Shown here: positions 1 to 64,000 of the stretch, piece after piece
How positions within the stretch are numbered: position 1 is the stretch's first letter
How the letters are laid out: the number at the start of each line of letters is the position of its first letter
Assembly (NCBI GenBank): GCA_029721435.1
Contig: CM056577.1
Coordinates: 29,170,719-29,234,718 of the forward strand
Origin: Gymnothorax reevesii
Lineage: Eukaryota; Chordata; Actinopteri; Anguilliformes; Muraenidae
DNA: 64,000 bases
Direction: 5' to 3'
Program-made: the position numbers and the translations under genes
The notes under the pieces: model-generated
What the model saw: the letters and a program-made list of their open reading frames with translations, nothing else
The model's database searches: none
Told to the model about the DNA's origin: nothing

Positions 1-2198
1 TACGCGTGTGAAAGGGAATAAAAATCTATCCTTTACACCCCCACTGCGTGTTTAAAACGGTGCACGAACGGCACCGAATTCTTTTACGCCAAATGTGCGC
101 CTGCTCTGCAACAACGCGTATTGCTTCACCGTGAGTACATCCATGATGTGTGCACACACTAATTTATGCCAAATGAAGTGTCTCAATGATATTGCAAGTA
201 TTTGCACATCACACATAATCTGACTACACGTTGCGCAGATTTTTTTTTCTAGACAGATTGTATGATCTGCCACATACAGTACAGGGAATTAAACAGTTCT
301 AGTGCAATGTCTGTTAATACCAATTCAAATTGGTCAAAAATGGCAATGCATATAAACTGTGGGCAGTGAAGACATTACGCATGAACAGCTATGACAACAA
401 TTTTCCCCACCAAGCTCTGTCAAAGCGGACCTAACTGGATATGAAATGTGTCGAACCACAGAAACAAAATGTTAATTAATCAGTGAAACCCAGCAGATGC
501 TATAAATGGAACCATAATTAATACGTGGATGCATGCTGTAGGAAAACAACATTTTTAAGGTTTTAACTGAGTAAGTGGGGCAACACGTGGAGTAACTTAA
601 GAAAACAGGGCCGAGTAATCATGACGGTGCAGATTATTCTCAAACAAAACTGCATTGTGGCCATGAATTATACCATGTTCAACAGGTGTTGAACACCTGT
701 GGCCAAAGTGAATGCACCACAAAGGGTGTGTCTACTGGCACCGTCCACTCACATTTCGAGGAATGAGTTCATTTCACGTATTTCCTTCACTCCAGTTCAT
801 GGGCCAACTGACTCAGTGAATAATAACCGCAAGAAAATTATAAATATGACAAACTGAGTGATGAGAGCATCTCTAAATCTACTCTCGAAGCAACCAAGGG
901 CAGGCAGCAGTACTAATGACTCAGCAGGGAGGACACTGGGTTAGACCAGCTAAAGAAGACAAGAACAAACTGGTTTCTGACAATTCAATCTGCAGCAGCG
1001 AATCACCTAAAACTGGTAAAAACCAATTGCTCGGCCACAAATTGAACAAGAGAGCTGGAGTTTAAAGAAACCCTGGCGTTATTTGTAAGGCGAGTCATTT
1101 CCCATAGTTTATCTGATGGTAAATAAGCAGTGCGTATTGGATAGAGCATTTTGTAAATGACCACCAAGCCAGCAAAGTGGCAATTTTGCAACCTACTGCG
1201 GTTTTAATGTTTTATAATCCAAGTACAGAAAAACATTATCGTCAAAATAGCAACAAAACACCAACAGAAACAGAGAGTAGATTTTTTTCCCCCCCATCAG
1301 TAAAACCGCGTTAATGAAAATGATCAAGTAATCAGAAAGCTGAGCAGTATTTCCATAGGATAGTCGTAGTTGGGCAACAATACGTCGCATGAAGAGCGGG
1401 TAACTTGCCTCCTTTATCAGAGCAGATTACATCTTGCAGTCAGGAAACCCAGGTGATGAAACAGAAAATTCACGCTCAGAGGGAGCGCAAGATCTCGGCG
1501 CCTATCTGATCTGACGTTACTGCTACAGCACACATTTGATTCAGAAAAAGCTTAACTGAGAGGTTACAAAACTACCATCAAACATGCTGCCCGCTCAACA
1601 AATGTGAACCTCGGCTCTGCTTGCCACACCAATTTCCTGACATTTGGGAATGATCATTCTTGCCATCACGTTGGGTGATTGATCATAGATAGTTCAACGT
1701 TACTGGCGATAGCCGCCGAGCTGGGTCAGTATGGTAGATGAGAGGGGCGATTTGGTTAACACACACAAAACAGCGGGCGAACAAAGCCATGGATTGTCGC
1801 ACAGAAAAGTGAGCTGATAAGGAAGAAAATACAGCCGACAAATAAAGTGGCTTAGTGGACACTTTCGTCGATAACTTGCCATTAAAATGAGGTGAAGTGA
1901 TCCTGGGGTAGTTCGCTAGCTAGCTGACTTGCTAGCTACTGTCCTCTTCCGGAGTCAAATAAACAAAAACGACCGTTAAGGACGTTAATAAACTCAAAAC
2001 AACAAAATGCAGAGAAAGGGGGACACTGTAAGGATTTTTACTGACTGCGTTGTAGTGTGCAAGTACTTCATCAGAGGGCGATTTTCCGTGCCCTACACTC
2101 TGCCAAGCGCAACACGTTCAGGCAGACATTCAGTTCTGTTGTTTTCTGACAAAATTAGCAAGCAAGCTGCCAAGATAAGTCTTGGGCGATTTTCTTAC
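1..2198 (-). other. klhl18: klhl18 intron 1 (partial)
   Basis: This is the part of the first klhl18 intron in the window; it follows the donor GTAAGAAAA at 2198. I looked for the continuation of the BTB domain on the minus strand and did not find it, so exon 2 should lie beyond position 1. Only short, unrelated open frames occur. No repeat family was recognised. Confidence 0.6.
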
Positions 2199-2327
2199 CT
2201 TCAAGGTGACATCACAGAGTTTTCCTTGTCTTCTGATCTCCTCCATGACCGCATAGCCCCGGTTCGGAAGGTCATGGACAGAAAAATGCATCAAATCCTC
2301 CAGTTCTTCGAATATCATATCTCCCAT
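2199..2327 (-). CDS. klhl18: Kelch-like protein 18, first coding exon (partial gene)
   Basis: This exon encodes 43 residues starting [15 protein letters not shown] and ending in the start of the BTB fold, [15 protein letters not shown], followed by a donor (AAG then GTAAGA). The ELEDLxHFSV, [24 protein letters not shown] pattern matches vertebrate KLHL18 as I remember it. KLHL18 is a BTB-BACK-Kelch substrate adaptor for CUL3 ubiquitin ligase. Only the N-terminal tail and first BTB strand and helix are here; the BACK and Kelch repeats lie beyond the left edge. I chose the ATG at 2327 because it has A at -3 and G at +4 and gives MGD. An in-frame ATG lies 2 codons upstream (2333, poor context), and the frame stays open to another ATG at 2513. 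The exon ends in phase 0. Confidence 0.88.
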
Positions 2328-2620
2328 CTTCATTGAGAAAAGAACGAGCCGAATTTCCAAATCGCCTAAGTGCTGAGATTTGAACCCTATCAGGCACCGT
2401 AGGGTGAATGTGGCGAACTTCCCCGGCGTCTGTTGCACAAGTCGCCCAACCTGATCAGTTCTGGCTTCCCTCAGCGATTTATTAGCTGTGTGCGAATATT
2501 GATCCTTCCTCATGCACGGCTACAATATTCTTGCAGAAGCAATCTTTTCATGTCTGACTGTGTGCTGTCACAGATGTGCCATGGCTGGCTGGCTCTACGG
2601 CTCTAAAAACTCGGAATGTA
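2328..2620 (-). promoter_or_regulatory. klhl18: klhl18 5' UTR and presumed promoter
   Basis: This lies just upstream of the klhl18 start codon on the minus strand. The frame is open to an ATG at 2513 (poor context), so the 5' leader could in principle encode a longer N terminus. No TATA box at a convincing distance was seen, and the start site cannot be placed from sequence alone. Confidence 0.35.
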
Positions 2621-5189
2621 AGGAGATTAATGTTTAACATTATTGAAATTACGAGGATTATTTCGTCGAGAGATTTATCGAGAGATAATACGGCATCTTA
2701 CATCGCATTTCCAGAGCTGATGAAATGTCACCAATGCCACTGCAATGTCATGGACTCGCGGACAAGTCGCAACGGGCGAAATTTTGATCGAACTGAAAAT
2801 TAGATGAACAAAAAATGCATTCTCAACAATAAGTAAATAAGCAAATAGGACAGGAAAATATTGAGGCCGGCTTGGCGAGGAGTGAAGAGATCTGATTTAC
2901 GTACTGTGTTTGTGCCTGCAGACAGCAGTATGGATTCACACTTTGAATGTCACATCGCCGAATGTAAGAAACATGCTCTGCAAAATAATAATGCAAATTA
3001 CACTCATCCAGTACGAAAGGCTGAAGGCATATAAAACACAAATCATAAAATGCCGGCCTTTGGTAAAATATTGATTTGTGAAATTCGTTCTTGACATTTA
3101 GGGAACAAATTTTTCATTTTTACAACTAGGAATTTGAACGTCCTACAAAGCGCAGTCTACGTATTGGCTGGGATGATGCCGAAGACCTCCCGGGGAAAAA
3201 CATTTAGATTGAGGCTGATCTTTCATTTTAAAGCCTCTGGAATGGACAAATTAATCAAATAGACTGAAAGGTCCTCCAACAAGTGCAGTGGTAGTCTCTT
3301 AATCAGGCAAATGCACGAACTGCTCGTCACATACCGAGTGAAATTGCTTTTGAAACGTGAAGAGGCTGTGCAAGTGGACAATATAAGAAACCCCAAAGGG
3401 AAGTATTGATATAATTCAGTGAGTACATAGGACTTTATTTTAGGCATAAGTGTCGAGCTTTGGAAATCTCAACAGCGCAGGATGAGCATGTACACTGGCA
3501 AAATTAACAGAACTAGTCCATGGCATTTCAACGTTGCAAATTTTCTCAAAGCAATGCAAGGTTTGGCTGCATCATTCCCCTGATCTGTTGATTATAGATT
3601 TTCTGTCTCCTAACATTGGCACTGGATAGATGTTGCCATGCAAAATACAATTCTAATAACACCTGTGATGTGACTTTTCATTTTGAGTTTCACGAGCTAA
3701 TCCTGGAGTCAACTACAAACGCAGCGCATCAGTGATGTGATCTCGAATTGGTCTGTTCTCATCGGTCACATTCCACGACATTTGCAGAGATATTGCGAGT
3801 CAGGAACACTACTGTTTTACAATTTGCCAGAGCAAGGGCAGAATGGCTAAAGCCACTTCAGTCGTCCGTTCCGGTGCAGTGCCACCTTTGGTCTGAGAAA
3901 TGAGCCTTTGCAAATGGACAATGAGTCATGGGAACATAAACAGCTTACAGGCCACTGCTCTTAGTATTCAGGTCACCTTTTTGACACAAATGGGCGGACG
4001 GAAGCGCAGATTAGTCATTCTCAATATTGCCTGAGCGAGGAGCCCTCTCCTCCATTAACAATGGCATCCAACTGGACAGCCCAACCCAGTTCCCAAAGAT
4101 CCTCTGTCTTGTGATGTCAGTCAGCACACCAAGCTAACACGCATCCAGCGCCTTTCAACTGATCGCACATGTTGTTTGTGGTTTTTTTTTGTTTTTTTTT
4201 TGGCTCAAGTGATTCGACTGACAAAATAAGAAACTATGCAGGATGGTAGATCTCTGGGAACAGGTTTGGGCAGTCCAGGCGTGAAGGAATGTCAATTCCA
4301 AGTGTCACAAATCATCATGCGTCATGTCTGCTGAACTTTAATCCAAGTTTTTTTTTTTTCTCCCCTTCCTGAAGGTTTTTGGCTCCAGAACATCTGTGAC
4401 CTCTGACCTCACCTAGTTTGCTGTAGCCAGAGTCGCTTTCTGATGATCAGATACCCAATGATGCTGAGATGGAAGAAACGGTTGATATGAAAGAAAAGAG
4501 GTTAGCACTCCAAGTTTTAAAATTTACTGCCTGCAAACGTTTCGGGCTGTTAACCCTTCTTCAAGCACTGAAGAAGGGTTAACAGCACAAAATGTTTGCA
4601 GGCAATAAATTTTAAAACTAGGAGTGCTAACCTCATTTCTTTCATGTCAGTCGATCAGTGTAGGATTTAGCACCCAGTTTTCAACGATTGGGTTTAGCGC
4701 GTTTTTCGTCACTTTTATGGAAGAATTGGTTCTAATTTTTGGATCTCCAAGTGCGGGTGTTGGGGCCTAATAGTAATAGCCTTAACCCCACAGTGCTCCT
4801 CGGGATCGGCTCTAGTGCAGTGAAGTCAGCTGTGACTGGCTGGAGATGAAAGACAAGTAAAAGAATTCTCTGTGAGTAACTCACCATTGACATAAGGCTG
4901 TGTTCAAGAGGACCTACATGTTAACTGCACAGGGGGTGACTTAGCACAAATCTGCAGCCCATACAGAGCATAATTCTAACGGCTGTTTAAACTGTAATAG
5001 CACCTAAAATGTTTGAATGAATAATGGTCTATAAACTGGCTCATACCTGATTATATTGTATACATTTTTCCACCGATCTGCCACTCAGGTCACCAAAGGA
5101 ACAAAAATTAAATTAAATGAATGGTTCCGAGGTAATTGAAAGCAGCATAAAGACAGGCATGTGGACAGCGGCTCGTTAAATGAAAAGTA
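2621..5189. other. Intergenic region between klhl18 5' end and scrib 3' end
   Basis: About 2.6 kb without a supported gene. It has one long hairpin element (listed separately) and short poly-T runs near 4,180 and 4,350. Open frames are short and do not resemble known proteins. Confidence 0.5.
4487..4645. repeat. Hairpin (foldback) MITE-like element, 159 bp
   Basis: The stretch is an almost complete palindrome. The outer 25 bp (ATGAAAGAAAAGAGGTTAGC at the left) match the reverse complement of the right end with one mismatch. Pairing continues inward through GGCTGTTAACCCTTCTTCA and TGAAGAAGGGTTAACAGC around a tiny loop near 4,567. This fits a small non-autonomous DNA element; the family is not known to me. 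Confidence 0.75.
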
Positions 5190-5193
5190 AACT

Positions 5194-5199
5194 TTTATT
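5194..5199 (-). terminator. scrib: Candidate poly(A) signal AATAAA for scrib
   Basis: TTTATT on the plus strand is AATAAA on the gene strand, in the context GGAAATAATAAAAGTTTAC. A competing hexamer sits at 6070-6075. Transcript ends would be needed to choose. Confidence 0.35.
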
Positions 5200-8100
5200 A
5201 TTTCCTGAACCACAAAATAGACTTCTTTGGTTGTACAAATTCACTAGTTACAGTCTTGGATGAGCTCTGGTTCTGATCCATCACCTGATTCCTCCCCTCC
5301 CCCCACAAACCCATCCCTTGGAGAAGAAAAGCCCAAGCAATTTCTGTGAAAAGCATAAGAAAAAATCATTTAAATTATAAAATAACATTCATGTGTAGTG
5401 TGTATGGAGTACACCCCATTTGCTTGCAAAATCCCAGACAGATAAGATTAAAAAAAAAAAAAAAATCAGATATGACCGATTTTCAGTTAGCAAGTACAAA
5501 AAGATATAATTAGTAGAAACTAAATTCAGCAACACATCCTTGTGTCAATTTCAGCATAATCCATTGACTTTTTTCTTCTTACACAGCAGATCAAAGCAAG
5601 TAAATCTGAACTGAAAATAATACAAAGAAATACATTTGGGAGGACTGTAAATTTCGTCTGGAAAAATAAGTTTACACAGGTATATACACATTAGCTCTGT
5701 CCAGCTTTGGATTTCATTGGGTTATTTATGCCATTGGAGATGCTAGCTCAAGCCTCGGGCTCAGTCTGAAATTTCACTTTTCTGCTAAGTCGAGAAATTC
5801 ACATCGAAACACAATCATATCAGCGGCTTCAGCCTAAATAAATGAGCCAGTAACACAAGCATCAGCTACCTTCACCACGGTGCGATATTAATCGCAAGCA
5901 GGAGGTGTCCATCTCTGCTGTATATTCAAGAAAACATTCTTTAAATAAAAATTTTAAAAAAATCATCTTGCAGATGTGAACAAGTTTGTTTCCAGACAAA
6001 TGAATGACATTTACTGCCCCAGCCAATGAACGCAAGGGTTCCAGGGCAATGTTTGTTTCAACGCAAAGATTTATTTTGGAGTTTGCATGGGTGTCCTTTT
6101 GACTATTTGGCATCGTCTCAGATGCTATATCTGGAATGTACTGGATGAAATGACAAATGAATTTCCCCTCAATGTACAACTGTAGAAATAATATGCTGCC
6201 TGGAAGCCATTCTTCACCAGTCAGGTGAAATCACTTGTCCGTAGAATGCAGGAGAGTCTTACTGAGGCCTGTTTTACCACCTCACATTTTTATCCAAGAC
6301 TGTTAAAGAAAGCAATTTGTAAACTATGCATTTGTATTCAGCACAATGGATGTGTGTTCTATCCAATTACACACTATAAATACTACCGCCCTGAAGTTCT
6401 GTACATTCCTCGAAAACATCATACTGGCTTCTCAGAGTACGTTTGGTCAAAAAAAAAAAAAAAAGCAGAGAACCTAATATCTGAAGTATCTTAAGCAGTT
6501 GCAAGGTGACTTTTTTTAAAGGACAGCAATGAAACCTAAAACCATTTACAACAGATGAAAAATCAGAAAAATTAACATTTACAAACTCGAGGTCTGGACA
6601 TGAGTGGTATGCAAATATGCGCGCATCCCAAAAGGAATTGAATGTGCAACTAATTAATTTTTACACGTCTGTTTTTATGCCAGCTTTTTGTTAATGATGA
6701 ACGCTACAAGTCAAGTGTTTTTTGAACACTTATTTTTGCCAAGCTCTGAGTGAAATACAAGTTGTTTTTTACACTTCTTAAACTTAATTTAGGATAGTGT
6801 CCTAATTTTTTTTAGTTCATGAAAATGGCGTAAATTATCAATAAACATGATAACTAATTATTTCAACTTTCCAGCAAGCAAGCTACTTTGGGAAAATCGG
6901 ACAATCAATCAAGAAGCAACCCACAAGTGTCACACATCCGTGGGAACATCCACTGTAGCGTTGGGAGTCAACTTTCATAAAGCTGGATGACTTGTGAAAA
7001 AATTAGGCAAAATATTCTCAGCAATTTTGGTACAAGATGGCCAATTTTACAAATCTCAGATTTTTATATGTTCTTTCAAACAAAAGGTGTCCACTTTTTT
7101 TCCCCGCCTCCGACTGACTGTAAGAAGTCTGTGTCTAAAAACGTTTGACCAGTAGAGTAAAATGTGTGCATATTTTTAACTTTTTTTTTTGCCTTGCATA
7201 TGGATGCACCACTTTTGCCAGCCCCTGAAAAGCCTTCACCTCATCAGTCATGGGCATCAAACATGAACACTCTGGATAAAACAGCACATTTTCCTCTTGT
7301 GACTGATGACAATCTGGTATAAAGAGCAATCCCATGATTTCCTTGCTTCAACACAATAAAATCAATCAGAAACGCACTGCAATTTCCAACCATTTTCTGT
7401 GAAGAACAGCTAATTTCCCCACCCAATTAAGAGCTTTGCATCACTAAAAATACATTCATCTATAATGTAACAAGCACCGCGTGTAGAGTTATATCTTTTG
7501 TGCACTCCGTGATTTGTGTAAATCTAAAGCTTTACTCCAAGGCCTCTGTATCTCCATCAGTTCTCTGAAAACAGTCTCTCGCCCTGATTAGGCAGCTGGG
7601 TGGATCTCAGTCTCACCCACACTGATATGTACTAAAACACTTCACCAGCCGACCGACCGACCGACCGCGTCCGATTCAAAGCCTTTCGCCTCTTAACAGT
7701 TTTCCATTCTGCTAATATCACACAGGAAGGATCGGGCCAAAATAATTTACGATAAAAATGACTTAAAAGTTACTTAAAATGGACCAGAGTGCTGTCAGGA
7801 GAGAAAAGCGTAGTGTCTGAATCGTGCCGCGTCCCATCAATACAGGAGCGACTGCGAGCAGATGCCAGTGAGCATGCTCAGTGCATTCACACCCCTCTGT
7901 TGCAATCCTATTACAATCACCTGATCAACAAAAATCTCCCAGGTTAATCTAATGTATTCACAATTTATCAAATCGACTAAGTTTTCCTCCCTCTGACACT
8001 AGATATTAAAACAATGCAAAAGAAGAGAACTCAAACCCCTCAAAATTATGGACAATCAATTGAACCAGAAAGCTGAAAACTGTTAAAAATAATTCAGGTT

Positions 8101-8365
8101 CTAAAACGCAAACTTAAATGAGTCAAACATAAAACCGCAGAATGGGGTTTGTAGCATTTTGCAAGCACAGGTCCCTGCTGTATACAGTCCTCATCTCCAA
8201 CACACAGGCTGCTGATTGGTTTGAATGTGGTGGTGGGCAGGGCCGCAGGTCAGTGGCCACGCCCATCAGAGATAAAAACTGCCAGGAGTGAGAGAGCAGC
8301 TGGTCCGCTCGCATTACAAAGGAAATTGCTGCTGAGATTTTACATGCTTCTGTCAGCAGAAACTC

Positions 8366-8530
8366 TTCCAAGAAAAGTGTGTGTGCGTGCGTGTGTGCAA
8401 GTGCGTGCCTGCGAGGTTATGCATGAATAGTAGTCTCTCCAGGCTGGCTGAGTCGTTTTTTGTCTGTGCACCTGTGTGCGTTTGAGTGTGTGAGCAATTG
8501 TTTATGGTGCGTTAGGGTATGTGCATGTGT
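8366..8530. repeat. Imperfect GT-rich microsatellite
   Basis: Degenerate GTGTGCGTGCGTGTGTGCAAG-like sequence just downstream of the scrib stop codon, within the presumed 3' UTR; on the transcript strand it is CA-rich. Confidence 0.6.
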
Positions 8531-8534
8531 GTAG

Positions 8535-8656
8535 TTATGTATGAACAGCAGTCTCCAGGCTGGCTCGGCCCTGTCTCAGGTTGCGAGTAGTGCTGTACAG
8601 ATCAATATCCTCCAGTGCTGGAGACGGGGGCGATGGGGTCACCTGGGCGTCCGAAT
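8535..8656 (-). CDS. scrib: scrib terminal coding exon
   Basis: The acceptor is CCCCGCACAG, entered in phase 1, so the first codon is Asp. It encodes [18 protein letters not shown], then [21 protein letters not shown] and [19 protein letters not shown] lines up with the EDVALCSSRR end of human SCRIB as I recall it. The class-I-like ETAV sits two residues before the end, so it is not a terminal PDZ ligand as encoded. Confidence 0.85.
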
Positions 8657-11600
8657 CTGTGCGGGGTTCAATGAGAGAGAAAGAGAGAGAGAGAGAATCA
8701 CTGTGAATCTTACTCTTTTTTTTCCCCCACTCAGGATGAAAATATTTGCTAAAGTACTGTTTGCAGGACAAGTTGTAAGTCTTGCACCATAGGGGCAATC
8801 CTTAAATCATTAATTCAAGAGCTGGAAGGAACCAAAATTAGCCTCATTGGCAATATGTCTGTCATACTTATTTCTATTACTTTTTTGGCGAAAGATTTAG
8901 GTCCAAATATTATAGTAACATGCTAGCTGAGACCAGCTTATTTATTTATTTATTTGCAGTAGAGCAGGGATGTGGGCCAAATATCACTGATAAGAAGAAA
9001 GTGGACAATTGGCCAACTGGGGACATTTCAAACAAAATTCCTCTATTCCGCCTTGCCACTGGTGAATACGATCTGCAATTTCCAAAAAAAAAAAGAGGTT
9101 TTGTAAAACAGTGCTGTAAAAGCGTTGCCTGCTCAGAAAGCCCACTTAATACCAGCTACCCACAATCTACTTCTGTAATCACCACGGAAAACCCCGCTCT
9201 GCAATCTGGTAATCGGCAGGAGAAGCACCAAATCCCACCTCACTGTGACGTGGTTTGAACACTGGGGGGGGGGGCAGAGGGATGAAGATGAATTGGCTCC
9301 ACTCCAAAGAAAATGGGCCAAACCCAGAATGTCAAATATGAAAGTTTTAATGGTGGTAAAAACAAATCAGTCATCAGTAAATTTGCAACAATTAAAGAAA
9401 TAGATAAAAATTAACTTAGAAATGGGATAGCTTTCCCTTTAAGAAAACCTCATTGGTGAACTTGCAAACAGCCTAGTTCGAAAGGAAGAGCTGAAAAATA
9501 ACATCTGATCATTCCTCTTGAGAAAACAAATTCTCAGCTGTAGAAAGCAGGTCTTTGGGTATTATTATCTTGTACTCCAAAGCATTGACTTTTCAAAGTT
9601 AAGCAGCTGTCAGCTTTTTCCCCGAGCAGTTCACTGCAGCTTAAGTTGAAGAGTGATTTGTGAGATATTGATCAGTGTTTTGTAGTTGAGACTTTTACAG
9701 GCTTAAAATTTAGCCATTTTGGGATTGGCTGATGTGGAAGAGTGTTTATATTTATATATCTATGTGACGGGGGGCTTATAGCATGTTTGTGATATTGGGG
9801 GGATAATTTGCAAAAACCCTGCACAAATTATGCCCTTGTGTGACAAAAACAGCAGTAACTGCTCAGGAACTTGTCAATACAGTCACCCACTGATTATTAA
9901 CCTTGAGAGCGCTGAAATCATTTTTCAAAAATTTTTTACAAATTATAAGTTAATTTATCCCTATCATGTGTCGACTTGTTTAAAAGAACTCCCCTGCGGG
10001 CTTCCCCGGTAAAAATATGTGCAGCGATAAACCTCTCAGGTTCAAGTGCACCATTCATAAGCGTGAGTATAAATATCCAACAGAGGTATGTATATGTGCA
10101 TACTCTGTGTGTGTTTGTGTGTGTGCCTGCGTGTTTGTGCAAGTGCATTTTTGTGCACATGTGAGTGTGCAGGTGAGAGTGCATGTGTGTGCATGTGTCT
10201 CTGTGTTTTTGAGAGTTGCATGTGTGTGTTTGTGTTTTGGGAGTACGTGTGTGTGCGCGCATGTGTGTAGGTGTGAGTGCATGTGTGCGCTTGTGTGAGC
10301 GTGCACGTCAGAGCACAGGTGCTATGAACGAGTCACTCCGGCGTTCACAGATCCAGCCCTAACCCCTCCGCCTCACACCCAGCTGACAGCTCAGCTCCAG
10401 CACCCATAGAAAAGCAGAGGGCAAACAGAGGAGAGACCAACTGCCCATCAATCACACAGAGAGGAGCTCAGATCCTACCAATGTCTGAAAACTGCTTATT
10501 CCTGGACAAGACCTGAATCAGAGGGACATTCAAAGTGAGATCAGCTTAGTGCGGCTGTGCACAGTGAGAAAGATGATGACATCATTACCTGACATACAGC
10601 AGAGCTGTGTGGGAATGTGGAAGTTAGGGCCCTCACTACATATCAAAGTACTTAGACAGCAACTGAAACTACTAAACATTGTAGTTTCTCCATGGATGTG
10701 AGCGCTGTTAAATTCATGCTGACTTTCAGTCTGTTCTTAGCATTAGCATTCTTGTGGAATGATCAGTGCAGGAATTACAGCTCTTTCATGACGGGTCAAT
10801 GTCCAAATACCTTTGGACTTCACTGCATCACCATTTGACTGATTGGCATTGCAGCGTGGTGCTAAACTTCAGCAATAATGCGCAATGTACAGCATTGTTG
10901 TAAAATGCTGAATGTATAAACTGGAAAATGATTTACATCCTCTACAAAATCTGATCTAATGTCTGAAGGGTGAATCACTGCTTTTTCCCAGGAAGCCTAT
11001 CCTATGGAAAGTATGAAGCGAGTGGTAAGCGTGTGATGTGTAGTTAGCGTGTGTTTAGCTTGCGGCATACAGTCAGCGTATTACATGTTGTTAGCGTATA
11101 CAGTGTCGTTTGCATGTGATGTGTACTTAGCGCATAGCGTGTCGTTAGCATATGGTGGGTAGTTAGCATGTGGAAAACAGTGAGCGCGCCGAGGCATGTA
11201 CTTAGCATGAGTTGCGTAATTGGCACGATGTGCGGACAGTGAACTGACTCACCGGCGTTGCTGGGACTGTGGTTGGAGGGGTTTGGGTTCTCAGAGGGGT
11301 CAGGCTCCTGGAAGAGGAAGGGCGAGAGTGAGAGGAGGGGGAGAGAAGAGTAAAGGCAGAGTCGTGGAGAGGGAAAATCCTCACTCTCAAGCGACCGCCA
11401 CCAGGTCTACAGAGGGCTGGGTCGGCAGCTGGCCAGGTGGGCAAGGAGACTGAAACAAGGTCTGATCAGTCCTCCAAATCTAAGAAGCTACCATTTATGT
11501 TCTCGACATTTGATGAAGTTCTTCAAAACTTACCACTCAAATTTTCAACAAAAAAATCCTCTCGAGCTAGTTTCATTGAATTGTGGTCTACGCGTATTTA

Positions 11601-14600
11601 GTAGGCTTCATAACCTATAAATCTCAACTACATAGGTAAACAAATTAAACAAAATTTTGAATAATGTAATAGCTTACACATTTGTCAGGTAGCGGCCGAA
11701 GAGAGAAATTTTCATTTTTAGCAAAAATTTCAAAAACGAATTCCTTGATCGAGGGAATCAGTCATCTTAGAATTGTGTTGGGATTGAATAATTGATTAAG
11801 AGGCTGCACTTGAATACTTGGTTACTGTGAAGGCAGTCAGCTTAAATTTGTGGGCATTTGAATCTCTCTAAATCTCTCTCTCATCTAAAATATCTCTGCA
11901 CAGCTAAGCCTCTGCCAGCCCAGGCTCTCTGGAGTGCAACATGTAGATGAAGGAGTCCCCGCCTTAGCCAAGACTTGGGGCATCGCAAACACCAAATGGC
12001 AGTTACCTCAACTCAAATAAGCCAAAAAGCAAGAAGCACACATCTTTACACTCAGCCATGGGCGTCCAATGCAACTGCACAGCAACACAAAATCCACCTG
12101 AAAAGCCACAAACACCTGCCCCAGCCACCTTTGACCTTCCTTGGGGGTAAACAGACCCAGTGCAGTGAATGGGATGCCCCAGAAGCAGAGATCCCTGTTG
12201 GACTCCATTGGTGGAGTGGGAAACCAACCAGGTTTCGCTGGTTGAGTGGTCATCAGTTGACTGAATGATTTCAACAGTTGAGACCCTTGGATCAAACCAG
12301 TCAGCGATGGGTCTGTCTACCTTGTCTACACTCATGAATTGTTCAGCAAGTAAGACTAGGAGAAGTCGAACGCTGTACATGCTGAAGGAGAAGTCCGACC
12401 TGTGGTCTCTGGAAACAAAATGACTGCTTTTCCTTGATCCTCCCAACACATGGCCCAACATTAAAGCTGCTGGCTGTACCCCCCAGCCTTAAAGTGGTTG
12501 CAGAGGTTGTCCCTTTTGAGGATTAACCCCTTCAGTCCTGAACAGTCTAAGGCTCCAGTAGACATCTAGGATTGGACAGCTTCCTTCAGATCTCCAGAAA
12601 GACACAGCTAATCCAATGTGTCCAGAACTGGCATTTACAGGCACCAGAAAGGGAGGAGGGTACAGCCACTGTGCAAATTTACACTCCAAAATACAAGCAA
12701 ATGTTTTGTACACGACACACAACTGCAACCACAACAGTTTGAAGGTCCACCAAACGGCATTAAAGTCAACTTTCGCATTTCCATTGTGACCCAGTAGATA
12801 ATTTACTCAAATCAACAGTCCGATACTTATGGTAGCATTAAGAGTGGAATATCTAATTGGCCTCCTGAGAACACTCACTGATATTAAAAACAAAATAAAT
12901 TGTGAATGAATACATTTGAGATAATTTCTGTAAAATTTTGGCATCTTAAGTTCAGGAATGAGTATTTCACCGTAGCTGACGCACATTTTACAGACATGAA
13001 ACCTGGGAGTGACACATCGAAAACTCCTGGACTCAAGAGCAAACCATTTGGTGGCCTTTAGACTCTTAACGCCATCACAACACCTGCGGATACACCAATA
13101 CACACCAAAAAATATCAACAGTAGCTAGCTCACCAGAGCAACCCTGCATAGATGAACAGAAAGCAGTGCGGACAGACCCACAGACGAACTGTCTGCAATC
13201 GGAAATCTTTCCCCAGTTCACTCAGCCTTCCCGAAAGAGGCCTTTCCGATGCCTATTGGGGGCCTCCCGGGTATCCCCAAATTCGCAAACTTGCGCTCTT
13301 CACATTGGCTTCCCTAGACAAGTTAGGCACTGCCCAAGTGAGTGAGCTACGGCAGGCCCGACAGTGAGAATGTACTAACCTTCACAGCCAGAATCCCTTA
13401 ATCCTAATGCAACTAAAAATGGCTCCCGACTGGCACTCTGGCTCTTAAACATTTTGGAGTGCTTATCAATTTGCCTGTCATTTGGAGGCAGCAACGGCAG
13501 CAAACAAAGGTGCGCGAATCTGGGAGCAATTTGAAAGCAGCAGCTGTTATTCTCACAATGCTTTGAGCACTATGGCCTCCTTTGAAGGGCTTAGTCAGCG
13601 AACCTAAGCGGGATGTTTTCAACTACAAATTCAGACTTCCTGCTATAAAAGTATGCTATGATCATGAGGGACAGTGCTGTCTCAGTGCGTAGATCGGGTA
13701 TTATTTATGGCTGAGAGGGGTGATGGAGGCCTGCAAAGTATTGAGAATGAGCTTCTTCCCATAAATTCTCAGGCACGACTAGAGGAGGAACACCTGAGGC
13801 ATAGATTTCCATCTTCCATGGGCGAGGGCAAAAGAGAAGCAGAAAGACTTTGAAGGAGAGTGTCAAGGCCTGGAAGCTGAGCATGCATGGGTACCTGGAT
13901 GTCGTATACAGGTTTGGAGGAGGGGATTGCAGCAAACTGACGGTAGTCAAACTTCTTTTCTGAGCGGGACTAAAAGGGGACAGCAAAGAGCAATGAGGAA
14001 AGGCTGTGACTCATTAGGGATGTGGGGCAGCAACACAAAGGGATGCAAGGCTTTAAAATATTGGAAGGCGGGGCTGTGACTCATACAGGAGGGGGCAGAG
14101 CTGTGAAAAAAAGGCCATGACACGCATGAGGAGGCAGGGCCATTAAATGTATATGAAAGCCAGAGGTCACGTTTACCGAATATTTTCTGTCATTGACAGA
14201 TTTTTTTTTTTTTAAACAAAGATGGAATACTTTGAAGGCAGTCCGTCATTTTGGCAGAATGTATTTCACACCCCGTCCAGTTGGTGGTGGGTGTCATATT
14301 GTCTTGAGCATTGTCTGTCTTTGATCTGTATGACAGAGAAGTCTCACGCATTTTTTAGGCTTATTCACCGTAGTCCGCAGTTATTCAATGAAAGCTTATT
14401 AATGAGATTCTCATGCGGAATTAAAATTCTTGTGCATTGAAGTTTCAGGTTCACTTGTGTGAAGGTGGACCTCACCATGGAAAGCGAATATGACTCCAGA
14501 CTTCTCGTGCTTCTCTTTACTCGAAGGATTGGAAACAATGCATGTGTTTCATGATCGTTTAAATTGTTTAAATGAAATAAGACCATTTGAAACATCTTTA

Positions 14601-17600
14601 GGCAATTCCATTGCTTTCAATCCTTCAGTAAAGACAAGTGTGAGAATTCCCGAATCATAATCAGTTTCTGTGTTACGAGTGGGGAAATCCACTGAAATGC
14701 ATGTGAAACTGATTAACTTAATGTGCCATGACTTGAATTCCGCGAGTGAATTTCTTCAGTTCGCGCGGATTGAATAATTGCTGACTACAGCACAGGAATG
14801 TGAATCCCACTAAGAGGCTAGAGACTAAAGCCGAATGTGTCAGACATGGCATCTCTGGTATGATCCTGTATTCCTCGGATTTTTGTAATATGATCATTTG
14901 CAAAATATGCTGCTCTGCTGCCGGTAGACGATTGGTCACATGCTACAAACACCGTCTCTGTTATGTGAACACACTGATATCTAGGTGGGGAAAGCGTTGG
15001 TTGACATATCGAGTTGATAAGCATCTTCGAAGGACCGCTTAGCAAGACTGTGGTTGTTAGGCTTAGTGAAGCCCAGGAATAACTGAAAGCATTGTTCATT
15101 TGCGCACTGTTACTGTATGGGGGGAGAAATCATTTGTAATGTTTCATAAACTTCATACAGCATTAAGTTCGAAAATCCACGCAATGTTGTATTTTAAGGA
15201 GCAGTGAGTAGAATTTAGATTGATATTTTGGCAAAAATGGAATATAACATCCATAACTACTTTTTTAGTAGTGTATAATCACGAGAAAACAATAATCGTT
15301 GAGTTTCATTTCGCTTAGAATAAGCTCTTTAAACCAACATGGGAGCGGGTCTATGTTGCGCCACCAGTTTTTCTACAGTAGCCCAGAAGGGGAAAAAAGT
15401 AAATGAAAAAAGCACTGACACAAGAGAGCACCTTTCACATTTTCGCAAGTTCTGCGGCCACCGTAGGTTTTCTGAGAAAAGGAATGGTCAGTTGGATGCA
15501 ATCTATAATCTGACCACTAAATCTTACACACTGATCGTTTAACATAGTGCGCAATGTGTGTCTACATGAATCACTGTCGGCGTCAGCTAATACGTAAACT
15601 ATACTCTTCACACTCCTTTAGAGGTTGTAAGTTGAAAATACAAGACATGAAGTTTTAAGTAATGATTTTATTTTATTCTGTACTGATTAAAGATGGTGTA
15701 TCATAAAAATAATGTCCATAATATAACCAGTTCCACCGGAAATGTTAGGGAAATATCCAAGAGTAAAAATGGCAAGTTACAAGTTGAATAAGAGCAGTGC
15801 GCAGGCGATTACCTATGGTTTGGGCAGTCACACGACCTCTAAAAAATTCATTCCTGGTGGACGTTGCAGTGACAAATCGATTATGCAAATGACTTAAGAC
15901 AATTTGTCGGTCTTCTGCTTTTGACGTCGCACGTGGGCTACCAGAACAAGGTCAGTCAGCTGTGGTGCCAGTTTGTTGGAGACGTGTCCGATGATCATGG
16001 ATAGTCCGTCGACTGCATCCCAAAACCCTTGCAACATCAGTGACAGACGTTTCTGTATTCAGCATGCCAATGGCACGTTCACGCTGAATGTTTGACAGCC
16101 ATGGCATTGAAAATCAACGAATAATTAACTGTAAAAACTTGTTTTTCCGAGATGTCACCATACGTCCTAACGTGAGCTCAGCTGCACGTCTCTCATATGG
16201 TCACGTGACTAGGAACACGATAAAACATGGTTTTAGCTTAAAGTACGCTCGCACGTGCTGCGTACCTGTGCACGTCGGAGTTGATGTGTGTCATGATGTC
16301 TTTGACAACGCTTTAGCCCCTAGTGATAATAAAAACTCATTAAAAGTTTCAAGAAAATATTTACAAATTTATGAGTGTGAAGTTTCTTTTTTGACTCTGT
16401 ATATAAATAATTCTGTGTATTTCATTCAAAAAATACACGATTATCATTTTCAAAAATAAAATTACAATAACAAATAATAATTGATTATGATGGAATTTTT
16501 ATGCCCCTGTCCGTCACAATGACGGACAATCAGAAAGTGTAACGCGACGTCTGATTCAGGCAGGCCTGGCTGATGCAGGTAGGCGGGGCCATGATCTATA
16601 CAGTTCGTTGAGGCCATGACACGTACAGGCAGGCAAGGCCATGACATGTACAGGGAGGCACGGCTGTGACATTATAGGGAGGTAGGGCCGAGACGTACAA
16701 GGAGGCAGGCCCTGGTCCATACAGGTGGGTGGGGCTATGATTTATTCAGTTAGGTGAAGCCATGGCACCTATGGCAGAAGGTCCAACAGCAGGCAAAAGG
16801 ACAAACCTTGGACAGGCCGAAGTTTAAAAAAAGGGAGTTATGAATGGATGTTCAGATGCAAGATAACCTTCAGTACAGGAGTGAAATTCTCAGTTAATGT
16901 CAAAGGAGAGCTTTATAACATCTTGGCCAGCAAAGTGCACTGAGAAAAATGCTGAACCTTTAAAAATGTCAAGTTAAGTTCATGGCAACATCCTGAGGAC
17001 ACTCAGTGACATAAAGCAAGTTATCTTCCCACTGTGTGACCTACAGCCAAGAACAAATTTTTACAATTTATAAAACTTATGTAATTTCTTATCTAATTTC
17101 AAGGTTTTACCCCTGTAGTGAATACTGCTTCGTTTATCAAGTGACTTTTTAAATGTGCGCAGCAAAACAGGTGCATAAATTCAAGAGGGTGAATGCTCAG
17201 TGTTATCATTCCATTATGATAGCAAATCATTCCACTTCCAGGTAAGAAAACTAGTTCATATCTCGAATTCAAAAACCAATCTTTTGCGAAAAATCCCCAA
17301 TAGGGGGCTCAAAGGCACAGCGCCTCCTGCATTTAAGGACATTTTCAAAGTCTAGTTGAACTTACAGTTTACCAGCTATGTGAAATGACCGTAAAACCCA
17401 CAGCATGAAGGACATAGACCAATTTTGGACGACAAAGATATGCTTAAAGAAACTGCCACTAGGACAATGAGGCAGGAAGTAAGAGGGGTGTCAAGTAGAC
17501 TAGGTTAAATTCAGTCATCCTGAATCTGCTGAATTATGTCACAGACAACTACTAGAGTTTATTGTTGTTATATGGATAATATTTTGTGCATGTAGTCCTC

Positions 17601-20600
17601 TGGCCAGTGTACACATCCCCACATGAAGGGTAAAAGCAGTCCTCCAAACGGATATGAATTGGGTTTTGAGACGTTTTCATGGGCGTACCTTTAAAAAAGA
17701 TGCGTTGATATATCATGACATTTTGTTATCAGTGCTTTAGCCACTTTCAACATATGAAAAGACTTCCCTCGTGTGTTATTCCCTATAAGAGCACACCGGC
17801 CTTCCCTGGCAAAGATGTCATCTGGAGGGGAGCATAAATTGCTCTAAAACCTTTATATACCTTTCAGCATTCATGGTGCTTTTTAAAACACGCAAGTGTC
17901 CCACACCATACGCACTAATGCATTCCCATACCATCACAGATGCTGGCTATTGAACTGAACGCTGATAACAGGAGGGGTGGTCTTTCTCCTCCTTAGCCTG
18001 GAGGGCACAACACCCATGATTTCAGACAAGAATGTCAAATTTGGACTCGTCTGAACACAGGACACTTTGCTATAGTCCATTTAAAATGAGTCTTGGCCCA
18101 TGGAACATGGTGGTGCTTCTGGATCATGCTCAACAATGGCTTCCTTTTTGCATGAGAGTTTTAGGTGGCATCTGTAGCTCAGAGATTTTTCCAGTTTCTC
18201 TGAATCTTCTGATCATGTTATGCACTGTCGAAGATGAGACCTTGAAAACCTTTGCAATTTGACGTTGAGGAACATTGTTTTTGAAGTATTCCACAATTTT
18301 TTTACACAAGCCTTCACAGGTTAGAACGCCTCTGGCCATCTTTACTTCTGAGAGACTCAGCCTCTCTATGACATCCCTTTTATTGCCAATCATGTTACAC
18401 ACCTGATGCCGGTTAACTACCTGCTAAATGTTCTTTCAGTTGATTCTCTTATATATTAATTGCTTTTCAGCCCTTTTTCGCCTGTGTCCCAACTTTTTTG
18501 AGACCTGTTGCAGCCAGAAAATTTGAAGTAAGCTCATTTTGTGGATAAAAATGCAAAATGTCTCAGTTTCAACATATGAAAGGTTATCCATGTTCTATCG
18601 TAAATAACATATTGGCTCATAAGATCTGAAAGTCATTGCATTTTGATTTTATTCACAATTTATACTTCGTCCCAACTATTTCAGAATTGGGGTTGTAGTA
18701 AAATAACAAAACAGAATTAGCAACCGCACTTAAGGATGTAACAATGGTAGCTTCGACTGCATCTCTGCAACAGAAGTCAATAGCGGCGAAACGAAATAGT
18801 CTGCATATAAACGCAAATTTTGGACAAAACACAAAAATGATGCCCTAAATGGATGTGCGTGTGGTAATCATGGTATTAGCATAATATACAACTCTATGCT
18901 GGTCATTGTAGGAAAATAATTGCACGCCTATTCAGTGTAATATGGCCTGACGGAGGACATGGAGAATTGTTTTTTAAAAAACAAAGTCAATGTTAATGTT
19001 TAGCACATCTGTTTTGAGTGTACAAATAGAAGAATGTTGAGTTCACTCCACTAAATTCTTGCCACCTCTGCCTAGATGCCGATTGGCTACCTTTAATTAG
19101 GAGACTCGCAGTGTAGATGGGGGTAGGGGTGGGGTTGTCCATCATGTGATCAGAGAGGAGGGAGGAGACAAGGCGCACTAATGTGGAGTGCAAAAGTGGA
19201 GACTACTGGGCTGAAGGTAATTATGAAAACTCAACACATTTTTCATCCTCATTAAAAGAAAATAAAAGTCAGAGTAACAGTTCATTGTTAACCGAAACAA
19301 TTCTATGACCCATTGCACCTGTACCTGTTAATTTGCCATACTGTTATTTATGTCATCTGCACATACAATCAAGTTGAAATTTAGGCTGTTAATACTGGCC
19401 CAAATAGGTTCAACAGATAAAAGTGCAGAAGTTTATTAGGAACCACCGCAGACTCGATCCGAGATGCCTGTGGAGGAGTGAAAGACTGCATGATGGAGAA
19501 GGAAATAAAATCCAGGATGTACAAAGAGGAAATGGAATAAATAGAATCCAGGATGAACAGAGACACACACTGACAGTGGGGTTCCTGTAAAAAAGTATAT
19601 GGACGGGAATAGAAAGTGCCAGTTAAGGTTACGGTATGGAATTCTTACACTGCAAACTGTAAAAAAAAATTAAAAAATAAAAGAACAATTGACAGCAAAT
19701 TCCTCCAGTCCCTTGAACCTCAATGAAGAAGAAGACTCAATACGTCATAAACATCCATCCATCCATCCATACACACACACACACACACACACTTATTCCT
19801 GAGTGAGACACGCAAACCAAGAATGGTGGGGGGGTGAAATAGAAATGAGCAAAAAATGACGAGTCCTTACCAATCTGCCCGGCGATGTCACACTTCTGGG
19901 GCTGATGTCTGTCAGGAAAAAAAAAAGCACAAAAGGATCAGTGTGAAACAGATAATTGACCCACTGTGTTTCTTACTCTGGTGGTTTGACAGGCACCAGA
20001 GAGTGTATTCTGTGCATATTTGCTTCAGTGTCTTTTGTCCATGAGTTTTAATGGGACGATCGTTCTCTGTGAAAGTGTCTACGAACTAAAGGATTTAAAA
20101 GTAGCGTGCCTAATTTCTGTGAACTGTGTAGATCGGTGAATGCTCCCATCTGGCAGTGACTTGGTGCAGTAATTCCACAGGATGGGATTGTGCGGCTGAT
20201 AACTACACTGGGGGAGGGACTGAGACTTGTTTTGTGTTACAGTTGCATATGGGGATAGACAGACTAGGTATGTGAAATAACTACATTGGGGCAGGACTGG
20301 GACTGACCGGTGTTAACTTCACTAAGGTTGGACTGACTTGACCTGAGTAAAACCTGCGTTGGTGATGACAGATTTGTTCTGTGTAATAGCTGCATTGAGG
20401 ATAAAATGGGACCCGGACTGTTTAATCACAGCACTGGGGATAGACTTTACTTGATTTGTGTGATGGCTGCATTGGGTATAAACTGACTCTAGCTGTGTGC
20501 AAAAACTCCATTGGGATAGACTGAGACCTAGCCCATGTAAAAGCTGCACTGGGGACAGCTGAGACTTTTGTAAAAGCAGAATTGGGGATAAACTGAGCCC

Positions 20601-23600
20601 TGGCCTGTGTGAAAGCAGCATTGGGGATAGAATGTGACTTGTCTTGTGTAAAAGCTTAATTGGGAACAAAGTGAGACTTGGCCTGTGTAAAAGCTGCACT
20701 GGGCATAAACAGATTTGACCCTGTGTAAAAGCTGATTTGGGGATAGACTGAGACTTGTCCTGCGTACAAACTGCATTGGACATGGACTGAGATGTGACCG
20801 GTGAGAAAGGTGCCTCCGCGAGGCTGCTTCAGACTGACCTTCCAGGGGTGTGGGGGAGGGCGTGGGTACAGGAGAGGGGGACTCGGACAGCTGATCCAGG
20901 GTGCTGCGCTTCCTGGAGTCCCGAGACTTGGCGATCACCATCTGAGCCTTGAGTGCATCCTGCTCCAGTGACTTCATACTGAAAGGAGAGAGGCAGAACA
21001 CGTGTCAAATGGAGGATGGGAAGAGAGGGATGCAGAGGACGAGGAGGGGGAATAAAAGAGTTAAAACAGAGACAGAGGAGGAGAAGAGAGCCAAGCGATG
21101 AGCGAGAGACACAAACATGGGCACGGCAATGAATGTGAAACCGCGAAATGGCAATAGCAATGAGGGCACGATTGTTCACAGGCGACAGAGACAAAGAAAA
21201 CTAAACAATAAGCAGAGCTGGTGGACATGAGGCAGACGGACGAAGAACAGTGAGCGTGTGCAGAGCAGACGCCACCACCCGCGGCATCCAGAGCGCATGT
21301 GATGTCACACAGCCCCACTGATGGACGCGCTATAGGTTAAAATGCCAAATGCCCCCACCCTACCCACGATGCAATGCGGCAGGCAGAGGACAGAGCGCAG
21401 ACCTGGTGGGCGGGGCGTTGGGGGCGGGGCTCTGAGACGCCCTCACTCGGGCCTGGTACAGCCTTTTGGCCAGGTTCTGTTCATACTGCCTAACATCCTC
21501 CTCCAGACCACCATAGGGTCTGAACCGGGGCGACACGGACCAAACCAGGGGCGGAGGGAGGAGAGAAAGGGAACGGGGAGGCCGTGAAAGGAGGAGGGGG
21601 AGGAAAATAAGGAGAAGGAAAGGAGGAAAGAAGGAAGGGAAGCAGAGTAAAGAGAGAAGAAGGGAGGAATGGAGGGGAGGAAGGAAAAGAGTGAAAGGTG
21701 AAGGGAGGAATCAAAGGACAGTAAGGAAAGGAGAGAGGGGAGGAATTAAAGGACAGGAAGAAATGGAGCAAAGCAGAACAGCAGCAGAGGAAGAAATGAG
21801 GATAAAGGAAGGAAAGGAGACAGGAAGTAAGGAAGGGTAGGAAGGAATGGAAGGAGAGGAGAACAAGGAGAAGGGATGAATATAAAGGCAGGAAGGAAAT
21901 AATATAGAAGAATAACAATAGAGGAGGAAAAGAGGGGAAACAGAAGGAGATGAAGGAAATGAAGAGCAGGAAGTAGACAGGAGAAAATGATCAGGTGGAA
22001 GGAAACAGGAAGGGGTGGAGTCAAGCAGGAAGTGAAGTTATAGGGCAGAAGAAACACAGACATGGACAGACAGACATATAGAAAAAGGAGGAAAAAGACA
22101 GACAGGTGATCCGCAAACACAAACAGGACCAAGGAAACAGGAGAACAGCAAGGAGGAGGAGAACACAAGCAGGATTTTGCCACGTCTGAACCTCCTTCGT
22201 CTTCCTGCTGACCATTTCAGCAAACAGCAGGAGGAGAAAGGCTGGGCTACGCTAACCAAAAGCTACATTTAATCTCTGGCAAAAAGTACATTTTAATGAT
22301 CTATAAGCTTGCATTTTTGATCACTGAAAATCCTTTACAGTGGCTGATGCATCTGAGTTAAATGTTATTACATGACAAAACTCTTTTGGGACCAACAGGG
22401 TTGCTGGTAAGCAAACGTCGGGAAGAAGCACATCTCTAAAGTCTCGCAATCTCGGGTCGATGTGAAAGCACCGCTGGGCCGCTACGGTATAACGCAGGCG
22501 AGTGTGTTTACTCAAACTGTGTCCCCGCCTGCACACATTTCGAACCACAAAAATTAAAAGCTCCCATATTATGGAAAACATTTTTCTCAGTGAAGTCCAC
22601 CATTACCGTGACCTCTATTGTATCCAACAGCCCAGAGAAGGCTGGACCCGCTATTTAGGCTATGAGCCCTTCCTGTCCATTTCCATATTTGAAATGTGCC
22701 GTTTGAAAATCCTGCAGTTTTCTACATCCCAAACAGACTCGCTCAGGGGTGCGTTTCCCACAATCACAGATGCTAACTTACATAGTTGGAACCACGAATG
22801 GACAAACTGTACAAGTTGATAACTTAGTTAGCGACCGCACCTTTGGGAAACGCACCCCTGCACAGTTGACGTCGACCATTTCTGTCTGTGTGCCCAACTC
22901 CCTCCCACAGCCTCACTCAACCTCCTCAGCGCTCTCCCTCGAATCACTATTTTTGCATTTTTCGCAATGATGTGTCACCGAGGCTAGTGACTTGTCAAGA
23001 ATCTCAAACATCTGTTGAGATTAAAACACATGCCATTGTAACTTACGGTTTTCAAGTATTCAAACTTTAAGTTCTAATAACCTTGGTAACTTGGGTGACG
23101 TAAAAAAAAAATCTTGGTTAGCGACTGTCATACTGTACATGTCCAAGGTTAGCTTTGATGCTAACACTGCATTAGCTTACTATATTAGGTGCAACCAATT
23201 AACAAACAGTATCAGTGGCCCTTTATCCTGTTCTTTTGAGGGGAGAAACTGATAGGCAGTGAATGGCCAACAAACTTTGAATTCATGTGGAATTTTTGCC
23301 AGAAGGTTTATACACCTCCATTTGAATATCTAAGAATATAACAGGCAATAAAAACTAACAAGGGACCCCTAAAAGTACTAATGTTATCTTACAAAAACAC
23401 ACCATATAAACTGCCGAAAATCCATAGCTTAGAATGCATGGTGAGAAAATAAAGTATTGTTAAATTCCTTTTTTTAGACTTATTGAATTTTTTTTTTTTT
23501 AATTTGGCACCTCCAATCCCACTCCAAAACATGCGCCTGTCAGCCACCATCTCTTTACACTCACAGCTTCAAACCTCACAAAGTTCAGAAAGGAGGCAGA

Positions 23601-26600
23601 GGAACCCTGCACATGCGCTCTTTTAACTAACAAGAACCCAGATGACCAGTAGGAGGTGTTTGAGCAAACAACAATGCCAACCCGAGCAAACTGCATTCTT
23701 CCCGTATCTCTGAGTAGCACAAAGCCCAATCTTTATTTTTAATACCCAAAATAAGAATGCACTAAGATTAAGTAATTTCAAAATGTTTGTTAAAAAGAAC
23801 TATAATCTGGAAGGTATAGCTATGAGAAACCTGGGCAGAGCATCTGAATTTTTAAGGGTGTGGCAGAAAATAAGTACAGGTGAGGGATGGGCATTACTCA
23901 CCATATGAATGAATCTTATCTGCGTGAATAAGTTTGGGTGATCTGTTTTTTTTTTTTTTTCTACTTCTCATGGAGACATCATTGCACGTAAAAATACAAT
24001 TCCAATCATGCATTGGAATGATGAGGCTTTAGGAGGTTTGGGGGGTTCACTGGAGGATTGATAGCTTTGAGAGTTGTTGGTGTGTGGTTACGTTCTTTAT
24101 TTTTCTAGGTTTTTTTCCTTTCATTGCTATATTATATATTTTTTTCTTTTCTTTTTTTTCTTTTTTTAGTCCTTCTCTCAAGAGGTGATATATCATTGTA
24201 TTTAAGTCCAGCAAAATAATAAAGTTGTCCTCCAAAGAGGGGGGGTGGTGGCGGGCAAAAAAGAAAAAAAAAAAAGCCCAATTTGCTACTCTCACGTGGC
24301 TGCTGGTTACAGCCGGCACTGGAACAGCTGCATTCGATGCAATACCGTGGTGGTCATTCTTGCACACAAAGTAACACCTTTACTGACCGAGCCAACTCAG
24401 CAATGTTAGGTCGATTTATCATAGTCTGAGGCACTAACGAAATCCCGAAAACGTTGGATGAAAGGAAGACATTCCTCAGGCATGTTGAATTTAACTTGGT
24501 AATCTCTCAAAGATTCTATTTGCTTATCGTTTTCTCCTGCGTTTGCAGTAGCAAAGCTCACTACATTCAGATCAAGAAAAAAAAATTAATCGGCTGCCAC
24601 AAATGCACAGCAAGCTGACCGTACATGCGAGCTAAAAATGGACTCACTCCAACATTCAGGGTGTCTTTGTTTCCCAGAGCAACAAGAGTGAACTCAGTTA
24701 CATCTAAGCAGTGAGGAGAAAGGACACACAAAGAGAAGAAAAAGAAGACCAATTTTCCATTTTCTGCAGCCAATTCTATTCCCTCCTCAAATTCCCTGCA
24801 GCCTTTGAGACGACAGATACACCCCATCTGACAACATGCACATCGTAACGAGAGATGAACTAGGCAGAGGTACTTCTAATGATAGTTAACCAGAGAAAGA
24901 GCGAGGGAGGGGAGAGACAGAGGGGACAGAGGATATTGTTCCAAAACGAAAGCAGAGGGTGGCTGTTCTGGCCTAAAACAGTACTGCCCACATTTAACGC
25001 CTTTCACCATTTCACCAGCATCACAATCATGGCGGAGCTGCCAGTGTGTGATACAGTAGGGGAGGATTCAGGGAATGTAAATCCATTGGTCAAGAGAGTA
25101 CATCCAAACGTGTGTGTGTTCAGTGATTGGGAGTGAGGGGAGTTTAAGAGGTGGGTAAGCGCGATTGCGCACGTTTGCACCCGTTGAGTGTTTGTGCGCA
25201 CCGCTATACATGCCTGTGATTGAATCTGTGGGTTTGTGTGTGTGTGTGAGTGTGTGTGTACGGGCATGGAGCATGTATGCAAGGACTGGGTCGAGGGGAC
25301 TAGCTCTAGATTGGAGGGATGTTTGTGTGTTAGAGTGTGTATATGAGTGTTTGTGTATTTTTGCGTGTGGATGCTCCCGTGTCTGCAGGGTGTGCGAGTG
25401 TGTACACAGGGTATTTGAGGTTGTTAAGGATGTGGGAGTGTGTATATAGGGAATAAGTGTGTGTGAGAACTTGTTTATCTATACTCGTAAGGACATTAAA
25501 AAAAAAATATATATATATATATCACTTAAAAATCCCACAGAGATCGTAAAGTGTGAAACAACACCACCTTGGGAACATTCTTTGAGTCCCCAGGCAGAAA
25601 AGATTTCATTCTGGGCCTCGGGCTCGGTTTAGGGCTGGGGTGATAATTTGAGCAATCGCAGATACAAAAAAAAAAAATACACAGAGGTGGCTTTTTCGCC
25701 AAAATTTTTCACACTTCGGGGACTGCCACACGTCTAGTGCACAGCTTGCGTAACAGCGTGGCAACAACACTTCACAGCTATACATGAGAAAATGTCAATG
25801 ATATAAACGCTAGAATCAAGCCAACAAAATTACTGGCTGCATGAAGAAATAATACAGCTTCTACACTGGGTATTGTACGGCAAAGAGGCCGCAACCATGC
25901 ATGCAAACGCAACTTTTCACCCGCAGCTGCGCGAGACCGAAAGCTATTTGGCCACCAAACTCACCCATATAGCATCAGAAAAGGGGCTTGATCGCAACAT
26001 CCGGGTGTTTTTTTGCATTGGCGATCGATTGGGGTTCTGGTCTGGACTAGGACTAAGTTGAAGGTTAGGTATTTTTAGACTTTTGGTCTCCGTTAAGGTG
26101 AGATGTTGAATTAAGGTTAAAAATTGGGTTATTTTGCGGGGTCTATTGGTTAGGGCTCGGGTTAGGAAGGGGCTACAATTAAGGCTGATTTTTAGGTTTG
26201 AAGGAATAGAAATAGGATTTTTGCGCAAAAACAATGGCTCTGTTTCATTAACAAGAAGGCTTCTTAACACTTCGGTGCCTGGTTAGGACACCGCCTCTTT
26301 ATGATCCATTCGTTAAAAAGGTTATGTGGGGCTGCCGGATAGCTCAGTCAGTAAAGCATCGCGTTGCAAAGCAGAATGATTATCACGTCGCGGGTTCGAT
26401 CCCAGCTTTGTACCAGCTCTTCAGAGTAGCGCACAATTGGCCATCGCGCTACAGGGTTGCGAATTGGGAAGGGACTGCCGAGGAGGGAATATAATAGTTG
26501 CCTTGTTCGTTGCTCAAGTGCCTCCTGTTGGCCAGATGGGCGCTCGTCAGGAAGATCCTAAGCCTAATCATATCCGGGTATCTTCCGCCCTCGTTCTGAA

Positions 26601-29600
26601 CTTGCGAAGATTCAACCAATGAGTGTATAAGAAGCGGTGGGGGACGGGCCCGTGCTTTGGAGGAGAGCTGCGAACTGTCTCACTCTCCTGAGTTGGCAGC
26701 AAGGGGTTGCATACGAGCAAGACTTGTACATAGTTCACCAATTGGGCATTCCAGATTCGGGTGGGATTGGTGATTTAGGAAAAAAAAAAAGGTTATGTGA
26801 AAAAGAAACGCACTAACTAAGAAGCTTCATGTGACGTTTGTTGCAGCATGGGGTCAGCGGTTTCCAAGGGAAACAAAAGTTAGCTTTCAGTCACCCTAGT
26901 TCGAGGAGCTTCAACGCTTCATTGGCACAAGTTTTTAATTCAGTTCTTTCCCTCAAAAGAGCCGATATTCGGAATCTACTCAGTCAATTTCTTGCTTCAA
27001 AAACGATCAGACGCGAATTCTATGATGAAACGGTACGTGAAGTCGATCAAATGCCGACGGCTGTCGTCCCTCATCTGTCATCTATACGGTGAATCTCCAG
27101 CTTGTTGCAAGGTATTTCGGGATTTCCGTCGCGAAAAAAGGAACCACTTGATGTTTCCTTAAAATTTTGCCAAAACCAGGTACCTAACTTGGTTGCTTCT
27201 GAAGCTTCCTATTGAGTTGAGACGGTCCTAAGCAGCCATATTTCCTAAAGATGCCACCTACTTAGGATGCTTCCTTGCAAATGAGACCAAACTAATATTT
27301 CAGTCCCCATGAGGACAGAAAAAGGAGACTGCGTGAGTATGTGTGTGTGATTGTGTAAAGTGTGTGTGTCTGTGATTGTGTACAGTGTATGTGTGTGAAT
27401 GTAAAGTGTGTGTGTCTGTGATTGTGTACAGTGTATGTGTGTGAATGTAAAGTGTGTGTAATCCGCACCGCGCTGCCCTCCACATGGCCCTCTTCTCGGC
27501 CTCCTGGGCGCGCCTCTCAGCGGGGGAGAGGTCTTTATCGAGGGCCACGCTGAGCTCTGGACTCTGCATCCGCAGCCTCTCCTGCATCCTCCGCTCCGCC
27601 TTCGCCGTGCGCACCGGGGCGCCCCCGTCTCCTGGAAACACCGGACTCGCCCTGCACGGGAACACCGGGAACGTCACGCCCCTCCCACAGCCAGACTCAC
27701 TACTCTACCTGCTGTCCGTCACTCTGGATTAGAGCGTCTGCCCAAGGACAGTAATGTAATGTAACATGACGTGATACACTGTAATGTAATGGACACAATC
27801 ATGCACAAACACACCCAAAGGCCTAAAACCCTTTGCGCAGAATATAAATAATGCCAATTTTTCCTGCTATGCACAAGCCTATTCAGGCTTTTTTACTCAG
27901 TGTGTGTGTCACATAGACTCTGGAAAATTATTCCAGTGAAGCAATGCATTTGGAAATTCATTCAAAGAATTATTTCGGAAATAAATTTAGGAATTTACGG
28001 ACGCCAGCGTCTAAATCTGCGCAAAGAGGTTTTAAAAATGCGCCTTGTGTTTGGACCAGGTTTCAGCCCAGGACCAATTAAAGTATATAAAAGAAAAATG
28101 TAAAACATTTAAATCTAAAACATTTATTTGTCATGCAGTGGTTTTGTTCCTAATCAAAAAGAGAGAGAGAGAAATTAAGATAATCTTGACCCTAACATGC
28201 TTTTTGTGAGGATTGAGGACAGGTGTTTTTTTTTTCTGGAATATAGTAGTGAGCCTATTATCAGTCTCAGAGTGCGGCAAGCGACACAGACGCTCTGGCG
28301 ACAGCGAGGATTTCACCAGCGAAAATCAGCGCTGTCAGATTTTACACAGTCACGGAGCTGGGCTGCGGCTACAGTCTGAAGCAGTTCTCCTGAGAGCTCC
28401 TCAGGGACTCTGGGATACAGTAGATGGAGACGGGCTGGAGCAATCAAGAGCTGTGGCATCAGTGTATGCTGCACTGCACTGACTGCAGGTGCTGCACTGC
28501 GTGTGTGTGAGAGAGCCAATTTAGTAATGGCTCTCAAAATGTCCCCAGGGTCCTCTAACGGAAGCCTTTTAAACTGGGCTAAACAGAGTGCACCAGTAAC
28601 AATTATGCGTGTTCAAACAATAAATTATACTAACACAGCACTCTGCAAAACTTATAGGCAAATTCTAAGCAATTCCTCGAGATAGTTCCAGAAAAAAAAT
28701 CAAAAAATGAAAGGTTTCCAATCGCTGGAAAATGTAGCACAAAGAGCTTTGAACCGTTAAAAAGTAAATAAAATAAATATTAGGAGTGACTACTCTTTAC
28801 TCACAAATTAGGAACATTTTCCAGCTGTTTTATGGTTTTGTAAGGAAATTGGCTCAATGACTGTTCAGTGCATATTGGAGTTATCGTACTAGGCCTCAAT
28901 GGTGTTGAGATTAAGGCTCCCGAAAAGCCTTATTATCCTTACCAACTGTCTTCAATGAAATACAAACTTTTTTCTTCGATTATTTTCCAGTCTAATATTT
29001 TGTGCCTAAAATGTGCTTTCTAATGTCTATAGCAAGATTAAGTCTATAGCAATTGCAGAAAATAGGCGTGCAATGCACGGAATACCCCTCAGCCCGATGT
29101 TGAAGTTTTCGGAGACGCCCGCCCGCCCAACCGCACGAAGGATAGTGTGGAAACATTTTTTTACTTGATTAATTTATTTGATTGCTTATTGATTCATTAT
29201 TATTAATTGATTATCCTTGCTTGCACATATTCTGTCTCAGTTCATAGGCCCAGTGTGTGTGTGCTTACATATTACTGATTTAGCATGGGCCTGCATAACT
29301 GTACCAGTGTCATGACATACAGCCTGTCTAAAGTCATGACAACTTCAATGTCTGTACCAAGGGCGAGATGTTTTTCTCTTTCTCCAAGTTTATGTGTTCA
29401 TAGAAAGCTCCGGAACCCATAAGATAAGCTGGAGCCAGAGCTGAGAGAGAAGGCAGGTGCTCTCCTCCCTGGAAAGATGTGTGTGTATCCCTAGACAACT
29501 TGACGTGGTTACGTACCAACTTGACGCAGTTGCGAGCGACAGCAAAGGCTCGCGTGATGAGTAAATCAGCACGGGGGAGGAGAATGCCATGGAGTATTCC

Positions 29601-32600
29601 TACAAATACCAGAGAACTTTCTAACTCTTTATCCTACATTCTGACTTGACGTTGTATGGGGATCCTTTTTTGCAAAAAAGTAAACGGACTTTGGCTTGGA
29701 TATTAACTTCTCTGTCTCCGACTGATTTTTTCTCAGGGTCGTCTGAGTTTCTTTTTGTGAAGGTAATACCAGGAATGTAAAATCAAAATTCCTTTAACAA
29801 TAGCAATACCCAGTCAACCTTGAGGGCTGAGGGGTAAAAACGAAAAATAAATGTCAAATATCAAATTTGCATAAGAAAAACCCTTGGGTGCCAAAAGCTT
29901 TTGCACAGTATTGTACATCATGATATGGATTTTCAAACATTTAAAGAAAAAGGGAATAATGTACCCTTCACCTAAAGCTCCAAAGCACTGTTCAAGAGCT
30001 CCTCTGTTTTCAACTATACTCAGCCAAAATAAAAACTTCACCCTCGTTTGGAGGTCGATAAGTTGAACACACAAGAAATGAGGTTTAAAATAATGATTTA
30101 ATTTAATTCTGTACTCATTAAAGATGGTGTATCATAAAAATAATGTCCATAATGTAACCAGTTCCACCGGAAATGCTACGGAAATGTTCAAGAGTAAAAA
30201 TGGTTAGTTACAACTTGAATAAGAGCAGTACGGAGGCGATTACCTATGGTTTGGGTAGTCACACGACCTCTAAACAATTCATTCCTAGTGGACGTTGCAG
30301 TGACAAATCGATTATGCAAATGATGCAAGACAATAAGTCGGTCTTCTGCTCTTGACGTCACGCGTGGGCTACCAGAACGAGGTCGGTCAGCTGTGGTGCC
30401 AGTTTGTTGGAGACGTGTCCGAAGGTCATGGATAGTTCGGCGACTGCATCCCATAACCCTTGAAATGTCAGTGACGGACGTTTCCATATTCAGCATGCCG
30501 ATAGCATGTTCACGCTGAATGTTTGACAGCCATGGCATTGAAAATCAACGAATAATTACCTGTAAAAACTTGTTTTTCCGAGATGTCACTCTAACATGCT
30601 AACGTGAGCTCAGTTGCACATCTCTCATATGGTCACGTGACTAGGAACACGAGAAAACATGGTTTTAGCTTAAAGTACGCTTGCACGTGCTACGTACCTC
30701 TGCATGTCGGAGTTGATGTGTGTCATGACGTCTTTGACAACGCATTTAACCCTAGTCATAACAAAAACTCTTATTAAAAGTTTCAAGAAAATATTTACAA
30801 ATTTATGTGTGCGAAGTTTCTTTTTTGACTCAGTACACAAACGGTGCCTGTTACATTAGAATCACAATGTCTGGTAAAGAACATTGTAATCATTTACATT
30901 TAATCCTACATCTCCAAAGGCTTAATGGAGAACATATAGTGTAGGTGCGGAACAGAATAAAGAGGGCCAAGAGGCATGACCAATAGGAAGCCGTACCCTG
31001 CGCTTGAGGGTGTGACGGGGGAGGTCACGGTTTCGACCTTGTACTCCACCCCGTCCAGCACCACCTTCCCCCGAGCCTTCACGTCCTCGAGGTCATCCTC
31101 ATCATCCTCGTCATCATCGTCATCCAGAAGGAGGTCACGGGTACACCGCTCAATCTTCTTCGCTGCAGGTGAGATGGCCAGAGGCATTTGGTTTGAGAAA
31201 AGCAAAATAACTGGGTTTGACAAGGAGTCAGGGCCTAATCAGGCCAAAAGAAATCAACCCTGGGGTCACAATTATACAGGTTAAACTTATTTACATGGGG
31301 AATGCTGATGGGGCGTGCTATGATCTTCAAAACCTCAAAAATAACAAGGAGTATTCAGTGGAGTGCATAGCCTCACAAAAACACAATCCTGACATGTATT
31401 TTTTCTGTCTGAAAACGGTAGAATTATATCCCCAAATGCCAAACGGCGTTTCGGGGATGTTATGTTTTTGGTCCGACCGCCGCCTCCGCGCCGCCCAACG
31501 TGTTAACGCGATAACTTCAGTAATATTTCTAGTAGAAATTTCATGTTTTGCATATAAGTAAGTATCATACAGAGGAAGAACTGATTCAATTTTGGACAAC
31601 TTACAATTTCTAGATTGGCCACCAGGGGCCAAAAACGGAAAAATCACTGTTTTTATCATATCTCTAGAAATATTTGTCCGATTGACCTCAAATCAAGTGC
31701 AAATGAAAGGTCATGACCCAAGGATGTGTCCCTCGATGATATTATACCTGTTTGGCTCAAAATTTGGACACAAGGTGGAGCTTTGTCACATAAAATTCAC
31801 CATTTTTGCCATATCCTTGGAACCATTTGTCCAATTGACATGAAACTATGTGCAACTGCAAGGTCATGACCTCACAATGTGTCACACGATGACATCATAC
31901 CTGTATAGTTCAATATTTCGCCACCAGGTGGCGCTTTGTGATGGAAAATTACCATTTTGGCCATATCTTCAGAACCATTTGTTTGATTGACCTGAAATTA
32001 AGTTCAAACGAAAGTCTATTCAAGGTCTACTCAAGGATTGGGGAATTGGAGGACTGGTGGTGTTCAGGGATATACCCCAAGCCGTCGCCTCTGACAGCAT
32101 AAGCCTAGTTTTTACATTGAAGAAATACTGTGGAGACCTCCAGAAGTAGAAAAAAAAATTTAAAAAACCTTCTACCCAACTGCTGACATCAGTCGGCTAA
32201 TCTTTGAGATTAGGTTACCTCAAAAACTATCAATATTTTATGAAACATTAAATATAGATTTTAGACTGAATTGACTTTTGGCGTTAACTAAGTCGTATGA
32301 CGTCAGGTTGTCGAAATATTACATATAAACGATTTAATGTTTTTTACAACATCACATCATAATGGTGTGGCATAACGTCCTCAAAATAAAGTCACTTCCA
32401 GAAATGAATATTGCCTACCTCCCTGTTAAGCTCGGCTCATATCGGCTAAGCAGTTTTTAAAATATATTGTACGCAGTCAGATGGACAAACAAACAAAGAA
32501 AAAACACAGGCAATTACATAAGCCCTAGTCAACTTCGGTGGTAGGGCTCCGAATCCTCTCAGCGAGCTCATCACACTCATCCTGGAATTGTGGGAGGAAA

Positions 32601-35600
32601 CCGCAGCATATTGGAGGAAGCCCACACACAAGCAGATACAGGGGGGTCTGCGTTTGAACACAAGCAGATAGATTGGGGTCTGAGTTTGAGAGGCGGATGT
32701 CAGAAGATAAAACCACCAACCTTCCTCCTCCTTCATCTTCTTCAGATCATCCTCCCCTACCAGGGACACGCGGGGCTTGCGCTTGCTCTCTGGGGTCTGT
32801 TTGACGTCGATCTCGAAATACTTCTGCCGGTCGCGGAAGGAGCGCTGTTCGGGGCTACTGAGGCCCTGGGGCATGGGGCTCTGCAGGGGCAAAGTGGGGG
32901 GGGGGTATTACAAAAATTCAAGGCCAAAACCACGCAAAGGAGAACCAAAATCTTTCATCAAAAATGATGCTGCGGCAGAGTGGTTCCCAACCTTATCCAG
33001 AGAGAGCTGGTTCGAGTGCAGGCTTTCATTCCAACCAATCAGGTACACTCCTGATTACGCAAATTAACCCCTGAAGAGTCTTTACTAAAGACATTGATAA
33101 GAAGAACCAGGTGTTAAACTGTATGGTTAGATTGAAAGCCTGTACCCACAACAGCCTTTTTATCAGAAGTCGATTTCAAAGGCAGCCGCAGTGGGGTGCT
33201 AATAAAGATTTAAAAGCGATCGTTGCATAAGGTTCCATGGGAAACGCCAACTCAGAAACTTCAGATTAAATATTAATGTGTTAGTTTTAGAAGTTGCCTT
33301 TCAAACGCTGTGTGATATTCTCGTTTGAAAGAATCAGACCGAGACACGTCAGGGATGAAGAACATCCCAAATGCAACTCACTACTAAAAATAATCGTAAT
33401 TAATACACAAAATGGAATTCCTTGATCCTGGACCAAAATTTAAATCAGCAACTGAGTAAAAATGCATCGACTGGGAAGTAAGTAACATAAGCCCAAATCA
33501 GAACAAGCTGGGACAAACTGTTCAGTTAAAATTCAACCTGAAAGCAGTGATTTGTGAATTATCCTTGACTTGTAGTTCATTGATAACAATACAAAAGCAC
33601 ATAATTCAATGTTTCACCACAACGATTTCCATGATTTTTCCCAAATGAACACATCTCAATTTGGATTCCAGCAACATATTTAAAACAAGCTGTGTTCGTG
33701 GAACACTAATACCCCCGGTGGCAGGTTAAAGTATTGCAGGTTAAAGTTTAATTCCCCCGCTGCAGACAAACGGACAGACGGACAGGTGAAAAACTACATG
33801 CCCCCGAATATTCGATTCCGGGGGCATAAAAAGTTGGGACTGAAGTATTTCCCGCTTGATAAAGCTATTTACACAACACTAAATATACCTCTAGGGACTG
33901 AAGACACCAAGTGATTCCCTACTGGGCCCTAATGGGGACTGCAGGTACATCAGTCCTGTATGTGCACCTTCTTTTCATGCAGCCAAGCCTTTGTCATGTG
34001 CACGCAAAACAGTTTTGCAATGTCTCGTTAAAATATGCATGGGCATTACCAGAAGCGATGTCTTATTCTCAGTGTACTTTTCTACATAAATGGTGCCCAC
34101 ACTAAAGTGCAAGTTACTCTTGCACAACAATAACAGCACATACAGTAGCTTTAGAACTCGCTGCTGCCTGGATGGTACTTTTCTTCCTTGGCCCGGTGCG
34201 TGCATTTTTAGACCTTAAATAGAGATTCAACTGATTGCAATACACATTTCCACTGCGTCATGGTCCATTTCAGACGCCTCCGAGCTCAGAGAAGTCGACG
34301 GTGCTTCTGCACACTGTTAGCATCAGGTTTCCAAGTGCATATTAAAGTTCTATTGGCATTTGTGGATGATACTACGAATTTTAGTACTTGACAAAGGTTT
34401 GGAAAAGTAATTGTGAGCCCATTTGGCTTTATCACTAAGAAATAAATGACAGATCTCAATGCAGTGCCGTCTGAGTATTCAGAGATCAGAGATTCCACTT
34501 CGGCTTGCGCCCTTGCCTTTCACACGCAGAGATTCCTCCAGATGCCTTGAATCTTATAATTACATCAAGCATTGCAGAAGGAGAAATATCCAAATGCCTT
34601 CCCGTCTTTCTTTGAGGAATATTTGTTTTCTTAGCCTTTGATTCTCACAGAAATTTGTGGGCAATTTGGCGACCCACAACCAGTTTTTGCTCCAGAATGA
34701 CTGAGCCTTTCCTGGACGCTGCTTTTATACCAAATCATGATTACAGTCACCAGCTGACATCAGTAGTTTCAAATCACAATGTGATTCATTTTTTAACACT
34801 CATTAAAAGTCCAAAATTGCCCTCATTCCAACACTTTGTGGAGTGCGTTACAGGCCTGAGTGGCAGGAATGCTTGCATATTTGCAAATAATAATGAAGTT
34901 GACCAGAAAAAACACAAAAAATCTTACCTTCAAACTGTCTGATATCAAACACAAGTCAAAGTAAATGCATAAATGACTGCTTCGTCTTTTTGCAAATTTT
35001 CTCTACCGTCCCAACTTCTTCCTAGATGGTGTTGGAGTTCTTATTTAAAAAAAAATACATTTGGGAAAACATTTTTCATTAGTGTTCTCCTATGGAGTAA
35101 TGCAGACACACTGTAGCTTGCAGGGTTTTCCTAACATTGAAAGACGGCTAATTACTGCAAGCAGGAGGATAAGAGTAAGAGGCAGCAAGTAAACAGAAGA
35201 CCACTTGCACCCAGAAGCGGATAAAGGGCAAATCCCCAGGTTTCAAGAAGATTCTTGGTCCAGCTGGATAGAAGCGCCACAGTGCCGAATGCTACTAAAA
35301 TCCCAAGACTGGAAAGTGAATGACAGGAGCACATTTGACAAGAGGAGCACCAAGGAGCTGGAGCCTTCATTTCAAACCTAATTTGGAAACCCCTCACCTC
35401 CCATAAATCAGCAGCTCAGTGCGGAAATTTTGCTGTTGAGTGAGGTGTGCTTTGTTAGAATTTGAATGAAAAGCAACAACATGACAGGAGTCTGGGCACA
35501 AGATTAGTGACCACGTGCTGTGGATAATCCAGGCATGGTCTTTGAGTCAAACACACGTGGAGGGCTCACATTACAGGCTATAGGCCCATCTGAATGAGCC

Positions 35601-38600
35601 GTTTATGAAGACACAGAGGGGCATTCATTTCATCACCAAAGAGCGGAAACAATATATTGAAAGAAAGCAGTACCGCGTATTATGACTAAGAGCTGAGCAT
35701 AGCTTTCTAGAACAAAGTCTTTTTCAAGAGTTTTGAATGCACAACGAAGTCGGTGAGAACCACAGTCTACAAACCCACAAATAGAAAATTGAGTAAAACA
35801 GGATCGGAGTTTCTGCTTTTTGTAGATTCAGATGTTTGCCAGATTGTTGATATTTCTCGTTATAAATAATCACGGACATTATACATTTATAACGTGTAGT
35901 CAATAGGTGCAACACGCACTAAACAAATTTTTCATCAAATGCCAGAGAGTAGCCTCTGGTTCTCACCCCCTCCGATGTTGACTGGTTAAATGACAGTTGG
36001 CAGACACTTTAGGTGAATCGCTGACAGGACAATCAACACCATGCCTGCCTGCTTCTCGTTCGAATCTCTATGGTCACAACTGTACCAGGTTCCAATCTCT
36101 CCAATGATGCACTTGGAGCACTTCCAGTCCTCAAGTTAATATTTGAGGCAATGGCATGAGCAGTTTTGGGAGGAATTCTGGCATCGATTTGGCGTGCTCC
36201 AGCATCCACTGTAGTAGCTTCAGTACAGTTTCAGTCCAGTAAACGTTAAGAAAACAGGACAGAATGAGAACCCGTGATCCCACCACCGCCACCAAAACAG
36301 CACCGTCACCAAGGCCCTCTCCAGAAGAGCCCAGCAGCCATACAGACCCACACCCTGCCTGGGCACGGAGACCACGGGGAGGGGAAGGTACCTGGAGCTC
36401 CTGGGAGGGCCGAGAGACCCGCGGTACGGCCGCCAAGTTCATGTACTCCTTGCGGTCGGAGGTGAGGGTGGGGCGTGGGGAGATCGGGGGCTTTTCCTTT
36501 CCTTTACTCACATCGCCCCGCCCCGTCTCCTCAAACACCTCATCAGACTGGGGCTGCAGGAGCCACAGAGAGGACTCTGATCCAGGGAAGGACTACCAAA
36601 CACACTCACACACCATACGCGTACTGCACACATGGGCCACTTGCGCACACAGCCTGTACCCATAAGGTATTCACACACCAAATTAACACACAAGGTCTGT
36701 CCACATCAAGTATTTACACATGCCACTGTGGGCTGTCCTGATATGGTGTTCTCTCGCACACGCACTCTCACTCTCACACTCACTCTCACACACACACACA
36801 CACCCCTAATACACCTGGACTGACCCTTTAAGATATTTACCAAGGTGCAATTGCTTACTGAGAACATTGTGGATGAATGCAACTATGAGTCTGAAATGGA
36901 TATTCCTGCAGATGAATTCAGTTTGCTTTCTTCTCAGAAGAGGAAGCTGAAAGATGGGGAGCAGAAATAAATGTAAAACCGCAAATGCAGTTCAGAGTAT
37001 AACTGGTCACAACTCTGAGGCAGCGTGCCCTGCGATGGACATTTATGTTGGTCAGTTGAGTTCGAAGCATACGTTCCGTGATGTTCAGGGTTGTATATCG
37101 TGTCTCGAGGTTTTTCGCATATTTCAGTAGTTCTGTCGGCTGATAAACCTGCCGACAAATCTTTAAAAGTGAGTGTGTTTCAAAAGGATGGGGAAAAGTT
37201 GAATATTGTTTTGGAAAGGTGTACAGATGTTTTTCTGCGTATTTGTGTAATGGGGGATTTTAATTGTCCTGAGATTGATCGGAAACAAATGTTTGTTCCA
37301 AGCAGAGGTGAGGCGCAGCATTTTTGTGATGCAGTACATGATTTTCTGTTCGTACCTTTGGTCTTTGGTCCAACTCAGAGATGGCAACACGCTGGATCAA
37401 ATTAACTAACTCACCGGAAACTGTTCCATTTACTGATATCTGGTCTGGTGTGCTTGACTCTGACCACTATTCCCGCCATCTTAAACATTATGCTTCACCC
37501 TGTACGTATTAGAGGTGTTAAACGTTTAGTGTATGATTACAGTTCGGTTGACTTTAATGGAATGAGTGGTTTCCAGAATCAAAACCTCAGCAATTCCCTT
37601 CTCACTAAACACAGATCGTCACAAAGAGACCACATTTGGCATGATAGGTAACAAATTCTTGGTCAAGCATTAGATTTTTTTAGTTCCAAAACGTGTCGTC
37701 CGGGATAACCGCAGAGCACGTCGGACTGACGCCGAAGTAAAGCACTTGTCGAACAGGGTAAAACCGTCACGCCACAAAGTAGAAAGCAGCAAAAAGCAGT
37801 CAGACTGGGACAAATTTAGAGGTCTCAGGAACAAACTGAGGCAATTTTCTTGTGACAAATATGGAAATTGTTACTTCTGTAGGTCAAGAGTTTAAGTCTA
37901 ATCCGAAAAAAATCAGGTCCTTTTACAATACAAGTCGAATTCTGTACCCTCCACTGTGAAGCTGGGTGAGCGGTGTGCTTCTGATAGCAAAGCTAAAGCC
38001 AGGTTATTTAACGAGCACTTTCATTCCGTTTTTACCCGCAGGTCACATGATGTCTTACCTGATACTGATATACATTTGAAAACCCATTTTTGACGATGTG
38101 GAGTTTTCTAGAAATGACATTCAACTTGTTTTATCTCAACTAGATGTTAACAAGGCACATGGCCCTGATAACATCTCTCCTCGTATTTTAAAGCTTTGTT
38201 CTCATGAATTGAGGTTTCCATAGTCATTTCTTTTTAATATGTCAATTTCAAATGCCGTTGTACCTTCTGACTGAAAAATAGCCAATACTGTGCCAGTGTT
38301 TTAGAGAAAGGACAGGAAATCAGTAGAGAATTACCGAGGTGTCTCTCTTTTATCAGTAGTGACCAAGGTGATGGAAAGCTGTTTATTCAATAGGATCAAT
38401 CATCATAGCGAACCCCTTCTGCATCCATCGCAACATGGTTTTCGTAAGGGTCACTTGACAGCTACTCAGTCAGTGCAAACTTTTGATAAGATTGGTAGAT
38501 TTTTAGATTCTGGTGGTCAGGTTGACGTATTGTACATTGATTTTTCTAAGGCCTTTGATTCTGCACCTCAATCTTTCAAGTCACAAATTACGTGCTTTTG

Positions 38601-41600
38601 GTATTCATGGTAATTTGTTGAAGGGCTTTGAATCATATTTATCAAACAGGGTTCAGGAGGTGTCTATAGAAGGTAGAGCATTGCAGCCTTCCTGTGATTT
38701 CTGGGGTTCCACAGGGCTCTATTTTGGGGCCTCCATTGTTCTCCATGTACACAAATGACTTGCCGGCCACTAGCAGTGATTTAACTGACTCTGGCCTCTA
38801 TGCCGATGATGCAAAGTTTTTAAGAACAATATTTAATTAATCTATCAATGTTTTATCTTAAAAAATGTGCCGTTATTTCAATGTCTTTGTGTATATTCCT
38901 AGCATAGTGAATCTTAAATACAGAAATTAATTAATAAATTTGCACAGACCACAAACACACAAGGGCTTTTTCAATGAGGTCTTTACACACATCACTTTCA
39001 CACAAGCCCTATCCCAATAAGGTGTCAATGAGCACACACATACCACTTGCACACAGGGGCTATTAACACAAATCTCATGTTCACATGATCTGCAAAACAT
39101 TCAATTTACAAACATGGAAAGTTAGACGTGACTTACATATAAGTGCTATCCCCAGAGGGTTTTACACGCAACGTGTGCACAGAAAGAATGTGCCGATAAA
39201 TCATTTACACATGAGAATTGTCAATTCATGTTGTTTTTTTTGGACTGGTCATTATTCAGAAAAATATAAGAATTATACTTTCCAAAGTGACAAAAGGAGA
39301 AAATATAAATACATACCAGATCTGAAGCCCAAACAGCAAGTATTTGAAATTTAAAATAAATTTTAAAAACTAACCAGAGGGGAGAAACCAGAGACTAAAA
39401 CAGCTGATAGAAAAACTAGCAGAGGAAATACTGGGAAGAGCCTGGGAACATTAGTGGAGCCCATCTTGTACTAAGAAATCTATCAGAACTTATTAGAGAG
39501 CTTCAAAATGGCTACTAAGGTATTTACATACATACAACTGGGACAGAAGCCATTTACACACAAGGACCATCACCACTCATCGCAGTTAGTAAGGAAAAGA
39601 GGAGAACAGAGTTATATGGAGAGGAGGAGAACGCCCGTGATATGATTTCAATCCTGCTACCAATACAGCACCATCAACCAAGGCCCTCTCCAGTGGAGCC
39701 CAGTAGGCATACAGACCCACACCCTGCCCAGGCACGATGCCCACGGGGAGGGGGAGATACCTGGAGCTCCAGTGAGGGCCGGGAGACCCGTGGTACGGCC
39801 GCCAAGTTCATGTACTCCTTGCGGTCGGAGGTGAGGGTGGGGCGTGGAGAGATCGGGGGCTTTTCCTTTCCTTTACTCACATCGCCCCGCCCCTTCTCCT
39901 CAAACACCTCGTCAGACTGGGGCTGCAGGAGCCACAGAGAGGACTCTGATCCAGGGAAGGACTGCCAAACCCGCACCACACACACGTCGCGCACATCACA
40001 TACAAAACACTGATGTTGCGTGTGTGATGTTGAACCATGTGTACACAATGATCTTCTCACAGGCCATAAGGCATTTTAAAGCGCTTGTTCAACCAAAAAT
40101 AAGATGAGGTCCGCAGAATCTTAAATATAAATACATCCTCTGTGCGCTTGTCATTTCAAATTATAATTAGCCGTTACAAATTTATTCGCATTTTAATTAC
40201 AGCAAATCGCGATCAACTCGGAAAGAACTGATCTTCGGCGATGACGTCACAGAGGATATCTCGCCAGCGGCAGAAAACACACTCATCATGATCTGTAATT
40301 CTGGATTATTCCTGTGAGAAAATGCCGAGTATCTGCTTTTTTTACGACTGCAACAATAAAGCCGATGCAAGCAGAGGCATCGTGGTCCATAAATTTCCAA
40401 AAACCCCAAAATTCAAAAGGCTTGGGAGGATTTTGTGAAGATGAAATAAGCAGATTTCATGGAGCATGGATCAGGATCGGTGATCTGCTCTGATAACTGC
40501 TTTTATCAGCTAAATCCGGAGTCACAGGAAAAGTCTGGATGTCACAGTGGGTTAGTAATTACTGAAATTGCCGCTTACTATGCCATCGGTTAATAAGCCA
40601 AGCCCAAACTGCTCTGGTCCCGACTTTTTCCCCTTCTGTATTCAGAGAAGCTGTTTATAAACCCAGGGAGCCTTTTAGTAAGCCCATCCTAAAGTGAGTG
40701 GAGAAACTATTTTATGCATCACAGTTAGTAATGAAAAGAGGGGAACACAGTTAAACACCCTGTGATATGATCTCACTCCTGCTACCAATGCAGTTCCATC
40801 ACTATGGCCACCACCAGTAGAGCCCAGCAGCCATACAGACCCACACCCTGCCCAGGCACGATGCCCACGGGGAGGGGAAGATACCTGGAGCTCCAGGGAG
40901 GGCCGGGAGACCCGCGGCACGGCCGCCATTTTCATGTACTCCTTGCGGTCGGAGGTGAGGGTGGGGCGTGGGGAGATCGGGGGCTTTTCCTTTCCTTTAC
41001 TCACATCGCCCCGCCCCTTCTCCTCAAACACCTCGTCAGACTGGGGCTGCAGGAGCCACAGAGAGGACTCTGACCCAGGGAAGGACTGCCGCACGAACAC
41101 CGCCAGCTCACCGCACACACACACCGCTTACACAGACTCACAATGTGAAAACATGCGAGCCGCATAAACACCACGTATGCACAAAGCCTTCTCACAAACC
41201 ATTTACACTCAAGGTCTTACACAACCGTGTGAAAACAAAGCCCTTCTCAAAATCCACCACTTATAAGGTATTCACACACACTACTGACACAGACGGGAAA
41301 TACCTACAAACCATGTGTGTGCGAAGACCTTCACATAAGCCAATTTGTGCACAAGGACTGCCCCCCTGAGGAATTTACACACACCGCTAATTCGCAAGAG
41401 CCGTCTCGAAAAGGAATTAACACAAGCATCAAGTATACACCTGGACGGTCCCCAGAGGGTATTTACAAAGACCACTAACACACAAGAGCCTTCTCTACAA
41501 GGAATTTACACACGCCACTTACACACAAGCCCTCTCGCCATAAGGTGTTTTCTCATTTAAGGTATTTTCTCTCACACACACACACACACACACACACCAC

Positions 41601-44600
41601 TTACAGACAAAAGCTATCAACACAAATCTCATGTACGAAAGAACCATTGGGTCATTCCAAATAATCAGATTTTCAAAACACCTGTCACCATGTAATCATA
41701 TATTGCTTCCATATTTTCACATTTGATAAATATGCATTAGTGATGAAAAATCTGAAATTTCAGCTCATTCAGACAAAAAATGATTTTTTGGTGAATTATT
41801 TTCTAAGGGTACTGTCTGCCAGTTTTTTTGTCAATTGACATTTTTCTTGTATTTAATATGGCGGAACTTTTTCATTATCACACCCATGGCTTTGAATCTT
41901 TGCATCTAAGCTAATGTTATACTGTTCAATCAGAAAATGCAGTCCAATGTACTTCATCTTTCTTTGTTCTGGAGCAATGAGCACACCAAAAGTGCCTTTT
42001 GTTCAGGCAGTTCCACGTTTAGGTCCCCAAAGCACCCCCAATATAAACCCTTGCATAGGCTCTCTGGCCTTTTTTCCCATTCGTTCATGTCTGCAAAATA
42101 TAAATCAGGCTGAATTCACCATGAATTCATCAACAACTGCAGTCAGTACCTTGCCAAATGTGGAAAAAAAGTTAAATGCTAAAATGCCACCTCTGCAAAC
42201 CCCCGTATCACCAGGGGCACACCTTGGATTTTCTTCAATTTTTTTTTTTAACTGATTCCACTATTATAGTAGAAAGACCACTCCAAAAAATGTTGATGTG
42301 CTTTGACCAATATAAATTTTGCAGGTCTGAACAGGGGTGGGGTAATCTCAAGAATCGCTTGGCATTTCCAGCTTCTTACACAATGTTAATGACTATTGAA
42401 TCACAATAATTGTAAGTTCTCAATTCATCAATGCATGACACATTCACAGAAAGGTCAGTATGTGCAGGTTGGTAGATCATGTTTGCAAGGAGAAGCCTAA
42501 ACCCAGTTATTGATCATTAATATCTGATTATTGCTATTGTTTTTCATGAAGCGAAACAGGAGGACACAAGCATGAACATGGACGACTTCTGAAAAATGCT
42601 TGGTGCCATTCAATAAACTTCTCTGAACCGTTTCAACTCCTGAGGTCACTGGACGCACAGCCTGGCAGTAGAAGTTGGACAAAACTGGGTCAGACAACAC
42701 TGTTGTGCTCTTTGCTGCATTTAGGAAGCAATAACACTGTTAACACAGCATGGAATACAAAGTGTTAATTTGACAGTCAGTTTACAAAAATTAGTGTCAG
42801 TGAATTTTATGATGCAAAGAAGTGTGATTTTAAAAAATTGCCTGACCCCTATTTAGACAGTTGTGAAATGTATGTCGTTCAAGTCACATCAACAATTTTT
42901 GTTTTGTTATGTCTACTATAATAAAGGAATTAGTACAAATTAGTATGTGATTGCCTAATGATTGAAAACACTTAAAATGTTGCATAGTTAAATATATAAG
43001 AAGCTTAAAATGCCACGCGATTCTCAAGATTACCCCACTGCTGTTCAGACACCTGCAAAATTTATATTGGCCAAAAGACATCAACAATTTTTGGAGTGGT
43101 CTTTCTACTATAATAGAAAAATCAGTTAAAAAAATAGAAGAAAATCCAAGGTGTGCCCCTGGAGATATGGGGGATTGAACAGGTGGCATTTTAGCTTTTT
43201 TTCACATTTGGCAATGTACAGACTGCAGTTGGTGATGAATTCATGGTGAATTCAGCCTGATTTATATTCAGCACACAAAAATGGATGGAAAAATGCCATA
43301 GAGCCTATGCTAGGGTTTACATTGGGGGTGCTTTGGGGTCCTAAACATGGAACTGGCTGAACAAAAGGTACTTTTGGTGTCCTCATAGCTTCACAAGCAA
43401 GAAAGAAGTAGTAAAATTGGTTGCATTTTCTGATTAAACAGTATAACATAAGCGTAGATGTAAAGTTTCAAAGCTATAGGTATAATATAGTTATGCCATG
43501 TTAAATACAAGAAAAATGTCAATTGACCAAAACTGATGGACAGTACACTTAGAAAATAATTCACCAAAAATTCATTTTTGGTCCGAATGAGCTGAAATTT
43601 CGGATTTGCCAGTGATATATTTATGCAGTAGCATACAAAAATTCGCAAAATTGAGAAGATGGTGAGACCCATTTGATGATCTGACATGGAATGACCCCAT
43701 TACACATTCAGTTTACATTACTTTCAACTCCTGTCCCCAGAGGGAATCAACTCCCACCACTAACAAGAAATGTCCCAATAAGCCACTTCCACGCAAGAAC
43801 TGTCAATTCAAGTAACAGGTCACAGCTGGAATTATCCTTTAAAAATAAATGCTAGAACTGTACACCAAACAGGCAGAATTTGAAGTATAAAATAAAGAGA
43901 AAAAAAAACTCCATAAGGGAAGAAACAAAACAGTCAAACAGCTAAAAGAAAAACTACCGTAGAAGAAATCCTAGGAAGAAACTGGCTACATTGGGGGAGC
44001 CCATCTCTCAGTTGAAAACCTATGAAAGCTTTTCAAATAGTGTGACACGGCTACAACTGAGGTATTTACTCGAGCCATTTACACACAAGGACCTTCACCA
44101 CCCATCACAGTTAGTAAGGAAGAGGGGAACAGAGTTAAACACCCAGTAATATGATCTCATGACTGCCAACAATGCAGTTCCATCACTATGGCCTCCACCA
44201 GTAGAGCCCAGCAGCCAGTCAGACCCACACCCTGCCAAGGCACGATGCCCACGGGGTGGGGAAGGTACCTGGAGCTCCTGGGAGGGCCGGGAGCCCCGCG
44301 GCACAGCCGCCATGTCCATATACTTCTTTCGGTCGGAGGTGAGGGTGGGGCGTGGGGAGATCGGGGGCTTTTCCTTTCCTTTACTCACATCGCCCCGCCC
44401 CTTCTCCTCAAAAACCTCGTCAGACTGGGGCTGCAGGAGCCACAGAGAGGACTCTGATCCAGGGAAGGACTGCCAAACACACTCACACACCATACACATG
44501 TGCCACGCACACCACTTGCACACATTGGCTCTACCCAAAAACCATGAGTTCATAAAGACCTTCTCATAAACCATTACACACCAGAACTGTCCCTACAAAC

Positions 44601-47600
44601 CACGTGTACACAATGATCTTCGCACAGGCCTTTTACACGTAAGGACATTCCACACCCCGGGTTACACTGTGGAAACACATCAACAGTGCACCTTTATTGT
44701 CCGCTTCTCTCCAACAACAAATATTTTATCTGAGTATGTCCACGCTTTTCTAGATCACGCATAATAACTGAGCAGGTTTTTCCACATTTAAATCAACTCA
44801 GTGCCAGGAGGAAACAGCTGGAAGAGATTCAGCTGTAAATAAGCCCTTTTTGTGCAGCTACGGTATTGGAAGTTACATGTTACAAAGAAAATCCACAATT
44901 CACAAGTCTCACTGCAACCTGGACTCTGTATAAAGACTCACCTCTGGTGACATATGCCTGGAGTTAACATGGTTCTTCTGGCCAGAAGGCTCCTGAAGAA
45001 ACACAAAGAACCAGGAATTAGGACAGAGATGAATTACGACAGAGCGGAACCAAGCAGCCCAAGAGTTCAACAGGCTTTTGGGAGGACAGGGCTGGACTTG
45101 CGGAGAGGACACAACACCACAAGAACAACACACACAGCACAAAATAACTTTGTAACCATTGACATCCAAGTCCATCAACCCCCGAAGTTTATCGGAAGGC
45201 GTGCAGAACAATTCCCTTCAGATCATCGTCGTCGTCATGCAAGGGCGGAACAGGTCAAATCGCTCGAGCAAGCATTTTGCCACATCATGCAGTAGGCACA
45301 CAACTCTCTTGCAAGGCATTGTGGGATAGAAGAGCCAGCCAATCAGGTCCTCCAGATGCAGGGACCCAGCCTACCTGACGCGGCTCCAGTACAGCCAAAG
45401 AGTGCGGCACTGCTGCAAAGGCTTTGTACGCCTGCTTGATATTGGCGGGAAAGTCGTCGGGCGAGAGAGGGGAAGGGGTGAAAGGCTGCAGGGTGGAACG
45501 GAGAGAAAGAGTGGAGGGAGGGAGAACGGAGGAGGAAAGAAAAGGCAGATCAGAGCAAGGAGAGGGTTTGAGTAGGATGAGGGGAAAACGATATTGCAGA
45601 GAGGCACCTCAAAAGGAAGAGAAAATAAGACTTGAGGACCTAGTTGAAGAGGCCGCAAAATTAAGAAATGCCTGAAGAAATGAGATTAATTGCAGATTTG
45701 CCAATTATAAAGTTATCATTATTAAATGTGTACTTTGTTTCTGGTCAGTCTTGTCTTAACTTGTATTTCTTTTGTTGCTCAATATAAATATATCAAATAT
45801 TTATATAATTACACCAGCAATTTCAACAGTTACTGTACAATACCCAGGATGTCTTGCCAGGCAAAAATTTGAGTCCCAAGTTAATTCTGAGTTACAATCC
45901 TTTTTAACAAAAAACTGCAATTCACTTGCTCACCAATCTGGTATCAGATCTGGGCAGAACACTATAACTACTACTTACCCAGTTATAAATGATACTATTT
46001 GTACACAACATTGCATAGCACTCTTCATTGACCCGCCCTTTTCATTGGCCCAAGGCATTTGATAATGTTGATCATGTCCTTCTGAAAAGATGTTCAGATA
46101 CTGGCTTTGATAATTCTGCTTTTAACTGGTTTAAAAAACTATTTTGAGGATAGAAATCCATGTTTATCATTTGAAGGCCTTCTGTCTAGGGGTGTTAAAA
46201 TCAGTAGGAGTCCCACAAGGCTCAATTCTTGGACTTTTGTTATTCACCATCTGCATCAACAACATTGGCATTATATTTAGATCATTGCAATTCGCATTAA
46301 TATGCTGATGATACTTTCATTTACTCAACTGCTTCTTCAATTAAGTGGGAAGTATCTAATCTTCAGCACGATTTAAATTATGTTCAAGATCCTCAATTGG
46401 GTTAAAGCCCGCCTGAAATGAGAACAAAGCCAAGTTCATGGTATCCTCCAAATCTTAAAAAATAGACCCCCATGACCCTCAATATTTGTACCTCCCAGGG
46501 TGGAAAAATTGACCCTTAGCCCAATTGTTCATACTTGGGTATTTGGCCGGATGGACCTGACTTCTCATATGCATATTGAAATTTGACCAAATTGAGAGGA
46601 GGTGACAGGTTTCTGATACAGAAATAGGGCTTGGTTAATTTTGAAAGTAAGAGGAAGGTTGTGCATTGACTGATACGTACTTCTGTAATTTACAGAAATG
46701 CATCTACTTCTGTTTTAAAACATTTCGATGCGGCTTTCTGCTCTACCATAAGGTTTATCACTGGTCTTGACCTCCGAACCAATTGTTGTGCAATAAAAAA
46801 GTTAGTTTTGTTGGGGGTCATCAAAATCTAGACGAGACTACCATTGGTTTTTGTTTGTTTATAAATGTGTTTAAATAAAAATCCAACCATATCTATCCTC
46901 TCTTCTTACATGGTAAAAGGACTTCTGTCAAGAAGTTCCTCATATTAGAGCAGTGCAGGGTAAAACTGCTTTGTGAAACACATCCCTTAAATCTGGAGTC
47001 AGCAACAAGGTGAGCTCAAACTGAATGAACTGCTTCCTTTTGGCTTTTTTAAGACATTGATCAAATCTTTTTATCAAAATAACTGCTCTTGTTTTAAGCA
47101 GTTGTATTTTTAATTTAATTTTAATTTTCTTTTTAAAATTCTGTATTTTGATGCAGGGCTCGGCAGAAAAGGAGGCTTTATTCTCAGTCAGGTACCCTGC
47201 CAAAATAAATCATGAATAAACTAAGAATACAATATAATGGGTTGATTTATGGTGTGCAACCTCAGCCGGTGTGTGGTGAGCGTTCTGGCACAAAATGGCT
47301 TCTGTGCCATCACTGCTGTGGGTGTTACACATCGGTGGCGGTGAGGTGAATTTTCCCCTCGTTCCCTCTGTAAGTCCCTTGAATTTACATTCAATAAATG
47401 CAATCATATGACCACTGTAGAGGCCAGCATGACAGGTAAAGCAAATACACACCCCCTTCACCCACATTCATTACAGGGTAACTGTAGTGGTCCACTACTT
47501 CTTAAATCTAGGTGAGAATACATAAGAATCAATGCACTTAAAAAAATAAAGTTCTTATACTTTCTTCAGCAGGGAAAAACATAATAAACTTGAATGATTT

Positions 47601-50600
47601 GGCCAATTGTTTCACAACAGAGGTAAACAACTTTACCCCAGATATGACGTTATGCTGTTGACTCCACGCACGCATTAACGGAGGAAAACTTGACTTTCTC
47701 AGCAAGGCGCCCCATAAATATGAGCGAGGCCCAACGCGTCACTGAAACCGAAGGATGCGTTCATAAGCTTGAACACCCATCGACAACAGAGAGCACGTCC
47801 TATCAGGGCGGCACAATTTCGCAGTCAACACAAGAAGACCACTGCATTAAGTAAGCAGCTGTCTTCTTATTGCCAATGGATTATTATTATTATGACTGGA
47901 ACACGTAGAGGTAAATTCAAATGATTGTAAAGATGGTCAAGAAATTCCACCATTTTAAAGGGATGATCCATCAGTCACTCAAAGAGCAAAACACTTTTTT
48001 TTATACCTGCCCGGAAAAAAAAAAAAAATCTATCAACAGATGCCATCTCATAATAAAGGAACGCTCGTTGCCAAAGATGACAGAAATGGCGCTGTCCTTC
48101 CTCTCCTCCACTGACATGTTGGAGATCTTTCTGTGGGCGAGTAATTCATATATTTAACTTGATAAAAGCAACCAAGTGTTTTTCCCAGGGAGCTCAATAT
48201 AAACACAAAACTGGACCACCACAGGTTCCCTTTTAATCTCTTCAAAAGCAGTGGCACCGATTTCAGGTCAGTTTACCCTGTCCACCTCCTCACAACTTCT
48301 GATAACAAGCCAAAAGACAAATCTGACCCCGAATCAGTGCTTTCATAATGTGGCAGGTTTTGAGAGTAGGGGCCAAAATGACCACTGCTCAAAACAACGG
48401 TAAAGCACAGAAAGAGAACTTCAGCCACCATTCAAGTCATGATGAACGGAAAATGTTTTAAAAAATGATACACGATACAGGTACTTGTGTAACTTTAGGA
48501 CAGAGTATTCACCTCTCGATACCGAACCAGATGACTTCAGCAATTTTTATTAATGCACCCTACGTAGTCAAGACAAATATGAGCACTCAGGGCACTTACT
48601 GAAGACAAAGAGCTGATGGGGGAGGAGCTGTACTGGAAGCGGTTTGGGCTGCTACGCCCCTCAGGACTGGGCGAAGAGCCGCCATGCCACGCCCGAGAGA
48701 GGGGCTGGATCACGCCGGGCCTCGTCTGTGAGGCAGAGAGCACAGGTAATGAGACAAGCTTTTACCTGCGTTTACCTGCATTACTTTCAAAAAGAGTGCA
48801 TGATAGAATACCAGGGAATTTTCTGGAAATATACTCTTCCAAAAAAGAAACTATACATTGTTTTTAGCATCAATTTATTATACATGAAATGTTTTGACAA
48901 ATGTGGAAAACATATTGAAAAGAAAGTAGAATCAATAATTCAATATTTGTATAGTTTATTTTTTGGAAGAGTATATTTCAAAACTTTTTCCACATTTGTC
49001 AAAACATTTCATGTACAAAGTATAATAAATTGATGCAAAAAACAATGTATAGTTTCTTTTTTGGAAGAGTATATAACCCCATTGCCAATGTTGTTTTTTT
49101 TTTTTTTTTTTTAATTTTCCCAAAAGGAAATTTCATGGTTTTTTTCTCCAACCGTTAAGACAGAATTAGAGCAACATGTCGCATATGTATATTTGAATAA
49201 CTTTTGAATTTCCAAAGCAACATAACTGTGAGACATTAGGCATAAAAATGTCCAGGAGCTCACCCATAAATGGCTAATAAAATTGCCTCTTATGATCAAT
49301 GTAGCACAGTCACTGCAAGTCAGAGGCTCCCAAGCAAACTGGAGACTAACCATTCTGGGGAATTTTATTTCTATGCAAAATTTGTCTCTTGATTCATTGG
49401 CTACACATCATTTTTATAACTATAATACAGAATTGGCCTAAATGCAGCGGTTTCTGGGACTCATATGTCCCGACAGGATATTTGGAAATATGGTGGGACA
49501 TGTGTCCCATTACTACTAAAAAAGTGAAAGCAAATTATGTTCTGCTGGGATCGGCATGACACCCCAATAGGTGTGTGTATCACAGGAACACGGCTGGGAG
49601 CCAGAGCACCGCAAATATCTTCCCAAGCACCATAGTCATATTTAAACTCAAAACACCTGTTTCTATAATGTAAAATTCTGTCAGTGAGTTGAGATAATTT
49701 TGACTCATTTCTCAGTGTTCCAATGGGATAAGAAAATTTCATTTGTCAAGCACATGGTAACTTAACTAAAAATATAAAATAATTTTGAAAATAAATAAAT
49801 TTAATTCACTTGCACAATTGAAAACCAATCTTGAGCTCTTTTAAACACATTGCCAAATGATAGGTTTTCAACAGCTTTAATTTCGATATCTTACATCACT
49901 TAGCAACAACAGCTGCATTTAGTGCTCAAAGGGTCAAAATAAGCTAATGGGAGTGAAAAAATAAGAATTTTAGGCTCATAATATTAAACATTTGTGAGAC
50001 AGATTTCTTGACCTGAGTTATGTGCACACACTCACCAGTGAGCTCTCCTTTGGCGAGTTGAGACCGATGTTTGCCTGAGAAACAAAAATTAACAGATTAC
50101 CTCCAAGTCAGAATCTTACAACTTCAGGCGTAAAATTAAGCATCGAGGAGAACTGGTTAGGCCACTGCATCGCTGCTGGAAATGATCTGGTTAGGAGCGT
50201 AGCTCTTCAAACAACTCGCATAGGCCCCGCCATCTTAGCATCCACCGCAAATATGAAAGCGTTAGTCCACGCCAAGCTCCAAGGCGCGATACGAGCGGAG
50301 TAGAAACCGCGCTGGGTACAGCACTTACGAAGCGAGTTTCTCGCCCAGGACTAGGACTCGCAGGGGTCTGGAGAGAAGTGGGGCGCGAGGGCTTCTGCTG
50401 AGGACAAAGGGGGGGTAGGGGGGAGGGGAGTTCAACCGACAGCTCTCCCATTTACAACACACGCCAAGGTCATCAGGTCATACAACATCAGGTCAAGTCT
50501 GCAACCGCAGGCGGTCACTGTAAAAACTGCCATTTTTGTGGATGGCCACGAATTTCATGGTTGATCCCGCAGTACGCTTGACTTCCTCGTCTCGCGGATA

Positions 50601-53600
50601 AGAACAGAGTCTGAACTCCCTAAAGAGACTGTATCAAGTTTTTTTTTGGCCAAAATGTCTTGGTTCTTGCTGGAATCTATGATTCCTTTGACAAGGTAGA
50701 CCTGTCAGAGACACAAAAGCAACCAAACACCGTCAGACGCAGACCAGTATACACCACCAAAGATAAGACAACCCTTTCAAAATAGCAGCACAGCTTTTGA
50801 CAGCAAAGCCTTGTGCACTAGTGTGTGTCCTGTAAAGGTAACTATTTGGTGTCCCCTGTTCAAAACACTTGACTGTCAAAATTCGGCATCATAACTTAAG
50901 AGTGGATGAGGACAACTTTTCCACAGTTAGTGCTCATTCTGGAGAGAGCTGTAGATTCATGGGGGAGTGAAAGACCCAGTGCTCACCGGCTGTGTGCTGG
51001 GGGAGTAAGGGGCATCCCGGGGTGAGTACGGAGAGCCCCTGGGCGAGTTGGGGGCATCTCTGGGGGAGAACAGGGTTTCGCGGGGGGAGTAGGACCCCTC
51101 TCTACAGGGGCTGCTCGTCCCCTGGTGCTCTGTGGAGGGAGTCTGCAGGAAGAGGAGAGAGAAGCACAGTCACGCACCCACCAGCCAATCAGAGAAACCA
51201 GAACATCTACCCCACCCCTCAATCATGCTGAGAGGCCAATCAGAGAAACCAGAACATCTACCCCACCCCTCAATCATGCTGAGAGGCCAATCAGAGAAAC
51301 CTTAACACCTAAGCCGCCCTCAAAAATGCAAACAGGGTGACAAAATGTCGTTAATGACAGAGAAACACAATGAAGAAACACTGGAATAAATCATTATATC
51401 AGTTGATTGGCAATTGTTGAGCACATCTGAAAGCAAAAATTAGAAAACAGTATATCAGATTTTAAATGACAAAAGGACTCTTTTTATTCTTTCCTTACGA
51501 CAAATTACAATCACAATAGAAATACAACTGCACTCTGAAAGCAAAACAAACAATTTCCAAAAGGCACCAATTTTACCTTGAACAATCATAATTTAATACA
51601 GCACACTTCCGTTTCCCGATGAAACTTCTGTAAACTACTTGTAACCTGCAGTACAGCGGTCTTATCTATACCTTACTGCAGCAAAATGTTGCTCAACACC
51701 TGATCAGAGATGTGAAAGGATCCATACCCATTAAAATCCAGTCACAGAGGCACTCTCCAACATCACATCATCATGTATTTGAATGATCAGAGATCATTAA
51801 GCACAGTCATTAAGATCATTCCACATCATCAGAGACCATTTGCGTGAGTTCTGTCAGTGCCATGGTTGTGGATTGGCTAGATATTCTGAGCAAGCTTTCA
51901 AAGCAGTTCACGCTGACTTCTCAACATTCTGGGAGAGGCATCTGATAAAGGAGAGCAGCAACAAACTATTTGGTTTGCACTTAAAGCAAGCCGTCAAAGA
52001 GTACAATTGCGCACATGTCTAAGCATTACATTCAGCAAGATAGAACATTTTTGCCACATGAGGGTTAAAGAAAGAAGATGGACTACTATTTATATTATTC
52101 ACATTCTTTTGATCGACAGCCCTGCAGAGGAGACTTTCAGGAATAAATCACCAAAGCGCAGAAGTTTTTTTAACCCTTTAACATCAATTTGAAAATTTCA
52201 AGTTGGGTGCCTATGAAAAAGTGGATTTTCTCCAAAAAATTCCCAACAGATTTAAAAAATTTTTTGCATTTTTATCTGCTCACTAAGACCTACAAACTGA
52301 CACAGGTCTTGTTTCAGTATCTTTTTTTTTTAGACTTTCAAGCACTTTAAACCCAGTGTGCAGACTAGGTAACGTCCCATAAATGTAAAAGTTTAGCTGG
52401 GTTGGACGAAACTGCCGTGAAACCTCAGATAAGTTCATGCCTATGACAGCTGGCAAAGTTAGTAAAGTTGGGGCAAGAAACAGATCATATCGCCTGAATA
52501 TGATGATCATATATACAGATTTTCCTTAGTTAACATTAATCAGCTTACTAGGTGGCTATATCCAAAGAGCAACGAAATTTAATACGTGATGGCTCACTTA
52601 GCAGAGTCTGGCTGTCATGATCAAAGATGATAGAGAATATGAGCATACGAAAGCCTCCCGTGTCTCAAGTGCATGCATGTGCTCCCCAGAAGCTGATTGG
52701 TTGGTATGCAAATGAGGAACATCATTTTCCATCCATTCAAAGTCATTAAAACTTCTCCGACTGCTGAGTGGCTCGGGAACTCGGAAGTTCGCAGTCCAGC
52801 GAGTCGGGATTGGTGAAATATCGAGAATTTTTGAATCACATTTTTTTGCGAAGGGGTAGTTATGTTGATTAGCATTTTGTCAAAACTGCTAAAATTTGAT
52901 TTGCATTTTGCGATGTGAATCTGCCTAATCTGATCACTGTGTTTGTATGAAAGATTTTCCAATGGTAAAACAGCTGCAATAGTTAATGAGTGCAGAGGCA
53001 TGCTCTTTGCCAGATTTCGGGAATTTGATGGAGGCAACAAGTCTCTACATAAGGGATCCTAAAATTCGGCCATCCAATGCAAAGCTGCCCTCAGTTTTCC
53101 TCTCTGCTTGGTAATTAACCAAACAATTAGCACTGCCACACTTCACTGACTCTCAGGTGAAGGGAGGGAGGAAGACCAGAAGTTCTTGGGCCTCAAGGGC
53201 CGGGATTTGAGCATAGGGCTCGACGTCGTGTGGACAGCCCCAGCACCTCACCTCTTGCTTCATTAAATTAACAGGCTTGCAGTTTTGCGCCAATTGCCTG
53301 AATCGCATCGCAAAAACATTCTAAATCATGTTTTAGCCACACTGTTGCCCACTGGCACTGGATTTTGGGAACGAACACAATACAAACTGTTCCAGAATTC
53401 CTGCCAGAGACCGTCAAAGAACTCCATCATGCCAGAACAAGAACGGCTCGCTCTTTTATGGGAGTTTTACAGTAACCACGGTAACCACTGAATCCCAGAA
53501 TAAAAAAAATTGAACAGAGAACAAGACTGGCCATGCAGATGCACTGCTGGCTAATCCAGGGGCTAACTACTCATAAAATTACATGCGCCTTTGTTTCATA

Positions 53601-56600
53601 CAGGGAATTAACTCTTTGAACAGCAGGTTTATATTTCTGAATTCTAAAACATTCCAGAGCTCTGTAGCTTACAATGATCAGAGGTGATCAGAACAGTCTG
53701 TACCTCATACATGTGACTAAATTTACACACCGGGTTAAGCATTCTTAAAATTAAATAATTTCTAATAAACTTGAGAAGCACAAGGTACATTACTGGGCTT
53801 AAGATATGCAGTCAAGTGCCAAAAGGACCTAAAACCATCGGCCTCAAAAAGGGCCATAGTGGAGGCAGAGCGATACTCACCCGGTTGACCCTCTGTAGGC
53901 TGGTGGTGGGCAGAGCCGCCAGGGTCTTGTAGTCCAGTTTGAGGGGCTCCAAACTAACGTTCTGAGATAAAAGAGGAGAGACATGGGTCAGGAGGTCAAG
54001 GGTAAGGAGGGGTCAGGCCTGAGCAGCAAGAGACCTTCTTTCTGCACTAAAAAGGAAACCGGTTTTCCTGCTTCAAGCGTACAAGAAAATTATGCAGACA
54101 TTCCGATCCCCCCAATGGACTATGCGGGAATCATTTTTGTGCTCAGCGTAGAAAAGAAAGCAAAAGTGTATTCAGTAGCAGCCCTTTGAGGAGTTTGTTG
54201 AGGCGCTGCACCAAATTCCAACTCATTCGCACCAGCAAGTGGCTGCCGCTGCTTCAGATGTTCAGTTACATTCAGCCTGAGCCGGTGACTGCACTTTATC
54301 TCCACCTAGTGGACAATAGAGGAATTGCAGACTGCAGGTCACCACTCAGCTCCACCTCCCTCAGGTGACTAGCCTCTCACACTACAATCGCTTGCCTCCT
54401 TCTGATCAGGGCGTGGCGCAAAAAAAAAAAAAAAAAGGGATGGGCCCAGCCACACATGCAGGGATGAAACAGAATGCGAGGATGGCAGAGGGGCAAGGGA
54501 AAGTTCTGGGTGAGAATTTCATCGTGGCAAGGGCCCTGGAAATGCCTTAAGTGGGGTCGCAAAAAATAACACACAGTTGGTGTCAGGAAAAAAAGGCAAA
54601 ATGGGAGGGAGAGGTAAATGTAGATAAGCGCGCATGTCAGAGCAAGACTCCTGCAACAACCCAACAGAGAGAGAGAGAGAGAGAGAACGAACATCTGGCA
54701 CCATCACCTCAGGAGAACTCCCAGCAAACATCCTCAAGAAGAGCCACACCCAACAGAATACACAATCAGGACTCGCCTTTAATACCCTTTGAAACTCTAA
54801 CCCAGCGCTGTGCTGGGAGTATTACATCACACACTCGCTTGTTTTGTACTGGCAAGCACCCCTGAGGAGTAGAGGATAAGCAGATTGTTTTAGATTCAAA
54901 TATTCTTTCCAGTTCCAAGTCAGTATTCTAGAACTCTATTATTATGCCCCGCCGCGCGATTAGCACGAAGTGGGGGATATAGCATTGGGCTCCGTCCATC
55001 CGTACGGACACATAAAATTGAGGCGGCGGGGGATATTGCCGTGATGGTGGCAAACACTTGTTATAAATTGGCAGTAGTGACTGTGACATCACTGGAATGT
55101 TTAGTACACATTATTCTACCCACACATAAGCTATCTCACACCTTACAAGGGTTCAAAATGAGCACCTCCTTCACAAATGTGAAAGCATCGACGAACAAGC
55201 TGACACTGAGTGCCAAGAGAACCTCACAGCCCAAAACTATTATTAATAAATAGCAGCATGTACCTATGGCAAGGCAGAGATATACTAACAACCATTCCTT
55301 GCGCTCCTGCATCAGTGACTGTTATACAAACCTGCATGAAAACTCAATATCACAGTCCCAAGGTCAAAGGTCAAAGGTCAAATCCACTAATGACCCTGAC
55401 TTTCCACACCAACCCCTCAGAAGAAACATGTACATCAAATGTGAAGCTGCTGTGGATGTATGGCCCGGACAAAATGTTCAAGTTCAAGGTCACTTGTGCC
55501 AAGGTCAAAGGTCAAATCCACGAATGACTCTTGCGTTGCTCATCTAACCCTCACAAAGAACCTGCATTTCAAACTTGGGGCAACACTTTTGGAGATACGG
55601 CCGAGAGAAATTATGGAGCCACCACCCGCCTAACCGCCCAGACATCACCAGATGCAACAATAAAGGGCAACTGGGGAAAAAATGGACGTTTCTTAACACT
55701 GACTTTTTGTTTTCGTTTGTCCTATGAACCTATAAAGTATTTGATGTAAAAAAATTAAGAGTGATTCAAGTTTCAACTCAATCATGTAAGAGGTGCACTC
55801 TATTGCAGATCAAGCAAGAAAGTGCCCAACTTTGACAAACTTTATCTCAAAAACAGTGTCATAAAATGACAATGTTTACTTGATGTGTTCACAAATTCGT
55901 CCAACATCAAAAACATAATCTGATTACGGTTGTGTGAGACAACTCAAATGAAAGTCAAACAACATTTCCTCGATTGCACGCCCTGTCAAACTCCTGGTGA
56001 GGCAAAATGTACTGACTGGGCAAAGCAGAACCTTTCGTTAATCTGGCTCTCAACTTTAAATTGGGCTGAAGTCTATACACAGGTGGAAATATGCCACTAA
56101 GGCTCAACGGAGCCCTCGACTTGGGGGGGGGGGGGGGGACGTTGGAGGATCTTGGCTGCCATGTGCACTTTGATCCAGGGCAGTCCTCACCAGGAGGTCT
56201 ATGTTCCAGTTTGCGCTCAAGCAGGGGATACTGCTCTTACAGGCAGACTTAGGAGTGATACATTGGTGTCACATTCTAAACCCACAGGAGGGCAGTAAAA
56301 CTCACCGCCTTCTCCTGATCCTCTCTCCCTAGATGGGAGGGGCCCCGCGATGTGTCTACCTCCTGCATCAGATGAGGGTGGGGGGGGCCAGAATGGAAAG
56401 AGAGGAGGAGAAGCATGGAGAATGGGGTTGGATGGGAGCGAGAGAGATGGAGAGCAGGAAAGAAAGAGGAATAGAGAAGGGGGTGAGAGAGGGGAAAACA
56501 AAAGAATGAGTGAGAGGTAAAGGGGTGCATAATTGAGGGGGGCAGGGCCGTGATACACCCAAAATAACACTGCTCCCTTCGCAATAACAGCTTGAATCTC

Positions 56601-59600
56601 ATCTACCAAGCGATCTAAAGCAAAATGCAAACTCTGATCTGTTCATTGTGGTATACAGCAATGCGGCTGGAGATTCAAACATTCAAATACAGTTTAAAAT
56701 TTTGGGGCCAAAAATATGAGGCCAGGTTTACCTAACCGCAATTATGCAAAGCCATTGATAATATTGAATATCAAATGGAGATTCTGCGTAGAAAATTCTA
56801 TTTATCCCAAGAGTAAGGTTCAACTATCCTTAAAACTCGCCCCAATATCCTGCGACTGGAAGCAGGTTGACTGTAGCTCATCTCACCTGCGGCACGGCCT
56901 GTGTGCGCTCAGGACTGCTCTCCCTGTCGATAGATGACACACTCTCCAGACTGTTCTTGCGGACCATACCAGCAGTAAATGGGTTAGCGATGACACCAGG
57001 GGAGGACTGGGGGCAAGGAAGGGAGGCAACACAAAATTGCAAACACGCTATAACTAATGCAGCAACACTCGTCGAAACATTAGCACTGGCACAACACGTG
57101 CCTCTCTGAATAGCATTAGCATAACATGCTTTGACGAACATCAGCAGAAGCTTAACATGTTCTTTTCGACCAACGGCATTAACATAACATGCTTCACAGC
57201 ACGTTAGCATATCATCTTCTTACCTAACCAATAACATTAGCGTAAAATATTTAACAGCACAATTAGCTTTAGCTTAAGTTCTTATCTGGCTGACGGCATT
57301 AGCATAGCATGCTTCACATTAGCATCAGCCTGACATATTAATTATGTTCATATCATGAGCATGAACATTTGCAAAATATCTGCTTCTCAGAACTCTGGCC
57401 GTAACAATGAGCCCAACACCCGAGTGCAGAATTCGGATCAGGTTTCAATGTATCTTGCCAGTGCCAAAGCAAAACTAATGGTTTCAAAATTACACCAGTG
57501 GCAAAACAGCACCTGAATAAGTAGCCCGTTTAATATAAATTGTTAAAGATATTTAACAGTTGAAATTAAACTCCGTAATCTGTATCATCTCATTCTTTAA
57601 TAAGCGCTTGCGTTAATGGACAGATTTGACGAAGTGAGTGTAATGTTAGCCGGTGAGGGCCCGGGGCACCAAACACTGAGCAGTGATTCAAAACACCAGG
57701 TGTGCATCGTCCTATAGCCCAGTGGTTATAGCCCATGTAACATCACTTGGGGGGGGGGATTGGGATTTTCAGGAGCAAATGCTTATAAAATGAGAGCATG
57801 GTACGGCCACTTGATGGTTGTTGGTTTAAGACCCAGAGTAGACAGAAATATATCATTGCAGCTGTTTGGCTTCTTACTGAAACCACAACACAACATTTCT
57901 GCACAGGGGCATTTACTCTTGCTTAAGGACTGCCAACAAGGATGCTGACTAGGGTTGTAAATATCATTTGACTCAAATGGACTGCAGAGTGCGCAGAAGA
58001 TTTATAATGATAACAACATGACCAATGATGTCAAAGAGGATCACTTTGAACGATGGGAACAATTAAAACATCATCCAAATCAAACGTACTCACTGTATGT
58101 AGACAGCACTTTAGCCTAATCAATTTATATAAATACTGGGAGTCATTTGGCTTCTAAAAGCTAGAATACCACGCTGTAGCCCTGTCTGGGGTCAGTCGCG
58201 TCCCTGCCCACTGGGACTGACCTCGACGGCGGCGGCGGCAGCAGGGTCGTATCCGTCACAGACCAGCACGTCCAGCGACTCGCCCGCGTCACGCAGCACA
58301 TTGACGGCCTCGCCGTGGCTCATGCCCAGCAGGCTTTGGTTGTTCACCTCCAGGATGCGCATTCCCGCCTGGAGCCGTCCGTCTCGAGCCGCAGCACCAC
58401 TTGAGCTCACCTGCAGGGAGCGTCACACCACATTGTTAAATACTTCAGCAAGTCTGTTCACATTACTGTCATTTGGAAGACTTTTATCCCCAGCAACGCA
58501 GTTAATGCATACAATAGGTCATTAGAACAGGTCCAGAAAATAAATCAGCTGACTGATATGACTCCATAAAGAGCACATAAATAGTCAGTAGGGTAATAGG
58601 GAATGAATTACAGCTGGGTGACAATTGTTTGCGGTGTCGTTAATGACATAATGCTTCATCATAAAGTGTTGATTGGACAGCCAGATAACTGAATGTCAAT
58701 ATTCACTACGATGGATGCATTCCTTCCCCCCTCCCCCCCGGGTATTTTTACTGTGTGCCACCAAGTGTTCACAAATGTAAACATTCCATGGAGCTTTGTT
58801 ACCATAGAGACAACAAAATCCTCAGCACAGACTTTGAGAGAATCATAAATGCAACGTGTCGAGTGACGCTATAATGTCTAATTGCTGCATTTGTCATGCA
58901 ATGAAGAATTATCAGAATTTAGGCACCGTGCATCAAACACAGAGCATTTTAATACCCTGATGTAAAAGACTTCAGACCCCATCAGCACACAAATAAAACT
59001 GTGCTTACTGTTTGCGTTATCACAACACATTTGCTACATCATCGGCACAGTTTAGGCCAGTGTCCAAGCACACATTTATTTGGTTGTCTTTAAAAATTAA
59101 AAAAGTATTCCGATTTTCTGTTTGGACTACTGCGGTATTATTATGGTGAACTTAATGATGAATGTTCACAGAGCGGACGATAAAGTTTTTTATTTGCATG
59201 AATCAGGGGGCAGAAGGGAATTGTAGTCTGTTTATGACAGTCGTGGGTAACATAACTAGCAACAGACCCAGCCAGCCATCAGCAGAAAACTAACAAATAG
59301 CAAAGAGGGCCTCTTACCTTAGAGATGAAGATGCCCTCGTCCGTGGCGTCGAAAGGGTTACCCGCGTGGCCCTTGGCGCCTCCGCGAATGCTGATGCCCA
59401 GTTTCTCACCAGGCTGTTTGAGGATATCGACTACCTGAAAAAAGCACACAACAAACAAAACACTGTGACCGCAAACCCTCCTCAATCAGGGCCACGAATA
59501 CAACATCAACTTCGGGTAAAGGCTAGCTAGCAAGCAGAAAAAGAACTACTACCGCCAAGACTGACAGGGATTTTTTTTTTTTTTTTAAACGAGTGTCTTC

Positions 59601-61087
59601 TTAGAATTCAAAGCCAGTGCTCTAGGATGTCACTGCTTTCAATAACCGTTACATCAGCATGTCAGAATCTTCAGGAAATAACATTGTTATCGCATACTTG
59701 CACAGTCACACGTTACAAGTGTTAATGTCACAAAAAACAGATGATCATTCACTGGTCCCCGGCTCATGTAACAACTGTCAAACAGGTTCCCTTGCACCTA
59801 AAGACAGCAGGCGCCTTGTCTTAACGGGGCTAGTCCCAGCAGTTTAGCTTGGTGAAAAGCAACAGTGGCAATAGAAAATTACCTGCGTCATGCGGAATAA
59901 GGACGGAATATCGCACTCGCTGGCTGAATAATCCCTGGGTGTTGTGTGTTAGAGAATGTAATAAAGGAGAGCAGTCCTTCGCCCTGAGTTCTGCAAGATC
60001 TCAGATTCATTGCTGGCACTTTCTAAGAGCTCCAGGGAAGGAACGGGTTTTTGGAAGATGAGCAGGACAGGGCACGCCTGAGTGAGTGTGTGTGTGTGTG
60101 AGAGAGAGAGACAGCTGAGAGGGTGGGGTCTCACCTCTCCTGTGTGGGCGAACGGGGTTTTAGTAGTGTGTGTCTGCGTGCATGTGTGTGTATGTGTGAG
60201 TGTGTCAGCTGGCGTCTCACCTGCATGCCGGGAGGGGCGGGGTCTCGGCGCAGCAGCAGGCGAATCTCCTGGCGGTTGGAGAGCAGGGCGTGTACAGCCT
60301 CCTGATGCGTGGCGTGCCGCAGGTCGATCCCATTCACCTCCAGGATCCGATCACCCACACGCAGCCCGCTCCGACTCGCCAGGCCGTGCGGAATCACCTG
60401 GAACCAAAAAACATGGGACACAGGGTCACACTGCAAGCCCTCAACGTGCTTGGAGAAAGGACTTGTTCTTTAAGGGACACCTCTCTCTTTAACAGACAGA
60501 CTTCCTGTCTATAACAAACACGCCCCCAACTCAGTTGGACACACCCACTCTCACTAACAAACGTGGCCCCTCTGAGAAACCCATCCCTACTTATGAAGTC
60601 AGACACGCCCAGTTTCTGACAAACATGCCCCTCCTCACAAGTTCCGAAATGCCCACTCTCACCAATTAAGACACCCCTCTGACAATCACCCCCCCCCTTT
60701 CCCATAATAAGCATGTCTTCTCTTGCTACACAACAAACACATCCCTCCCACGTCTTCTTCTTTGAAATGATTGGTTGACGCCATACAGAGCCTAGCACTG
60801 TGTTTCACAGTTGACTGGTGAGGCCATACACCCAGTTACAGTGGTAAACACATCATGGTCAGCAGCATCACAAATCTCACTGAAGGGACCTGACGGCCTC
60901 TCCAAGGACCGGTATCTGAGAAACACAAGATCCCAGCTCTTCACCCTCCTCTTCCTCCTCCAGTCATACGTCTTACCTTGGAGATGAACACCCCCGGCTC
61001 AGTGACTCCAAACGGATGGCTGGCATGGTCACTGCCTCCCACGATGCTCAGCCCCAGAGGGCCGCCCATTTTCACCAGAGTCACGTC
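8535..61087 (-). CDS. scrib: Scribble planar cell polarity protein, 3' half of gene (PDZ3 to stop)
   Basis: This entry joins the exons listed below. Scribble is a LAP-family scaffold (LRRs plus four PDZ domains) that acts with DLG and LGL at the basolateral cortex. The exons here encode PDZ3 (binding loop [10 protein letters not shown]), PDZ4 (KLGISIRGG), a long Ser/Pro-rich tail, the [11 protein letters not shown] and [13 protein letters not shown] blocks, the [20 protein letters not shown] block, [19 protein letters not shown], and the C terminus. All match vertebrate Scribble in order as I remember it. Twenty-three exons sum to 2,865 bp, a multiple of three, and all phases agree. Unlike the human protein as I recall it, the tail has four copies of a 54-residue exon. 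LRR, PDZ1 and PDZ2 exons must lie to the right of 64,000. Exon use in mRNA is inferred from splice sites. Confidence 0.9.
8676..8697. repeat. (GA)n microsatellite
   Basis: GAGAGAAAGAGAGAGAGAGA on the plus strand, about 20 bp upstream of the terminal exon acceptor; the transcript strand is therefore CT-rich and may serve as the polypyrimidine tract. Confidence 0.7.
10086..10300. repeat. GT-rich microsatellite
   Basis: Imperfect TGTG repeats with interspersed GCATGTG and GTGCAAG units over about 210 bp. The open frames across it, on both strands, are low-complexity artefacts. Confidence 0.75.
11030..11225. repeat. Degenerate TTAGC-containing minisatellite
   Basis: Units such as GTAGTTAGCGTGTG, GTCGTTAGCATATG and GTAGTTAGCATGTG recur every 20-40 bp. 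It resembles the TTAGCAT-type tract at 57,060-57,380. Confidence 0.55.
11253..11307 (-). CDS. scrib: scrib penultimate exon (55 bp)
   Basis: The acceptor is CCTTCCTCTTCCAG and the donor GCCG then GTGAGTCAG. It encodes [18 protein letters not shown] and leaves in phase 1, which joins exactly to the terminal exon. It corresponds by position to the Pro/Ser-rich region after the LRSLE block of human SCRIB. It is entered in phase 0. Confidence 0.75.
11385..11449 (-). CDS. Possible alternative scrib exon (65 bp)
   Basis: This segment has an acceptor (CCTTGTTTCAG) and a donor-like site (AGA then GTGAGG). It has one open frame, entered in phase 1 and left in phase 0, encoding [21 protein letters not shown]. 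Those are the same phases as the 38-bp exon at 19,871, so it could replace that exon but not follow it. The intron to the next exon would be 77 nt. I do not recognise the peptide in Scribble, so this may be chance. Confidence 0.25.
13980..14145. repeat. Diverged GGCGGGGC(TGTGAC) minisatellite, block 1
   Basis: Repeated units of the form GGCGGGGCTGTGACTCATAC and GAGGCAGGGCC. Same unit family as the block at 16,550. Confidence 0.5.
15602..16401 (-). mobile_element. Non-autonomous Tc1-like element, copy 1 (decayed)
   Basis: Closely similar along its length to the element at 30,017-30,835, including GATGGTGTATCATAAAAATA and the right end GAAGTTTCTTTTTTGACT. The left terminal repeat has a deletion. 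On the minus strand it has a decayed remnant of a Tc1 transposase N terminus without a full-length frame. Confidence 0.75.
16550..16770. repeat. Diverged minisatellite, block 2
   Basis: Units of about 25-32 bp such as CATGACACGTACAGGCAGGC, CATGACATGTACAGGGAGGC and GTGACATTATAGGGAGGTAG. Closely related to block 1, which lies just beyond the intervening 2.4 kb. Confidence 0.65.
17690..18698. mobile_element. DNA transposon copy ending in GGGGTTGTAG, with Tc1-type HTH remnant
   Basis: The sequence reads like a widespread teleost DNA transposon and ends CAGAATTGGGGTTGTAG at 18,698; a matching left end was not found. The minus strand at 18,130-18,402 encodes [20 protein letters not shown] and [19 protein letters not shown], a helix-turn-helix of the Tc1 type, after which the frame diverges. 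No catalytic domain remains. A related copy is at 33,826-35,020. Confidence 0.7.
19753..19793. repeat. Compound (ATCC)n(AC)n microsatellite
   Basis: CATCCATCCATCCATCC followed by a run of AC dinucleotides, in the intron about 75 bp past the donor of the 19,871 exon. Confidence 0.85.
19871..19908 (-). CDS. scrib: scrib small exon (38 bp)
   Basis: The acceptor is TTTTCCTGACAG and the donor TTG then GTAAGGACT. It is entered in phase 1, completing an Asp codon, and encodes [12 protein letters not shown], leaving in phase 0. TSPGRL is the same string that follows the PSPTPVE block in human SCRIB as I recall it. Confidence 0.82.
20200..20815. repeat. Minisatellite of about 39-bp units at the start of a scrib intron
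   Basis: The phrase TGTGTAAAAGCTGCATTGGG with a GATAGACTGAGACTTG partner recurs with about 39-bp spacing (for example at 20,645, 20,684, 20,722 and 20,761). The array begins about 25 nt past the donor of the 20,839 exon, so it fills the beginning of that intron. The long minus-strand frames here are repeat artefacts. Confidence 0.8.
20839..20978 (-). CDS. scrib: scrib exon encoding the MKSLEQDAL block
   Basis: The acceptor is CTCTCCTTTCAG. The first base completes Arg, and the exon then encodes [20 protein letters not shown], a DQLSESPSP stretch, and [10 protein letters not shown]. It ends GAA G before GTCAGTCTG (phase 1). It closely matches human SCRIB ([31 protein letters not shown], as I recall). 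Confidence 0.93.
21540..22160. repeat. Purine-rich (GGA/GAA) tract
   Basis: About 620 bp almost wholly of G and A on the plus strand (AGGAAGGAAAGGAGGAAAGA and similar), so the transcript strand is pyrimidine-rich. The 142- and 145-codon minus frames here are Phe/Leu/Ser/Pro-only artefacts. Confidence 0.85.
22744..22860. mobile_element. 117-bp MITE with perfect 17-bp terminal inverted repeats
   Basis: Begins CAGGGGTGCGTTTCCCA and ends with its exact reverse complement. This terminus is common among small vertebrate non-autonomous DNA elements, which I believe are Harbinger-related; the assignment is from memory. Confidence 0.8.
25085..25460. repeat. GT-rich microsatellite region
   Basis: Imperfect GTGTGTGTGAGTGTGTGTG blocks with intervening unique sequence. 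No gene. Confidence 0.65.
26329..26785 (+). mobile_element. tRNA-derived SINE with 14-bp target-site duplications
   Basis: The head resembles a tRNA gene, with an A box (TAGCTCAGTCAGTAAAGC near 26,340) and a B box (GGGTTCGATCCC near 26,392). A body of about 380 bp and a terminal A run follow. The exact duplicate AAAAAGGTTATGTG flanks it at 26,315-26,328 and 26,786-26,799. The head is not a functional tRNA because it lacks a complete cloverleaf and is fused to a long body. Confidence 0.88.
27352..27462. repeat. TG-rich tandem repeat (about 52-bp unit) next to a scrib donor
   Basis: GTGTGTCTGTGATTGTGTAC followed by AGTGTATGTGTGTGAATGTAA is present twice in tandem with flanking partial units. 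On the transcript strand it is CA-rich and begins a few bases past the donor of the exon ending at 27,469. Confidence 0.8.
27469..27651 (-). CDS. scrib: scrib exon encoding the [11 protein letters not shown] block
   Basis: The acceptor CCCGTGCAG is entered in phase 2. It encodes [20 protein letters not shown], then [32 protein letters not shown] and RAA, ending CG (phase 2) before GTGCGGAT. It matches human [20 protein letters not shown] as I recall it. The donor is weak (GTGCGG), with a CA-rich repeat right behind it on the transcript strand. Confidence 0.93.
27730..27800. repeat. SINE/LINE-type tail (TAGAGCGTCTGCC...GTAATGTAATG)
   Basis: GGATTAGAGCGTCTGCCCAAG followed by GTAATGTAATGTAACATG resembles the 3' tail shared by many fish SINEs and their partner LINEs. 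Only the tail is clear; the body was not identified. Confidence 0.55.
30017..30835 (-). mobile_element. Non-autonomous Tc1-like element, copy 2
   Basis: Bounded by related inverted ends (TACTCAGCCAAAATAAAAAC at left; the reverse complement of GTTTCTTTTTTGACTCAGTA at right). The minus frame 30,188-30,538 encodes 116 residues of a Tc1 transposase N terminus: [55 protein letters not shown]. These are the two helix-turn-helix units. The DDE catalytic domain is absent, so it is an internal-deletion derivative. It ends 161 bp short of the donor side of the 30,997 scrib exon. Confidence 0.85.
30997..31162 (-). CDS. scrib: scrib exon with acidic stretch
   Basis: The acceptor is CATCTCACCTGCAG. It completes Ala and encodes [10 protein letters not shown], then [40 protein letters not shown] and PSSA, leaving in phase 2 (GG before GTACGG). 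It sits where human SCRIB has the EEEARKLQQKRAQ...LGEEEQEDE region. The acidic run of 12 Asp/Glu residues is more extreme than the human one I recall. Confidence 0.88.
31163..32720 (-). other. scrib: scrib intron, 1.6 kb
   Basis: Mostly occupied by a 149-bp tandem repeat (31,600-32,010). The rest shows no recognised element. Confidence 0.65.
31600..32010. repeat. Tandem repeat of about 149 bp, three diverged units
   Basis: Units carry CATATC(T/C)(C/T)(T/G)(A/G)GAA, then CATTTGT(C/T)(C/T)(G/A)ATTGAC and AAGGTCATGACC. They start near 31,657, 31,806 and 31,954. Confidence 0.75.
32721..32880 (-). CDS. scrib: scrib exon encoding the RQKYFEIDV and SLVGEDDL blocks
   Basis: The acceptor is ACTTTGCCCCTGCAG. 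It encodes [40 protein letters not shown] and [13 protein letters not shown], then one base (phase 1) before GTTGGTGG. Human SCRIB has SPEQLSFRERQKYFEL and RVSLVGADDLRKMQEEE at this place as I recall. It follows the exon array in phase 0. Confidence 0.95.
33715..33829. repeat. TE fragment with CCCCCG-ended hairpin
   Basis: TACCCCCGGTGGCAG at the left, a GACAAACGGACAGACGGACAG stretch, and the palindrome TGCCCCCG-N12-CGGGGGCA at the right. Related wording (ATTATGCCCCGCC...CCGTACGGAC) begins the repeat near 54,940. Confidence 0.4.
33826..35020. mobile_element. DNA transposon copy related to the 17.7-kb element
   Basis: Begins AAAAGTTGGGACTG and ends CCGTCCCAACTTCTTCC, consistent with terminal inverted repeats of the form AGTTGGGAC. 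Internal wording such as ATGCAGTGCCGTCTGAG, CACAGAAATTTGTGGGCAAT and AATGACTGAGCCTTTCCTGG fits the same teleost element class as 17,690-18,698. No intact coding frame remains. Confidence 0.6.
36392..36553 (-). CDS. scrib: scrib array exon copy A (162 bp)
   Basis: Most 3' copy of the array exon. The acceptor is GTGGCTCCTGCAG and the donor CTCCAG then GTACCTTCCCC. It encodes 54 residues in phase 0 on both sides: [54 protein letters not shown]. It differs from B at two residues (T for K at residue 10 and Q for L at residue 51). The frame upstream of the acceptor has a stop (TAG), so the acceptor is probably needed. Confidence 0.85.
36600..36868. repeat. CA-rich tract next to array exon A
   Basis: ACACAC-type repeats, including a long CACACA run near 36,790, with CAAGGT and ATTTACAC spacers. 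The same spacers occur around copies B, C and D, so this belongs to the duplicated unit. Confidence 0.7.
36869..38937 (+). mobile_element. Degenerate non-LTR retrotransposon (LINE) fragment
   Basis: Plus-strand frames, broken by shifts and stops, carry an AP-endonuclease motif ([11 protein letters not shown] at about 37,249) and reverse-transcriptase motifs: [33 protein letters not shown] (about 38,524), TNDLPATSS and YADDAKF (about 38,800). The order is that of an APE-type LINE ORF2. It is inserted opposite to scrib, in the intron between array exons B and A. The matching site between C and D lacks it. Ends are approximate. Confidence 0.85.
39761..39922 (-). CDS. scrib: scrib array exon copy B (162 bp)
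   Basis: Acceptor GCTCCTGCAG; donor CTCCAG then GTATCTCCC. It encodes [54 protein letters not shown] in phase 0. Flanking intron sequence resembles that of copy D both upstream (ACAATGATCTTC(T/G)CACAGGCC) and downstream (GGAGCCCATCT), which supports B and D as duplicates. Confidence 0.85.
40080..40680 (+). pseudogene. THAP-domain remnant
   Basis: Plus-strand frame 40,324-40,437 encodes [20 protein letters not shown] and [16 protein letters not shown]. It fits a THAP zinc finger start: M-P-S-x-C-x4-C and the H-x-F-P motif. After a frameshift near 40,420, [18 protein letters not shown] follows; the expected Cys-x-x-His ligand pair (CSDH) is disrupted. THAP domains occur in host regulators and in P-element-like transposases. 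The remnant is short and in an intron, so a transposon origin is more likely. Limits are approximate. Confidence 0.6.
40885..41046 (-). CDS. scrib: scrib array exon copy C (162 bp)
   Basis: Acceptor GCTCCTGCAG; donor CTCCAG then GTATCTTCC. It encodes [54 protein letters not shown] in phase 0. It differs from B only by KM for NL just before AAVP. Confidence 0.85.
41100..41640. repeat. CA-rich intronic repeat region past array exon C
   Basis: ATTTACACACA, CACAAGG and CCATAAGGT units recur across 500 bp, and a pure (AC)n run lies at 41,573-41,599. Similar to 36,600-36,868 and 38,940-39,080. Confidence 0.65.
41649..43697. mobile_element. Foldback element: 2 kb with arms of about 0.8 kb
   Basis: The ends are GGGTCATTCCA and its reverse complement. 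The left arm (to about 42,420) and right arm (from about 42,870) carry the same sequence inverted: both encode TPKVPFV and LGPQSTPN in opposite directions. A spacer of about 450 bp separates them. The arms are long and diverged at about one base in ten by eye. It sits in the intron between D and C; the A-B intron lacks it. Confidence 0.85.
44269..44430 (-). CDS. scrib: scrib array exon copy D (162 bp)
   Basis: Acceptor GCTCCTGCAG; donor CTCCAG then GTACCTTCC. It encodes [54 protein letters not shown] in phase 0. It is the most diverged copy (K for E, DM for NL, G for V, Q for L relative to B) and is first in the reading direction. Confidence 0.85.
44470..45374 (-). other. scrib: scrib intron before the exon array
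   Basis: The array-side 200 bp resemble the sequence beside copy B. The rest has no recognised element. The 113-codon plus frame at 44,954-45,295 has no domain. Confidence 0.6.
45375..45485 (-). CDS. scrib: scrib exon with the [11 protein letters not shown] motif
   Basis: Acceptor GTTCCACCCTGCAG; donor CGTCAG then GTAGGCTG. It encodes [37 protein letters not shown] in phase 0. Human SCRIB has SPDELPANVKQAYRAFAAVP here as I recall. It is followed directly by array copy D. Confidence 0.95.
45486..48599 (-). other. scrib: scrib intron, 3.1 kb
   Basis: Contains a purine-rich stretch (45,486-45,600), a LINE remnant (45,770-46,460) and an exon-like but unassigned segment at 48,050-48,128 (see findings). 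The rest is unassigned. Confidence 0.6.
45770..46460 (+). mobile_element. Second LINE reverse-transcriptase remnant
   Basis: Plus-strand pieces read [37 protein letters not shown] (about 46,208) and [10 protein letters not shown] (about 46,300), the conserved order of a non-LTR reverse transcriptase. Frameshifts separate them. The motifs differ from those of the 37-38-kb LINE (KAFDNVDH against KAFDSAP), so a different family is likely. Confidence 0.8.
48600..48725 (-). CDS. scrib: scrib Ser/Pro-rich exon (126 bp)
   Basis: Acceptor CTCTCTGCCTCACAG; donor TCTTCA then GTAAGTGCC. It encodes [42 protein letters not shown] in phase 0. I do not recall a clear human counterpart; its place in the chain rests on splice sites, phase and composition. 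Confidence 0.7.
48830..49073. mobile_element. Palindromic MITE, 244 bp
   Basis: Left end TATACTCTTCCAAAAAAGAA and right end TTCTTTTTTGGAAGAGTATA are exact inverted repeats. The inner parts (ATACATGAAATGTTTTGACA and its inverse) also pair, so almost the whole element folds back. Confidence 0.85.
49074..50035 (-). other. scrib: scrib intron, part
   Basis: Begins with a poly-T run (49,094-49,112). No exon or recognised element. Confidence 0.6.
50036..50074 (-). CDS. scrib: scrib micro-exon (39 bp)
   Basis: Acceptor TTTTTGTTTCTCAG; donor CTG then GTGAGTGTG. It encodes [13 protein letters not shown] in phase 0. Both splice sites are strong by eye. A 13-codon symmetric exon like this can be skipped without shifting frame. 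Confidence 0.75.
50329..50397 (-). CDS. scrib: scrib exon (69 bp) with tandem acceptor
   Basis: Acceptor CTTTGTCCTCAGCAG and donor TTC then GTAAGTGC. It encodes [23 protein letters not shown] in phase 0 if the first AG is used. The CAGCAG acceptor could also give an exon lacking the first Gln. Confidence 0.75.
50398..50986 (-). other. scrib: scrib intron, 0.6 kb
   Basis: Nothing recognised apart from a short poly-G run and a poly-T run. Confidence 0.6.
50987..51142 (-). CDS. scrib: scrib exon with SPR(D/E) repeats
   Basis: Acceptor CTCTTCCTGCAG; donor CAGCCG then GTGAGCACT. It encodes [52 protein letters not shown] in phase 0. The (Y/F/N)SPR(D/E/G)xx(Y/F/P) unit repeats four times. These are Ser-Pro sites of the kind used by proline-directed kinases. 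The human tail has Ser-Pro sites here but not this repeat as I recall. Confidence 0.82.
51143..53880 (-). other. scrib: scrib intron, 2.7 kb
   Basis: Starts with a 52-bp tandem repeat (51,183-51,310). The rest shows no recognised exon or element; the 139-codon minus frame at 52,621 has no domain. Confidence 0.6.
51183..51310. repeat. 52-bp tandem repeat, about 2.4 copies
   Basis: CCAATCAGAGAAACCAGAAC followed by ATCTACCCCACCCCTCAATC and ATGCTGAGAGG, two near-identical units and a partial third. Confidence 0.85.
53881..53961 (-). CDS. scrib: scrib exon with the [11 protein letters not shown] motif
   Basis: Acceptor CCTCTTTTATCTCAG; donor AACCGG then GTGAGTATC. It encodes [27 protein letters not shown] in phase 0, matching human LQPLKLDYRALAAVPSAGSV as I recall. 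First of the Y-x-x-[LFM]-A-A-[VL]-P motifs in reading order. Confidence 0.95.
53962..56305 (-). other. scrib: scrib intron, 2.3 kb
   Basis: Contains a poly-A run (54,420), a GA repeat (54,667-54,690), and a dispersed repeat (54,936-55,740). No exon was recognised. A poly-G run lies at 56,124-56,139. Confidence 0.6.
54936..55740. repeat. Dispersed repeat with AGGTCA arrays
   Basis: Begins ATTATGCCCCGCCGCGCG and includes the phrase GTCCATCCGTACGGACACAT, wording shared with many animal dispersed repeats. Internal AAGGTCAAAGGTCA blocks recur at 55,361-55,380 and 55,502-55,515. No coding. Limits uncertain. Confidence 0.4.
56306..56362 (-). CDS. scrib: scrib exon (57 bp)
   Basis: Acceptor CTCATCTGATGCAG; donor AAGGCG then GTGAGTTTT. 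It encodes [19 protein letters not shown] in phase 0, joining ...TQAVPQ upstream to [11 protein letters not shown] downstream. It lies where human SCRIB has a variable Glu/Gly-rich link. Confidence 0.75.
56887..57006 (-). CDS. scrib: scrib exon just after PDZ4
   Basis: Acceptor CTTCCTTGCCCCCAG; donor CCGCAG then GTGAGATG. It encodes [40 protein letters not shown] in phase 0. Human [25 protein letters not shown] and SISSIDRELSPE as I recall. Confidence 0.96.
57060..57380. repeat. Degenerate CATTAGCATAACATGCTT minisatellite
   Basis: Units such as GGCATTAACATAACATGCTT and GGCATTAGCATAGCATGCTT recur every 50-100 bp. Related to the TTAGC tract at 11,030. Confidence 0.6.
57381..58221 (-). other. 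scrib: scrib intron, PDZ4 side
   Basis: A degenerate tRNA-like SINE may lie at 57,712-57,960: TAGCCCAGTGGTTATAGC (A-box-like) and GGTTTAAGACCC (B-box-like), but they are about 100 bp apart, so an insertion or chance is possible. Otherwise nothing. Confidence 0.4.
58222..58410 (-). CDS. scrib: scrib exon, second half of PDZ4
   Basis: Acceptor CTCCCTGCAG; donor GTCGAG then GTCAGTCCC. It encodes [63 protein letters not shown] in phase 0. The RDGRLxxGxRxLEVN and HGEAVxxLR helices are typical of a PDZ domain and match human PDZ4 as I recall. Confidence 0.97.
58411..59317 (-). other. scrib: scrib intron within PDZ4
   Basis: A fragment at 58,467-58,510 (TCATTTGGAAGACTTTTATC) resembles the inverse of the fish SINE/LINE tail CATTTGGCAGACGCTTTTATC. 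Otherwise nothing recognised. Confidence 0.5.
59318..59434 (-). CDS. scrib: scrib exon, first half of PDZ4
   Basis: Acceptor TGCTTTTTTCAG; donor TCTAAG then GTAAGAGG. It encodes [39 protein letters not shown] in phase 0. KLGISIRGG is the peptide-carboxylate binding loop. Confidence 0.97.
59435..60220 (-). other. scrib: scrib intron between PDZ3 and PDZ4
   Basis: Carries a poly-T run (59,570-59,586) and a GT/GA microsatellite (60,085-60,205). Nothing else was recognised. Confidence 0.6.
60221..60397 (-). CDS. scrib: scrib exon, second half of PDZ3
   Basis: Acceptor TTTTTTGGTTCCAG; donor ATGCAG then GTGAGACG. It encodes [59 protein letters not shown] in phase 0. Human: [20 protein letters not shown] and DATHQEAVSALL as I recall. 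Confidence 0.97.
60398..60976 (-). other. scrib: scrib intron within PDZ3
   Basis: Holds a diverged tract of ACACGCCC(A/C)... and CTCTCAC(T/C)AA units (60,490-60,690). No exon was recognised. Confidence 0.55.
60977..61087 (-). CDS. scrib: scrib exon, first half of PDZ3 (first scrib exon in window)
   Basis: Acceptor CACTTCCTGACAG; donor CTCCAAG then GTAAGACG. It encodes [37 protein letters not shown] in phase 0. [10 protein letters not shown] is the PDZ3 binding loop. Human: [20 protein letters not shown] as I recall. Upstream scrib exons were not found in the last 2.9 kb. Confidence 0.97.
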
Positions 61088-61387
61088 CTGTCAGGAAGTG
61101 AGGACGTGAGATGGTGGGTCTAAGACAATGAGGACCCAAACAGCTTCAGCAAAAAACTGAATACTCAGGGCAAAAATGGTTCAAGCCTTCATCCAAAGTT
61201 TCAGAGGGCTTACAGATCACACATTCAAATTCTCCATACCTGGTGCAATTTAGCATCTCGGACATAAAAGTATTAGAATCAGAATGTGTTTTATTGCAAA
61301 GTATGTTATACAAGGTATTTGCTGTGATATGTTCTTGCAAAAACATTCAAAAAACACACAAGTGCGACAGGAGGAAATATAGAAATA

Positions 61388-62952
61388 CACCGCTCAATAA
61401 AATAAAGGGAACCAGATAAAATAACACATCCTAGATTTGAATAAATGAAATATTCTTATTAAATACTTCGGTTCTTTACATCGTTGAATGTGCTGACAAC
61501 AAAATCACACAAAAATTATCAATGGAAATCAAATTTATTAACCCATTAAGGTCTGGATTTGGAGTCACGCTCAAAATTAAAGTGGAAAAACACACTACAG
61601 GCTGATCCAACTTTGATGTAATGTCCTTAAAACAAGTCAAAATGAGGTTCAGTGGTGTGTGTGGCCTCCACGTGCCTGTATAACCTCCCAACAATGCCTG
61701 GGCATGCTCCTGATGAGGTGGCAGGTGGTCTCCTGAGGGATCTCCTCCCAGACCTGGACTAAAGCATCCGCCAACTCCTGGACAGTCTGTGGTGCGTTGG
61801 TGGATGGAGCGAGACATGATGTCCCAGATGTGCTCAATTGGACTCAGGTCTGGGGAACGGGCGGGCCAGTCCATAGCATCAATGCCTTTGTCTTGCAGGA
61901 ACTGCTGACACACTCCAGCCACATGAGGCCTAGCATTGTCTTGCATTAGGAGGAACCCAGGGCCAACCGCACCAGCATATGGTCTCACAAGGGGTCTGCG
62001 GATCTCATCTCGGTACCAAATGGTAGTCAGGCTACCTCTGGCGAGCACATGGAGGGCTGTGCGGCCCCCCGGAGAAATGCAACCCCACACCATTACTGAC
62101 CCACTGCCAAACCGGTCATGCTGGAGGATGTTGCAGGCAGTAGAACGTTCTCCACGGCGTCTCCAGACTCTGTCATGTTTGTCACATGTGCTCAGTGTGA
62201 ACCTGCTTTCATCTGTGAAGAGCACAGGGCACCAGTGGCGAATTTGCCAATCTTGGTGTTCTCTGGCAAATGCCAAACATCCTGCTCGGTGTTGGGCTGC
62301 AAGTACAAGCCCCACCTGTGGATGTCGGGCCCTCATACCATCCTCATGGAGTCGGTTTCTGACCGTTTGAGCTGACACATGCACATTTGTGGCCTGCTGC
62401 AGGTCATTTTGCAGGGCTCTGGCAGCGCTCCTCCTGTTCCTCCTTGCACAAAGGCGGAGGTACCGGTCATGCTGCTGGGTTGTTGCCCTCCTACGGCCTC
62501 CTCCACGTCTCCTGATGTACTGGCCTGTCTCCTGGTAGCTCCTCCATGCTCTGGACAGACACAGCAAACCTTCTTGCCACAGCTCGCATTGATGTGCCAT
62601 CCTGGATGAGCTGCACTACCTGAGCCACATGTGTGGGTTGTAGAGTCCTACATGCTACCACTAGAGTGAAAGTACCGCCAGCATTCAAAAGTGACCAAAA
62701 CATCAGCCAGAACGCATAGGAACTGAGAAGTTATCTGTGGTCACCACCTGCAGAACCACTCCTTTATTGGGGGTGTCCTGCCAATTGCCTATAATTTCCA
62801 CCTGTTGTCTATTCCATTTGTACAACTGCATGTGAAATTGATTGTCAATCAGTGTTGCTTCCAAAGTGGACAGTTTGATTTCAAAGAATTGCGATTGACT
62901 TGGAGTTACATTCTGTTGTTTAAGTGTTCCCTTTATTTTTTTGAGCAGTGCA
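61388..62952 (-). mobile_element. Tc1-like DNA transposon, nearly complete
   Basis: About 1.56 kb with inverted ends: CACCGCTCAATAAAATAAAG at left and, inverted, CACTGCTCAAAAAAATAAAG at right, next to TA dinucleotides. The central minus frame carries the whole transposase core. The catalytic triad is visible: [17 protein letters not shown] and [12 protein letters not shown], with 34 residues between the second Asp and the Glu (DD34E, the Tc1 signature). See the transposase entry for the frameshifts. Confidence 0.93.
61649..62703 (-). pseudogene. Tc1-like transposase, broken by two frameshifts
   Basis: Read in the minus direction, the N-terminal helix-turn-helix ([29 protein letters not shown]) lies in one frame. 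Near 62,549 the reading moves to a second frame that holds [20 protein letters not shown] through the DDE core. Near 61,800 it moves again, to the frame of [20 protein letters not shown] and the C-terminal [20 protein letters not shown]. The family is usually about 340 residues, and the pieces add up to that. No single frame is complete, so this copy is unlikely to make a functional enzyme. The catalytic residues are intact. Intronic, same strand as scrib. Confidence 0.88.
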
Positions 62953-63340
62953 TAGTATAAATATACTAATATTATCTAACTCATAGTGGCATTTGAGGCC
63001 CTGAAGGGAAATGGTTACTTTATTGTTTTTAATTTTTAAAAAGTAAGACGTTGTAATGGAAGATAACACATTCAATCACAGCGAAATAACACACCTCTCC
63101 TCTCAAATAGGGCACAGTAGCACACTTGATATTTGCAACCATTCTACAAACCAGAGATCTTGCCAGTAAACACATGCCCGAAAATCCAAACTTTGTATTG
63201 TGAAACAAAAAAAGCAAAATAATGAATAACATTATATACAATGAGATCCAAAAGTGTTTGGACAGCAACATTATTTTAATTGGTCGCGATGCCAACAAGT
63301 TCTAATGTATATAGACGCAAATACCCTCAAATATATAACC

Positions 63341-63829
63341 CATTAACCCTTAAATGCCCCTGTGACAAATTTGCCACAATTTTGGGGGTTGTCAAATCCA
63401 CTGATCTCACATAAATTTTGCAACCTAATGTCCATAGTGACATTTAGACCATCAGTGCTGCCATCTGATGGATAAAAGTGGAACTGACACGACGCTGGCT
63501 GCACCAGCTAACCTTTCCAATATGGCCGCCCCCATGGTGGAATCCACACAATAGATCAGCACCCATTCATCACTGGATAAGGTAGGCAAAGAGGTAAGCT
63601 AATGAAAAATAAGATATGCCTAAAACTTCAGCTATATGTCAACCGTTTTATCATTCAAGTCCCCGAAATGCACATTGTGACATATGTCACAATACTAAAA
63701 TGAGGTCAAAGGTCACCAAAAATTAAAAATTGCTACTGGGTTGTTATTAGCCCCTCCCAAGGACATATTAACAGAATACATAGATTTTTCTTTCAACTTT
63801 TACTATAGCAGGGCATTTAAGGGTTAATG
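63341..63829. mobile_element. 489-bp element with perfect 19-bp terminal inverted repeats
   Basis: CATTAACCCTTAAATGCCC at the left and its exact reverse complement at the right. The interior is non-coding, with TTGCCACAATTTTGGGGG and GAGGTCAAAGGTCACC. Probably a MITE; the family is not known to me. A central TGTGACATATGTCACA palindrome lies near 63,676. Confidence 0.8.
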
Positions 63830-64000
63830 TACAAACCAACTTAACATTTTTCTGCAGTGTATCTACTTAAATGATTATTAATGTATGTTAAACAAATGGT
63901 TTTAAACAAGACTATGAAAAAACCTCCCACATGGCTGGAACGTGTTCACGGAAATTTATTTTGAAAGAGCAACGGCCGCTGGGGAAACTTCTATACCCAA

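Follow-up and report, generated by a model that had tools for sequence, protein, structure and literature searches.

Scribble relies on short motifs that bind spectrin to stay attached to the cell cortex, and the scrib gene of the moray eel Gymnothorax reevesii raises the question of what follows when an exon carrying a motif of this kind is present in four tandem copies. Human SCRIB has three such motifs, referred to as SADH, and one of these (SADH3) is encoded by the alternative exon 36, which specifies 25 amino acids (PMC4350421). According to the same source, the SADH motif binds beta-spectrin CH1, this binding needs the Y, AA and P and does not need either positive charge of repeat 3, and R1322W in human SADH2 (the position after the Y) abolished it. 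SADH mutants of SCRIB showed lower stability at the cortex, and three SADH repeats are given for the vertebrates tested in that paper (PMC4350421). In the literature on the SADH motif, spectrin and scribble, the term "SADH motif" was found only in PMC4350421 among the matches listed, one paper mentions SADH, Scrib and zebrafish together, and the matches listed for scribble splice variants and exon duplication gave no account of the moray case.

Results

Gene identity and organization of the array

We analysed a stretch of 64,000 nucleotides of G. reevesii DNA (the window). The gene in the window is scrib, located on the minus strand; it encodes PDZ domains of the scribble type found in the SCRIB/LAP family, and the best PDB match of the translated PDZ exon is SCRIB 4wyt (E 1.2e-26). 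The closest proteins to the assembled window exons were, among the matches listed, annotated or recognisable fish scribble proteins. The N-terminal leucine-rich repeats lie beyond the window, and the corresponding LRR Pfam entries are carried by the related Gymnothorax javanicus protein (P0001). Outside the array 539 of 544 compared residues are identical to this protein, and thus the window is moray-like.

Four exon copies, each 162 bp and encoding 54 amino acids with a SADH-like motif, are present on the minus strand in the transcript order D (44269..44430), C (40885..41046), B (39761..39922) and A (36392..36553). As the sequence-only reading had claimed for these symmetric exons, all are open and of phase 0-0 and share the acceptor GCTCCTGCAG and the donor CTCCAG-GTA, and the frame is kept whichever copies are spliced in since every copy is 3n and of phase 0-0. 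The splice sites are all GT-AG and nearly identical between the copies, and the four donors are without a G at +5. Pairs of copies are identical at 149-156 of the 162 nucleotides (92.0-96.3%) and differ at 2-5 amino acids; the variable residue positions, put at about six in that reading, are exactly six (10, 36, 39, 40, 46 and 51). S/T-P and R/K are abundant in the exon.

Using copy D as query, blastn against the whole window gave four full-length matches (E <= 5e-53) and an additional weak match of 37 bp (21547-21583, E 0.067), and tblastn returned the four copies alone, i.e. no fifth copy in the window. The flanks are repeated as well: 45 bp upstream, which is the acceptor region, are 93-100% identical and 110 bp downstream 79-90% identical, and the repeat blocks measure 323-688 bp. 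Hence the copies are adjacent homologous exons of one gene, with equal phase and duplicated flanks, as in a tandem exon duplication. The introns between the copies are 0.96 kb or longer, and the three spacers are unlike in length and in inserted elements. Between D and C there is a foldback element (41748..43607) with inverted arms at 43607-42997 and 41748-42378 that are 85% alike over 633 bp, while the intron between B and A has a LINE-type reverse transcriptase fragment (38305..38613, plus strand, antisense to scrib; RVT_1, E 2.1e-10).

The neighbouring exons are also on the minus strand. Upstream of the array we identified the SADH1 exon (53881..53961, 81 bp, phase 0-0), the SADH2 exon (45375..45485, 111 bp, phase 0-0) and, between SADH2 and copy D, a small exon (44942..44992, 51 bp, phase 0-0). 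The annotated G. javanicus protein and several of the teleost models lack the SADH2 exon. Downstream of copy A is an exon with a phase 0 acceptor (32721..32880), and further downstream the SADH3 exon (13895..13969, 75 bp, 25 aa), whose donor, GTACCC, lacks the +5 G as do those of copies A-D.

A SADH-like motif in every copy

Every copy carries Y-x-x-[LM]-A-A-V-P, which is close to the SADH motif and is a feature that the sequence-only reading had overlooked. A six-frame search of the window with the pattern Y..[LFMI]A[AG][VLI]P gave exactly seven matches; every one lies in a scrib exon, and they correspond to SADH1, SADH2, the four copies and SADH3. The Y, the A-A doublet and the P are present in 4/4 copies, the residue at Y+3 is hydrophobic (M, M, L, L), the residue before the P is aliphatic (V), and there is a positive residue, R, at Y-3 in 4/4 copies. 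Only two motif positions vary between the copies, the hydrophobic one (M/L) and the free x. The consensus Y-[KR]-X-[FL]-A-A-[ILV]-P has K or R directly after the Y; all four copies have M, and because of this we refer to the motif as SADH-like and not as a SADH member. PDB sequence searches (E up to 10) with the copy peptide and with the SADH2 exon peptide gave no solved chain matching either.

Compared with human SADH1-3 as described in PMC4350421, the moray copies share the protein, the C-terminal linker, the Y-x-x-hydrophobic-A-A-V/L/I-P core and the arrangement with one motif per cassette-type exon, and the SADH3 exon in the window has 25 codons like human alternative exon 36. They differ from the human motifs given there in having M for K/R after the Y, in representing a fourth exon type and in being present as four tandem copies.

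The exon in other fish

Homologues are present in other teleost scribble proteins, which rules out a new, moray-specific exon. In Megalops (P0002), Anguilla (P0049) and Chanos (P0057) the homologous module is encoded by a single-copy exon at the same position as in moray, between the SADH2/small exon and the downstream exon; the Conger model has two copies and the two morays have four. Among the 188 exon-bearing proteins listed, a copy number above one was seen only in Gymnothorax (4) and Conger (2), as counted with a pattern that misses three exons with an altered core or ending (P0185, P0194 and P0230). The exon was not seen in 64 tetrapod-type entries, in listings that are without gar, bowfin, sturgeon and mammal sequences. 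Judging from the proteins compared, the exon is an old, teleost-wide single-copy cassette and not new in moray.

For motif conservation we used 58 distinct teleost exons, which were picked via a flanking anchor rather than the motif. The Y, the L/F, the first A, the V, the P and the R after the P are each present in 58/58 and the second A in 54/58, and the first half of the exon is mostly variable. The residue after the Y is M in 46, L in 8 and R in 2; M or L at this position in 54/58 teleost exons, and M in all window copies, counts against a spectrin reading. So does the broken motif core of some fish: the first Conger copy has P in place of Y, the percid core is LAGVP, that of Dallia LASVP and that of Electrophorus AAVRP, where the Conger copy and the Electrophorus exon are outside the set of 58.

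For 11 teleost species there are listed gene models both with and without the exon. Annotated models of other teleosts can leave the single-copy exon out, which makes the earlier suggestion that the protein could have zero to four copies plausible.

Duplication history and constraint

The G. javanicus protein P0001, a gene model that may be pure prediction, likewise has four copies, joined in frame. The array is therefore older than the split between the two morays unless it was duplicated twice, which limits the sense in which the duplication can be called recent. Within the window the copies show 10 synonymous versus 7 non-synonymous changes, with 39.75 of the 162 sites being synonymous (binomial p 0.0027). 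Synonymous divergence between the exon copies (dS 0.08-0.23) is similar to the divergence of the downstream intron (10-21% different), and gene conversion is consequently not needed within the window. Thus, of the proposal of recent duplication or conversion under constraint, duplication and coding constraint are supported and conversion is needless here. In G. javanicus, copy J2 resembles its neighbour J1 (2 differences), and local gene conversion is possible there.

Between the two morays, 14/216 residues of the array differ versus 5/544 in 12 other exon segments (Fisher p 4.5e-5), which could be due to shuffling or to a relaxation of constraint. This more rapid change of the array from one moray to the other also counts against a spectrin reading, as do the copy donors without a +5 G.

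Discussion

We consider it somewhat probable (roughly 0.55) that the cortical valency of Scribble was raised in moray eels when a spectrin-motif cassette was duplicated in tandem, giving four copies. An exon of the post-PDZ linker that is single-copy in other teleosts would have become four tandem modules of 54 residues, each ending in the SADH-like motif Y-x-x-hydrophobic-A-A-V-P. If included in the moray mRNA, the copies would add up to four weak contacts with beta-spectrin CH1 beside the three vertebrate-shared SADH sites, and this may prolong the retention of Scribble at the cell cortex. How many sites are present could be decided by splicing, with the frame intact because each copy is of phase 0-0. 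More tentatively, moray Scribble might be a splice-adjustable multivalent tether having up to seven spectrin-type docking motifs, four of them in tandem cassettes, where copy number would set cortical residence time, and the single teleost exon might give fish Scribble a fourth spectrin site that has been overlooked.

A near-neutral expansion, which we regard as unlikely, would have given a longer disordered linker with the copies mostly all included or all skipped and spectrin binding unaltered. The array diverging faster between the two morays (14/216 versus 5/544), the absence of the K/R of the SADH consensus and the loss of the tyrosine in one of the two Conger copies are in keeping with this, but the synonymous excess within the window (10/17, p 0.0027), the intact frames and splice sites in all four copies and the retention of the motif core in 4/4 copies argue against it.

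The array might instead have multiplied a motif that serves another partner, for example through YxxPhi adaptor binding or as phosphorylation sites. YxxPhi is a sorting rule for adaptor binding; Y-x-x-hydrophobic is present in every copy and the exon's richness in S/T-P and R/K would fit with phosphorylation sites. We find this very improbable, as A-A-V-P-R is conserved in the 58 exons (second A 54/58), beyond the needs of YxxPhi, and the three sites of human SCRIB that have been proven to bind spectrin share this core (PMC4350421).

Mutually exclusive splicing, with one copy only chosen for each transcript, is a frequent result of tandem exon duplication, and in the cases described (PMC9013439, PMC9741552), as in the moray array, the adjacent homologous exons match in phase and length. 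In scrib we found no feature forcing a one-only choice and judge it very improbable: with 3n, phase 0 exons a frame shift does not eliminate double inclusion, the introns are 0.96 kb or longer, the near-identical GT-AG sites offer little basis for choice through local signals, and the G. javanicus model includes all four copies.

Repeats of 92-96% identity, as these copies are, may mislead assemblers, but a collapsed or falsely expanded repeat is rejected given the spacers that differ in length and inserted elements, the private substitutions in the copies and, making an assembly error in the window very unlikely, the four copies in the independently annotated G. javanicus protein.

If the copies bind spectrin as the duplicated-cassette reading predicts, morays would represent a natural experiment in which exon duplication brought the motif number of a tumour-suppressor scaffold from four up to seven, with splicing as a dial for this number, and fish Scribble would have a fourth spectrin site beyond the three-motif description. 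In tau, splicing of exon 10 decides between 3-repeat and 4-repeat tau, i.e. the number of weak cytoskeleton-binding repeats. Moray scrib would be alike in a repeat number set by splicing; it differs in that the gene and the filament are others and that in moray the repeat exon itself has been multiplied.

Structure of the exon array

Alignment of the window with its closest protein match shows scrib exons on the minus strand that begin at ~60.4 kb and reach a stop near 8.54 kb, with a further upstream PDZ piece at ~61.1 kb; a translated PDZ exon gave human SCRIB (4wyt, E 1.2e-26) as its best match. The top protein for the joined window exons was, among the matches listed, that of Gymnothorax javanicus, the giant moray (Muraenidae), at 1539 bits vs 883 for the next. 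In the 12 exon segments compared beyond the array (544 residues; the SADH2 exon, absent from the G. javanicus model, is omitted), 539 residues agree with G. javanicus, 405 with Conger, 391 with Megalops and 381 with Anguilla, and the 539/544 agreement indicates that the DNA is that of a moray or a close relative.

The array consists of copies D (44430-44269), C (41046-40885), B (39922-39761) and A (36553-36392), first to last in the transcript and all on the minus strand, exactly where the sequence-only reading had located four scrib exons. As it also proposed, all four are 162 bp long and phase 0-0 with a common acceptor, and its estimate of about six variable residue positions agrees with the six that vary. 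Nucleotide identity between pairs of copies is 149-156/162. The donors are CAG|GTAC or CAG|GTAT and have no +5 G, which is also absent from the window's SADH3 donor. The frame symmetry is nothing special, since all checked exons from SADH1 through copy A have lengths that are multiples of three. Copy D, compared by blastn with the whole 64 kb, matches along its entire length at four places and weakly over 37 bp at one more; tblastn matched the four exons alone, with no fifth copy.

Copy number among fish

The sequence-only reading had suggested comparing copy number in related fish: the annotated G. javanicus scribble protein (P0001, a protein model) also has four copies, J1-J4, joined in frame. 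The four-copy array is thus not unique to the window animal, and assembly error is very unlikely as its source. Searching with the P0001 array gave 542 bits for P0001 itself, 126 for Conger, 100 for Megalops and ≤96 for others (best 120 of the 1003 proteins below threshold). By a regular-expression motif count, which overlooks no fewer than three exons whose core or ending is altered, the exon is present in 188 of 302 collected proteins, with a single copy in 186, four in P0001 and two in the Conger conger protein P0003, where the first copy has P replacing the motif tyrosine and the model gives a shortened second copy.

Other teleosts have a one-copy exon at the same place in scribble, and in gene models this exon behaves as a cassette. 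Among proteins with the teleost-type SFRD flank, 49/237 were scored without the exon, or 46 once three bearing an altered form (P0185, P0194 and P0230) are deducted; these counts give no skipping frequency because many short models are automatic (some with translated intron) and the length rule of sampling favoured short isoforms. Listed models both containing and lacking the exon occur in 11 species: Solea senegalensis, Mastacembelus armatus, Nothobranchius furzeri, Scophthalmus maximus, Amphiprion ocellaris, Echeneis naucrates, Salarias fasciatus, Gouania willdenowi, Sinocyclocheilus grahami, Kryptolebias marmoratus and Scleropages formosus. Some teleost models, and P0001 too, likewise skip the SADH2 exon next to it. 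The exon was found in 0/64 rows with the tetrapod-type SFRE flank, five of which, four bird/alligator rows and one newt, were inspected by eye; mammals, gar, bowfin and sturgeon lie outside the proteins compared.

A SADH-like motif in each copy

SADH motifs bind the CH1 domain of beta-spectrin. According to Boeda and Etienne-Manneville (PMC4350421), human SCRIB carries three of them, and the third lies in alternative exon 36, which encodes 25 residues. Of the motif residues, Y, AA and P are important, whereas loss of both positive charges in repeat 3 has no noticeable effect; R1322W in SADH2 abolished binding, and at the cortex SADH mutants show faster exchange. The pattern Y..[LFMI]A[AG][VLI]P occurs seven times in a six-frame scan of the window, always on the minus strand and in scrib exons (at 53931, 45428, 44322, 40938, 39814, 36445 and 13945). 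Those at 53931, 45428 and 13945 fit human SADH1, SADH2 and SADH3, and the window SADH3 exon has 25 codons, as human exon 36 has 25 residues; the four copies make up a fourth type. Whichever the type, 9 or 10 codons separate the motif proline from the end of its exon, as would be expected if the SADH exons had arisen from each other through earlier duplications.

In 58 distinct teleost exons, picked by an anchor in the exon's first half so that the motif played no part in selection, every exon has Y, A, V, P and R (58/58 each), the hydrophobic position is L/F in 58/58 and the second A is found in 54/58; the residue after Y is M in 46, L in 8 and R in 2. Lacking the K/R after Y, the copies are named SADH-like rather than SADH members; this weakens the case for membership, not the possibility that they work like SADH motifs. 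Altered cores are seen in Perca and Etheostoma (LAGVP), Dallia (LASVP) and Electrophorus (AAVRP), perhaps through lineage-specific loss of the site.

Origin and divergence

Copy-to-copy spacing is 3384, 1124 and 3369 bp. The two long spacers hold a ~2 kb foldback element (43607-41748, D-C intron; inverted arms 85% alike over 633 bp) and a LINE fragment (38305-38613, B-A intron; plus strand, antisense to scrib; reverse transcriptase RVT_1, E 2.1e-10), without which every spacer would be ~1.1-1.3 kb. Flank identity among copies is 93-100% over the 45 bp before the exon and 79-90% over the 110 bp after it.

The sequence-only reading had invoked constraint on the coding sequence, and within this genome this stands: dN is 0.017-0.042 and dS 0.08-0.23 among window copies, and parsimony gives 10 synonymous vs 7 non-synonymous changes (p 0.0027, with the 17 changes treated as independent and synonymous sites making up a quarter of exon sites). 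Between the morays, copy by copy, 14/216 residues differ in the array vs 5/544 outside (Fisher p 4.5e-5); the array is therefore constrained within the genome, yet changes faster than its surroundings between species, through either relaxed constraint or a shuffling of the copies. The closest counterparts of copy D are J1 and J2 and those of copy B are J3 and J4, C and A having no clear placement.

Possible function

The exons, their homology, the copy number in two morays and the motif core are established; on the most likely reading, variable copy inclusion would tune spectrin contacts and cortical avidity. At the transcript level, splicing would place different numbers of copies in a flexible linker; in binding, each included copy would add a weak spectrin contact; and the added contacts would raise the avidity of Scribble at the cortex. 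The main doubt is the missing K/R after Y in the copies, on which the tolerated repeat-3 changes and the loss of binding with R1322W point in opposite directions; the altered or lost cores in Conger copy 1, percids, Dallia and Electrophorus, the array's faster change between morays and the donors without +5 G also speak against this reading. The strongest alternative is a near-neutral longer linker that leaves spectrin binding unaltered, and other partners for a Y-x-x-hydrophobic motif are possible. Mutually exclusive exons, with one copy per transcript, are unlikely: neither the frame nor the intron lengths nor the type of splice site points to a mechanism, and the G. javanicus model joins all four copies.

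SADH motifs are known, as is the tandem duplication of exons; their combination, a spectrin-motif cassette multiplied in a polarity scaffold, appeared in none of the papers listed from the open-access literature.

Elsewhere in the window, a Tc1-like transposase (379-aa open frame, HTH_Tnp_Tc3_2 and DDE_3; 61476-62615, minus strand) lies near the PDZ3 exons, and domain matches mark transposase-type helix-turn-helix fragments at 18130-18423 and 30188-30544 (minus strand). Perfect tandem repeats lie directly upstream of one scrib exon (51 bp x 2.3, 51184-51301) and directly downstream of another (46 bp x 2.3, 27354-27459).
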